DNA of 64,000 bases. Origin: Spinacia oleracea. Taxonomy: Eukaryota > Streptophyta > Magnoliopsida > Caryophyllales > Amaranthaceae. Where the stretch lies: contig NC_079490.1 of NCBI RefSeq assembly GCF_020520425.1, positions 44,586,723 to 44,650,722 of the forward strand. The letters run 5' to 3'. The notes beneath the pieces were generated by a model that had not been told where the DNA came from, searched no databases, and saw only the letters and a program-made list of their open reading frames with translations. Numbering within the stretch: the first letter of the stretch is position 1; every line of letters starts with the position of its first letter. Shown one piece after another: positions 1-64,000 of this stretch. The position numbers and the translations under genes were made by a program.

Positions 1-1194
1 TTTTCGGCACTTTATAGGCAAATGTGTGACTGAATTTTTCTCTCAAAAACTCACTTTGAATACTTTTAAACTTGTGTTATAAATTGTGAGCCCTAGCCTC
101 ATATTTATAGCGGTATGGAAAGGGAATCGAAATCCTATTCAGATACAAATTAATCAAACCTAGAATCCTACAAGAACTCTAATTTAATTAATTTATCAAA
201 TAGAATTAGGAATTTAATCATTAACCGAACTCTGCATGTTTTAGGAAACGTGCACGAACACAAACACTTGCACACACACGCACGACAGCCACGATGGGCC
301 TCATGCGTGCGCGCGAGCAGCAGCCCACTCAGCGCCCGCGCGCGCTGCGCGCTGCGCGCTGCGCGTGCTGTGCGCGCTGTGCGCGCTGCGCGCTGCGCGC
401 TGCGCGTGCTGTGCGCGCTGTGCGCGCTGCGCGCTGCGCGCAGCCTGCTGGGCCTGGACTTGCTGTTTGTGCGGCGCGCTTGGCTTGCTGGGCGATGGCC
501 TGGCTTCGTGCTGGGCCTCGTCCGGCAGGCCTCGTCCGATGCTTATTCGTACGATGCGCTTCCGATTAAATTTTCCGATTCCGGAATTCATTTCCGGTAC
601 GAACAATATTTAATATTTCCGATTCCGGAATTAATTTCCGTTTCGAACAAATATTTAATATTTCCGTTTCCGGAATTATTTTCCGATTCCGGTAATATTT
701 CCGATTCTGACAATATTTCCGTTTCCGGCAATATTTCCGATTCTGGCAATATTTCCATTTCCGATAATATTTTCCGATACGTACCATGTTTCCATTTCCG
801 GCAACATCTACGACTTGGATAATATTTATATTTCCGATACGATCCATATTTCCGTTTCCGGCAATATCATCGTTTCCGGAGTATTCATTTCTTGCCTGTG
901 ACGATCTTAGCTCCCACTGAAACCAAGATCCGTCGGTTCCGAATATTCATAGATAGAGTATCTAATGCCATTAGATACTTGATCCGTTTACGTACTATTT
1001 GTGTGACCCTACGGGTTCAGTCAAGAGTAAGCTGTGGATTAATATCATTAATTCCACTTGAACTGAAGCGGCCTCTAGCTAGGCATTCAGCTCACTTGAT
1101 CTCACTGAATTATTAACTTGTCAATTAATACTGAACCGCATTTATTAGACTTAACATAGAATGCATACTTGGACCAAGGGCATTATTTCCTTCA
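1..1194 (-). mobile_element. Copia LTR fragment, minus orientation, cut by window edge
   Basis: This is the same LTR family as 44877-46319 and 53998-55382. It starts inside the LTR (base 1 corresponds to about 45132) and runs to the conserved end, ...GGGCATTATTTCCTTCA, at 1194. It holds the GC-rich CGCGCTG tract (about 320-450) and the array of TTTCCG/TTCCGG units (about 565-890). No polypurine tract follows base 1194, so it is either a solo LTR or the 5' LTR of a minus-strand element lying left of the window. The target duplication cannot be checked because the other end is outside. Confidence 0.9.
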
Positions 1195-1267
1195 CTTGTT
1201 CTCTCCATCTTTATATTGTCTTGCTTATTCGGATTGTTAGCACCCCCTCCCTCTGACGAATTCAACC
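1195..1267. other. 73-bp host sliver between two head-to-head LTRs
   Basis: Only these bases separate the minus-oriented LTR fragment from the plus-oriented copia element. The last five (1263-1267, CAACC) are the left copy of that element's target duplication. The sliver is therefore the continuation of the FAR1-related locus at 11464. Read on the minus strand after the duplication it gives early stops, so it may be intronic or decayed. Confidence 0.7.
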
Positions 1268-2639
1268 TGAAGGAAATAATGCCCTTGGTCCAAGTATGCA
1301 TTCAATGTTAAGTCTAATAAATGAGGTTCAGTATTAATTAACAAGTTAATAATTCAGTGAGATCAAGTGAGCTGAATGCCTAGCTAGAGGCCGCTTCGGT
1401 TCAAGTGGAATTAATGATATTAATCCACAGCTTACTCTTGACTGAACCCGTAGGGTCACACAAATAGTACGTAAACGGATCAAGTATTTAATGGCATTAA
1501 ATACTCTATCTATGGATATTCGGAATCGACGGATCTTGGTTTCAGTGGGAGCTGAGATCGTCACAAACAAGTGAATACACCGGAAACGATGATATTGCCG
1601 GAAACAGAAATATGGATCGTATCGGAAATATAAATATTATCCAAGTCGTAGATGTTGCCGGAAAAGGAAACGTGGTACGTATCGGAAAATATTATTGGAA
1701 ATGGAAATATTGTCGGAATCGGAAATATTGCCGGAAACGGAAATATTGTCAGAATCGGAAATATTATCGGAATCGGAAAATAGTTCCGGAAACGGAAATA
1801 TTAAATATTTGTTCGAAACGGAAATTAATTCCGGAATCGGAAATATTAAATATTGTTCGTATCGGAAATGAATTCCAGAACCGGGAATTTAATCGGAAGC
1901 GTATCGTACGAATAAGCATCGGACGAGGCCTGCCGGACGAAGGCCCAGCACGAAGCCAGGCCATCGCCCAGCAAGCAAGACGCGCGCCAGCGCCCAGCCC
2001 AAGGCAGCACCAGGCCCACCGCAAGGCAGGCCCAGCGCGCCAAGGCAAGGCTGCGCAACGTGGGCTGCGTGGGCCGAGCGCACGCGTGCGGACGCCCTTG
2101 TGGCTCCGTGCGTGTGTGTGTTTGTGTCCATGCACAATTCCTAAATTTATTAGGATTTGGTGTATGATTAAATTCCTATTCCTAAAAGGATTATTTAATT
2201 AAATAGAGTCCTTGTAGGATTCTAAGTTTAATCAAATCGTATCCTACTAGGATTCCACTTCCCTTTCCAAACCTCTATAAATAAGGGCCTAGGGTCATAA
2301 TTTATGTACATGGGATTGAAGTATTCTAAGGGTAAGTTTTGAAAGAAAAATAAGCCAAACACTTGCAAACACATTAACCGAATTTCCTAGTAACCTTAAG
2401 GGCGATTCTAGTTGGTCTAACTTGAGGCGGATCCGGACGTACTGTGGACTTTCTACGGAGGGACGACATTTGGAGTCCTAAAGACTTGTTCTTGTTTGGT
2501 TCGGGCGCAGCGAGGGAGGGCACGCTACAAAGTGTATGCTCCTAAATTATGCTAAATGATTATGTGTAAATAATATGTTTCCTGGCATTAAGGTTTTTCC
2601 GCATGATTTATGTTTTGTCATATGTATCATAACCTAACA
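1268..2639 (+). repeat. 5' LTR of copia copy 1
   Basis: It is 1372 bp, long for a copia LTR. It contains an array of GGAAAT/CCGGAA-type units (about 1575-1880), a GC-rich segment (about 1920-2110) and a likely TATA region, CCTCTATAAATAAGG (about 2272-2286). It ends TAACA directly before the primer-binding site. Confidence 0.95.
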
Positions 2640-2640
2640 G

Positions 2641-2654
2641 TGGTATCACGAGCC
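2641..2654 (+). other. Primer-binding site, initiator Met tRNA type
   Basis: TGGTATCACGAGCC lies one base after the LTR. Most plant copia elements have TGGTATCAGAGCC, complementary to the 3' end of initiator tRNA-Met. This copy has one extra C. The minus-strand copy has the same extra base, so the variant is fixed in this family. Confidence 0.85.
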
Positions 2655-5261
2655 TCTTATTATTTTCATAATCTAAATTGCATAAACATGGTTAAATATT
2701 ACAAATTTGCAAGAATTAAAAGGGGTGATTAATTTTCGTAATAGTTAATTAATTGCAAATTGCGTTTATTTAATTATATGTACGCAGTGTTTCGGCAGTT
2801 TCTTCGTTACTCATCCAAATCGAGTGATTTTTGTGTCAATTCCGCATGTAAAAGGCATTCTAAAATTTTGACAAAATTAATTTTTTTCGGCCGAACCCAG
2901 AATTCTCAAATTCGAAGCCTAACTATGACTTTTCGGAGGTTTTAGTTTTTCGAACGCAAAAGTTTGTAAATTTAAGATGTTAAATTAAATATTTGCGATT
3001 CTTGTTGATAAATCTTGAATTTTTGATTGACCTACTGTATATGTTTAACAAGTTTGAATGCCTAGCCTTGTTAATTATGCAATCTAATTTGTAATTATGA
3101 TTAATTTGTTGAAAATTGGAATAATTTAGAATTAATTTGATTTTCATAATTAATTAATAATTTAATTAGATACCTATGATTAAAAACCACCATAAAAATT
3201 GTAAATTTGTGTTAAATTTTAAATTTTTATGACCTAGACTTGAATCCATGTTAATCGGAAATTAATTAATTAATAAATTTTTATGCGATTCGCTCATATA
3301 ACTTGCACGCACAAAGCAATGAACGCTACGTGTTACCCTTAAGGGGTGTTGTATATTGCGGGCATGCGACGACGAGCAAGGGAGCTCGTCGCCCATGCGG
3401 TACGAATGCAGCGAGCAAGGCCATGGTGCACGAGCACAAGGCAGCAGCCCTGCCTTGTGTCGTGTGCTATGGGCGAGTGGGCAAGGGCGAGAGCAAGGCA
3501 GCGAGCAGTCGCGTGCAACGCGCACTGCCTCGCGCAGCGTTCGAAGCCTCGCGCGCAGCGAGCGCTGGCTCGCGTGCGACGAGCGCTACGACTGCATCGA
3601 AGCCTCGCGCGCAGCGAGCGCTGGCTCGCGTGCGACGAGCGTTGGCGCGCGCCCAGCGATGGTGAGCAGCGAGCGTGCTTCGATGATGCCTTGCGATGGT
3701 GAGCAGCAGCAGATGCGACGCAGCACATAGGCTGCGCGCACATGGCCAGCAATGGCTGCGTGCGTGTGGCCTATGGTTGTGCGTTGCGTGGTGATGTTGC
3801 GTACCTTATGTTACGATTAGATCGTTTTAAAATTTTAATTTGAAATTTTCAGTTTATGTAATATTAATTAATTTTACAATTAATAATTTAAATTGTTTTC
3901 TTGGATTTTAATTTTGAATATTATAATTATAATAAATTTCATTTATTCTAATTATTTTACTAAAATTAAAATCATGAATTAATTTAAATACGACTGAAAA
4001 TAAATTAAATATGTGGATTCAATTATAAATTTATATGAGCTTTAAATTTTAATTAAATTTGTATGTTTCCGGTTAGACTAGAAATACATTTTTATGTTTA
4101 AAATTAGTAAAGCATATGAATTTATTGGTTTAAGTGGGAGCCCTTTTAGTCATAAACTCTTGATTAGGTCTACAAATCCTTAAGGTTAAAACAACTTGAT
4201 TAGAATTAATAAGGACTGAATAAATTGTAGATTATTGGTGCCCTTGATTAATTGCTGCAAATATTTATGTGATGCATAACGTGTTTTACTAACCAGCTAT
4301 GTGGGCCATTCATGATAATGAATGGGTGAATGGTATATATTGTATATGTACTGTTTTGCAGGTTATGAAGTGACTAGTATGGCCCAAATAGGATAGAAAA
4401 TATGGTCTGCGTACCATTAATTTGAATGTAATTGGTCTAAAGTACCAAAATTATTTTTCAATTTAAATATGGTATGCGTACCATCAAATAGTTGTAATTA
4501 GTTTAATTATAGCTTATCCTATTTGAAGAAAATGGCGCCTCCCACGGAGATTTTCAAGACGGACTTTGAAGTTGAAGCTTCAAGATGAAGTCGGGCCATA
4601 CTAGATCACATTTATCTTATGCATGCTTTATGTTATTTATTGCTTTAAATATGTCTTAAATATGCATGAGATCAAAGCTTGATTATGTTTCATGATTAAG
4701 GATTTTAGTTCACTTAAAATATAACCAACATAGTAAGAGCCTTAAGTTCCAAACTTAAAAATTAAGTTAAAAGGTGCCATGCCAAAATAACACTTACTTG
4801 GATATCCTTTACATCGATCTTAGTAATAGTTTTCCGCCATAGCGAGGTGTTACTTGTCGATACTAAAGGGGTAAGGTACACAAATAATTGTGAGTACATG
4901 TTAGTTTTGGTGAAACTCAACGATATAAGTAAGGAGTCCTTTTATGTCGTGGCAAAATCGATAGGTTTACCTAATAAGTTCTTAGACGTACCTATCAACC
5001 AAAAGTAGTTTCTAGACTATTAGCAAATAGGCTTTTGCTTACCTAAAAGATTTTAGAATTGAGTCTAAATACATAATGTGCTTAATTCTTCAATGGATTT
5101 TAGTATCTTGGAATCATTTTATTCACACCTGCCGGAACACATAATTTGAATAAAATGCTTAATGAACATTGAATTATGCATGTTTGCTAGAATTTAAGTT
5201 TATTAAGAGAAACTGTGAATGGTTATTTATTTGTTTATTCTTTTCAATTGTAGTTTTAATT
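2655..5261 (+). other. Untranslated leader of copia copy 1 with GC-rich island
   Basis: About 2.6 kb of mostly AT-rich sequence without a credible gene. At about 3300-3800 there is a sharply GC-rich block with repeated GCGAGCGCTGGCTCGCGTGCG-like units, giving spurious open frames on both strands. Just before the gag ATG there is a pyrimidine stretch, TTCTTTTCAATTGTAG (about 5238-5253), that looks like a splice acceptor, so a spliced gag message is possible. Confidence 0.7.
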
Positions 5262-8200
5262 ATGGCAAACAACAATTCATTCAACATTCGATCAATTCTC
5301 GAAAAGGAGAAGTTGAGCGGGAAAAACTTCCTTGACTGGCAAAGGAACTTGCAAATAGTTCTTATGCAGGAAGAAAAGGAGTATGTCCTGGAAGAGGCGA
5401 TGCCTGAAGCCACAGGCGACGGGGTCACTCAGGCAGCCCTCAATCGTTGGATTGATGCCAACAAGGATGTGAAATGTCTAATGCTCGCCACCATGAGTGC
5501 AGATCTGCAGAAAACGTTCATCAACTCAGATGCTTTCACGGTCATCAGTGAGTTAAAGAACATGTTCCAAGATCTGTCTCGAGTCGAAAGATTCGAGACT
5601 CATAGGCAAATTCTTGAGACCAAGCTTAAAAAAGGCGAGCCCGTAAGTCCACATGTTCTCAAAATGATTGGACTCATTGAGAATATGAGTCGGCTGGATC
5701 AGCAATTCTCTCAGGAAATGGCTGTAGACACCATCCTCCATTCTCTTCATAACGGGTATGATCAGTTCAAACTGAACTACAGTATGAATAGTCTGGACAA
5801 AACGCTCACTGAGCTTCACGGTATGCTGAAGACCGCTGAAAAGACGCTCAAAAGTGATAAGCAAGATGTGCTTATGGTGCGTGGGGGCAAGTTCAAGAAA
5901 TCTGGAAAGAAGAGGAATGCTAAGAAAGGTGGCAACAAGGCCAACCCAACTAAGAAAACTGGCGCCAAGTCTGAAAAGAGGAAGGTCAGTCAACCCACTT
6001 CTGAATCCGAATGCTTCTACTGCAAGAAGAAGGGGCATTGGAAGAGAGATTGCTTGAAGCTAAAGGAAGATCAGAAGAACGGAACAGTCGTTCCATCTTC
6101 AGGTATTTTCGTTATAGACTGTATACTTGCTAATTCAACTTCTTGGGTATTAGATACAGGTTGTGGCTCACACTTATGTTCCAATTCACAGGGACTAAGA
6201 AGAAGTAGAAAGTTAAGCAAGGGTGAAGTCGACCTACGAGTGGGAAATGGAGCACGGATTGCTGCATTAGCTGTAGGAACTTATTATTTGTCGTTTCCCT
6301 CTGGGCTAGTTTTGGAACTGGATGAGTGTTTCCATGTTCGAAGCCTTACTAAAAACATCATTTCAGTTTCTTGCTTAGATGCTAAGGGATTTTCCTTTTT
6401 AATAAAAGACAATAGTTGTTCGTTTTATTTTAAAGAGATGTTTTATGGATCTGCTAGATTAGTCAATGGACTTTATTTATTAGATCACGACAAACAAGTT
6501 TATAACATAAATACCAAAAAGGCCAAAAAGGATGATTCAGATCTCACCTATCTGTGGCATTGTCGATTAGGCCATATTAACTTGAAACGCTTACAAAGAC
6601 TTCAAAAGGAAGGAATTCTAGAACCATTTGACTTAGAGGATTATGGTAAGTGTGAATCATGTTTACTTGGCAAAATGACAAAGCAACCTTTCTCTAAAGT
6701 TGGAGAAAGAGCAACTGAACTATTGGGTTTAATCCATACAGATGTATGTGGACCAATGAGTACAAATGCTAGAGGTGGTTTCAGCTACTTTATCACTTTC
6801 ACTGATGACTTCAGTAGATATGGTTATGTCTACTTCATGAAGCATAAGTCTGAATCCTATGACAAATTCAAGGAATTTCAGAGTGAAGTAGAGAATCAAT
6901 TAGGCAAGAAGATTAAGGCATTGCGGTCTGATAGAGGCGGTGAATATCTGAGCTATGAATTTGATGACCATCTGAAAGAATGTGGAATTCTATCAGAATT
7001 GACTCCTCCTGGAACACCACAATGGAACGGTGTGTCGGAACGGAGGAACAGAACCTTGCTAGACATGGTTAGGTCAATGATGGGTCAGGCCGAACTTCCA
7101 ATAGAATTTTGGGGACATGCACTAAATACAGCTGCACTCACTATAAATAGAGCTCCGTCTAAAGCTGTCGAAAAGACTCCATATGAGTTATGGTTTGGAA
7201 AGCCTCCAAAAGTGTCTTTTCTTAAGATTTGGGGATGTGAAGTATACGTCAAACGATTAATTTAAGATAAACTTCATCCGAAATCTGACAAATGTATCCT
7301 TGTGGGTTATCCAAAGGAAACAAAGGGGTATTACTTCTACAATACATCTGAGAACAAGGTGTTTGTTGCTCGAGATGGTGTCTTTTTGGAGAAGAATCAC
7401 ATTTCCAAAATGACAAGTGGGAGAAAAATAGACCTCGAAGAAATTCGAGTCGAACAACAAACTCTAGAGAATGCTCAAGATGACATTCAGGATGAAACTC
7501 AGAGATCTTTAGAAGTATCTGGTGAGAATCATGGTCAACCTAGAGATGTAACCCCGCGTAGATCGCAAAGATATAGATCTCAATCGAAAAGGTACTTAGG
7601 TATTTTGACGAACGAGAGTTATGACGTTCTATTACTTGAAAGTGATGAACCTGCGACTTACAAACAAGCTATGACGAGCCCTAGCTCCAAGCAATGGCAA
7701 GAAGCCATGCAATCTGAATTAGACTCCATGTCAGAAAACCAAGTATAGGATTTGGTCGATTTGCCAGATGGCTACCAAGCCATTGGAAGCAAATGGGTTT
7801 TCAAACTGAAAAAGGACAAGGATGGGAAACTTGAAGTTTTCAAAGCTAGATTGGTTGCAAAAGGTTACAGGCAAGTCCACGGTGTGGATTATGATGAAAC
7901 CTTTTCACCAGTTGCAATGCTAAAGTTTATTCGGATAATGTTAGCAATCGCTGCATATTACGATTACGAAATATGGCAGATGGGTGTCAAAACCGCTTTC
8001 TTAAACGGCGTTTTAACAGAAACTGTGTTTATGACACATCCTGAAGGTTTTGAGGATCCAAAGAATGCTAAAAAGGTATGCAAGCTAAACAAATCAATCT
8101 ACGGATTGCAGCAGGCATTCAGGAGCTGGAATATACGTTTTGATGAAGCAGTCAGTGACTTTGGTTTCATCAAGAACGCAGACGAATCTTGTGTATACAA

Positions 8201-9227
8201 GAAGGTCAGTGGGAGCAAAATTGCTTTCCTAGTATTATATGTCGACGACATATTACTTATCGGAAATGACATTCCTTTGTTGAACTCTGTCAAGATTTGG
8301 CTTGGGAAATGTTTTTTGATGAAGGATCTAGGAGAAGCACAGTACATATTGGGCATCAAGATTTACAGAGATAGATCTAAAAAGATGATTGGACTTAGTC
8401 AAAGCACTTATATCAATAAGGTGCTTGATAGGTTCAAGATGGAAGACTCCAAGCGAGGCTACCTACCCATGTCTCATGGAATAACTCTAAGCAAGACTCA
8501 GTGCCCAAAAACACTTGATGAGCGTAGACGAATGAATGAGATTCCATATGCATCATTGATTGGTTCAATAATGTATGCTATGATATGTACACGCCCGGAT
8601 GTTGCGTACGCACTCAGTGCTACGAGCAGATACCAGTCAGACCCAGGAGAGGCACATTGGACTGCTGCAAAGAATATTCTGAAGTACCTGAAAAGGCACA
8701 AAGATGACTTCCTGGTCTATGGTGGAGATGATGAATTAATTGTTAAAGGCTATACGGACGCAAGTTTCCAAACCGACAAAGATGATTTCAGATCACAGTC
8801 TGGGTTTGTCTTCTGCCTCAACGGAGGTGCAGTAAGCTGGAAAAGTGCTAAGCAAAGCACCATTGCGGATTCTACAACTGAAGCGGAGTACATTGCTGCA
8901 CATGAAGCAGCAAAGGAAGCTATATGGCTAAGGAAGTTCATAGGTGAACTTGGTGTAGTCCCCTCCATTAAAGGACCAATAGCCCTGTATTGCGATAATA
9001 ACTGAGCTATTGCACAGGCAAAGGAGCCTAGACACCACCAAAGAGTCAAGCATGTACTTCGTAGATTTCACCTTCTACGAGAGTTCGTTGAAAGAAAAGA
9101 AGTCGAAATAAGCAAGATTGGAACTGATGACAACATATCAGATCCATTAACTAAACCTCTGCCGCAGGCGAAGCACAACTCGCACACTGCATCTATGGGA
9201 ATCAAGCATATTGGAGAATGGCTTTGA
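5262..9227 (+). pseudogene. Copia gag-pol polyprotein, broken
   Basis: The frame starts at MANNNSF (5262) and corresponds to 1321 codons, as in the minus-strand copy. Visible in order are the gag region; the zinc knuckle CFYCKKKGHWKRDC; the protease motif LDTGCGSH; the integrase HHCC (LWHCRLGH...CESC), DRGGEY and the SERRNRTLLDM Glu; the reverse transcriptase with YVDD; and RNase H from GYTDASF. It is interrupted by TAA at 7263-7265 (codon 668), TAG at 7746-7748 (codon 829, a Trp in the sister copy) and TGA at 9003-9005 (codon 1248, a Gly in the sister). The first catalytic Asp of reverse transcriptase is Gly here (QMGVKTAFLNG, codon 908) where the sister has Asp. The copy cannot encode active enzyme as read. 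Confidence 0.95.
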
Positions 9228-10080
9228 TGTCCTTATTTAATGTTTTAAAGTTTTAGAGTTTAAATCTTTGTAAAACATTATTGGTTAATCATTCACAATA
9301 AATGAATAGAATTCATTTTTCCATTTAATTTGTGGTTTATTAAATGATGAGTCCCTTCAATTTGACGATATATTCAAGATAGACTGTCAGGACCAGTCCT
9401 GTAACTAAGAAATGTCTATCAAGTGAACTTGAATGTCAAAGGTTGAGAATGGTCCCTGGTCGGAGTTTTCTATAAAATTGGACGCATAGAAAACTTTAGA
9501 CGACTAGAATGCAAGATGACTAGTAGTTCTGTTTCTTGAACTATGTGGACATGGCAATGTCATAATCATTTGCATAGATACTTACTTTGGGAAGACTAGT
9601 ATCGGACAGACCTATGAAACTTTACTGTAAGAGATGAAAATCTGTCATAAGTAAATTTCATTAAAATTATTAGACACTAAATCCTCAATACCTGAGTGAT
9701 TTGAGATTACTTGTTTGAGAACTGGTTACTTTGACGTTGACCAACCGTCGCACCGTAAAAGGAGGCTATAAAGGCAACGCTCAGGTAATCACCTATCAAA
9801 CGAAGTCTAATCCCAAGATCGCAAGATTGGGATTGTCCTCCCATAAATCGGGATGAGATGCTTAAAAGTTGTACAAGGCCACTCGGAGAGCTAGAAACTG
9901 TGAAATGCATGGCCGTGCTCGGATGAATCATAGGCTATGATTATCTGTTTATTTGATCAGTTGAACTCTGAAACCGAGAAACACCTCTGGACATAATAAG
10001 GATGACAACTCTTACCTTATGTTCAAGAGCAAGCATCGAGCGACAAAGGAATTAGGAAATGCACACTTGTCCCTAAGGAC
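9228..10080 (+). other. 3' noncoding segment of copia copy 1
   Basis: About 850 bp between the end of pol and the polypurine tract. It is matched nearly base for base by 46331-47184 on the other strand. No gene is credible; the short frame at 9707-9931 on the minus strand is conserved only because the whole element is. Confidence 0.8.
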
Positions 10081-10091
10081 AAGTGGGAGAC
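10081..10091 (+). other. Polypurine tract
   Basis: AAGTGGGAGAC directly precedes the 3' LTR, as expected for plus-strand priming. The same tract is present inverted at about 46320-46330 in copy 2. Confidence 0.85.
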
Positions 10092-11463
10092 TGAAGGAAA
10101 TAATGCCCTTGGTCCAAGTATGCATTCAATGTTAAGTCTAATAAATGCGGTTCAGTATTAATTAACAAGTTAATAATTCAGTGAGATCAAGTGAGCTGAA
10201 TGCCTAGCTAGAGGCCGCTTCGGTTCAAGTGGAATTAATGATATTAATCCACAGCTTACTCTTGACTGAACCCGTAGGGTCACACAAATAGTACGTAAAC
10301 GGATCAAGTATTTAATGGCATTAAATACTCTATCTATGGATATTCGGAATCGACGGATCTTGGTTTCAGTGGGAGCTGAGATCGTCACAAGCAAGTGAAT
10401 ACTCCGGAAACGATGATATTGCCGGAAACGGAAATATGGATCGTATCGGAAATATAAATATTATCCAAGTCGTAGATGTTGCCGGAAACGGAAACGTGGT
10501 ACGTATCGGAAAATATTATTGGAAATGGAAAAATTGCCGGAATCGGAAATATTGCCGGAAACGGAAATATTGTCAGAATCGGAAATATTATCGGAATCGG
10601 AAAATAGTTCCGGAAACGGAAATATTAAATATTTGTTCGAAACGGAAATTAATTCCGGAATCGGAAATATTAAATATTGTTCGTATCGGAAATGAATTCC
10701 AGAACCGGGAATTTAATCGGAAGCGTATCGTACGAATAAGCATCGGACGAGGCCTGCCGGACGAAGGCCCAGCACGAAGTCGGGCCATCGCCCAGCAAGC
10801 AAGACGCGCGCCAGCGCCCAGCCCAAGGCAGCACCAGGCCCACCGCAAGGCAGGCCCAGCGCGCCAAGGCAAGGCTGCGCAGCGTGGGCTGCGTGGGCCA
10901 AGCGCACGCGTGCGGGCGCCCTTGTGGCTCCGTGCGTGTGTGTGTTTGTGTCCATGCACAATTCCTAAATCTATTAGGATTTGGTGTATGATTAAATTCC
11001 TATTCCTAAAAGGATTATTTAATTAAATAGAGTCCTTGTAGGATTCTAAGTTTAATTAAATCGTATCCTACTAGGATTCCAATTCCCTTTCCAAACCTCT
11101 ATAAATAAGGGCCTAGGGTCATAATTTATGTACATGGGATTGAAGTATTCTAAGGGTAAGTTTTGAAAGAAAAATAAGCCAAACACTTGCAAACACATTA
11201 ACCGAATTTCCTAGTAACCTTAAGGGCGATTCTAGTTGGTCTAACTTGAGGCGGATCCGGACGTACTGTGGACTTTCTACGGAGGGACGACATTTGGAGT
11301 CCTAAAGACTTGTTCTTGTTCGGTTCGGGCGCAGCGAGGGAGGGCACGCTACAAAGTGTATGCTCCTAAATTATGCTAAATGATTATGTGTAAATAATAT
11401 GTTTCCTGGCATTAAGGTTTTTCCGCATGATTTATGTTTTGTCATATGTATCATAACCTAACA
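10092..11463 (+). repeat. 3' LTR of copia copy 1
   Basis: It is 1372 bp, the same length as the 5' LTR, and begins TGAAGG and ends TAACA. It differs from the 5' LTR by scattered substitutions only. It is followed directly by the right-hand CAACC duplication. Confidence 0.95.
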
Positions 11464-11699
11464 CAACCCTAGGTATAATTTGTCCAAAACAGTCACCTTC
11501 AAGCTCTAAATACATTATGTCAGTTACTGCTTGTGCATCACCTCCTTCTATTTGCTTCATTTTTAACCTCGTGCAGTAATTTAGATGGTCTTTCTTCGAG
11601 TGCCCTAAATTTTCTTCACCTCCAGCTTCAATTTCCATGTAGTTAAAAGAAGCCGTGGATGACAGACCTGTCAGTTGAGCATAAAAGAATGTAAATAAA

Positions 11700-12175
11700 A
11701 TAATAGTTTAGGTAAAAGGTTTTATTTAACTTTACTGAACTTTTACTTCTTCAGACCTGACTTTTAGTACAAAAAGGCTAACTTTAACTTTTAAAACTTT
11801 AATTGTCAATAACTTAACTTTAATTGATAAAAGTCTAACTTTTACATTTTTACCTTTCTTCAGTTAATTTCTGTCAGGCAATTTGTTTTATTTAACACCT
11901 TGTAGTTAATTTCTCTGTTAAAGTTGTTGTTATGTAGGTTAAAGTTAAGGAAATTGTTGTCAAAGTTAAAGACAATCTTCATTCTACTCTAACCTAACTT
12001 TTACTTTAAAAAGCTTAACTTTAACTGAGATGAGTGTGACTTTTATATTTCCAACTTTTTTCATCTTAGAAGTTGATTGTAGTAACACAAGCATGAGTAT
12101 CAAAACAATAACTTTTACACAGAATAACATTTTTACTACTAAAAATGTAAGTTTAACTATCAAAAAGTAACTATT
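11700..12175. repeat. Degenerate TAACTTTTAC-type repeats in FRS intron 2
   Basis: The segment is filled with irregular copies of AACTTTTA/TAAAGTTA-like units, the same word that fills the first intron. No coding potential is visible beyond frame read-through from exon 2. Confidence 0.6.
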
Positions 12176-12639
12176 ACCAGATTTTTGCATAGTTTCAATT
12201 GCCTCCCCCTTCTCTTCCGTTATTGGCCTTTCAGTTCTATGCAAGTAGTGCCATTGACTCCTAGTTAATTCATGGTTGTGCATTATCACTTGATTAACAA
12301 GCGCATATCTGCCTTCAGAATTCGTTTTCACCCTCAAGCATGCCCTACATTGAGTTCTTGTGATTGAAACTTGCCTTGGTTTTCTCTCTTTTTTGGGCAC
12401 TACAAGAACAATTGTTTGCACTTTTTTCTTTTTGTTATTTCCATTGTTTGTTACTCCTGCTGCTGAACAAAGAAATGTCTTTTCAAGCACGATTCTTGTC
12501 CCAACTTTGAATCTCGTGTTTCCTTTCCTTATGGGAAATCCAACCGCACTAGCATGTTTTTCGTAGAAACCTAGAAGTTCCTCCACTGTTTCGGCGGTGT
12601 AACCCATCAGCATTCCAACAATATCTTGATCCGGTTCTG

Positions 12640-13540
12640 TTATTGCAATTAAAAATCAGCAGAAATTTTAATCATAAAACCCTAACTTTTACGCATAATA
12701 CTATAACTTTTACTAAAACAAGGCCAACTTTTACTAAAACAAGTCTAACTACTACGCATAGAACGTTAACTTTTATTAAAACAAGGCTAACTTTTACTAA
12801 AGCAAGCCTAACTTTTACGCATAAAACTATAACTTTTACTAAAATAAGGATAACTTTTACTAAAATAAGTCTAACTTTTATGGATATATAAAACTATAAC
12901 TTTTACTAAAACAAGCCTTATCTTTATTAAAACAAGGCTAACTTTTATGCATCAAACTATAACTTTTATGCATAAAACCACAACTGTAAATTCTCTATTA
13001 AAATCATGTTAAAAATCTAAGCAAATATTCTAAACTTTACATTTCACATACTTAACTTTTACTGTGAAAACCTCAACATTAACTTTGATATCTGTAACTT
13101 TTTCAAACACCAATATTTTAGCCAAACCAACACATTTACATAACTTTTACAGGAATATCTCTAACTTTTACATTCATAACTATAACTTTAACTTTGAACG
13201 TACAATTAATTTTTCCAACGCATAATTATTCATAACTTCAGAATCAGAAATAATATGAAAACAAGGCTAACTTTTACGCATCAAACTATAACTTTTACGC
13301 ATAAAATCACAACTGTAAATTCTCTAATAATATCATGTTAAAAATCTAAGCAAATATTCTAAACTTTACATTTCGAATACTTATCTTTTACTTTGAAAAC
13401 CTCAACTTTAACTTTGACCTCTGTAACTTTTTCAAACACCAATATTGCAGCCAAACCAACACATTTACATAACTTTTACAGGAATATCTTTAACTTTTAC
13501 ATTCATAACTATAACTTTAACTTCGAACATATAATTAATT
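12640..13540. repeat. TAACTTTTAC tandem array and direct duplication in FRS intron 1
   Basis: About 12655-12960 holds many 20-30-bp units of the type ACTAAAACAAGGCTAACTTTT. Then about 12936-13257 is repeated at about 13262-13588 with few changes (both contain CAACTGTAAATTCTCTA and GGAATATCT). The second copy includes the end of FRS exon 1, so the first copy carries a displaced exon fragment (CAGAATCAGAAATAATATG at about 13238-13256). Confidence 0.8.
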
Positions 13541-13763
13541 TTTCCAACGCATAATTATTCATATCTTCAGAATCAGAAATAATATGTTGTTCTTCAGCTT
13601 CGATTTCGTTGGTTGACTCTTCTTCTTCACGTTCTTGTGCCAAAGCATTGTTTTCTATACAATTGTTGAGAACGTCCTCCATTGTTGCATCTTGAATATC
13701 AGGTTCAACCGGAACTTGAATTCTTTGAGTTGATTGAATCACACTTCGAATTAGGTTTTCCAT

Positions 13764-14806
13764 CTTAAATTTGATCGAGAATTCAATTGATCTCTCGCGA
13801 TTTTCAGAGATTTCTATCGCGATTCAGAGGTTTCGATCTCTAGTGATTCAGAGGTTTCTCTCGTTGGTTTTTTCTCTCTCCTTTTTCTGCGTTTTTTTTT
13901 CTTCTGTCGTTTTGTTTTCCGTGAAATTTTGTAAGAGTTTGTGAGTTTGTTGTGAGTCAGCTCCTTTATTTATTTCGCACGTGTGAGATTTTGGTGCACA
14001 TTAATATTAATGTGCACCTGTTGCACTTATGGTAATCCAATAACCCACTTATTGTTTTAGTAAATTCAACTTAATTTCCAAAAAAAAAAAGCCAATAATA
14101 AAATACGGAAAACTGAAAAGCAATGTTGTCATAGTGGGACACGTGTCTTAAAACAGGCACACCACATTTTTGGTTACTCTCACATGCCCTTTTGGTTCTT
14201 TCTCTCTCCTCAGAAAAGCTGCGACTTCCCGTAAATACCAAAAATCATGAGGGTATGTGTGTCCTCTACTAACGTCATACCCCGGTTATATCCCCAAACG
14301 ACAAAAATCACGGAGTGGCAAAAACTGTAATATCTCTCCACTTTCCTGCCTCTTTTCTTTTACTTTCTTCCGCCATTATTTTGATAGCTCCTCTCTTCAT
14401 TCTGTTCACTTCACTCTCTCACTCATCAGTCACTCCCAACATCACATTCTCAAACAAACAAACAAACAAACAAACAAACAAACAAACTCATAGCAATCGA
14501 AGCAATTTCTTCGCCGGAATACCTCTTTTCTCGCCGCGAAACCGCTTATTTGCCCTATTGTTATTTTTACTTTTCCGGAAATGGGGATTATTGTGGTTGA
14601 TTGCGAGCTTAAAGCTAGTGGAATAGTGTAGACTTTTCTCACTATTTGTTTCTTTACTCTCAAATTCCCTCCCTTTCTTCTCGAACGTATATCTGCTCAC
14701 TCTGTTAAGAGAGGGGGAGAGCGTTGTTGTTACTTGTTGGTGTAGTTGTTTGCGGGGTTTCGGCGTCTGTTTTCTCTCTACTACGTTTCAAATTCTATAT
14801 CAAAGC
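13764..14806. promoter_or_regulatory. Shared upstream region of the FRS and LHW-like genes
   Basis: The minus-strand FRS ATG (13763) and the plus-strand LHW-like gene diverge from this kilobase. The segment beside FRS is rich in TCTCTCTC/TTTTCT stretches typical of plant 5' leaders, and the segment from about 14300 to 14800 looks like the LHW-like leader (CT-rich, including TTTCTCTCTACTACG). I cannot place transcription starts. Confidence 0.5.
14451..14487 (+). repeat. (CAAA)n microsatellite
   Basis: Nine consecutive CAAA units lie in the probable 5' leader of the LHW-like gene. Confidence 0.95.
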
Positions 14807-14911
14807 ATGGATGTCAGGAACATGATCGTTGAGAACTTGGATTCATTGAGGAAAAGGAGTGGGGGATTGAGGACAAAACAAGCGGGGAGAGGTTCGTGCC
14901 GCGGAAGTTAG
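14807..14911 (+). CDS. Upstream ORF in the leader of the LHW-like gene
   Basis: A 34-codon frame starts at ATG 14807 and ends at TAG 14909, about 210 bp before the main ATG. The peptide begins MDVRNMIVENLDSL and ends in a basic Gly/Arg/Ser-rich tail (KQAGRGSCRGS). Several Arabidopsis LHW-family bHLH genes are known to carry conserved-peptide upstream ORFs, so this is a candidate. I could not compare the peptide with them. If translated it would be expected to reduce translation of the main frame. Confidence 0.5.
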   Translation: MDVRNMIVENLDSLRKRSGGLRTKQAGRGSCRGS

Positions 14912-15121
14912 GGTTTCAGTTTCTCTGATCGGAAATACCAAGAGAGAGAAAAACAAACCCAAAAAAACACAAATGTATGACCCCTGGCGTTAATTCTACT
15001 CAGTATAATCATATAATTTTATTTCAATTTTTCCAAGTAAGAATTATTTTTGTTTCTGGAAAATATATTTGGTATTGGTGCTAAAACGCACCGTTATTGA
15101 GAAATTTGGTGGTCGGAAACG

Positions 15122-18100
15122 ATGGGTTACTTGTTGAAAGAAGCTCTCAAGGCTCTGTGCGGTGTGAATCAGTGGTCTTATGCCGTTTTCTGGAAAATCG
15201 GTTGTCAAAATCCTAAGTAAGTTTCTGATTATAAATTAATTTCAATTGCAGCTTAATTTTATTTATGGCGCCAGAATAATACTATAGTTTCAAGTTGAAT
15301 TTTTACTAATAAGTCTGTAAGTGAGTACGGTTATCTCAGATTTTCAAAGTCTTTGTATATTTTTTTTATACCGAGTGCTATGATTTATTTGCTGAGAAAA
15401 TGAAAGAAAAGATAAAGTTTCTGAGTATGAAAGTGAAGTATAAATGGTTTTGTTTGATGTTCAAGGGTCAAAAGAGCCAATGAGCTGCAGTGCTGAAATT
15501 ATTGGTTGCCTTTTTTGTTTTTGAAGCTATTTCAAGTATCAAAACTGAAAACTGCTTTTGTTTAATTGAATGTCAGTCCATGTACTTTTCCCCTGGTTTG
15601 ATTCCTTGTTTTTTATTTTTGTTTTTGGATTCTTTTATACTCCGTGTTCTTGGTTTCTTCTTTATAGTCTTTGAGAATCTATGTGTTATGCCCTGTTTTC
15701 ATTTTTTTATTTTGAGATTTCATATTAATTACATAATGAACTCAATGTTACAGATTTTATTTTGATAATTAAAACCAGAAACTACTTTGTCCCGCTTCCA
15801 AAATCATGTTTTTAGTCTCCAAAACAATCGAAGACTTGCAAAGATAACGAACAAGCATTTTGCATTTAATTTTTAAAAGTAGATTTCTAGACCTTCTGGG
15901 ACTCCTACTAGCTTTTGGTCTCTTCATTTTTAGCTTGTGTTTGTGCGCGCGCGTCTCTCCTCCATTGATGTAGTTTTAACTTTTAAGGAAGTCTTGGTTT
16001 TATGTGGAGTAAATTTTGTTAGTTTTCTAAGGTAATTGAAATTGTGAATTGGCAGGCTATTGATTTGGGAAGAATGCTATTATGGATCATCTACCAGTGC
16101 ACCCCAGAATTCAAATTTAGGTAACCATGAAATAAGTTTTCAAAAACAAGAAGGTTACAATAACGGGATGCAAGTGGGTGACAAATTGCATTTGCTTATA
16201 GAGAGAATGATGATATCTAACCATGTTAATGTGGTTGGAGAAGGGTACACCTCACTTCTTTTTTGTTTACCTTGGCATCACTTATCTATTCTACTGTATG
16301 TCAAATTCAAAAAATTTCAATTCAAGGAAGTAAACTTTATTATATTCCCCAATCCCCCTCTTTCTTCAAGCATCTACTTTGTCCTTATTACTTGTATTTT
16401 TTTTTAATCATGGGCTTGCTAGATTGGCTGGCCGGGCTGCATTTACAGGGAATCATCAATGGATTATCTCTGGAATGTATAATGAAATTTCTCACCCAGC
16501 TGAGGTACATGGAGATACATCTCTTTTCCCCCCTCTCCTTGTGATTGAATTACCATTTTACTCATCCAGAAATTGTTGGGTGGTTGACGTTTCCCCCTCG
16601 GAAATAAATCTTTTTCACGCTCTTTTTTGAAGCATCAGTTATTTTACTTGGAGACATTCCCAGCTTTTCCTAGAAAAATTGAATTTTATTTTACTCTTTA
16701 GTGTGAGTTGATTGCTTTCAAAATACGTGCTAATGAAAGAGTACGTCACTGTAAAACACACTCACAAAAATTGATGTGTTTATGCTCTTCATGAACAACA
16801 ATCCTTTTTTAGCATTAGTGTGGATGAGAGAGGATGGTTGAGTTTTACTGAGCATTATCTAACTTGAAAATCTTGTTGTCTTTAGGTTCTTAATGAGGTT
16901 CACCTCCAACTTTCTGCTGGAATGCAAGTAAGGCTCAATCTTCATCAGTGTTTTGTTCTATGGCTGTCATTTCTACTATCCCTGCTGTTACTGCTTCTAT
17001 TGTGCTGTCTTTACTCAGATGTATATCTATATTTGCAGACGATCGCTGTGATTCCAATTGCTCCACATGGAGTTGTTCAGCTTGGTTCATCCTCAACAGT
17101 AAGTTCACATCATCATTTAAGTTGAAGAAAATTGAATTTGTCATATGCGCTCTTTTTTTACACAGCCATTAACATTCCTGACATATTCAATGTCACGTGC
17201 ATTTTTAAGGAAAACATATCCCCCAGAAACACTTTGGAGCCGATGGATTTTTATTTGCTTGATCTTCACAGACAAATTGGTGATGTATTGAGTCTTCTGA
17301 TACTTTTTGGATGTCAGAAGTCAAAAGCTCCCTAAATCTAGAATCTTTATATCATCCACACGGACCACACCGCTTTCTTAAGTTTTTCTTAAACCCGATA
17401 AAATGTGTTAATATAAGTTTGCTTTTGTAAGATGTACTATTATCTTGTCCAATTTGCCAAAGTAATTCAAAAGCTTTACTGCACATCATTGTTGATATCA
17501 TTTTCTTTGTCGAATATTTGTTTCACATGTTTTGTTCTGGAACCAAAACTATTTCCGTAGTGTTAGTTGTAGGGTTGTCAAAAGTTAGTGTAATGTATTG
17601 AAAGGGGTTAAAGTTATAAAAGGAGAAATCTGGTTCACTAGACTCACCACACAAGCTGTTAGCCCAGGGATTCCTGTCACCTTCTTAATAGATCAAGGCT
17701 ATGTTCTCTTCTTAAAATCAGACCAGAGTACCAGACAGAGAAACATAAAGCACACACAGAAATCATTCAAACCAAGCCAAGAAGAATCAGGCCAGAAACT
17801 AGAAAAAGCAGACCACAAGGCGAAGAGAACAAAGCCTTAGCTAGACCAAAAGCTCAGCTGTAGGAAGTTAAAACTACCATGTGTATTCTATTCTTCCCAG
17901 TTTCCACCACTTGCCTTAAGGAAGTTTCTCTACAAGAGCTTCTTGTGCAATAGAATTTCCAATAGATTCTAATCCTTGTACAACTTTCAATGATGAGGAT
18001 GCTGATTGTTTTTTTTGGCTCTTTTAGACAAATCTAGTCCGGATCCAATTACCTGTTTATCGTATTCCCAATATAGCTTGATTTGATGTGTCAGAACTAA

Positions 18101-21100
18101 TTCAGTTAGCCCAATGCACTCTGAACTGGATATGGTCCACCTAGGCTATCTCTCAGTGCGATAATCTACACTTTTGCCACCTTTCACATAACATCATAAT
18201 ATAACTTCCTTGATGAGAATCTGAAATTGACTGAGCTCTCATTACTCAAAGTGCCATGTAATTCTCTAAATAACAAAGTTCATAGGATATACATTGGTTC
18301 ATCTTTCATTCAGAGGTTAAAACAAACATGAATTCAAGGGATCAGCATGAGTGATGAATTTTGGTTCATGTAGCTGTCCCATGTGATTCTGTTGTAGTGT
18401 TGTTTGCTGTCCCTTGCTTGATGACTAAATTATTGTTCCTTATTTCCTGGTTGGTTTTGATTATTTTCCCTTGATATACTTTTTGCTTCAGATAATGGAG
18501 ACTGTTGGATTTGTGCATGACGTGAGGAATTTTTTTCTTCAATTAGGATGTATTCCCAGTGTGTTTATCTCCGATAACTATTTCACAAAAGATGCTGCAT
18601 CTACGTTGGGGCTGTCAGTTGCTGATGTAACTGCTAACCCCATCAATCTACATGGAAATCCAACACCAGTGAACTCTACTGATATAGCTGCAGGAGATTT
18701 CAATTTGCAAAGAAACTCATCTGAGATTCACAGGCTTGTTAATCAATCATCTGATTGTTTTCTTACTCAGTTTCAAGATAACCTGCAAGTTAGTGGTTCA
18801 ATATTTATGATGCCTAACTTGAATCGAGATTCGTGCAAGGCCAGTGGAGATCACGAGGCAGCAATGATCAGTCGTGTGATAGATTCCAATGTCCTTCCAA
18901 ATGGCCTGGCAGCAAACCAAAACACTCGAGGTGTTGTAATGCCTTGTAAATCTGATTCAATGCAGCCTTCTTCAAATATTCCTGGGACAGGGGTCAGTTG
19001 TCCTCAATCAACTGCCGATTGGCATCCCACATTGTTAAAGCAGCAAATTGTCTTACATGATGGTTCAGTAGAGGGGAAATATGGCACGTCAACATCTGTC
19101 TTTAACCATAATGATTACCATTGTGCTGCTTTGAATCAGAACAACACCCTCTTGTCTGCAAAAAATGTATTGGGTATTGGTATCAATTGTGAACATGACC
19201 ATTCATTTCAAACATCTGCTCGTGCCAATATGGTAGTTCAGGACACTGATTCTTCTGTCGAAGATGGGGCTGGTTTGTTGAAAACAGATAAATCGAGTAG
19301 CAGTAATAAGTCAGCAGGTGTCCTCAATCGTGGAAATTACGCCAGACACATTGCGCTTACAACTAAATATACCCATGGGAAACTGTGGGATAGTGATCGC
19401 CCCGAAGTCCAGGAAACTTCTGCCAGAAAACACGTGCATATTCAATCTGGAAATTACGTACCACCATCAAAGGACACTGTACTTGAGGATATTTTTATTC
19501 AGTCCTCAGCAGGGGATGACTTATTCGATGTTCTGGGAGTGGATCTTAAGAACAAACTGTTGAACGGTAACACTAGTAACCTTCCTGACAGCTTCTGTGG
19601 GAATTCAAAAAATCAATCTAAAGATTTGCCAAAATTTATGGACCTACAAAATTTTAGATCTGAGGTGTATTCGGATTATGAAGGAATCTCAGGAAGTGTT
19701 GTTTTTTCTTCTTCTGGTTCTGATCACCTCTTGGATGCTATGATATCTGGTGTTGGTTCGGTTACCCGGCAGATCTCAGATGATGATGCTTCCTGCAAGA
19801 CCACTGTGTCAAAGATTAGTAGTTACTCTATCCCTAGTACTCCTAACAGCAACCCTCTATCATCTGGTATGTTTAATATGTCAGATAGGATGCAGAGCCA
19901 GCTATTTGGGCCTTCCAAGCCTGTAAGTAGGTTAGTTGAACCAATAGGAAACGCCGTCGGGTCTTCATGTGGCAAGAATGACGACAGGAGCTGTACATAT
20001 GGATTGCAAATTAGTTCCTGGATTGAACAAGGGCCTAGTACTAGTGTTTCTACTGCAAATTCGAAGAAGTCTGATGGAGGAAAATCAAACCGAAAAAGAC
20101 TTAAACCTGGAGAGAATCCTAGACCAAGACCTAAAGATCGGCAGATGATCCAAGATCGTGTGAAGGAGCTCCGTGACATAGTGCCAAATGGAGCTAAGGT
20201 AAAACATTTGTTTGTTATCATCCTTCCCTTGGTTTCATAGTGTCGTAGATAGACGTCGACAGTTTTGACACTATCTTTCGTTTATGTTGTGCAGTGTAGT
20301 ATTGACGCTTTGCTGGAACGTACAATAAAGCACATGCTTTTCCTGCAGAGTGTCACTGACCATGCTGACAAACTAAAACAAACAGTGGAATCCAAGGTAG
20401 AGATTATCATTCTTGCATTTAACTTCTAGTGTTAAGGATTGACATTTAGTAGATACAGTTGTAGCTCATATTGTGAACTCAACATGCCTACATAACGTGG
20501 CATTGAATGGCAGGCTAGTGCTGGTTTTTAGATTTAATTCTTTAACGCAAAATGGTAGGGATGTGAAGTGTTTTAGCTCTCCATTTCTGATCTTGCGTGC
20601 AGATAGCTAAAAAGCAAGGTGGGATGTCTTTAAGTGATGAATTTCAGGGCAGTGCAACCTGGGCCTTTGAGCTTGGTTCCCAATCTCTAGTGTGCCCGAT
20701 AGTGGTTGAAGATTTGAATCCACCTCGACAATTGCTTATAGAGGTAGCTGTTTTTTAGTAGAAAACGGTGATGGATCTTTTCTTCTTTTTATCTGAAATT
20801 ACTAATCAATCATAATGACTTTACATTTTCTCAGATGCTTTGTGAAAAACGGGGATTTTTCTTAGAGATAGCTGATATTATTAGAGGACTGGGGTTGACT
20901 ATCTTAAAGGGTGTAATGGAGGTTCAGAACGACAAGATATGGGCACGATTTGCAGTAGAGGTAATTCTTCGTACATAGATCCTTCTCTCAGGCACTTACT
21001 TGTAAGTAATGGGAGGCATCATGTGCTAGAGAAAATGACAAATGGCTCATTTAAGTGGTTACATGTTTGCTTGTAGGCAAACAGGGATGTCACGAGGATG

Positions 21101-21259
21101 GAAGTATTCATCTCACTAGTTCATTTATTGGAAGAAACTCTAAAAGGCAGCACTGCTTCAGTTCATGGCACAAATGATGAGAATATGGGAGTTCTTCCTG
21201 CGCCAATTCCAGCTAATCAGCAATTAGTTTGCGGTGAACCATCTACTCGTATGATGTAG
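15122..21259 (+). CDS. LHW: LONESOME HIGHWAY-like atypical bHLH transcription factor
   Basis: Ten exons keep one open frame of 908 aa: 15122-15216, 16056-16244, 16423-16504, 16886-16927, 17039-17098, 18492-20198, 20295-20396, 20603-20743, 20835-20960 and 21077-21259. Residues 1-160 are the N-terminal LHW/MYC-N-like domain (LLKEALKALCGVNQWSYAVFWKIGC, IWEECYYG, GRAAFTGNHQWI, VQLGSSST). Exon 6 (157-725) is a Ser/Asn-rich middle region ending in the basic part and helix 1 of the bHLH (RKRLKPGENPRPRPKDRQ, DRVKELRDIVPNGAK); exon 7 gives helix 2 (SIDALLERTIKHMLFLQSV). The C-terminus (about 800-870) resembles an ACT-like dimerisation fold. LHW proteins pair with TMO5-type bHLH factors in the nucleus to drive vascular cell divisions. 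The gene looks complete. It could be an LHW-LIKE paralogue rather than LHW itself. Confidence 0.93.
17099..18491 (+). other. Long intron 5 of the LHW-like gene
   Basis: This 1393-bp intron runs from a GTAAGT donor to a TTCAG acceptor. A short open stretch at 17598-17840 has no recognisable domain. I see no element ends inside it. Confidence 0.7.
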
Positions 21260-21603
21260 TCGTTTGAGAGTGGATATGTTGAGAGCAAGACATTGTGACT
21301 CGCTATGACCAACAAATCCGGTGTCCTTGCGCAGGTGGAGTTGTGTCCTCGTGTCCCATAAGCCCCCACTTAGAAAGTGGGCGAGGGAGGGTTTTAATCT
21401 GGGTTGTGTAGGTAGTAGTCTTTAACCTCTGAATATGTATTATACCTCTATATGGGGTATTGCCTATGCACATTGGCTTCCTTAGCAGTCTTGTTATTCT
21501 TAATTTATTTTTTCAAGTAGATATAATTGTGAAGGGAGGGGTTAACTGTTTGAAGGTTATATGATGAGGTAAAGTGCGACAAATGTATAGAATTACACAG
21601 GAG
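21260..21603 (+). other. 3' UTR and downstream region of the LHW-like gene
   Basis: No gene is visible. This probably holds the polyadenylation region. Bases 21596-21603 (CACAGGAG) are the left target duplication of the hAT-type element that follows. Confidence 0.6.
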
Positions 21604-22590
21604 TAGGGATGTCAGTGGGGCGGGTTTCGCGGGAGACCCGCCCCGCATCCGCCCCAAGTAGGCGGGGATGGAGGTAGGTTTGACGGATGATGGGGCGGGG
21701 ATGGGTATAAAATCGTACCCGCCATGGGTGATGGGGCGGGTGTTTTGTGTTGAACCCGCCCCATCCCCGCCCGTCCCGCCCCATCCCCGCTCGCCCCGCT
21801 TCATACCCGCTATGGGTGATGGGGTGAGTTTGGATTTATTTGCATCTTTAGGTGATACTCCCTCCGTTCCTAAATACGTGTCCAGTTTGCATAAATAGCG
21901 TTCCCTTATAAGTGTCCAGTTCCCACTTTTGGACATACACTTTTCCCACTTTTCCATACACTTTTCCCACTTTTCCACACATTTTTCCCACTTTTCTATA
22001 AATCCTTATTACTTTTTCTTACAGATTCTACACTTTTACCACTTTTCAATCACCACATCAACTTTTATATATATTTTATTAATAAACAATTATCTACTTT
22101 TTCCTTTCCAAAAAAAAAAAAAACATTCACAATCATTACCTTTTACACACCATTCAATTTTATTAATTACCGTGTAAACGTTCAAAGTGGACACGTATTT
22201 AGGAACGGAGGGAGTAATATAAATTTAGGTGAGATTTTTATGTTTTTTGTTTGGATTTTTTTTATGACGAGTATTTTTTTCGATTAAATAGGTTACTTTA
22301 GTCATAAGGTATTTTTTTTTATAGTTAACTTTGATTAATCCGTATATATGACAAATGTTTGCCAAAAAAAATAATTTAGGCGGGTATTAGCGCGGGTATG
22401 AAGCGGGGATAAGACGGGGATGGATACCCAGTTGGGTGGCGGGGCGGGGATGGATTTTAGCTTACGCGCCGTTCGGGCGGGGATGAGAATGAATTATGTA
22501 CCCGCCATGGGTGATGGGGATGAAATTTTAGGTGGGGATGGGGATGGAGGGACCTACAGCCGCATCCGCCCCGCCCCATTGACATCCCTA
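21604..22590. mobile_element. Non-autonomous hAT-type element
   Basis: The 987-bp element begins TAGGGATGTCAGTGGGGCGGG and ends with the inverted equivalent, CCCGCCCCATTGACATCCCTA. It is flanked by a perfect 8-bp duplication CACAGGAG (21596-21603 and 22591-22598), the length expected for hAT. Both arms repeat GGGGATGG/CCCGCCCC words. There is no transposase frame, so it depends on an autonomous partner. A Stowaway element is inserted in it. Confidence 0.9.
21858..22214. mobile_element. Stowaway MITE nested in the hAT-type element
   Basis: The 357-bp element starts CTCCCTCCGTTCCTAAATAC and ends with the reverse complement (GTATTTAGGAACGGAGGGAG), between TA dinucleotides (21856-21857, 22215-22216). 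The CTCCCTCCGTTCC terminus and TA duplication are the hallmark of Tc1/mariner-type Stowaway MITEs. Confidence 0.93.
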
Positions 22591-22711
22591 CACAGGAGTT
22601 GGGTAGGGAAGGGAATTGAGGTTTGAAGAGAAGTGTGTTTATTAAGTTGACATCATCCTTGTTGACACGGTTTCAGGATCTATAGATATGTACTTGGATT
22701 GTATTAAGAGT

Positions 22712-23986
22712 ATGTTTATCAAACACCTTGCTTTGGTGTTTAGGAGAGAGAAATGAATAAAAAATAGTAAAATAGGTAGAGAGATGAGTGAGAAAGAAAG
22801 AGAGAGAATGAAACCAAAGAAAAATTGGTGTGCATGAACGCCAAATGGAAAACCAATTTTTTGTAAGGAGAGTTTGACATGTGGCAGATGGGGAACAAAA
22901 CATATTGATTATCTGTTTCTATAATTGCAAAATGATTTCGAGCGATTTTCGTAGATAATGTTTAAAGACATCAAAATTCAAGTTTTTTTTTACATATTTC
23001 TCATTCTACCGTCCACGTCACCAGGTTAACAAATCTATTTCTTTTTTAATGGGCGACAACAAAACTGCCAATTAAATCGGCGGTTTAAATAAGTTGACTG
23101 TCAATTCAATTGGCGATTTTTTGATTGCCATTACATTTCCCTTTCTCTTGTCAGTTGCCTCCCAATCTCCCCCCGTTAAAAGCAAATAATTTTACTTTCT
23201 CAACAAAATCCACCTTCTTTATCACCTTTTTCTCTCATCGAGTCCCTTGCATAACCTCCATTCTTTGGTTCTTCATATATTTTGCAGCAACACAAATGGT
23301 AAGAGAGGAAAGGTTTAGAGATAATTAAAAAAAATTACAGCAAAAATGAGTTAAGATCTCTTTTACTTTATAATAATCCTCTTTATTTTTAAAAAAAAGT
23401 TAATATTTTTTGAATTAAGTGACGGGTATCCTTGAATTGTTGTGGATGATGGCAAGACGATGCAAGTATTTGTTATGAAGATGCTTTATTCTGGTTATAA
23501 TGCTCTTACATTCATTTGTTGCTGAAGATGTGTGAGAGAAGGTGATTGAAATTGGCTATGCAAATTGGGAAGGGTACCATGCGGTTGAGGGTCAACTGTG
23601 AACTTATATTTTTTAGATGAGGAAATCGTCAATTGAGTAGGCGGTTTCTAAATGAGAGAAATCGCCGACTCAATTGGCGGTCACTGATGAACAAGAAAAA
23701 AAGACTTGGTGACGTGGACGATAGATTGAGAATTATGTAAAAATGAGCATATGTTGGAAATTTTAACGTATTTAAAGAAATCACTCAATGATTTCAATGA
23801 CCTAAATTTGTTATGTTAAATAAACATAGGTGGATATAGATGATGTAGGAGAGAGATGATAATTTTTGGTGTTTGATAAATGTTGTTAAATGTTGTTAGT
23901 GTTGGGTTTGGTGTTGGGGAGAGAGAAAAGATAAAATATTATATTTTATTAGGTTGAAGACCAAAAAATTGGTGTTTGATAAACAT
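22712..23986. mobile_element. Degenerate inverted-repeat DNA element
   Basis: ATGTTTATCAAACACC at 22712 is matched inverted at about 23971-23986. A second inverted pair lies further in: about 22991-23022 (TTCTCATTCTACCGTCCACG) against about 23707-23742 (CGTGGACGATAGATTGAGAA). A third pair, rich in AATTGGCG/CGCCAATT words, surrounds the centre (about 23050-23115 and 23625-23685). No transposase frame is present. The exact ends and target duplication are unclear, so the superfamily is left open. Confidence 0.6.
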
Positions 23987-26048
23987 GTTCCAAGGTCTTA
24001 AAACTCTTGTAATTTGAATTTTGTATGTATGATCTTGTCAAGCACTATTATCCCAATGCAGGCTATGTACTTCTTAAGGTAAAACTCTTAAATGAACCTG
24101 GTCCACCTAAAACTATTGTGGACCAAGCCCAAAGGAAGAAGTTTTCACTCTTATCCTTTCATTCACACGTGTAAAATAGACATAAGCCCAATTTGTTTTG
24201 TTTCAGCTCATTCTTTCATTCTTCCTCTTCATTCTCTCGTTCTTTTCTCCCTCCTCATTCCCTGGATCTTCTTCTTCTCTCTCCTCATTCTCACGAGCTT
24301 CATCTCACGAGGCGATGGATCGGAAGGTTGAGTTTCGAAGGTTGGGCATCTGCTGCTGTTGAGAATGTCTCGTCGCTTTTGCCTGATGCAATTGTACTTG
24401 ACGTTGCGGTGACATTTTTCTCTTTCATAACGATTTTTTGATAGCAATTGAAATTTCTAGTTATTTTTTTTGCTAATTTTAGCGCATATTTTGTTGTTTC
24501 ATGTATTTTTGTGTTTATATTTTCGCCATTGATGTTCTTGTTGATTATACTAGAGCTCTTTTGAAGTTTTGTGGCTACGAATTAGGGTTTGATTTACTAA
24601 TTTTCAAAATTAGGGTTTCTAAATATTTTGTGTTGATTTTTGCGATGTATTAGTTTGATAAGATGCTAGTCGTTGACATTCACAATTTAAAGGTCACTAT
24701 GCTACCATTTTAAGTCTTCATGTCTAGAATTGAGGAAATTGCAACTGTTATAATTATATAGGTTACTATTCCATCTTTAATGGTCACTATATGTAATAGA
24801 GTGATGTTTTGGACTATTCCATCTTTTATGTTCTCTCGTTAGTTTTCTTCATCAAAAGTTTAGCTGTAAAAAGTGTATTTTTGGGGGGCATATGTGTTAT
24901 TTCAAGTAGGAGCAATTACTACACTGGTAGTCTCTAGACTCTCTAACCAATCCTTACTCGTTAGCTATGCTTTCTTTTACTAGGATTATTATTTAAATTT
25001 TGATTCTGCGGGTTTATCATGCATTACTGCAAGAACTTTGATCGTGTTCTCCTGTACACTTGTCCAATATAATTGAGAAGGAACATATATTTCTTTGGGT
25101 CTGGATTATATGAACTAAAAGTGGATCACTATATCAGAAAGTGGTGTTTAATTAGTTTGTTTAAGGTCACTATGCATAAAAAAAGGATCACTATACATAA
25201 AAAAGAGGGGGACATGGTTTTGAGAATTGGGGATTTGGGTGTGAAATGTGTTGTGAAAATGAGTTTCAAATAATAAAGCCTATTAGCTCAATTGGTAAAG
25301 CAATGTGCTTTTGCACATGATGTAGGTTCGATTCCTACATAGGTTGTTTCAGTATAGGCTATGGAACAACATATCTCGACTTTCTTTGTAAATTAGTTCC
25401 CCTGGTCTACTTGTTAGATACCACTATTTACAGTAGATAATACTTTGTACTCGTATGTTGTTTAACTAGAATGTGTTCAGACTCTTCTGTGCGGCGTTTA
25501 TTAGAACGGTGTAAGGTTGGAAGCTATTGAAGTCAAATCCCGAAGCCATAATGAACAAGCCACACAAAAGGAAAAGGGCTTACCTATATACCTAGTTCCA
25601 CTTTACATTCAATATCGGATAAAACGCATGCCAAAATTTATCAAAATTATCAACTTGCAGTGGAATGATTAACATCTGCAACTCTGCAAGTACAATTTAC
25701 AAGTCAAATTGCAGTTGGTTTCACTGCAAATCATCCATTGGCGTTTGAGGCTTCAGCCTATGACATAATTGGTTTGGGAGGCTTGTCTTGCAATTACAGA
25801 GGCTCATACTTAAAATTAAAACAATATATTAGCTTGATAGTCCCAAAACAATCTAGGAGTAGGGAACAACTACCAATTAGTAAGTTTTTTGTATTAAATA
25901 AGAACATCAACAACAGACTCTGTGTTTTGATCTTATAATAGTTAGTGCAGTGGTGAGATCAGCAGGGCTACAGGGGCAATAGAACTAAGTTGTTTAACAA
26001 CTCAATATACCTGTCAGAACTCAAAAAGCTTATTATAATTGTAGATTG
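23987..26048. other. AT-rich region left of the giant Mutator-like element
   Basis: No convincing gene. A CT-rich stretch followed by a short frame (about 24190-24441) resembles a leader plus first exon but leads nowhere. From about 24690 the words GGTCACTAT/GGATCACTAT recur (about 24690, 24780, 25165, 25185), as they do at 44480-44560 and 55490-55980, so these segments belong to one dispersed repeat. A tRNA-like sequence lies at 25278-25345. Confidence 0.5.
25278..25345 (+). other. tRNA-like sequence (A and B boxes)
   Basis: It contains a perfect A-box match (TAGCTCAATTGG) and B-box match (GGTTCGATTCC). GCCTAT can pair with ATAGGT as a 6-bp acceptor stem, and GTAGG pairs with CCTAC as a T arm. 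The anticodon arm is odd: ATGTG pairs with CACAT around a 6-base loop, and the whole is about 68 bases. It is therefore more likely a tRNA-derived (SINE-like) sequence than a functional tRNA. Confidence 0.6.
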
Positions 26049-26057
26049 TTAGATAGA
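26049..26057. repeat. Left 9-bp target duplication of the giant element
   Basis: TTAGATAGA is repeated exactly at 44324-44332 on the far side, and occurs once, uninterrupted, in the related empty site at 44821-44829. The 15 bp before it (TATAATTGTAGATTG, 26034-26048) also match the empty site (44806-44820). Confidence 0.85.
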
Positions 26058-26116
26058 GGGAGATGATACAGTTACCCTGGGGTAACCTGACTGGACTTAC
26101 CCTGCAATCAGGTAAG
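26058..26116 (+). repeat. Left terminal inverted repeat with GTTACCC motifs
   Basis: The end reads GGGAGATGATACAGTTACCC and continues into GGGGTAAC (26079-26086), so GTTACCCTGGGGTAAC (26071-26086) is a near-perfect palindrome. A second palindromic pair, TTACCCT...AGGTAA, follows at 26097-26114. These are likely transposase-binding sites. Confidence 0.7.
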
Positions 26117-26763
26117 GACATGTCAGCTTGAAATATTAGGTTTTAGGGGGGAAACTTCTGTTTTAAGGGGGAAAATTTTTAAGGCTTTCCGCCATTCTTG
26201 CACTCAGCAGCGCGCAAGTTACCGCCCAATTCTCTCCCAAAAAAAATCCCGCCCAAATTTTGTAACCTATTCCTTAAAAAAAAAAAAAAAAATAAGAATT
26301 CAACCTGACATTTCTGGAAAGAGGTAAATTTTGTTGAAACTCCATTTGATTTCTAATACCTTATCAGTTTTCACTGTGATATATTTCTTTAAAATAGAAC
26401 AATTAAAATCGATTCTTTGGTATGTCTTTTTGTGTTTTTTCTTGTAGTTTATGAAATACTTTATTATCGATTATGTTTATTTATAGTTTATCAGATTGTC
26501 TGTATATCCTATAAATCTGGTTTAATGCGTTTGATTTGGAATGGCGGAGAAAACAATGTGACTGTTAATATGTGCAACAATTAATTATTTTATTAAATTT
26601 TGTATGTAATACAAGTGTACTTTATTTAATGTGTATGTAGGTTTAATAATCATTAAATTTGCAATACTTTTTTATAAATTAAATGGCCGATGATTTAATT
26701 TAATATGTATGAATATTAAATAATCTTGAACTAGTGTTAATTATTTATGTATTTTACAGTGAA
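26087..26763 (+). other. Left subterminal region and transposase upstream region
   Basis: AT-rich sequence with poly(A) runs and an E2F-like word ATCCCGCCC at about 26246-26255. It probably holds the transposase promoter. No gene is visible. Confidence 0.45.
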
Positions 26764-29606
26764 ATGGTTAGTATAGACCTAAATGGTGAACCAGAGGCCG
26801 ACGATGGTACTGTTGTCAATTTTACTACGCCGAACCCCCCTAAAGAAGGAATGCGTTTTGACTCCGGTTTTGAATTTAGTGAATTTTGTCACCGCTATGC
26901 TTACAACGAAGGTTTTGAGATGTTTGTGAGTAGTGATGAGATAAAGAAAGAGTATAAGGATAAGGGTGTAAGTAAGAAAGGTATAGGAGAACTTGAGGCT
27001 AAGGCGCATATGATGCAACGAATAAGATTAAAATGCAAGAAGGGAGGTGTTAAAAAAAGCGAGGGGTCTAATGTTACAGGTTGCAAAGTCTTTGTTTATG
27101 GTTCATGTAAAAATGGAGAGTTTATAGTTGTTAATTGTCATTTGGTGCATAATCACCCTCTAAGCCCCGAATGTAGTCGAATGATGGTTAATTACCGTAG
27201 CATTGATGGAGCTACCTTCGATAGGATAATGATAAATGAAAGGGGGGGTGTGAGCGTTAGTAGAAACTTTGGCACTCAACTGATTGAAAAAGGTGGTTTT
27301 GATAATATTACGTTCAACAAAAGGGATGTTAGAAATGCCATAGCTGTTGAACGTCGTAAAACAATGTTTGAGGAAGGAGATGCTGCCAGTCTTGAAAAGT
27401 ATTTCAAATCACAACGAGAATTGAATAGCGATTTTTATAGTTCTATGCAACGAGATGAAGACGGTATTTTAAAGAACGCATTCTGGTCTGATGCGCGTAG
27501 CAGAGGAACTTGCAAATACTTCGGGGATGTGATTAGTTTCGACACCACCTTCTCTAGCAATAGGTACGTAAATGTATATCGTACTTTTATTAATTAAGTC
27601 AATTATTATTATTTTTTGAAATATATTAGGATGTCATAATGGTTATTGTGTTGGTTTAGTTGTTGTTACTTATTAGGGTTATATATGTATGTGTTTAGTG
27701 TATTTTATTTTAATATATTTATGCATGTTGGTTTGCATGCTGATCATCACTAACGTTAATTAAAAATTTGTTCATTTGTATTAGCATGTCGTAGATAATT
27801 GGTTACGTGGTAGTACACAATTCATGATGATTATATGTAATATTATTAAATAATTTCAATCAAGCAGGTATCGTATGCCGTTTGCCCCTTTTGTTGGCGT
27901 CAACCACCACGGGACATCAATTGTATTCGCCGCCGCTTTAATATCACATGAAGATACTGAAACTTTTGTTTGGGTTTTTGAGGAATGGTTGAAGTGCATG
28001 GGAAAGCCTCCGAAGGGCATTTTAACCGACCAAGACAAGGCAATAGGTAAGGCAATTAGCCTAGTTTTCCCAGGTGTTCCACACCGTCTTTGTTTGTGGC
28101 ACATGCTACAGAATGCCTCTCGGAACCTTGGCAAACTTGCTGAATGGAAAAGCATTGATACACTTATTAGAACGGCCGTTCATGATATGCTCGATCCTGA
28201 GGAGTTTGATGAGGCTTGGTGTCTTGTGATGGACACATATAATCAACGTAAGGGCTGGATGCTGGATGCTTACGATAACCGTCAACAATGGGCTCCAGCC
28301 TACAATAGAGGTAGATTTTGGGCCGGAATGTCATCAACACAGCGAAGTGAAGGTATGAATCGTTACTTCAAAACTCAAGTAGACCTAGAATGTGGATTGC
28401 TGCAGTTCATTAAAAACTATGAGTTTTGTATGAATATAAAGGCAGAGGAAGAAAAGGAGGATAATTTTGATTGTGTAGATAAGCCTCCTCAAATTGATGT
28501 TGACAAGAGTGTGTTAGCTGAGTACGTTTTCCATAAGGTTTACACCAACGAAATGTTTGCTGATATCGTGCGTGAGCGTAAAGGTTTAACCCACACAAAT
28601 GTTACCAAAATTGATGCAATAGGATCACTTATGTTGTATAGAGCTGATGAGAAACTGACCTCCCCTCATTGGAGGAAACGGTTCAAAAGCTACACCGTTA
28701 AAGTAGATAAGGTTATAGGAGAGGTAAGTTGTTCATGTCAGTTGTTTGAATTTAGAGGTATTCTATGTAGGCATATACTCAAAGCCATGGATGTGGAGGA
28801 TTTTCAATTTATACCTGAGAAATATATACTAGATAGATGGAGGAAGCAAGTTAGGTCTTATGAGAGCTTGAGGGTTTCATACTATGATCCGGAGGAATCA
28901 AGACGGCTAGCAAAAGCTAAAGAGCTATCTTTAAGGCACAATTATTTGAAAGAATTGGCCATGCATAATGACGTTGCATACAAGCTGTATACGGAAGCTA
29001 CTAATATTGTTAGGCTAAAAATGGAGGGTGCGGTGGGGATACGTAAAACGGGTGACCAAGGAGATACGTCTATTGTGTGGTGGGATCCTGAAGCACGTAA
29101 TGTGTTTGGTCGTCGTAGGTTAAGGCCAAGAGAGTGTAATGAGCGTGCTTTAAAAAGGACAGTTCAACCCGTTCAAGATGATGTGATTAAAACCCCTGTT
29201 GATAAGAGGCATGTTGGTAGGGCAAAGAAAGGACCTTGTTCAATTTACGACAAATCTAAGAAGAAACAAACATGTACGCACGCCGAGATTGCAGCCAATG
29301 AGGTACTTTTAAGTTGTTTTATAATTATTTTATTAGGTTATTATTTGAACTATTAAAATTTAATAAGGTTTACTCTCATTGTAGGAACTTATCGGCTCCA
29401 TGTATGGGCATATTCCTAGCTACCGGGCTAGGCAAGAACATGCAAACAACGTCAACGATGAACGCGTACATCCTTACTACAATGGACCTGTGTTTGACGA
29501 CATTCCCGAAAGTTCGCAAATAAATTTATGTGAAGATATATCTCAGACTTTCGATTACAATACATATGAATGGCGTACACGACTCGGCGGTCGACTTACA
29601 ATGTAG
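26764..29606 (+). CDS. FAR1/MULE-type transposase, intact
   Basis: Three exons (26764-27563, 27868-29302, 29385-29606) give an uninterrupted 818-aa protein. Residues 30-140 form a FAR1/WRKY-GCM1-like DNA-binding region (GFEFSEFCHRYAYNEGFEMF; Cys91, Cys107, HNH at 129-131). The MULE catalytic core follows, with acidic residues at D260 (SFDTTFSS), D321 or D323 (TDQDKAIG) and E428 (RSEGMN). A SWIM zinc finger ends the core (CSCQ...CRH, Cys555, Cys557, Cys567, His569). It would cut and join the element ends in the nucleus. The ATG at 26764 is chosen because the ORF upstream of it is intron- or leader-like. No stop or frameshift was seen, so this may be an active enzyme. It is also similar in plan to the broken FRS gene at 11464. 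Confidence 0.92.
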
Positions 29607-30427
29607 TTGTTCTTATGTTGTATTTGCTTTAGATTTTGTGGGATGTGGGAATATATTCATTGATGTTTGCTTTGCATTAAACTCGGGCAGTCTACTTTTA
29701 CATATTCAAGTTAATCCAAAATGTTGCATGCATGGATGTAATTTAAGGAAATCAAACTTTTTGTCATTAGCGTGTAAGACTTGTATTAACAAAATATTTC
29801 CAGAAGTGGTATATTGTGTTGAAAAATCCAGTGTTGTTTATCTAATTTTCTGTCCAAAATTAATGTTGGTCCATTTCAAAAACCAAAAAAAAACGGGGGG
29901 AATGGGAGCTGTTGAATAATATGTTCATATTGCGCGTATCAAGTGTCGAACCTCAGACCAAAGGGGTAGCGTTGCTCTATAATAATGCAGTAACCATTGT
30001 GACGTGAGGCCGAAGCCATTGCTCTTACTGGTGGTTTAATGTACATATATTGTGGTCTGCTTAATATTCTCACCTGTTTATACAACGTTAATTAATGAAA
30101 TTCCCCTTTGAATACAAACAATAATATATATATGTTTTATATAATTAAATGTAACAAAATTAATGCAGTTAGAATATTAATTCATTTATTTCGTTCACAC
30201 GTTAGTTGAACTAAAGTATGTAACACATTGGTTCATACTAAATAATTATAGATAATTTTGAAATTCATGGTCATGGTGTTGTGCACCTATGTTGAATTGG
30301 GGACATGATTTCTACAAGTAATTAATTATCTCGTGGACTCTACATTTTATTCTGTTTACACCTTATTTGTATATATAGGTTTTTATAAACATAATATTAC
30401 TCAAGTAAATCAAATTAAAGCAGAGAA
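29607..30427. other. Intergenic region with a tRNA-like sequence
   Basis: AT-rich. It contains the minus-strand tRNA-like motif at 29937-30012, and a TATA word (TATATATA, 30370-30377) 50 bp before the XRCC3-like ATG. A short open frame at 29530-29919 overlaps the transposase end and has no recognisable domain. Confidence 0.5.
29937..30012 (-). other. tRNA-like/SINE-like sequence, minus strand
   Basis: Read on the minus strand it has GCCTCACGTCACAATGGTTAC and later GAGGTTCGACAC, matching in order and spacing the GCCCTCATGTCACACTGGTT ... GGGTTCGATTC pair at 43376-43455 and 43676-43755. It is a third, diverged member of the same tRNA-related family inside the element. Confidence 0.5.
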
Positions 30428-31246
30428 ATGTCAAAAGCAGTTTCAAATGAAAAAACAATTGTACAGAAAATTGCAACTAGGTGCAACGCCATTGACAGAA
30501 TTATGCAAGGCGGTGTAAGTGTTGGAGAAGTGACTGAGTTGTGTGGGGAGAATGCAACCGGTAAAACTCAACTTTGCCTGCAAACCAGTATTGCATGTCA
30601 ATTACCTCCGTCTTTGGGTGGAATGTTTGGAGCTTCCATTTATATCCACTCAATTGGTCCATTTCCTATTCGTCGTTTAACAGGTATAATGCCCCACATT
30701 TTACAATCTCCCATAAATCAAATTGATAACCCTTGTGATCATATAACAACCAAGCAAGTGGAATCCCCGCATGAATTACCTGATGTTCTTGATTGGGTTG
30801 TAAAACTGATTAAGTATTCACATAACACATGCAGGCATATCCGTTTAGTTGTTATAGACTCAATCGCTAGTATTTGTGCTAGCCATTTTGAGAACACGGT
30901 TGAGGGGTTAGACTCACGAACACAATTATTACGTGCCATTGGATACGGCTTACATTCCATCGCCTCTACATACAATGTTGCTGTTATCGTTGTTAATAAT
31001 GTTGTTGATGTGTTTCCAAGCGACCGTGATTCGTCTACAAACTTTATGATGTCATCTGGTCGGAAGGTTCGGCCCGCTTTGGGGAAAGGATGGACTCGAA
31101 ATATTGCAACAAGGTTGTTTTTATCCAAAGCACTTAATCCCGTCACTCAAACGTCTGATAGATTGTGTAGTGTTTTGTTATCTCCTACGCTCGAGTTAGA
31201 TGCTTGTAGGTTTAAAATAACAGAGAAGGGAGTCCGAGATGAGTAA
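30428..31246 (+). CDS. XRCC3-like RecA/RAD51-paralogue ATPase, intronless
   Basis: A single exon encodes 272 aa. Walker A is GENATGKT (residues 40-47) and Walker B is LVVIDS (140-145). The order GGVSVGEVTELCGENATGKTQLCLQ, then QLPPSLGG, FPIRRL and a late SSGRKVRPALGKGW segment, matches XRCC3 more than other RAD51 paralogues. XRCC3 with RAD51C acts in homologous recombination and Holliday-junction processing in the nucleus. The protein lacks an N-terminal extension, as XRCC3 does, and is on the short side for the family. It lies 0.8 kb after the transposase on the same strand, with a TATA word 50 bp before the ATG. The lack of introns suggests a retroposed ancestor or long residence in the element. 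It has no stop or frameshift. Confidence 0.85.
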   Translation: MSKAVSNEKTIVQKIATRCNAIDRIMQGGVSVGEVTELCGENATGKTQLCLQTSIACQLPPSLGGMFGASIYIHSIGPFPIRRLTGIMPHILQSPINQIDNPCDHITTKQVESPHELPDVLDWVVKLIKYSHNTCRHIRLVVIDSIASICASHFENTVEGLDSRTQLLRAIGYGLHSIASTYNVAVIVVNNVVDVFPSDRDSSTNFMMSSGRKVRPALGKGWTRNIATRLFLSKALNPVTQTSDRLCSVLLSPTLELDACRFKITEKGVRDE

Positions 31247-31461
31247 ATTATGTAATTTTAAAGTGTATCCATGAATATTCCTGCTGCGTTAGTCAAAAAA
31301 TGTTCGAAATGTATTCATTGTAGGAGTGCTGACGTTGTTATAAATAAATACATACGTTGAAAATGATCGGTCGTTAATAAAAATACCACAAATAAACCAT
31401 CCAAAATAAGTAAACATAATTCCAAAATACACTCAAACAAGTATACAAAAAGTGGTCTTAT

Positions 31462-34400
31462 TCATAATGAACCAACGTTTTGGGTGATTGTGTTCAGGAC
31501 CTCATCCACGCCTATGTCGTTGACGGAGCTGCCGATTAGTCGTCCGAGGATGTATTTCCGGGCGTCCATCTCATTCTTTTGATAACACTACACGCAGATT
31601 ATGATATTGTTATTATCCTCAGAGGATGTTTTTGAATAACAAGATGTTTACATAATAACCTTAAAAAAATTGAAGACAGATTAACATACCTCCATCCATT
31701 CCCAAGCATCTTCACACGACAACAACAAAAAAATCATACACAATAACCCTCGATCTTCTGAACATTTTTCAGTTATTGGATCCTTTTCATATAAGACACT
31801 ACTCTTAAACGCTTTATCAAAGGTCAAGACATTTGATCCATGAATTGGTTCCAGGTCGCTAAAAATCGGGCCCTGCAATAACGCTTGATTCAGTATAATA
31901 TTATCTACGTGTTAATGTGTAAGATTATTTAGTTTGGAAATCACTTACAATTTTGTTCACAACGGTGTGCAAAAAACACATGTCTGTCATCGGTTTTTTT
32001 CTTGGATCAAAAGCATGGATACGAGCAGGGCTCAGTTTAGGAATTTCCCTAGTTATCCTAATCACCATCCACCGACCTTTAAACGCGATAGGAGCATATG
32101 TCTGCGCAGGTGAACCCCTCTAAAATTAGTTTACAAAAGATTAACAATTATACTCATCGAATCCTGAATACTATCGTAAGATTTACCTTTCTCACTACAT
32201 CCAAATCAATGCCCTTGTTCATGTCATATTTGATCCTATTTCCCATCATTGATAGTGTTTCCACGTAGTCTGCCGACATGTCTTCTGACTCCATCAAGTG
32301 ACTCTGCACATAACAAATTGTTAGCTACAACTGAAGCTCCAGACACCAGTTTGTATTATGGAACAACAATTACTAGACTTACCAAGTAGTCTGGATGTAG
32401 CACGTAATTGTTAAGGCCATGCATTTGAATTATTTCGCCGTTGAGAAAAGAACACCATGCAGACATAATCTAAAGTATTGATATACAACTCAATTAGTAT
32501 GATAATAAGTTTAGTACTAGAAAAAAAAATTAAAAATTCATGTACCTCCATTGTTATTCTTACTTTCCTTTTGAAAGCGTCGTAAAGCATTCCTCTAGTG
32601 AGCTCAATTACACCGTCTCGATACAGAACCTGGTCCCTAAATTTGTTCGCAGCGAGTAATTGTTCTGACACCTTTTGTTGTGTTGGGTCAATCCTTGTCA
32701 AAACTTTCTTATGCCCTCTGTGTCTTAGATCATCATCGGACTGTGTGTGTTCATCACTGTCTTCATCGGACTCTCCATCGTTCCTCTTCTCCTCATCGGA
32801 TTCTCTGTCATCTCCATTGTTTTCATCGGGCTCTCCGTCATCTCCCTTGTCCACACCACCATCTGTCGACTTCCCACCCTACAATTTTATTAGCGTCAGT
32901 ATACTTCCAAATATAGGACACATGTTATATATTACGTGACGCATAACAAATGTTTGTGCACTGACCTCCATCCGGGAAGGCTGCCTCCGTCGTTTTGGAC
33001 GTAAATTTGTTTTCAGAACCTCTGTTGGTGGTCGGGCTGCTGGACCTCCCTTCACTTCAACTCTTCTTTTTAGCCATGGTGGTAGCTCGGACAAATTTCC
33101 AATTGGGTAAGGTTTCCCGTACACGACATCACGAACAACCTTAAACACACACACATCAATGTTAAGTAACTCCTTCATTTTGGAGTAATTTATAAAGGTA
33201 TAAGTTTGTAGAAGAAGTGTGTTACCGGTGCGTGACCGTAAGATCCATCTGGTCCAGTGTCTCTTGATATTAAGGCATTTACCTCTTTGGTCTGCCAAGC
33301 ACCGAGTCTGGGTGAATCCATCTTCCATCCTTTGATTGTTTTCGGGTAATTTATTCTATCTAGATATGCAATCTGATAATTGACATGTGAGTTGGCTATA
33401 TTATGTATTATTTAAAAAATTCAACATTCAAAGCGGACTAATAATAAAACCCTTACCAACAAAACAAAGGGAGAAGCTCTTCCAGTCTCCTTCCCACGAC
33501 CAACCATCCAATCGTATACGAAGCCACACCAATTCCAATCATGAGGGTTTTTTATACATTCGTCCTTAAGAATGTGCAACAACTTTGGCGTAACAAAGTT
33601 GTATCTATTCATGCAGAAGAGACTACCGAAAGTAAGTAGTATAAAATGCCTTAAAAAGACGTGTTGATTATCGACTTCCAGTACTGCCCTGTTGAATAGC
33701 TCAGTGTAATCAATCCCAAAGTTTTGGTCGTACATGTCCTCTAACTGAATTAGCTCAGGGTCATCGAATCTCATTTTATCAAATTCTAAATGGCCCATAG
33801 GTAGCCCAGTAATCCAACCTATCATCTCCTCGTCTATGACAATGTGATAATCATCTCTAATATGCAACGTTTGTGCTTTCCAATCCCACTTACTTTCTAA
33901 CCAAGTCATGAAATACCTATCTACCTTCGTAATTTTCAAGTCTAACACGGACCCAAAACCAGCAGCTTCAATCCAATTTTTCCTAATATCACAACAGTTA
34001 CTGACCAAATCAAACACCAGACCCGGATACGCTCTCAATGCGGTGTGCTGTGAAACAAATAATTACGCCGGACTAATGTCAATTTTCTCTACATCTAATA
34101 CATACACAAAATCAAAGCACTCTAATTGATATATGTGAACTTACCTGTGGCTTAGCTTTGCTCTCCCCCTTCCCCCTAGGAGGCCTACCAGGCCCACCTT
34201 CAATCCATCTCCCGATTGGTTTGGGTTTAGCAGCCCTTTGTTCATCGGTCATTGGTGGCCTCCCTCGCTTGCGGCTTCTAGGTAGTCCATTACGACGACT
34301 CCCTCGTTGGGGCTTAAATTATTTAAATTGATTTTAGTACAAATGAATTGGTAAGACAAAAAATTCAATTAACATGTACAAGTTGTGCAACCTGGGGGAT

Positions 34401-35136
34401 ATCGGTCGTTCGGTTTAGAGTGTCCCAAATTTCGTCCTATATTGTAGAAATTTGAATTAATTACCAGCTATATAAAATTTAAAGCATGCCATTTGAGCTT
34501 GGGGGGTTATAACTAACAACATATTAAAGTTAAAGCATACCATTTGAGCTTGGGGGGGTGGGATTTCAAAAATAGTAGACCCACTTGTACCCTGATTGTC
34601 CTCAATTCCACTAAGTAATGGAGATATATCCTAATATAGATTCATACATTATTTGTTAACAATTTTTCTAATTCACAGTAAAAAATCTACCTTCATTGCA
34701 CAATAATGTATAAAGATTATCAGGAAATGTGCAATACCTCATTTGACTTTTCCGACCGTTCGCCTGTTTGCTCTACGTTTGTCTTATTCGTCTGTTTCAC
34801 CGAATCGGAACGGGTTTTCCGGCGATGCTGGGTGGTGCCTTCTTCTCTAGTTTTCCGGCTACCTTGGGTGATGCCGACTTCTGGAATTTTAGGGTCAAGT
34901 TGAGATGCATCGTCTTGGTTTGTAACAGCTTGGGTTGTTGGGTCTGGCTGGGCTGTTGGGTCTGGTCCAGTTGTTGTACCAGCTTCGGTTGTTGGGTCTG
35001 ACCCCACCAACTCGGACACATTCGTACCGGCGGTAACCGGGGACTCCTCCATGTCGGACAAACTAGACAGAATATCAACGCAAGTTTCAAGTACAGACTC
35101 AAAATTTGATGTTCCAGGATCTTCTTCCCTACACAT
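31462..35136 (-). CDS. Mobile-domain protein with degenerate ULP1-like C-terminus
   Basis: Thirteen exons, all joined in phase 0, give 876 aa: 35136-34738, 34630-34541, 34436-34392, 34312-34145, 34047-33457, 33372-33226, 33139-32966, 32878-32546, 32469-32383, 32303-32187, 32119-31949, 31872-31690 and 31587-31462. Exon 1 is a Thr/Asp/Pro-rich low-complexity region. Exon 4 has AT-hook-like motifs (RKRGRPP, GPGRPPRGKG). Exons 5-6 form a plant-mobile-domain/DUF1985-like region (residues about 235-480). Exon 8 is strongly acidic (GDDGEPDENNGDDRESDE). The C-terminal third (about 650-835) follows the layout of ULP1 (C48) proteases: VIRITREI, HAFDP with Asp, then GLLCMIFLLL with Cys, but the expected His is not visible. 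ULP-like genes are known MULE cargo in plants. A possible 5'-UTR intron ends just before the ATG. Confidence 0.78.
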
Positions 35137-35871
35137 TAACTAACAATGAACATTATTTTTGGAATTAAAACATCTTAAATTATAATTTTGGGTATAATGA
35201 AATGTGAAGATTTTATACAGATCCGAAACAATTAAAAACCAAATTAAATAACTACAATTAATTGGTTGTAAAAACAATTCGAAAATGTTACCTGATTGAG
35301 TAGATTGATAGTAGTTTGGGGTTTGAAGCAGAGAAATTCAGTTCATGTAGAAGAGAGAGAAAAGGGAAAAAAAGAGACAAAAAAAAATCAGTTTTTATAG
35401 TACCCCTATTGTTTATTATTTAACACCGGAAATAAAAAAAAAGTTAAAAAATAGTTAGCCTTGTTCTTCAAGGCGACCCAAATTAAAATTAAAAAACGTT
35501 GACCTTGTTCTTCAAGGCAACCGAAATAAAAAATTATTATACAACATTTATTAATTAAGACCATTTATTATAAAGGGAGTTATGGGAAGTTATCTAATAA
35601 AGGTGTGTTTTTACCACTATTTAGTTATGGATACAGCTTTGCACATACAGATCAAATTAAATTGCAATACGGGCCAAGGAAAAACGAACACTAGTCACCA
35701 ACAAAGTAGCATGGTCAACCTAGAAATCTAATATGGTTTGTGATTGAATGAAATAAGTCGCAAATTTGTTAACACAAACATAAAGCACGAAAATTAGGAC
35801 CCTACGGTATTCGTTAGGCGTCCACGTGCACACCAATTAGTTAACAGCTTTAACAAATTATGTGACACATG
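35137..35871. other. Upstream region of the ULP-like gene
   Basis: It contains the probable 5' UTR (AGAGAGAGAAAAGG region near 35350 on the plus strand, minus-strand leader) and a candidate 5'-UTR intron donor (CAATCAG before GTAAC, about 35292 reading leftwards). Otherwise AT-rich without genes. Confidence 0.45.
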
Positions 35872-36440
35872 GGTTTTGCGTTATGTGTCAACGTGCTCAC
35901 CATTTTGATAGCAACTAAAACAATTCACGGATCATTGTATTCTACTACATACTTTCAACGCATGAAGTAACGCTTAACTGGCGGAGTTAGTTACCCGCAT
36001 ACGTAACTTCCCACGGGTAACATTCCACAATGGTTTTGCGTTATGTGTCAACGTGCTCACCAATTTGTTAGCAACTAAAACAATTCACGGATCACTGGAT
36101 TCTATTACATACTTTCAACGCATGACGTAACGCTTAACTGGCGGAGTTAGCAACCCGCATATATCGCTATTAAATACTTTCAACGTATGATGTGTAACTA
36201 TAAACCACAATATCACTAGAACTTAGCTAATTATTGTGTACGAGGTCACAAATTATTGTGTACGAGGTCACAAAGTAACGCTTAACTGGCGGAGTTAGCA
36301 ACCCGCATACATAACTTCCCACGATAATTCCACTAGGGTTTTGCGTTATGTGTCAACGTGCTCACCAATTTGTTAGCAACTAAAACAATTCACGGATCAC
36401 TGGACTCTATTACATAGCTAATTATTGTGTACGAGGTCAC
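35872..36440. repeat. Triplicated ~160-bp intergenic repeat
   Basis: GGTTTTGCGTTATGTGTCAA begins three copies (about 35872, 36032, 36335), each followed by CAATTCACGGATCA. The companion word GTAACGCTTAACTGGCGGAG recurs at about 35967, 36127 and 36274, and ATTGTGTACGAGGTCAC occurs three times (about 36233-36440). Copy 1 also contains GTTACCC (35990-35996) and GGGTAAC (36015-36021), the terminal motif of the element. The repeat sits between divergent cargo genes. Confidence 0.85.
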
Positions 36441-36809
36441 TAATTTGTTAGCCAGAACATACTATTATCGTATCGTCTAGTAATTGTGTTTAAATTATCA
36501 TGGACATACAGTTATAACAGATAAGAAACTTGGATATTCACGCAATAGCGTAGTATGTGGCCAAATCCAACCTTGTATTAAACTATAAGAACTTATAATT
36601 TAACGTTATAACATAAATAACACGTGGAATTATTTATAATAACGAAATAAATATAGATACAACCACAAAATTATACTTTATACAGACAATATCCGTTGTA
36701 ATTTAATGAATCAAAAACTCCACCTAATATCACTTTTAACACTAGTAATAAAAGCCTATTCCACCTAAGTTGTCACTGTATTGGTCAGTCCCACCGCCCA
36801 ACAATGTAC

Positions 36810-36820
36810 TTGGCGGGAAA
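36810..36820 (-). promoter_or_regulatory. E2F-type site 1
   Basis: TTGGCGGGAAA is the reverse complement of the classic E2F site TTTCCCGCCAA. It lies 300 bp before the 37112 gene. Confidence 0.6.
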
Positions 36821-36995
36821 CACAATATAGAGTATTAGAAATTCTGAGATAAAACAAAAACATTAACGACAAATCCAATACATGCAAATAATATATTTCG
36901 ATATTATTTTTTAAATACCATTAATAATTAAAACCAGATTAACAAAACATTGTACAAGCAAAAATAAATTGTTGTGTAACTATACATTGACATAC

Positions 36996-37006
36996 TTTCC
37001 CGCCAA
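36996..37006 (+). promoter_or_regulatory. E2F-type site 2
   Basis: TTTCCCGCCAA, an exact mirror of the site at 36810, stands just before a TATA word (TATATATA, 37016-37023) and 106 bp before the ATG at 37112. E2F sites direct S-phase expression in plants. Confidence 0.65.
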
Positions 37007-37111
37007 CATCAATGCTATATATACTAATTACAACTACCATGGTTTCCATTCATCAAATACATCCATAACTCATACAGTTAAACAACTCATCTATCCACAC
37101 TATTTCGCAAT

Positions 37112-37676
37112 ATGGTGAGCACAAGGAAACAAGCATCAAAGGGAATGAAGGCATCCGCACAAGGTGCAAACAACCCGATTAAGGTTTGCGGTAAAGGTAA
37201 ATTAATCACTGTTCAAGTTCACTTACATGACTTGAAGTTCGTTTACAAAAAAAACTTACGTAACATTGGATCTCATTGCTCATTTTTGTTGTGTATCAGA
37301 TGTACCACCAACACGGAAATGGTCCAAATATATGGAAGTTGAACTAAAACAAGAACAATTTAGAATTGATTGGAGGAGGTTTATGCGCCTGTTGGTGAAA
37401 CGTTTAGGTCCTTCGGAGATTTCCAAAATGCTTAGCGAACTATACTACGCACCAAATGTTAGCGAAGTCTTTATGGAGGAACGGGATTCATATCTTTTAG
37501 AGAATTTTTCGTGGCAAGATATCGAGCCAAACACAAAAGGCGAACGAGTCGTTGCTGTGGCGAAGGCGGACGACAGACTTATTAAACGTGAGCCGATAAC
37601 GGAAGATACGTACGCATTAAGAGCAGGGAAACAGAAAAAAATTGTTGTGATCGATTTAACTGATGAAACTGATTAG
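37112..37676 (+). CDS. Small protein with C-terminal SUMO-interacting motif
   Basis: Two exons: the first from ATG 37112 to 37196 (or a nearby in-phase donor at 37190), the second 37300-37676. The product is about 153 aa. The N-terminus is basic (STRKQASKGMKASAQG). The middle is helical and charged (KWSKYMEVELKQEQFRIDW, LLVKRLGPSEISKMLSEL). The C-terminus reads IVVIDLTDETD before the stop. VIDLT followed by acidic residues is the canonical SUMO-interacting motif known from PIAS proteins. I recognise no family. A TATA word and an E2F-type site are placed correctly upstream. Confidence 0.7.
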
Positions 37677-38102
37677 TTGATCTGAATGTTGTTTTTTAAA
37701 TAATTAATGTTGGATATTATTTAAAATCCAGTGTTGTTTTTTAATTGTTCTACAGCAGTTACTGTATTGTACTTTTATTAATTAATGGAATGTTTATTGT
37801 TAAAAGTTTCTTTAATTTGTATCATTATACGTATCTCACTCAGAGTGATGAATTACTCACTTGGTTAAACCTTTCAAACCGGTTCCAGGTGAACCCGAGC
37901 ATCGATTCGAATCACAGCCCCTGTCTGTTTTGGGAATCTTTTGTACAAAAAATTATTTTTACTATTATCTACTTTTGTGAGATACTCAATTTGTCTTTGA
38001 AAACATCACCATCAACAAAGAAATTTCCAGAAAAACCGGTAGCACTTTTCCCCCAATTTTTTTCATAGAAAACCCTAACTTTCGCAATCTAAACCCAAAA
38101 AA
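37677..38102. other. Intergenic region between cargo genes
   Basis: AT-rich. About 37895-37925 has CGATTCGAATCACAGCCCCTG, resembling an inverted B box, so another tRNA-related remnant is possible. The last 100 bp look like the leader of the next gene (TTTCATAGAAAACCCTAAC). Confidence 0.4.
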
Positions 38103-39704
38103 ATGGAAAAAGTCGCTGCAAATTTGAGGTAAGATCTTCAGTTTTATTTCATTGTCATTTTTTGTTGGTTGCTCAATTAAATTGATTTCTTGTTCACTAA
38201 AATCTCCAAAAAATTGCAGCAAACAACGGAAGTATAACTACGTTTTCCTCAGCATCTGGCATCGGGGCAAATTCGTTTTCCATCCAATCCGAAGTTACGA
38301 AAAAGGCCATAATGAGATGTATATCATTCCTAAATCTAAACTTGAATACAATTATTTGATTTTTTTAGTTAACGCACTGGGATACGAACGATTCAAGATC
38401 TGGGTTGTTCCAGATCTAAAAAAATTTAAAAAGGAAGGAACTGTGGTAGCAGACGCAGAGCATTTCGACGAACTGATACAGGGTTTGGGGATGGTCCAAG
38501 TAATTATCCAGCCCACAGATGACTTAGGACAAGATCTAACAATGGCCAAGAGGAAGATGTTGGTTCCTGTTGTTCATACCAGCCCAAAAAAAAAGGTAAT
38601 TTTTTTGTTTCCTTTTTTATTTTGTGCACAAAAATTTGTTATGCAATTTTATTCTTGGTTATCTGCAATGTTTAGTATTTCATAAAATGTTATGCAGAAT
38701 TAATTTTGGTTACCTACAATGTTTAATTTTAATTTAGTGGCAAACTGAGGAATTGTTTTTTTATTTTTTTATTTTTAGTACACAAATAAATTTGGGTTAT
38801 GGAGATCTAAGTACATGATTTTATATTCTAACAGAAGCTTGGAATGAGTTGTGGTGTTAATCAATTTGCAAAACTCGTAGCAAAGTTAACAACTTACCAA
38901 AGAGAGTGGGTTGTGGATATGGGTTTCGAGGAATTACTACACATGAGGGTAATTAACATTGAACCAAAGTTCGGTTTTTGGATTACTTCAAAGTTTGATC
39001 CTGAAACATTAGAACTAAAGATAAGGGACAATTACAAGGTTAAATTAGATGAGGAAATGGTTTGTTGGGTACTAGGTTTGAAATCCGGTGAACATCTGAT
39101 CAATCCTACAAGATCGGAAATGTGTGTTGATTACCACAACAAAAGGCAGGAGAAGAAAAATAAATATTATGGTGCAATCAAGGAGTCGGAGGTGTATTCA
39201 CAGATTATTCAAGGTGACCCAAACGAACAAAAATTCAAAACCCAATTCCTGCTATATGCACTAGGAACAATTCTGTGTCCCATGAGGGAATGTGGTTGGA
39301 TTAGCCCGCTTCATGCAAACGTTTTAGAATATGCGACAAAGGCGAGTCATTGTAATTGGGCAAAGTACTTGTTAGATTGGCTAGTGACTTGTGGCCAGCA
39401 CCTACATACACCGGAAGAGGGTTACGGGGGATGCACCCTACTGCTACTTGTAAGTGATTATTAACCAACTTTTTCCTTGCAAATATTTTCAATCTAAATT
39501 ACTAATCTGTGTAACATTTTTCAGATAATATACATCGATAGATTGGCATGCTCAAGCGTAAACCTCAATATAATACCAACTGCGTGTCGCCTACGGATGT
39601 GGGACCAACACAATGTCAACAGACTCCTGAAATACGACCAAGGACCAAATGGTGAATATGGTTTTGGTGAAGTGGATGAACAATTCACCTACGGAGATGT
39701 GTGA
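38103..39704 (+). CDS. PB1-like plus plant-mobile-domain-like protein
   Basis: Four exons (38103-38128, 38220-38595, 38835-39449, 39525-39704) give 398 aa with no interruption. Residues about 10-110 resemble the PB1-like domain found at the N-terminus of MuDR transposases (FLSIWHRGKFVF, NYLIFLVNALGYERFKIWVV). Residues about 140-398 are homologous to exons 5-6 of the ULP-like gene: IRDNYKVKLDEEMVCWVLGL against IRDDYHIVIDEEMIGWITGL; the intron after ...LLLL/VLL before IxYxDR is at the same place and phase in both. The function of this domain is unknown. Here it lacks any protease part. Confidence 0.8.
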
Positions 39705-40070
39705 TCATAGCGCAACAAGTTGGTCACTTAATCTTTATTTCATTTAGTAATGAGACTTCATTTAATTCACTGGTTCTACATTTTTATAGTTGTACAAGTG
39801 TAATAATCGTGTTTACTTCTTATTTGTTTCGTTTTATTTTTGGGACAAATATTGTATGCCAATTACATACTCGTTTTTTTTTTTGTGTGGAAATTATGTG
39901 TGACAATTAAGGGAGTATATGAATTTAAAACAAAAAGTCCAAGAATACTAAAAAACACAACGGTAATATATTTTGAATAAGAGCACTATAAATTGGAATC
40001 ATTTCAGCCCATTTTTAACAAAAACACAATACACTATTCCAACAAAAATTACAAGTCATGGTTGTTGAGG
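39705..40070 (+). other. Intergenic region before the GRF-type gene
   Basis: AT-rich 3' flank and short upstream region. CACTATAAATTGG (about 39984-39996) contains a TATA-like word 75-85 bp before the next ATG. No gene is seen. Confidence 0.45.
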
Positions 40071-40576
40071 ATGGAGCACCAAAATCATCAAGTTCAATTA
40101 GAAGTAGTCCTTGTAAAACTCGGTCTCAAGTTAGATGCCATCACGGTTATCCAGCAAAACTGCAAGTGTGCAAACACACTTAAAATGCGGGACAAAGATT
40201 TTACTCGTGCCCGACTTGGAAGGTACGTAATTAGTGATTCAGTGTATAGTTTCAAAATAACGCACATTTGTAATTTATTTATTTGAATCAGGATGATACT
40301 TGCGGTTTCTTCTATTGGGAAAATGAAATAAACAATAACATAGTGCAAATGTTACAAGATGACAACTACAACCTCCAGGAAGAGATCATGCGCCTTACAA
40401 TAGAAAACGAAAACCAAAAAATGGAGAATAGGTTGCTGAAGTGTACGGTCACAAGCTTTGAAGGGAATAATATGAACATGGTGAATCAAATTGTTGAAGC
40501 AAAAAAGGAGAAATTATTTTATACCATTTGTTTCATGTTCTCCATTTTGTTACTCATTATCTCGACTAAGTTTTGA
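40071..40576 (+). CDS. GRF-type zinc-finger, coiled-coil, tail-anchored protein
   Basis: Two exons (40071-40226, 40292-40576) give 146 aa. Residues 31-61 look like a GRF zinc finger: CKCANTLKMR, GRY, then TCGFFYWENE. Cys31, Cys33 and Cys56 are present but the usual Cys after GRxFY is missing in this splice model. A coiled coil follows (about 66-120), and the last 20 residues are a hydrophobic anchor (FYTICFMFSILLLIIS). GRF fingers bind single-stranded nucleic acid in repair proteins such as APE2 and topoisomerase III. Plant GRF proteins with a tail anchor exist but their role is unclear. The donor at 40227 (GTAATT) is weak, so the exon junction may differ. Confidence 0.65.
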
Positions 40577-41076
40577 CTAATGTACCATGTACGAATTTTA
40601 AATGTTTAATTTCAAAGTTCAATTGAGTTTTCATTTTAATAATTTCTTTTTATCCTTTATTTTTTTTTACCTTTCATTACATATGCCTAGGAGACATAAT
40701 AATTACCTTTACCATTTGCGCTTTTCAATGTCACAAAATACCTTTACTAGATTTGTTACGTTTTACATAAATACACGCATGTTGATTGTTTAAAATACAA
40801 CTTGAATTAACGACAACATCGTATAATAATAAAATTAAAACATTATAATTAAAGAACATATAAGATATATTAATGAAGGTTGGAATAGAGGAAAGAGGTC
40901 CCAAAAAGTCAAAAAAGACTCTTACACAACCAACACTACAACCTAAACACTTCCGAAGTTCAGCGTGTCAAATCACTTCCCCCAAATCTCTCCTCTACAA
41001 AAACACTCCATCCCTTCACAATCTTCCACATTACTCCACCCAAAACCAAAAAAAACCTTCAAAATTTGAAAAAAAA
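40577..41076 (+). other. Intergenic region and leader of the NAC gene
   Basis: AT-rich. From about 40930 the sequence becomes C/A-rich (ACACAACCAACACTACAACC, CAAAACCAAAAAAAACC), typical of a plant 5' leader running up to ATG 41077. No gene is visible. Confidence 0.5.
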
Positions 41077-42789
41077 ATGGAGTCTGACTTGGGATACGAG
41101 GTTCACAATGTTGAAGATCAGGGGAAGAACGGAAAAGACGACGGCACGGTGGAGGTAGACCCAATTTCTTTGTTGGAAAAGGTATGAAACTAGCTCAATT
41201 CACTTTGACATAACTGATCTACCTTTGTAAGTTACACTCTTGGGGTTAATTGTATGTTTCTTTTGAATTGATGTTGAGTTTCCAAGTTCTATGCCCTTAT
41301 TTTTGCGTAATTCGAAGTATTTTCCATGGATTTTTTCGACTGAATTTTGTTTGGGTAGGTTTATTCTTAGATGTAACATTCATAAATCTAAAATATTTTG
41401 TGAATTCAGCTGAATTAGGTACTTAATTCAAATTGGGGGTTTGATTTTACCATGTAATGACCTTTGATTAGTTGATTATATAGTGTGGTTGATAAAATTA
41501 ATCGACAAACAGTACAAATATGAGGGTTTTAATTGAGATAATTGAGATCATAATCTTAATACAATTTGGTATTCTTCCTTAGTTTGTTTTATAAATTAAT
41601 TGGATGACAATGTACAAGTCATAATAATAACATTGAATTCTTTGAGGAATTTGCTAGTTTACCAACCTAAGCATGCACACAAAAGGGGAAAGGGGTAAAA
41701 CAAAAAAAACATACTACTTTTGGTTCACATTTAAAGTGGGGGAGAAGTAAACAATATGGTGATATTTTAGATGTAGTAGTGATATTAACTAAACAATGAT
41801 TTGTCAAATATTTTCATTGACAGCTGCCACCGGGTTTCCGATTTAACCCGACGAAAGAAGAGTTAATTATGTTCTATTTACCGAAGAAATGTTTGGGCCA
41901 AAACATGGGTCCGAAATGCATAAATGACGTAAACATTTATGATCACTCGCCTTGGGAATTACCATCATTGTCATACCTACATTCTAAAGACCGTATTTGG
42001 TATTTCTTTTGCCCGAGAGTAATGCAAGATAATGGTAAGACCCCTAGGAAGACTCTAAAAAACGGGTATTGGAAAGAAACGGGCAGGGTAACCACACTTA
42101 CTCATAAGCAATATCATGTTGGTGATCTTAAAACGTTCATCTACCACATAGGGGTGGCACCAAAAGGAGAACGTACTAATTGGGTTATGAAAGAATTCAA
42201 CTTAACCGAATACATGATACAAGAAATGTGTGTGGTAGATAACTCATACGTGCTTTGCAAAGTGTATGAAAAAAGTGGTCCGGGGCCAAAAAATGGAGCA
42301 GAATACGGGGCTCCATATGACAAGAGTGAATGGGACAACAAGTTTGATAACCAAAACACACACAACTGTCCTAGTGTGTATGTTAACCAAGTACAAGGAA
42401 GTGATCCTAGCAACTCGAATTGTGGTCAGAACATCAATGTTAGTGAAACCAATGCAACAAACTTTGCAGGCATCGACCCTACTTTCAACATCGAAGAACT
42501 GCTAGAGGGTTTCACAAACCAAGAACAAACCACTACGGCAGATGTGCAAATGGAGGATGCATTCACGATTGAAGAACTAGTCCAGGGTACGCAAAACGAC
42601 AACAACAACAACACCTCAAGTCTAGTTCAAATGGAAAGTGATATAGATGATCTAATGGGTGATCCAAACCAAGATGACACAACTTGGATCGATGCGATGG
42701 TAGAACCTAGTTTCACGATTCAAGAACTTTTTGGTGGTCCGGATATTACTCTTGATGAATTTCTTGATTTGGATTTTGGGAAACTATGA
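41077..42789 (+). CDS. NAC-domain transcription factor
   Basis: Two exons (41077-41181, 41824-42789) give 356 aa. The NAC domain starts at residue 36 with LPPGFRFNPTKEELIMFYL (subdomain A). It continues through WYFFCPR, GYWKETGR, VGDLKTFIYH, TNWVMKEFNL and SYVLCKVY, covering subdomains B-E. The C-terminal half has three copies of a motif FNIEELLEG/FTIEELVQG/FTIQELFGG in an acidic, Asn-rich setting, ending DEFLDLDFGKL, which resembles an activation region. The short first exon before the domain (35 aa, acidic) is unusual, as is having one intron; many NAC genes have two. The gene lies inside the giant element, so it is probably captured cargo. Confidence 0.88.
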
Positions 42790-43331
42790 AGAACTTCACC
42801 AAGGTATATATGTCTAAAGGTACAAAATTAACTACTAATTGTATTAGTTTCTCTACTAATACTAACTAGAGTACAACTTTTGGTGTATTGGTGGTACTTG
42901 AACATTATTTTGTATTGGTGCTAGTTGAACATTATTTTGTATTTTGGTGTATTGGTGCTACACACAAGTATGGCTTGTAGCCAATGTATAACTTTTTGAT
43001 CATATGGCTGCCTTTAGTTTGTTGGGCAAAGGTACAGGTAGATGTAGTCTGTTGTTCTATGGGAAATTGGTCTTTTGGTGACATACTTCATTTTGTGTTA
43101 CACATTTGGTGCTTAAATATTAGCCCAGAAAATTTATTAAATTCTGGATGAAGTTTATTTTATACCTACATATACTTTATTTACAACATAATTGGAGTTG
43201 TATTGCAGAATTAAATAACACACTTCAAGTGTAACAAAAATATTTAACTTTGGATGAAATTAAATTCATAAATGTATAAACATTAATTATAACATATTTG
43301 GACTTGTATTATTGATATTATACTATAGATA
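42790..43331 (+). other. 3' flank of the NAC gene
   Basis: Probable 3' UTR with repeated TTATTTTGTATTGGTG words (about 42900-42960), then AT-rich sequence. No gene. Confidence 0.5.
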
Positions 43332-43920
43332 TAAAGGTCAAATACATTTTTGACAACTACATAGCAATGGGTTCGCCCTCATGTCACACTGGTTACACAC
43401 TTACACCTACACTAAAGCATTGATATCACGATAGACGCGGGTTCGATTCTTGTAAACAGCAAAAGTAAAACACTCCCCCCCCCCAACCTCTTTTTTTGGA
43501 TCTGTTCCAAAACAATTCAACGTCTTCAAAAAACATTTAGTCTTTTTTTTTTATTAATTCCATACACCAAACAAATTAATCGATTATTAACCATCTTTCA
43601 TTCCAGAAAATATATGAATTATATACAGATATACAGGTCAAATAAATTTTTGACAACTACATAGCAATGGGTTCGCCCTCTTGTCACACTGGTTACACAC
43701 TTACACCTATAATAAAGCATTGCTATCACGATAGACGCGGGTTCGATTCTTGTAAACAGCAGAAGTTCAACCCTCCTCCCCCCCCCTTTTTTTTGATCTG
43801 TTCCAAAACAGTTCATCGTCTTCAAAAAAAATTTAGTCTTTTTTTTATTAATTCCATAAAACAAACAAATTAATCGATTGCTTACAATCTTTCGTTCCAG
43901 AAAATATATGAATTATATAC
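43332..43920 (+). repeat. Two tandem 300-bp units with tRNA-like motifs
   Basis: The segment from about 43332 repeats in register 300 bp later (43632). Each unit has GCCCTCxTGTCACACTGGTT and CGCGGGTTCGATTCTTG, the latter a B-box match (GGTTCGATTC), followed by C-runs and T-runs, and ends ATATATGAATTATATAC. This fits a tRNA-derived SINE-like sequence duplicated in tandem. A diverged inverted relative lies at 29937-30012. Confidence 0.75.
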
Positions 43921-44275
43921 ATTTTTTTTTTAATAACTTCGATATCATCGAAATTTCATAAATAACAAAAAAAAACTACATCTGAAAGAAATTCCAAGAA
44001 CTGCAAAAACAAAAATAGCCGCACAGAAACGAGGATTGAAAAATAATCAAAAACCATAAGCAAGAACAGCAGTGCTTTTCATTCTCATCTGCAAACTTTC
44101 AATGAAAATGGTGAACATTGGAAATAACGAAATTTACCACAGAAAATAAAAAGGTAAAAGTTAATTCAATACTTTGAATTTCAAATTCAAAATGGGGTTT
44201 CAAAAATTTGGTGCTGAGTTGGATAGGAGTAAGCTGACTGTGATATGACTAGGATTTTAATAGCCAACCACAGCC
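43921..44275. other. Right subterminal region of the giant element
   Basis: A-rich sequence without genes between the tandem units and the right terminal motifs. Confidence 0.5.
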
Positions 44276-44323
44276 CAGGGTAACATTACTAGAGTTACCC
44301 AGAGGGTAACTGTGGGTTTTTCG
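44276..44323 (-). repeat. Right terminal inverted repeat with GTTACCC motifs
   Basis: On the minus strand the end reads CGAAAAACCCACAGTTACCC and continues CTGGGTAAC, matching the left end from ACAG inward. GTTACCCAGAGGGTAAC (44294-44310) is a palindrome with a 3-base centre, and a further CAGGGTAAC lies at 44276-44284. Confidence 0.7.
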
Positions 44324-44332
44324 TTAGATAGA
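44324..44332. repeat. Right 9-bp target duplication of the giant element
   Basis: TTAGATAGA, identical to 26049-26057, is followed by AGGATTGTTTTGAAG, the same right flank as in the empty site at 44830. Confidence 0.85.
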
Positions 44333-44876
44333 AGGATTGTTTTGAAGAATTCAAAAAAAGTTTGTTGATGACTAATTATGACGTCTATGCAAGTTAATAT
44401 TGTTTCATCTTTCTAACCATTATTCAAATCTTATGTAACATGACAATGAAGTAGCAATAAAAGTTTCTGACCAAGTCACTATGGTTTAAGGTCACTATAT
44501 GAAGGAAGAAAGTCATTATAGGTGTTTATATGGTTTAAGGTCACTATAGGAAGAATAAATGTTATTTTGATTCAAAAGAGTATACTTCCTCCGTCTTTTA
44601 ATACTCGCAACGTTTGTTAGTTTCACGCATGCCAATGCACAACTTTGATCATTTATATCTTAAATTCTTTTTATGCAAAAATTATAAAAAGTTGATATTT
44701 TGAAAATACACATTGAGACGAATTTAACAAGATCTCACATGACTATGTTTTATCTTATACAAAAAACACTACGAATAGTCAAAGTAGATTATATGAATAG
44801 CTAAGTATAATTGTAGATTGTTAGATAGAAGGATTGTTTTGAAGAATTCAAAAAAAGTTTGTTGATGACTAATTAT
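44333..44876. repeat. Tandemly duplicated host repeat (copy 1, start of copy 2)
   Basis: AGGATTGTTTTGAAGAATTC to GATGACTAATTAT at 44333-44381 recurs at 44830-44876, and the following sequence (ACGTCTATGCAAGTTAATAT) resumes at 55389 after copia copy 2. The unit, about 480 bp, contains GGTCACTAT words and a Stowaway-like MITE. Copy 1 ends inside the MITE at about 44803, which marks the duplication junction. Confidence 0.85.
44585..44803. mobile_element. Stowaway-like MITE, right end lost
   Basis: It starts CTTCCTCCGTCTTTTAATAC after TA, as does the complete copy at 55621, but the matching right terminus is missing at the tandem-duplication junction. Confidence 0.8.
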
Positions 44877-46319
44877 TGTTAGGTTATGATACATATGACA
44901 ATTCATAAATCATGCGGAAAAACCATAAACCCAGGAAAACATATTATTTACACATAATCATTTAGCATAGATTAGATGCATACTCTTTGTTGCGTGCCTT
45001 CCCTAGCTGCGCCCGAACCGAACAAGAACAAGTCTTTAGGACTCCAAGTGTCGTCCCTCCGTAGATAGTCCACAGCACGTCCGGATCCGCCTTAAGATTG
45101 ACCAACTAGAATCGCCCTTAAGGTACTATTATTTTCGGCACTTTATAGGCAAATGTGTGACTGAATTTTTCTCTCAAAAACTCACTTTGAATACTTTTAA
45201 ACTTGTGTTATAAATTGTGAGCCCTAGCCTCATATTTATAGCGGTATGGAAAGGGAATCGAAATCCTATTCAGATACAAATTAATTAAACCTAGAATCCT
45301 ACAAGAACTCTAATTTAATTAATTTATCAAATAGAATTAGGAATTTAATCATTAACCGAACTCTGCATGTTTTAGGAAACGTGCACGAACACAAACACTT
45401 GCACACACACGCACGGCAGCCACGATGGGCCCCATGCGTGCGCGCGAGCAGCAGCCCACTCAGCGCCCGCGCGCGCTGCGCGCTGCGCGTGCTGTGCGCG
45501 CTGTGCGCGCTGCGCGCTGTGCGTGCTGTGCGCGCTGCGCGCTGCGCGCAGCCTGCTGGGCCTGGCCTTGCGCTGGGCCTGGCATGGCTGTTTGTGCGGC
45601 GCGCTTGGCTTGCTGGGCGATGGCCTGGCTTCGTGCTGGGCCTCGTCCGGCAGGCCTCGTCCGATGCTTATTCGTACGATGCGCTTCCGATTAAATTTTC
45701 CGATTCCGGAATTCATTTCCGATACGAACAATATTTAATATTTCCGATTCCGGAATTAATTTCCGTTTCGAACAAATATTTAATATTTCCGTTTCCGGAA
45801 TTATTTTCCGATTCCGGTAATATTTCCGATTCTGACAATATTTCCGTTTCCGGCAATATTTCCGATTCTGGCAATATTTCCATTTCCGATAATATTTTCC
45901 GACACGTACCATGTTTCCGTTTCCGGCAACATCTACGACTTGGATAATATTTATATTTCCGATACGATCCATATTTCCGTTTCCGGCAATATCATCGTTT
46001 CCGGAGTATTCATTCCTTGCCTGTGACGATCTTAGCTCCCACTGAAACCAAGATCCGTCGGTTCCGAATATTCATAGATGGAGTATTTAATGCCATTAAA
46101 TACTTGATCCGTTTACGTACTATTTGTGTGACCCTACGGGTTCAGTCAAGAGTAAGCTGTGGATTAATATCATTAATTCCACTTGAACTGAAGCGGCCTC
46201 TAGCTAGGCATTCAGCTCACTTGATCTCACTGAATTATTAACTTGTTAATTGATACTGAACCGCATTTATTAGACTTAACATAGAATGCATACTTGGACC
46301 AAGGGCATTATTTCCTTCA
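44877..46319 (-). repeat. 3' LTR of copia copy 2 (1443 bp)
   Basis: It runs TGTTAGG...TTCA as read on the plus strand. It is 58 bp longer than its partner LTR, mainly from extra GCGCGCTG/TGCGCGC units at about 45470-45545. Confidence 0.95.
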
Positions 46320-46330
46320 GTCTCCCACTT

Positions 46331-47184
46331 GTCCATAGGGACAAGTGTGCATTTCCTAATTCCTTTGTCGCTCGATGCTTGCTCTTGAACATAAGGTAAG
46401 AGTTGTCATCCTTATTATGTCCAGAGGTGTTCCTCGGTTTCAGAGTTCAACTGATCAAATAAACAGATAATCATAGCCTATGATTCATCCGAGCACGGCC
46501 ATGCATTTCACAGTTTCTAGCTCTCCGAGTGGCCTTGTACAACTTTTAAGCATCTCATCCCGATTTATGGGAGGACAATCCCAATCTTGCGATCTTGAGA
46601 TTAGACTTCGTTTGATAGGTGATTACCTGAGCGTTGCCTTTATAGCCTCCTTTTACGGTGCGACGGTTGGTCAACGTCAAAGCAACCAGTTCTCAAACAA
46701 GTAATCTTCAAATCACTCAGGTATTGAGGATTTAGTGTCTAATAATTTAATGAAATTTACTTATGACAGACTTTCATCTCTTACAGTAAAGTTTCATAGG
46801 TCTTGTCCGATACTAGTCTTCCCAAAGTAAGTATCTATGCAAATGATTATGACATTGCCATGTCCACATAGTTCAAGAAACAGAACTACTAGTCATCTTG
46901 CATTCTAATCGTCTAACGTTTTCTATGCGTCCAATTTTATAGAAAACTCCGATTAGGGACCATTTTCAACCTTTGACATTCAAGTTCACTTGATAGACAT
47001 TTCTTAGTCACAGGACTGGTCCTGACAGTCTATCTTGAATATATCGTCAAATTGAAGGGACTCATCATTTAATAAACCACAAATTAAATGGAAAAATGAA
47101 TTCCTTTCATTTATTGTGAATGATTAACCAATAATGTTTTACAAAGATTTAAACTCTAAAACTTTAAAACATTAAACAGAGACA
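46331..47184 (-). other. 3' noncoding segment of copia copy 2
   Basis: Sequence between the polypurine tract (GTCTCCCACTT, plus-strand view, about 46320-46330) and the end of pol. It is equivalent to 9228-10080 of copy 1. No gene is credible. Confidence 0.8.
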
Positions 47185-50100
47185 TCAAAGCCATTCTCCA
47201 ATATGCTTGATTCCCATAGCTGCAGTGTGCGAGTTGTGCTTCGCTTGCGGCAGAGGTTTAGTTAATGGATCTGATATGTTGTCATCAGTTCCAATTTTGC
47301 TTATCTCGACTTCTTTTCTTTCAACGAACTCTCGTAGAAGGTGAAATCTACGAAGTATATGCTTGACTCTCTGGTGGTGTCTAGGCTCTTTTGCCTGTGC
47401 AATAGCTCCGTTATTATCACAATACAGGGCTATTGGTCCTTTAATGGAGGGGACTACACCAAGTTCTCCTATGAACTTCCTTAGCCATATAGCTTCCTTT
47501 GCTGCTTCATGTGCAGCAATGTACTCCGCTTCAGTTGTAGAATCCGCAATGGTGCTTTGCTTAGCACTTTTCCAGCTTACTGCTCCTCCGTTGAGGCAGA
47601 AGACAAACCCAGACTGTGATCTGAAATCATCTTTGTCGGTTTGGAAACTTGCGTCCGTATAACCTTTAACAATTAATTCATCATCTCCACCATAGACCAG
47701 GAAGTCATCTTTGTGCCTTTTCAGGTACTTCAGAATGTTCTTGGCAGCAGTCCAATGCGCCTCTCCTGGGTCTGACTGGTATCTGCTCGTAGCACTGAGT
47801 GCGTACGCAACATCCGGGCGTGTACATATCATAGCATACATTATTGAACCAATCAATGATGCATATGGAATCCCATTCATTCATCTACGCTCATCAAGTG
47901 TTTTTGGGCACTGAGTCTTGCTTAGAGTCATTCCATGAGACATGGGTAGGTAGCCTCGCTTGGAGTCCGCCATCTTGAACCTATCAAGCACCTTATTGAT
48001 ATAAGTGCTTTGACTAAGTCCAATCATCTTTTTAGATCTATCTCTGTAAATCTTGATGCCCAATATGTACTGTGCTTCTCCTAGATCCTTCATCGAAAAA
48101 CATTTCCCAAGCCAAATCTTGACAGAGTTCAACATAGGAATGTCATTTCCGATAAGCAATATGTCGTCGACATATAATACTAGGAAAGCAATTTTGCTCC
48201 CACTGACCTTCTTGTATACACAAGATTCGTCCGCGTTCTTGATGAAACCAAAGTCACTGACTGCTTCATCAAAACGTATATTCCAGCTCCTGGATGCCTG
48301 CTTCAATCCGTAGATTGACTTCTTTAGCTTGCATACCTTTTTAGCATTCTTTGGATCCTCAAAACCTTCAGGCTGTGTCATAAACACAGTTTCTGTTAAA
48401 ACGCCGTTTAAGAAAGCAGTTTTGACATCCATCTGCCATATTTCGTAATCGTAATATGCAGCGATTGCTAACATTATTCGAATAGACTTTAGCATTGCAA
48501 CTGGTGAAAAGGTTTCATCGTAATCCACACCGTGGACTTGCCTGTAACCTTTTGCAACCAATCTAGCTTTGAAAACTTCAAGTTTCCCATCCTTGTCCTT
48601 TTTCAGTTTGAAAACCCATTTGCTTCCAATGGCTTGGTAGCCATCTGGCAAATCGACCAAATCCCATACTTGGTTTTCAGACATGGAGTCTAATTCAGAT
48701 TGCATGGCTTCTTGCCATTGCTTGGAGCTAGGGCTCGTCATAGCTTGCTTGTAAGTCGCAGGTTCATCACTTTCAAGTAATAGAACGTCATAGCTCTCGT
48801 TCGTCAAAATACCTAAGTACCTTTCCGGTTGAGATCTATATCTTTGCGATCTACGCGGGGTAACATTTCTAGATTGACCATGATTCTCACCAGATTCTTC
48901 TAAAGATCTCTGAGTTTCATCCTGAATGTCATCTTGAGCATTCTCTAGAGTTTGTTGTTCGACTCGAATTTCTTCGAGGTCTACTTTTCTCCCACTTGTC
49001 ATTTTGGAAATGTGATCCTTCTCCAAAAAGACACCATCTCGAGCAACAAACACTTTGTTCTCAGATGTATTGTAGAAGTAATACCCCTTTGTTTCCTTTG
49101 GATAGCCCACAAGGATACATTTGTCAGATTTTGGATGAAGTTTGTCTGAAATTAATCGTTTGACGTATACTTCACATCCCCAAATCTTAAGAAAAGACAC
49201 ATTTGGAGGTTTTCCAAACCATAATTCGTATGGAGTCTTTTCGACAGCTTTAGACGGAGCTCTATTTATAGTGAGTGCAGCTGTATTTAGTGCATGTCCC
49301 CAAAATTCTAATGGAAGTTCGGCCTGACCCATCATTGACCTTACCATGTCTAGCAAGGTTCTGTTCCTCCGTTCCGACACACCGTTCCATTGTGGTGTTC
49401 CAGGAGGAGTCAATTCTGATAGAATTCCACATTCTTTCAGATGGTCATCAAATTCATAGCTCAGATATTCACCGCCTCTATCAGACCGCAGTGCCTTAAT
49501 CTTCTTGCCTAATTGATTCTCTACTTCACTCTGAAATTCCTTGAATTTTTCAAAGGATTCAGACTTATGCTTCATTAGGTAGACATAACCATACCTACTG
49601 AAGTCATCAGTGAAAGTGATAAAGTAGCTGAAACCACCTCTAGCATTTGTACTCATTGGTCCACATACATCTGTATGGATTAAACCCAATAGTTCATTTG
49701 CTCTTTCTCCAACTTTAGAGAAAGGTTGCTTCGTCATTTTGCCAAGTAAACATGATTCGCATTTACCATAATCCTCTAAGTCAAATGGTTCTAGAATTCC
49801 TTCCTTTTGAAGTCTTTCTAAGCGTTTCAAGTTTATATGGCCTAATCGACAATGCCACAGATAGGTGAGATCTGAATCATCCTTTTTGGCCTTTTTGGTA
49901 TTTATGTTATATACTTGTTTGTCGTGATCTAATAAATAAAGTCCATTGACTAATCTAGCAGATCCATAAAACATCTCTTTAAAATAAAACGAACAACTAT
50001 TGTCTTTTATTATAAAGGAAAATCCCTTAGCATCTAAGCAAGAAACTGAAATGATGTTTTTAGTAAGACTTGGAACATGGAAACATTCTTCCAGTTCCAA

Positions 50101-51150
50101 AACTAGCCCGGAGGGCAACGACAAATAGTAAGTTCCTACAGCTAATGCAGCAATCCGTGCTCCATTTCCCACTCGTAGGTCGACTTCACCCTTGCTTAAC
50201 TTTCTACTTCTTCTTAGTCCCTGTGGATTGGAACATAAGTGTGAGCCACAACCTGTATCTAATACCCAAGAAGTTGAATTAGCAAGTATACAGTCTATAA
50301 CGAAAATACCTGAAGATGGAACGACTGTTCCGTTCTTCTGATCTTCCTTTAGCTTCAAGCAATCTCTCTTCCAATGCCCCTTCTTCTTGCAGTAGAAGCA
50401 TTCGGATTCAGAAGTGGGTTGACTGACCTTTCTCTTTGCAGATTTGGCGCCAGTTTGCTTAGTTGGGCTGGCTTTGTTGCCACCTTTCTTAGCATTCCTC
50501 TTCTTTCCAGATTTCTTGAACTTGCCCCCACGCACCATAAGCACATCCTGCTTATCACTTTTGAGCGTCTTTTCAGCGGTCTTCAGCATACCGTGAAGCT
50601 CAGTGAGCGTTTTGTCCAGACTATTCATACTGTAGTTCAGTTTGAACTGATCATACCCGCTATGAAGAGAATGGAGGATGGTGTCTATAGCCATTTCCTG
50701 AGAAAATTGCTGATCCAGCCGACTCATATTCTCAATGAGTCCAATCATTTTGAGAACATGTGGACTTACGGGCTCGCCTTTCTTAAGCTTGGTCTCAAGA
50801 ATTTGCCTATGAGTCTCGAATCTTTCGACTCGAGCCAGATCTTGGAACATGTTCTTCAACTCACTGATGATTGTGAAAGCATCTGAGTTGATGAACGTTT
50901 TCTGCAGATCCGCACTCATGGTGGCGAGCATTAGACATTTCACATCCTTGTTGGCATCAATCCAACGATTGAGGGCTGCCTGAGTGACCCCGTCGCCTGC
51001 AGCTTCGGGCATCGCCTCATCTAGGACATACTCCTTTTCTTCCTGCATAAGAACTATTTGCAAGTTCCTTTGCCAGTCAAGGAAGTTTTTCCCGTTCAAC
51101 TTCTCCTTTTCGAGAATTGATCGAATGTTGAATGAATTGTTGTTTGCCAT
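47185..51150 (-). pseudogene. Copia gag-pol polyprotein with a single stop
   Basis: From ATG at 51150 (MANNNSF) to TGA at 47185-47187, 1321 codons. All hallmarks are visible: CFYCKKKGHWKRDC knuckle, LDTGCGSH protease site, integrase HHCC and DRGGEY, reverse transcriptase with MDVKTAFLNG and YVDD, RNase H from GYTDASF, and the CDNNGAIAQAK C-terminal part. The only visible lesion is TGA at 47881-47883 (codon 1090), where copy 1 has an Arg codon CGA. A C-to-T change in a CpG is the likely cause. It removes the RNase H region. A frame upstream of the ATG (to 51243) is probably leader. Confidence 0.95.
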
Positions 51151-53983
51151 ATTAAAAACTACAATTGAAAAGAATAAACAAATAAATAACCATTCACAGT
51201 TTCTCTTAATAAACTTAAATTCTAGCATACATGCATAATTCAATGTTTATTAAGCATTTTATTCAATTTATGTGTTCCGGCAGGTGTGAATAAAATGATT
51301 CCAAGATCCTAAAATCATTGAAGAACTAAGCACAGTTTGTCGACTTAATCCTAGAACATCTTAGGTAAGCAAAAGCCTTTTGCTAATAGTCTAGAAACTA
51401 TTCTTGGTTGATAGGTACGTCTAAGAACTTATTAGGTAAACCTATCGAATTTGCCACGACATAAAAGGACTCCTTACTTATATCGTTGAGTTTCACCAAA
51501 ACTAACATGTACTCACAATTATTTGTGTACCTTGCCCCTTTAGGACCAATAAGTAACACCTCGCTGAGCGAAAACTATTACTAGATTGATGTAAAGGATA
51601 TCCAAGCAAGTGTATATTTTGGCATGGCACCTTTTAACTCAATTTTTAAGTTTGGAACTTAAGGCTCTTACTATGTTGGTTAGATTTTAAGTGAACTAAA
51701 ATCCTTAATCATGCAACATAATCAAGCTTTTGATCTCATGCATTTCAAGACATATTTAAAACAATAAATAACTTAAAACATGCATAAGATATTTGTGATC
51801 TAGTATGGCCCGACTTCATCTTGAAGCTTTGACTTCAAAGTCCGTCTTGAAAATCTCCGTGGGAGGCACCATTTTCTTCAAATAGGATAAGCTATAACTA
51901 ATTACAACTATTTGATGGTTCGCAGACCATATTTGAATTGAAAAATAACTTTGGTACTTTAGACCAATTACATTCAAATTAATGGTACGCAGACCATATT
52001 TTCTATCCTATTTGGGCCATACTAGTCACTTCATAACCTGCAAAACAGTACATATACAATATATACCATTCACCCATTCATTATCATGAATGGCCCACAT
52101 AGCTGGTTAGTAAAACACATTATGCATCACGTAAACATTTGCAGCAATTAATCAAGGGCACCAATAATCTACCAATTATTCAGTCCTTATTAATTCTAAT
52201 CAAGTTGTTTTAACCTTAAGGATTTGTAGACCTAATCAAGAGTTTATGACTAAAAAGCGCTCCCACTTAAACCAATAAATTCATATGCTTTACCAATTTT
52301 AAACATAAAAATGTATTTCTAGTCTAACCGGAAACATACAAATTTAATTAAAATTTAAAGCTCATATAAATTTATAATTGAATCCAAAAAGTTTAATTTA
52401 ATTTCAGTCGCATTTAAATTAATTCATGATTTTAATTTTAGTAAAATAATTAGAATAAATTACATTTATTATAATTATAATATTCAAAATTAAAATCCAA
52501 GAAAATAATTTAAATTATCAATTTTAAAATTAATTAAAATTACGTGAACTGAAATTTTCAAATTAAACATTCAAAACGATCTAATCGTAACGCAAACACC
52601 CTACGCGTTGCACGCCCATGGGCCGCACGCACACAGCCATTGCTGGCCATGTGCGCGCAGCCCATGCGCTCGTCGCATAGCTGCTGCTTCCCTATCGCAA
52701 GCCTCCGCACGCATTGGTGCTCGCTGCGCGCGCCAGCGCTCATCGCACGCGAGCTATCGCTCGCAGTGCGCGCGCGACATCGCTCGCTGGGCGCGCGAGC
52801 CATCGCTCGCTGGGCGCGCGACATCGCTCGCTGGGCGGGCGACATCGCTCGCTGTGCGCGCGAGCCATCGCTCGCTGGGCGCGCGACATCGCTCACTGAG
52901 CGGGCGACATCGCTCGCTGTGCGCGCGAGCAATGCTAGACGCAGCGCTCGTGGCACGCGAGCTTGCGCTCGCTGCGCGCGAGGCTGCGCGCTCTTGTGCG
53001 AGGCAGCGCGCGTTGTGGCGCAGCTCGCTTGCTGCCCACACGCGACTGCCTTGGCTCGCCCTACGCCCATGCCCATTCGTTCATTGGTCGTGGCACACGA
53101 CACAAGGCAGGGCTGCTGCCTTGTGCTCGTGCACTACGCCCTTGCTCATTGCATTCGTGCCGCATGGGCGACGAGCTCCCTTGCTCGTCGTCGCATGCCC
53201 GCATTATGTAACACCCCTTAAGGGTAACACGAAGCGTCCATTGCTTTGTGCGTGCAAGTTATATGAACGAATCGCATAAAAATTTAAAATTTATATTTAA
53301 AATTAATGACAAATTAATAAATAATATTAATTTCATAATTTTAGGGCGAAAAATCGAAAATTTATTATCCAATTGATTTCCGATTGATATGGATTCAAGT
53401 CTAGGTCATAAAAATTTAAAATTTATCGTAAATTTACAATTTTTATGGTGGTTTTTAATCATAGGTTTCTAATTAAATTGCAATTAATTATGAAAATCAA
53501 ATTAATTCTAAATTATTCTAATTTTCAACAAATTAATCATAATTACAAATTAGATTGCATAATTAACAAGACTAGGCATTCAAACTTGTTAAACATATGC
53601 AGTAGGTCAATCAAAAATTCAAGATTTATCAACAAGAATCGCAAATATTTAATTTAACAACTTAAATTTACGAAATTTTGCATTCGAAAAACTAAAACCT
53701 TCGAAAAGTCATAGTTAGGCTTCGAATTTGAGAATTCTGGGTTCGGCAGAAAAATAATATTTTTGTCAAAATTTTAGAATGCCTTTTACATGCGGAATTG
53801 ACACAAAAATCACTCAATTCGGATGAGTAACGAAGAAACTGCCGAAAAACTGCGTACGAATAATTAAATAAACGCAATTTGCAATTAATTAACAATTACG
53901 AAAATTAATCACCCCTTTTAATTCTTGCAAATTTGTAATATTTAACCATGTTCATGCAATTTAGATTATGAAAATAATAAGGG
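51151..53983 (-). other. Untranslated leader of copia copy 2 with GC-rich island
   Basis: About 2.8 kb, homologous to 2655-5261. The GC-rich island (about 52600-53220) is longer than in copy 1. At 52740-52930 it holds a tandem run of CATCGCTCGCTGGGCGCGCG-like units, which opens long spurious frames on both strands. Confidence 0.8.
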
Positions 53984-53997
53984 GCTCGTGATACCAC
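53984..53997 (-). other. Primer-binding site of copia copy 2
   Basis: The plus-strand view reads GGCTCGTGATACCA next to the LTR, the complement of TGGTATCACGAGCC, as in copy 1. Confidence 0.85.
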
Positions 53998-55382
53998 TGT
54001 TAGGTTATGATACATATGACAATTCATAAATCATGCGGAAAAAACCATAAACCCAGGAAAACATATTATTTACACATAATAATTTAGCATAGATTAGATG
54101 CATACTCTTTGTTGCGTGTCTTCCCTAGCTGCGCCCGAACCGAACAAGAACAAGTCTTTAGGACTCCAAGTGTCGTCCCTCCGTAGATAGTCCACAGCAC
54201 GTCCGGATCCGCCTTAAGATTGACCAACTAGAGTCGCCCTTAAGGTACTATTATTTTCGGCACTTTATAGGCAAATGTGTGACTGAATTTTTCTCTCAAA
54301 AACTCACTTTGAATACTTTTAAACTTGTGTTATAAATTGTGAGCCCTAGCCTCATATTTATAGCGGTATGGAAAGGGAATCGAAATCCTATTCAGATACA
54401 AATTAATTAAACCTAGAATCCTACAAGAACTCTAATTTAATTAATTTATCAAATAGAATTAGGAATTTAATCATTAACCGAACTCTGCATGTTTTAGGAA
54501 ACGTGCACGAACACAAACACTTGCACACACACGCACGGCAGCCATGATGGGCCCCATGCGTGCGCGCGAGCAGCAGCCCACTCAGCGCCCGTGCGCGCTG
54601 CGCGCTGCGCGCAGCCTGCTGGGCCTGGCCTTGCGCTGGGCATGGCATGGCTGTTTGTGCGGCGCCCTTGGCTTGCTGGGCGATGGCCTGGCTTCGTGCT
54701 GGGCCTCGTCCGGCAGGCCTCGTCCGATGCTTATTCGTACGATGCGCTTCCGATTAAATTTTCCGATTCCGGAATTCATTTCCGATACGAACAATATTTA
54801 ATATTTCCGATTCCGGAATTAATTTCCGTTTCGAACAAATATTTAATATTTCCGTTTCCGGAATTATTTTCCGATTCCGGTAATATTTCCGATTCTGACA
54901 ATATTTCCGTTTCCGGCAATATTTCCGATTCTGGCAATATTTCCATTTCCGATAATATTTTCCGACACGTACCATGTTTCCGTTTCCGGCAACATCTACG
55001 ACTTGGATAATATTTATATTTCCGATACGATCCATATTTCCGTTTCCGGCAATATCATCGTTTCCGGAGTATTCATTCCTTGCCTGTGACGATCTTAGCT
55101 CCCACTGAAACCAAGATCCGTCGGTTCCGAATATTCATAGATGGAGTATTTAATGCCATTAAATACTTGATCCGTTTACGTACTATTTGTGTGACCCTAC
55201 GGGTTCAGTCAAGAGTAAGCTGTGGATTAATATCATTAATTCCACTTGAACTGAAGCGGCCTCTAGCTAGGCATTCAGCTCACTTGATCTCACTGAATTA
55301 TTAACTTGTTAATTGATACTGAACCGCATTTATTAGACTTAACATAGAATGCATACTTGGACCAAGGGCATTATTTCCTTCA
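53998..55382 (-). repeat. 5' LTR of copia copy 2 (1385 bp)
   Basis: It matches 44877-46319 almost base for base except for the shorter GC-rich tract at about 54585-54620. It ends TTCA before the right-hand ATTAT duplication. Confidence 0.95.
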
Positions 55383-56045
55383 ATTATGACGTCTATGCAA
55401 GTTAATATTGTTTCATCTATCTAACCATTATTCAAATCTTATGTAACATGACAATGAAGTAGCAATAAAAGTTTCTGACCAAGTCACTATGGTTTAAGGT
55501 CACTATATGAAGGAAGAAAGTCACTATAGGTGTTTATATGGTTTAAGGTCACTACGAGAGGAATAAGGTCACTAATTCACTATAGGAAGAATAAATGTTA
55601 TTTTGATTCAAAAGAGTATACTTCTTCCGTCTTTTAATACTCGCAACGTTTGTTAGTTTCACGCATGCCAATGCACAATTTTGATAATTTATATCTTAAA
55701 TTCTTTTTATGCAAAAATTATAAAAAGTTGATATTTTGAAAATACACATTGGGACGAATCTAACAAGATCTCACATGACTATGTTTTATCTTATAAAAAA
55801 AACATTACGAATAGTCAAAGTAGATTATATGAATAGTGGCAAAAGTCCAAACGTTGCGAGTATTAAAAGACGGAGGAAGTATATTTTAAAGGGCCACTAT
55901 GAAAAGAATAAGTTGCTTATATCTTGTCTATGGGACACTAAATATGTAAAAATGGTCACTATAGAAAGAATAAGGTTACTTTGATTTAAAAGGGTGTTTT
56001 AGAGGAAAAAAGGGTGTTTATGTATTAATATCTTATAGACTCAAT
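55383..56045. repeat. Host repeat copy 2, continued after the copia insertion
   Basis: It resumes with ATTATGACGTCTATGCAAG and follows 44377 onward, with an extra GGTCACTAC/GGTCACTAATTCACT segment (about 55545-55585). GGTCACTAT words continue to about 55980. It includes the complete MITE at 55621. Confidence 0.8.
55621..55879. mobile_element. Stowaway-like MITE, complete
   Basis: The 259-bp element starts CTTCTTCCGTCTTTTAATAC and ends with the near reverse complement GTATTAAAAGACGGAGGAAG, between TA dinucleotides (55619-55620 and 55880-55881). No coding frame. Confidence 0.88.
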
Positions 56046-56127
56046 AGTCTATGTAGGATTTGAACCCACATCCTCTGTGCCATTCAACATTCAAGGGCAC
56101 AGTGCTCGACCAATTGAGCTAATGGGC
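56046..56127 (-). other. tRNA-like sequence, minus strand
   Basis: On the minus strand it reads GCCCATTAGCTCAATTGG (A box) and later GGGTTCAAATCCTAC (B box), with an acceptor-like end ATAGAC. The centre is an enlarged hairpin (CTGTGCC...GGCACAG). It is related to the plus-strand sequence at 25278 and stands at the opposite edge of the same repeat family. A functional tRNA is unlikely. Confidence 0.6.
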
Positions 56128-56164
56128 TTATAGACACCATGAAAGGTCTCTAATATCAGATACA

Positions 56165-56720
56165 TCAAAATAAAAGCACTCTAAAATTATAAATCAAATC
56201 GAGTAGTGTAAGCTTCTGCAAGTTTCTGATAGATTTTTGAATTCTCCTTGATAATAAATTGTTGTTAAGGACGAGTTTATCCAGGTAGCTGAAATGCTCA
56301 AGGTTTACTAGCTCTCCCAATTCAGCCAGAATCTCTCCTGACATATGATTATTGTGTAAATCAAACAGCTCAAGCACAATGATATTACCAATCTCACGAG
56401 GAATACTACCAGAAAAATGATTCATATACAAGTCAAGAAACACAAGATTCTGCAACTGTCCTATCTCTTTTGGAATCTGCACAGCAAGATGATTTTCATT
56501 CTCTGAGCCTCAATCTCACCAAAGACTCACAATGTGCAACACCTGGAGACAACCCACCAATCAACGAATTCTCAAACAACATAAGCTTGCTGAGTTTCTT
56601 CAACCTGAATATCTTATATGGGATCAAACCAGTGAGCTTATTCCTCGAAAGATCAAGTGTGTAAAGTTCACTGAAATTCCCAAACTCAGATGGAATAGTC
56701 CCAAAAAAGACTCCACATAG
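56165..56720 (-). pseudogene. LRR receptor-kinase ectodomain fragment
   Basis: Minus-strand frames encode about 7-8 leucine-rich repeats: IPSEFGNFSELYTLDLSRN, then IPKEIGQLQNLVFLDLYMNH, GSIPREIGNIIVLELFDLHN, then LNNNLLSRRIQKSIRNLQKL. The set resembles class XI LRR receptor kinases of the RGI/At1g34110 type. A frame break near 56485 and the absence of a signal peptide, transmembrane segment and kinase show a fragment. It stops abruptly near the tRNA-like sequence. Confidence 0.8.
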
Positions 56721-57963
56721 TCTTCATGATCAACAACTAATTTCAAAATCCTGTCATTAGTTGAAATTAGTTGATAATCTGAAATTCAGGTTTATCTTCC
56801 CTCCATAATATCATAAAATTTATTAAAACATGAATATTAAGGAATTGATAATCTGAAATTCAGGTTTATCTTACCCAAAGCCCAATTGATTGGCCCAACT
56901 TAAATAAGGAGGAATAAAAGAGGTTTCAATTTCAGAAACAAAGTTTCTGAAATTGAGCAGCAAGGGGAGCAGGGCACGAACGAAGCAGGGGCACGAACAG
57001 GAGGAACACGGGGAGGAGGAAGAGAGGAGGGAGGCTGGGGGCTCAGCCTGGGCGGTGAAACCGCGCCGAGAGGCGACGGTGATGGTGGTTTGAGGCGGCA
57101 GAAACAGGCGAGGGAAGGGGGAGAGGGGCGCGAACAGGGGAGAAATCAGGGGAGTTTGGGAGTGTTCTAGGGCGGTCCTGGGCGGCGTCTCGCCGGAGTA
57201 TGTGGGGGCGGGAGTTGGTTTGCAAGGTGGTGGGGGAGGTTAGGAGTGGTGGCGCGACGTTGCTGGTGCCGAAAAAGGGAAAAGACAGAGCGGGGCAGGG
57301 GAGTGCGTGGGAGGAGAAGAGCAGGAGAGGTGAGGGATGATGGTGGTGCGATGGTGTTGAGATGGTGGAGGAGCTGGCGATTGGTGGTGGTTTCAGTGGC
57401 AACAGCCACTGAGGGTGGTGGTGGTTCGCACGGAGCAGGAGCAAAAGGGAGGGTAAAAATTGGTTTGAATTTCTCTGATTTTTTATGTTGAAAATTCAAT
57501 TGGAATTAGGATTGATTTATATAGTCAAGTAGAGTGAAGAACAAGCTCAAATTCTTGGGGATTAAGGCATGAATGTGGACTGAATTGAGGGTGGAGAGGA
57601 ATGAAGAAATTTCTGCATTTCTTGCTTTGTACGTGGAGAGCAAAGAGAAGAAAGGGAAATGGAATCTTGGTGCTCCAAGGGCATTTTCGTAATTTTACAT
57701 GGTTGACTAAAATTCAGAAATTCTGTTTCTATTTTCAGAAATTACTAAAAATTGAAAATGTTTAATTAAAACAAAGTCTCGTAAAATATATCGTTAACGA
57801 AAAATAAATAAATTTTCGTTTATAAATTTATCGTTTAAAATAAATCGTAAAAACGTTTAAAATAACGAAATTTTTAAATTATTTCTAATAATTAAAACGA
57901 AATTACGTTAATAAAATATTATTAATTTTAATAAATCGAGTTTAAAAATTTCGGGGTATTACA
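56721..57963 (-). repeat. Possible Ty3/gypsy LTR fragment, minus orientation
   Basis: Read leftwards from 57963 it begins TGTAATACCCCGAAATTTTT, a start common in chromovirus-type gypsy LTRs. It then runs through AT-rich sequence and a G/A-rich block (about 56960-57440) whose long frames are low-complexity and not genes. I see no partner LTR or target duplication. Confidence 0.4.
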
Positions 57964-60900
57964 GATAACCTTTACATCAATCTAAGTAATAGTTTTCCGC
58001 CATAGCGAGGTGTTACTTGTTGATTCTAAAGGGGAAAGGTACACAAATAATTGTGAGTACATGTTAGTTTTGGTGAAACTCAACGATATAAGTAAGGAGT
58101 CCTTTTATGTCGTGGCAAATGAGATAGGTTTACCTAATAAGTTCTTAGACGTACCTATCAACCAAGAGTAGTTTCTAGACTATTAGCAAAGAATTTGCTT
58201 ACCTAAAATATTTTAGAATTGAGTCTAAATACATAATGTGCTTAATTTTTTCAATGATTTAAGGATCTTGGATTCATTTTATTCACACCTGTCGGAACAC
58301 AAAACTCGAATAAAATGCTTAATAAATATTGAATTATGCATGAATGCTAGAATTTAAGTTCATTAAGAGAAACTGTGAATGGTTATTTATTTCTTTATTC
58401 TTTTCAATTGTAGTTTTGACTATGGAAAACAACAATGAAAACATCATCAAGGGTTCTGAACTTATGATCAAGTTGAACCTAACAATTTTTTTTGAATGGC
58501 AAGACAAGCTGGTTGAAGTAGTGAAACTCAATGGCATTGAGTATGCATTGTTCTACCCCATGCCAAGCTATTATGCAAGAGACATGACTCCTGAAGACAC
58601 GCCGCCTGGGATGCGGATCTCCAGAAGGTCATGAGTGTCATGCTGAGCAAAATCCCTGACGATTGGCATAGAAGGTTTGTAGCTTGCGAACCATATATGC
58701 TTCTCGGACATCTAAGGGATATCTGTCGTGGAAGAACGGAAGAAAGAGAAGCTAAATGTCCATGAGTTGATTGAATCGACGAAAGAGCTGAAGGTTGATC
58801 TTCATAATAGATGTTTCAGGCAAGAAGTCCAGGAAAAACATGCTCAAGTCCTTTGCACTAAACAAAGAGTTGGTAAACCACTTAGGGATCATGTGAACTA
58901 CATGTTATCATTGTTTGATCACTTGATTCTGCTAGGTTCACCAATAAGCGAAAGGATGGATGTCTCTGTCTTACTCAATTCACTTCATGAATTATTTAGA
59001 CGCTTCAAGCAACACTACATGAGTGGACCAAGAGAAGAGACAATCGGTGAGTTTATTCGGCTAGTCAAAAATGCTGAAATAGTACTCGACTGTGAAGCCA
59101 AAGATTTACTCAAGGCTAAAGGGAGACCTTTCAAGAAAGGTGGAAAGTCCAAGGGAAATGCTGAGTCAGTTCCCAGAAAGAAGACAAAGCTGGACAAGTC
59201 CACATCAAGTTGTCATTATTGTAATGGAATTGGCCATTACAAGAGAGAATGTCCCAAATATAAGGAAGATCAGAAGAACGTAACTGTCGTTCCATCTTCA
59301 GGTATTTTCGTTATAGATTGTATACTTGAAAATTCAACTTCTTGGGTATTAGATACAATTTGTGGCTCACACTTATGTTCCAATTGACAGGGACTAAGAA
59401 GAAGTAGAAGGTTAAGCAAGGGTGAAGTCGACCTACAAGTGGGAAATGGAGCAAGGATTGCTGCATTAGTTGTAGGAACTTATTATTTGACTTTGCCCTT
59501 TGGGCTAGTTTTGGAACTGGAAGAGTGTTTACATGTTCCAAGTCTTACTAAAAACATCATTTCTGTTTCTTGCTTAGATGCTAATGGATTTAGCTTTTTA
59601 ATAAAAGACAATAGTTTCTCGTTTTATTTTAATGAGATGTTTTATGGATCTGCTAGATTAGTCAATGGACTTTATGTGCTAGATCACGACAAACAAGTTT
59701 ATAACATAAATACCAAAAAGGCCAAAAAGAATGATTCATATCTCACCTATCTGTGGCATTGTCGATTAGGCCATATTAACATGAAGCGCATAGAAAGACT
59801 TCAAAAGAAAGGAATTCTAGAACCATTTGACTTAGAGGATTGTGGTAAATGCGAATCATGCTTACTTGGCAAAATGACAAAGCAACCTTTCTCTAAAGTT
59901 GTAGAAAGAGCAACTGATCTATTAGGTTTAATCCATACTGATGTATGTGGACCAGTGAGTTCAAATGCTAGAGGTGGTTTCAGTTACTTTATTACTTTCA
60001 CTGATGACTTCAGAAGATATGGTTATGTCTACCTAATGAAGCATAAGTCTGAATCCTTTGACAAACTCAAGGAATTTCAGAGTGAAGTAGAGAATCAATT
60101 AGGCAAGAAGATTAAAGCACTGCGGTCTGATAGATGCGGTGAATATCTGAGCTATGAATTTGATGACCATCTGAAAGAATGTGGAATCTTGTCAGAATTG
60201 ACTCCTCCCGGAACACCTCAAAGGAACGTAGTGTCAGATGAGGAACAAGACCTTGCTAGACATGGTTCTACCAATGATGGGTCAGGCCGAACTTCCAATA
60301 GAATTTTGGGGACATGCACTAAACACAACTTCGCTCACATTAAATAAAGCTCCGTCTAAAGCTGTCGAAAAGACTCCATATAAGTTATGGTTTGGAAAGC
60401 CTCCAAATGTGTCTTTTCTTAAGATTTGGGGTTGTGAAGTATACGTCAAACGATTAATTTCAGACAAACTTCAACCGAAATCTGACAAATGTATCCTTGT
60501 GGGATACCCAAAGGAAACAAAGGGGTATTACTTCTACAATACATCTGAGAACAAGGTGTTTGTTGCTCGAGATGGTATCTTTTTGGAAAGAGATCACATT
60601 TCCAAAATGACAAGTGGGAGAAAAGTAGACCTCGAAGAAATTCAAGTCGAACAACAAACTCTAGAGAATGCTCAAGATGACATTCAGGTTGAAACTAAGA
60701 GATCTTTAGAAGTATCTGGTGAGAATCAAGAACCAACTAGAAATGTAACCCCGCGTAGATCACAGAGATATAGGTCTCAACCGGAAAGATACATAGGTAT
60801 TTTGACGAACGAGAGCCATGAAATTTTATTGCTGAAAAGCGATGAACCTACGACTTACAAACAAGCTATGACGAGCCCTAGCTCCAAGCAGTGGCAAGAA

Positions 60901-61141
60901 GCCATGCAATCTGAATTAGACTCCACGTCTGAAATCCAAGTTTGGGATTTGGTCAATTTGCCAGATGGCTACCAAGCTATAGGAAGCAAATGGGTTTTCA
61001 AACTAAAAAAAGACAAGGATGGAAAACTAGAAGTTTTCAAAGCTAGATTGGTTGCAAAGGAATACAGGCAAATCCACAGTGTGGATTATGATGAAACTTT
61101 TTCACCAGTTGTAATGCTAAAGTCAATTCGGATAATGTTAG
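57964..61141 (+). mobile_element. Truncated mosaic copia element, copy 3
   Basis: It starts abruptly in the leader (CTTTACATCAATCTAAGTAATAG corresponds to about 4810 in copy 1) and has no LTR. The leader from 57966 to 58421 and the coding part from about 59265 follow copies 1 and 2 closely, but the gag between them is different. It is cut at 61141 inside reverse transcriptase by the gypsy LTR. Confidence 0.9.
58422..61141 (+). pseudogene. Copia gag-pol, divergent gag, several breaks
   Basis: The frame starts at MENNNEN (58422), stops after about 70 codons at 58632-58634, and resumes in another frame near 58728. This second part has a gag region unlike copies 1 and 2, and the knuckle CHYCNGIGHYKREC. 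The protease motif is LDTICGSH (the usual Gly is Ile) and TGA follows at 59385-59387. Integrase continues to about 60235, where the frame shifts, and the rest runs to the start of reverse transcriptase (SPVVMLKSIRIML). The gypsy insertion ends it. It cannot be functional. Confidence 0.9.
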
Positions 61142-62575
61142 TGTAGACACCTACTTTTGTCCCCATTTCCGCAAGGGAAATGTTCGATGATTAAAGCATA
61201 AAAACTCCACTTGACAACGCATCTCCTATAAAATAAACGAATCTCGATTTCCCATTTCATTTTACTCGAAACCTGCTATTTATGGAAACCTGCTAAAAAT
61301 AGTAATTGTCGTAAAAGGTAGCTTCTAAAAGTGGCAAAATCATAAAAGATAGAAACCTGTCAGAATTAGGTGTTGCATTCCAACATAAATCCTAAGTGAG
61401 ATAGAAAACCGCGAGAATCCTATTCCTAATAGGATTCGGAAATAGGAGTCACGTATTAATTAAAATCCTAACGAACCTAGAGTTCGTAACGGGCCCAGAC
61501 GCATTCCGTCATAAAATTGATACGCACTAAAAGACTCGAATTAATCCCAAACTCTACGGATTTTAGAAATCCGAATCTGACTAAAGAAAACAGCCCAGAC
61601 CCTATTTTCAACGCCTGGCTCTGGGCGCTGAAAATACCTGGGTACGTTTCTTTTCCTAATTCCTTGTGGATTAGAACTCTGCAATTCTATCTTTCCACGA
61701 ACTCTTCCCTATAAATAGACCCCTAGTTTCGATGTGAAACAAGACATAACAACACATAATATGCTTTGAGTATTTACTCTAAACCCCTTAGTCTAAGCCT
61801 CTCGCTGCGAAACTGTTCACGCGTTCTGTCGCAATCGATCCATAAATCGAACAGAACGTATCCTGTCCCATAATCGAGATTCGTTAAATAAAAAGGAGAA
61901 ATAGCAAAGTCAAAATGGTTAGTTTTCTGAGAACCCTGGCGCACCTCTCAAGGGTGCGTCGTAATGTGTCCCTTTTCGATGATTTAACTGCTTTCCTCAC
62001 CCTTTTATGAACTGTTAAACTAACCTAATATGATTGTTCTATCACGCCTAATAAATATAATATTTTTGGGAAATCGGATTATCATGCTAGGTCCCTTAAT
62101 GCTATTTAAATCAGATAATCACGATCGAATTAGTATTATATGTTGCATATTGCTAAAATCAATTCAGATTAGTTTAATAGTTAACGCATGTCCCTTCAAT
62201 TATTTATGCTGAGCTAGTAAGGATATCCTGCCTCTGGAGTTATCGATGAGCGAATTACTCCTCTCGGTAGTTACAGTCCCCCGAACCCTCAATCTCTACC
62301 TTGCGGGTGTATATTGAGAGATCCCCACACCAGGGATCACAAGGGAACCTACGGCCATCGTGGTCAAACATAATTGCACTCCCTTTATGTCACGATAACC
62401 GGGTTTTGTCAGTTTTTCTCATTGTCGTTAAAAACTGAATGGCGACTCCTATATTACTAGTCAATTGAGTGTATACTCACAGGAAATCCAATTACACTTG
62501 ATTGAATAAAAAGAATCGTCACACCCACGAGGGACAGGTCACGTATTAGCCTCGCGCTTTTTCGACCCCCTCACA
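61142..62575 (+). repeat. 5' LTR of a Ty3/gypsy element
   Basis: It begins TGTAGACACC and ends CCCTCACA directly before the primer-binding site; 1434 bp. It contains ATTTTCAACGCCTGGCTCTG and GGGCGCTGAAAATACC words, and a TATA-like CCTATAAATAGACC at about 61708-61721. The partner LTR lies beyond the window, so the target duplication cannot be checked. Confidence 0.88.
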
Positions 62576-62594
62576 GTGGCGACTCCACTGGGGA
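62576..62594 (+). other. Primer-binding site, tRNA-Arg type
   Basis: GTGGCGACTCCACTGGGGA follows the LTR. TGGCGACTCCACTGGGG is complementary, nearly perfectly, to the 3' end of plant tRNA-Arg (…CCCCAGCGGAGTCGCCA). That primer is characteristic of Tat/Ogre-lineage gypsy elements. Confidence 0.8.
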
Positions 62595-63766
62595 ATAGTG
62601 AAGGAAATACTCGTGCTTGTAGGTAATCAAAATAGCCGAAGGGTGAAACGATCCTAGCCCGCTTTTATTTCCCCATCAAGTTGGGACGACCTGAAAATCA
62701 GCATATTAATGTGAACGGGCAGAACATCATAACGAATCTCGACTCCCTCGGGAGTTGGGACTAAGGATACCTTTTTCGCCAATAGGGGGGTGCATACGCC
62801 GCGCATGTTTCCCACTCGGTACTTGTGCAGGTAGTACACCTATCCCGAACCCAATCGCTCGCCCATTAGGTCCCTCTCGCCTGCATACCCCCTTGGCATG
62901 TGTTGGATCTACGATAGAAGCGGTACCAAGCCAGGCGCAAATAAACTACCCATAGAAGCCTATCATAAACTACGTGGCATATTTAATTTTCAAATCCATG
63001 TTTGTAATGTAGTTATGTGTAGCGAAATATGTGATTGTGTGACAAACTATCCTAGAAAACCAATGACCTTAAAAATTGCCCAAACATTCATAGACTAATT
63101 TGCGAAAGAGTTATACCGAAGCACGTGTTCCGCAAACCCGAACGATCGCCACAAAACAAGCGACGCTCGGGATGGCCTGTAACGAATCCCACAAACGCTG
63201 CCACGCGTAAAGGACGTTATTAGGCAGGAACGCAAATCAAAGTCGCATAAACAGAAAACAGAAAACGAGAACCAGCCAGGGACGCATTTTCAACGCCCCT
63301 GGCTGGGCGCCAATATTTCTCATGCCCACTGCTGGGCGCTGAAGTTGCTGCTTGACTTTCTGGTTAGGCGCGGCAGCCTCGGTGCCCAAGCAAAAAGAAA
63401 GTACGTAGCACAAAAAATGTTCATCAAAAGAATTGCTACAAGGGCGTAAGAAAAGCACTCGATTTCAAAAGGCGACTCGCGAAAAATTAATAACTCTTTG
63501 TGTCGTCGTCAGGCCTCCTACGACGTCAATGCTCGGCACCAAAACCGAACATGCTAACAACTATGAATGTCACACAGGCAAGTGTTTCGAAAATCCAAAG
63601 AATGACCAAAATAAAAAAAAAACCCCCAAAAAAGTGTACTGACAGAAGAAAGAGCGAAAAAGTGAAAAACCGATTTAGAGAGTCGAAGTCTAGACTAAGT
63701 AATGCTTGAAACTTTGGGAACCTAAACTTTAGCTTATCTTATGCCTAGGACCGGTCCTGCCACTTG
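62595..63766 (+). other. Untranslated leader of the gypsy element
   Basis: No credible gene. The words CATTTTCAACGCCCCTGGCT and GGGCGCTGAAGTTGC (about 63280-63350) echo the LTR (about 61595-61640), so a short motif is shared between LTR and leader. Confidence 0.6.
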
Positions 63767-64000
63767 GTGCCGATCAGGGAATCAACGGCTAGTACGTCTC
63801 GAAGATACATCACCAAGTCTAGCAACTCCAAGCTCCGTCCGTCGTCCCTCATTTCAAGGATCTCCGCTCCCCCAACCTCGATTCGCACCTCCAAACATGT
63901 CCATCGAAGATTTGCGAGACCAGATGGTCCAAATGACCCAACTCATGGGCCAACTGAAAATGGAAAATGAAGCCTTAGCGGCTGCGCAAGCCAAAAATGA
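63767..64000 (+). CDS. Gypsy gag, N-terminal part, cut by window end
   Basis: The open frame in phase with ATG 63897 starts at or before 63767 (RSGNQRLVRLEDTSPSL) and runs off the window. After a Pro/Ser-rich stretch (SPLPQPRFAPPN) it reads MSIEDLRDQMVQM, then QLMGQLKMENEALAAAQ, a coiled-coil-like start found in Tat-type gag proteins. The true start codon is not certain. Confidence 0.65.

Follow-up and report, generated by a model that had tools for sequence, protein, structure and literature searches.

An 18.3-kb Mutator-like element of spinach with an XRCC3-like gene and further genes beside its transposase

Introduction

Does a stretch of some 18 kb that holds a transposase gene together with six other genes move as a single transposon, and do the additional genes serve it? 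This question is raised by a window of 64,000 nucleotides from Spinacia oleracea, C4 (NC_079490.1):44586723-44650722; all positions below count from the window start. The initial annotation of this DNA had proposed an 18.3-kb Mutator-like element, delimited by a 9-bp duplication and by inverted termini and carrying six intact cargo genes.

Results

Boundaries of the unit

The following features delimit the unit.

26049..26057: left 9-bp target site duplication, TTAGATAGA
26058..44323: transposed unit, 18,266 bp, defined by the empty site and full-length copies
26058..26104, forward strand: left terminus, GGGAGATGATACAGTTACCC..., whose inverted similarity with the right end is imperfect and begins at the 11th base
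44276..44323, reverse strand: right terminus, ...GGGTAACTGTGGGTTTTTCG
44324..44332: right 9-bp target site duplication, TTAGATAGA
44796..44876, forward strand: paralogous empty target site, outside the element

The duplication is perfect, as had been annotated. When the flanks are joined with a single TTAGATAGA, they match the paralogous site of the same window over 81 nt without gaps (96.3%, E=1.1e-33). The length of the duplication, 9 bp and not 10 bp, was decided from other copies. This lies within the range of MULE-type target duplications (8-11 bp), and duplications of 9 bp are perfect in the seven copies with both ends identified.

The annotated inverted termini were recovered in part: similarity comprising ACAGTTACCCT... 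and about 30 nt more is present, starting 10 nt inside the duplications, but the outermost 10 nt are mismatched. This imperfect similarity of about 40 nt is weak as inverted repeats; its score of 29 was equalled by 18 of 20,000 random 60-mer pairs from the window and by 5 of 20,000 pairs drawn inside the element.

A tandem duplication of about 500 bp adjoins the element in the window. No RNA family reached its gathering threshold at 25500-45500, and a tRNA scan gave one unassigned candidate at 25277-25346, outside the element.

Copies in the spinach genome

Genome search for further copies, as the initial annotation had advised, revealed two that are full-length and possess perfect 9-bp duplications of their own: one at C4:69.06 Mb (98.0% identity, ATAGCAATG) and one at C3:142.5 Mb (99.4%, TATTCTACC). 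The copy at C5:20.6 Mb is 99.4% identical up to position 42480 and then interrupted on the right; that at C2:32.65 Mb is 99.7% identical over 26066-41179, its right side being interrupted by a copia-type LTR. In both, NAC sequence lies beyond the interruption. Divergence from the window copy amounts to 0.28-0.33% in three copies and 1.11% in a fourth. A right end of the C2:108.9 Mb copy was searched for and none was found; the stretch read for dC4 stops short of its right end. In copy cC2 the outermost 8 bases of the terminus are missing, and the sequences of cC6 and dC6 deviate there.

Perfect 9-bp duplications also flank four copies of a divergent subfamily, the e-group, at C5:18.61, C3:7.70, C5:5.04 and C4:89.4 Mb, three of which were read at their ends only. 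In total, seven copies, the one in the window included, carry seven different perfect duplications. In full copies that were read, flanks differ and identity stops at the element ends. Movement of a sub-segment alone, named beforehand as the observation that would contradict transposition of the whole, was not seen among copies with both ends read. A 182-nt query from the left terminus matches 40 scored places genome-wide, some of which may be shorter derivatives.

The sequence 26058-44323 thus moves as a unit, makes 9-bp duplications and has several near-identical copies. The annotated Mutator-like element is borne out by three full-length copies, the window's included, with differing flanks and duplications, by the empty site and by the MULE and SWIM domains described below.

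Transposase and XRCC3-like genes

The element contains seven gene models and two internal repeat regions.

26764..29606, forward strand: gene A, FAR1-related MULE transposase, 818 aa; exons 26764-27563, 27868-29302, 29385-29606; open
30428..31246, forward strand: gene B, XRCC3-like RecA/Rad51-family ATPase, 272 aa; single exon
31462..35052, reverse strand: gene C, 848 aa, 13 exons; domain in common with gene E; no Pfam match
35866..36466: tandem repeats inside the element, between genes C and D
37112..37676, forward strand: gene D, 153 aa; exons 37112-37196, 37300-37676
38103..39704, forward strand: gene E, 398 aa; four exons 38103-38128, 38220-38595, 38835-39449, 39525-39704
40058..40576, forward strand: gene F, GRF zinc finger, hydrophobic tail; exons 40058-40222, 40292-40576
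41077..42789, forward strand: gene G, NAC transcription factor, 356 aa; exons 41077-41181, 41824-42789
43317..43921: tandem duplication of about 300 bp near the right end

The predicted transposase gene is present with an open reading frame. Its product contains a MULE domain (PF10551, 2.7e-30; 105.2 bits, cut-off 27.6) and a SWIM zinc finger (PF04434, 2.7e-08); the FAR1 domain stays below its cut-off (PF03101, E 0.24, 12.6 bits against 28.1). It is identical with spinach protein P0029 in 814 of 818 residues, and close relatives are named FAR1-RELATED SEQUENCE 5-like by NCBI.

Gene B likewise agrees with its first description as XRCC3-like. It matches the Rad51-family core (PF08423, 1.1e-30), and XRCC3 is its best PDB match (1.1e-29, 106.7 bits); the next XRCC3 scores 84 bits against 82 bits for RadA, and among NCBIfam models RadA and RAD51 come first, all below their cut-offs. 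Spinach relatives are named "DNA repair protein XRCC3 homolog" by NCBI. Walker A (GENATGKT) and Walker B (LVVIDS) motifs were recognized by eye and are kept, again by eye, in the window copy and in diverged copies dC4, dC6 and eC5. Of the 12 loci read as far as the expected place, 11 have an XRCC3-like gene next to the transposase (loci L045-L047 end before that place and are outside this count); at locus cC6 such a match was looked for and none was found.

Genes C and E

Genes C and E carry a homologous domain (27% identity, 2e-29). Gene C had been taken for ULP-like. No Pfam match was obtained for the 848-aa protein, and its C-terminal 275 aa, where ULP1/C48 was sought, gave neither Pfam nor PDB matches up to E 10; an identity as ULP or DUF1985 is unsupported. 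Gene E, 57% identical to spinach relative P0152, had been described as a PB1/mobile-domain gene. It too has no Pfam or PDB match, and the one support for that description is the UniRef label "Aminotransferase-like plant mobile domain" of spinach protein P0151, which resembles gene C, not E. Neither ULP1, DUF1985 nor plant mobile domain is detectable by Pfam in the C or E domains, and P0151 and P0152 gave one insignificant, unrelated Pfam match each. Two stretches of gene C, RKRGRP and GPGRPPRGK, look AT-hook-like by eye.

Both proteins evolve fast. Identity to dC4, dC6 and eC5 is 0.45-0.51 for C and E, compared with 0.70-0.82 for A and 0.59-0.83 for B, a contrast like that reported for VANC and VANA in the available text of PMC5735166. 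Gene F (0.46-0.56) changes just as fast, hence this is not peculiar to C and E.

Genes D, F and G

The three remaining genes were all found as annotated. Gene D, the VIDLT gene, has a C-terminal SUMO-interacting-type motif, IVVIDLTDE, whose [IV]DL[TS] core is kept in 4 of 4 diverged copies compared. Gene F has the GRF domain (PF06839, 6e-07), detected on the fragment downstream of a stop, and gene G the NAC domain (PF02365, 7.8e-33). The in-frame TAA of gene F, at codon 42, occurs only in the window copy among five close copies aligned. Reading frames are therefore open in six of seven models rather than in all, and five cargo genes rather than six are intact here.

A NAC gene lies downstream of the transposase, on the same strand and within 30 kb, in 11/11 loci with transposase identity of at least 90% and in 18/20 loci at 82-89%, that is in 29 of 31 close and intermediate loci, as opposed to none of 23 at 72-75%; it was also not found at the one other locus, and a very diverged NAC could be missed by this search. 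Random placement gave a mean of 0.08 and a maximum of 2 among 55 loci (1000 trials). Zero matches in fetched parts of d and e copies had given rise to the idea that NAC is a recent capture of the window's subfamily alone; the genome search overturned it for the two closer groups.

These 55 transposase loci, together with the order of genes A-F, which is the same in dC4, dC6 and eC5, make the window element a member of a family, not a single oddity. Very probably the window holds one copy from a spinach family of giant Mutator-like DNA transposons that are of autonomous type and have a FAR1/SWIM, Jittery-like transposase.

Selection and alternative explanations

We wondered if the additional genes might be passengers, i.e. 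host genes or fragments captured in Pack-MULE style that do not serve the element. Capture of host sequence by MULEs is frequent and yields mostly decaying fragments, according to the available parts of PMC13317346 and PMC6431247. Decay is also seen here: besides the GRF stop in the window, individual genes are damaged in other close copies, and stops occur in helper genes of some diverged copies (C in dC4; C, D and E in dC6; E in eC5; C in cC6), a few of them perhaps from alignments running into introns.

Estimates of dN/dS speak against passengers. They were obtained by the Nei-Gojobori method with a single script, as point ratios, and are rough because dS spans 0.24 to 2.7. For gene A the ratio is 0.13 (dC4), 0.16 (dC6) and 0.15 (cC6), and for gene B, just as low, 0.12 (dC4), 0.10 (dC6) and 0.11 (eC5); the two genes thus range over 0.10-0.16 between subfamilies where dS is measurable. 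Against eC5, gene E gives 0.19 and gene F 0.18; dS is saturated in all C and D pairs and in the remaining pairs of other genes. As judged from these ratios, genes A and B are under purifying selection, which could act on host-useful copies instead of on the element. Further points against passengers are the identical gene order in dC4, dC6 and eC5, the preserved Walker and SUMO-type motifs, and the presence of a NAC downstream of 29 of the 31 loci in the two closer groups despite identities of mostly about 33-50% outside the closest copies. We regard the passenger explanation as improbable.

A composite origin, through a single past fusion of two adjacent elements (A-C and D-G) that now move together, would account for the homologous domains of C and E, and the tandem repeats between the two halves contain GTTACCC/GGGTAAC motifs that are also present at the ends. 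Neither terminus aligns significantly with these repeats (the lowest of four tests gave 11/200 shuffles), so internal element ends are unsupported. Any fusion would be old, because the A-F order is present in e-group copy eC5 too, and we consider this origin very improbable.

Segmental duplication of a host gene cluster without transposition, to which the tandem duplication beside the element might point, is already contradicted by the differing flanks, the identity ending at the termini, the seven different duplications and the empty paralogue of the site, and has next to no likelihood.

Discussion

Relation to known elements

Our literature search, which covered few subscription papers, found no paper on an XRCC3-bearing MULE among those listed; large MULEs are known, as are MULEs with ULP-like genes. 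Among known elements, the spinach unit comes closest to the 16-kb element with FHY3/FAR1 in kochia and to MULEs that carry ULP1/VANC. Kochia (Bassia scoparia) belongs to the same plant family as spinach. Its mobile element, described at the EPSPS locus, has a copy number of four to six in most susceptible plants, and the authors consider present mobility possible (PMC6808082, PMC9297870); its four genes show zero expression (PMC6808082). Compared by description only, the element's own four genes, as listed in the available text, include neither an XRCC3-like gene nor a NAC (RAD51 there is a host gene of the duplicated segment), and target duplication and terminal repeats are absent from that description (PMC6808082, PMC9297870).

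KAONASHI/VANDAL non-TIR MULEs of Arabidopsis and ULP1-bearing MULEs of melon, rice and grape resemble the spinach element in having extra genes beside the transposase. The ULP gene of KI-MULEs is reverse to the transposase, like gene C, and VANDALs have a fast-evolving gene, VANC, next to a conserved transposase as well as tandem repeats in non-coding parts, features paralleled in the spinach element. The parts of these descriptions available to us contain no counterpart of the XRCC3-like, GRF and NAC genes (PMC13317346, PMC5735166, PMC2528002). Unlike KI-MULE and VANDAL, the spinach element has no ULP1 or DUF1985 match and its transposase is of FAR1/SWIM type. Its likeness to the VANC system is confined to the pattern of fast change; k-mer counts for a short non-coding VANC-like target motif gave modest enrichments and nothing compelling.

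The plant mobile domain encoded by MULEs, for which the authors speculate about a use against silencing, forms one protein with the transposase in several grasses and in Amborella, as far as the available text goes (PMC5418596). In spinach the likeness consists in the UniRef label of gene C's relative P0151, and the genes are separate and without Pfam match. Jittery-type MULEs have FAR1 on the N-terminal and SWIM (or CCHC) on the C-terminal side; in spinach FAR1 is below the Pfam cut-off. The available part of PMC6446971 gives them one ORF, a duplication of 8 bp or unindicated, and, for the plant subgroup, TIRs of 39-292 bp or none recorded, as compared with seven genes, 18 kb and 9 bp in spinach.

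Cargo of more than about 6 kb is said to lower the efficiency of transposition, and for this reason large MULEs with several genes are regarded as unusual (PMC6431247, in its available part). In the text available, a spinach repeat survey counts 167 full-length MULE-MuDR elements with a combined length of 49,524 bp (PMC6337768); because these are about 300 bp each, 18-kb elements are outside its full-length set.

Possible roles of the helper genes

From sequence, we infer the following roles. The transposase would cut at the GGGAG.../...TTTTTCG ends. The XRCC3-like protein would act with host RAD51 or RAD51C, so that the long gap left by excision is filled preferentially by homologous repair from the sister chromatid; repair of this kind restores the donor copy and therefore raises copy number. 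That the protein promotes gap repair, donor restoration and copy-number gain in this way is a tentative suggestion, rather short of an even chance. Genes C and E may act like Arabidopsis VANC, recognizing the element's own non-coding repeats and blocking silencing, while protein D may recruit the host SUMO system; taken jointly, these two activities are plausible, at little less than even chances. NAC, located beside two of the three transposase groups, might drive transcription of the element in chosen tissues, which we think unlikely. For every helper gene, the alternative is some other role that serves the element.

Together, these roles would describe a modular, mini-genome-like transposon, whose own recombination mediator multiplies a cut-and-paste element, whose SUMO-binding and paired C/E proteins oppose silencing, and whose NAC times expression; as a whole we hold this picture to be somewhat doubtful.

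Significance

Annotation is affected directly, since the NCBI names "DNA repair protein XRCC3 homolog" and "FAR1-RELATED SEQUENCE" hide a transposon origin. There is possible relevance to kochia, where an element of similar appearance is linked to amplification of EPSPS and to herbicide resistance. Beside VANC, the spinach family offers a second plant system in which to seek transposon anti-silencing. Its giant elements multiplied within about 0.3-1.1% divergence, keeping a Rad51-family gene under apparent constraint, and it becomes testable whether large cut-and-paste elements need a repair helper of their own to survive excision. Since the element carries an XRCC3-like gene and other genes common to its diverged relatives, a plant transposon may come equipped with tools of its own for repair and for countering silencing.

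Boundaries of the element and its empty site

The initial annotation had placed a Mutator-like unit, bounded by a perfect 9-bp duplication and shared inverted termini, at 26049-44332. The features needed to judge this, together with neighbouring ones, are as follows.

Features of the window
26049-26057 and 44324-44332: 9-bp target site duplication, TTAGATAGA found at both places
44323-44800: first copy of a duplicated stretch of ~500 bp
44820-44876 and 55382-55836: second copy of this stretch
44796-44876: uninterrupted paralogue of the insertion site
1267-11463 and 44877-55382: copia-type LTR elements in opposite orientations (LTR identity 98.8% and 94.9%, respectively)
11987-12655, strand -: ORF with FAR1 DNA-binding domain (PF03101, 2.6e-16), ~13 kb left of the element
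18429-20237, strand +: ORF ending in part of an LHW-type bHLH domain (PF23176, 1.1e-11)

ACAGTTACCCT is present in inverted orientation at both element ends, starting 10 nt inward of the duplication. Inverted similarity of the ends extends over ~40 nt with a score of 29, which was matched by 18 of 20,000 random 60-mer pairs from the window and by 5 of 20,000 pairs drawn inside the element. By themselves, the common termini and the 9-bp duplication provide moderate evidence for a mobile unit.

The ~500-bp stretch duplicated right of the element (44323-44876, 55382-55836) contains a Stowaway-like stretch. Its first copy holds the MULE and its second copy is split by the copia-type element at 44877-55382. 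When the flanks of the MULE are joined with one TTAGATAGA, they match 44796-44876 over 81 nt without gaps (96.3%, E=1.1e-33). This stretch is a paralogue of the insertion site in uninterrupted form; of the left flank, it shares only 34 nt. Because such an empty site exists, the element boundaries are independent of the weak terminal repeats.

As judged from their domains, the ORF at 11987-12655 is probably another gene of FAR1 type or a fragment of such a gene, and that at 18429-20237 a putative host LONESOME HIGHWAY-like gene or a piece of one.

Further copies in the spinach genome

In the 894-Mb assembly, the window occupies G000:C4:44586723-44650722. The assembly was searched with the spinach transposase protein P0029 as query; at least 55 transposase candidates were scored, with at least 119 exon matches. 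Eight loci were read, of which five were among the closest; the others comprised a pair at 84% identity and a single locus at 73%. The copy at C4:69.06 Mb matches the entire element (98.0%). For that at C3:142.5 Mb, the match begins at the first base (99.4%) and extends to the last (99.3%). The copy at C5:20.6 Mb is 99.4% identical up to position 42480, where other sequence intrudes. That at C2:32.65 Mb, devoid of the first 8 terminal bases, is 99.7% identical up to position 41179 and is then interrupted by a copia-type LTR.

Perfect 9-bp duplications of copies
Window: TTAGATAGA
C4:69.06 Mb, close copy: ATAGCAATG
C3:142.5 Mb, close copy: TATTCTACC
C5:18.61 Mb, e group (transposase identity 72-73%): TGGATGTAG, unit of 18,883 bp
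C3:7.70 Mb, e group: CTTTACTAA, ends only read
C5:5.04 Mb, e group: CATAAGAAC, ends only read
C4:89.4 Mb, e group: CGGGAATGT, ends only read

A perfect duplication was thus found in seven of the eight copies in which both ends were sought, a count that leaves out the interrupted copies at C5:20.6 and C2:32.65 Mb; the eighth, at C2:108.9 Mb, showed no right end within the stretch examined. The ends of the last three copies listed lie 18.1-18.7 kb apart, according to their coordinates. In dC4, a copy of the ~84% (d) group, the left 9-mer recurs once, within the element, the stretch ending short of the true right end.

With an empty site and seven copies, that of the window included, each bearing its own perfect duplication, the Mutator-like unit is borne out: the element moves as one unit.

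The left end of the element has 40 matches in the assembly, several of them distant from any scored transposase match; these could be shorter, non-autonomous derivatives.

Genes of the window copy

Gene models were built manually from ORFs and splice sites.

Genes of the element
A, transposase: 818 aa, three exons; MULE PF10551 2.7e-30, SWIM PF04434 2.7e-08
B, XRCC3-like: 272 aa; Rad51 family 1.1e-30
C: 848 aa, 13 exons, reverse strand; introns all GT..AG
D: 153 aa; C-terminal end IVVIDLTDETD
E: 398 aa, four exons
F, GRF zinc finger: PF06839 6e-07 (fragment downstream of stop); one in-frame TAA, codon 42
G, NAC: 356 aa; PF02365 7.8e-33

The gene A product is identical with P0029 in 814 of 818 residues, and its FAR1 match stays under the cut-off. 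Among solved structures, the best relative of gene B is an XRCC3; for a second XRCC3, the lead over RadA is small. Domain matches and the VIDLT ending of D confirm the transposase, XRCC3-like, VIDLT, GRF and NAC genes of the initial annotation. Its labels "ULP-like" (C) and "PB1/mobile domain" (E) are unproven, since neither C nor E matched any Pfam family and neither E nor the C-terminal part of C matched any PDB chain. One domain is common to C and E (27% identity, 2e-29). All reading frames had been thought open, which holds for A, B, C, D, E and G but not for F: coding frames contain no stops (F: one), as against 6-114 in the two other frames.

Age and decay of close copies

Differences from the window amount to 61/18,240 aligned positions at C3:142.5, 52/16,386 at C5:20.6, 43/15,120 at C2:32.65 and 202/18,208 at C4:69.06. 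At a substitution rate of 6.5e-9 to 1.3e-8 per site per year, the younger copies would be very roughly 0.1-0.3 million years old. Among the close copies compared, the GRF stop is peculiar to the window. The transposase frame is broken at C3:142.5, transposase, C and E carry lesions at C4:69.06, the XRCC3-like gene has a stop at C5:20.6, and one splice acceptor of gene C is altered at C2:32.65.

Gene set in diverged copies

The order A-B-C-D-E-F is repeated in dC4, dC6 (both d group) and eC5 (e group), F being recognised in dC4 by its first exon only. At C6:110.1 Mb (cC6), the transposase is 93% identical and split by ~10 kb of other sequence, with genes C and D beyond it; an XRCC3-like match is absent there. 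This locus is the exception among 12 whose stretch covers the place following the transposase. The 11 others all have an XRCC3-like gene. They are the window and four close copies, in one of which this gene has a stop, together with dC4, dC6, eC5 and three partly seen d loci.

Identity to dC4, dC6 and eC5 is higher for A (0.70-0.82), B (0.59-0.83) and D (0.68-0.75) than for C (0.45-0.49), E (0.48-0.51) and F (0.46-0.56). dN/dS is 0.13-0.16 for A (dC4, dC6, cC6), 0.10-0.12 for B (dC4, dC6, eC5) and, against eC5, 0.19 for E and 0.18 for F; these values are limited to the named pairs, dS being saturated in others. Walker A and B of gene B are retained in dC4, dC6 and eC5, and [IV]DL[TS] of gene D in these and in cC6. 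Gene C carries stops in dC4, dC6 and cC6, gene E in dC6 and eC5, and gene D in dC6; some few of these perhaps reflect alignment running into an intron.

Among the loci with 72-75% identity, 17 at 72-73% make up the e group, and 15 of these have no stop within the transposase match. Since their transposase scores lie within ~10 bits and their open frames measure 909 or 917 aa, a recent burst is suggested.

NAC genes downstream of transposase loci

A same-strand NAC match lying no more than 30 kb downstream was detected at 11/11 loci with at least 90% identity to P0029 and at 18/20 loci with 82-89%, many of the latter having two matches ~2-3 kb apart. None was detected within this distance and orientation at 23 loci with 72-75% or at one other. 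Random placement gave a mean of 0.08 and a maximum of 2/55. Altogether, 53 of 129 NAC match places are so positioned; the rest may include host genes and element remnants. One NAC match, 98% identical to that of the window (G000:C6:759793-760755), has no scored transposase near; it is perhaps a partial or rearranged copy of the element.

Relation to known elements and proposed mechanism

We file the spinach element as a MULE, not as KI-MULE or VANDAL; it likely belongs to the FAR1/Jittery group. Nearest in kind, by description rather than by sequence, is a kochia element of 16,037 bp, whose four genes include one of FHY3/FAR1-SWIM type and one of the ubiquitin-like superfamily (PMC6808082). 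Nearest in logic are ULP1-bearing MULEs and VANC (PMC13317346, PMC2528002, PMC5735166). No XRCC3-bearing MULE was found described in the literature searched. Plant-mobile-domain genes, a NAC, a Ulp1 gene and transposases are also present in the EPSPS cassette of Amaranthus palmeri (PMC5240378).

Beyond movement as a unit, we infer all of the mechanism that follows. Since excision of 18 kb would leave a gap refillable by homologous repair only, the element's own XRCC3-like protein (dN/dS near 0.1) would be useful precisely at gap repair. Silencing and repair in the host both use SUMO, and the motif of SUMO-binding type in D may point to one or the other. C and E change far faster than A and B, and so does F; C and E may in this respect be likened to VANC, which changes fast beside VANA (PMC5735166). 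Finally, a NAC that some groups gained or others lost may determine the place and time of element expression.
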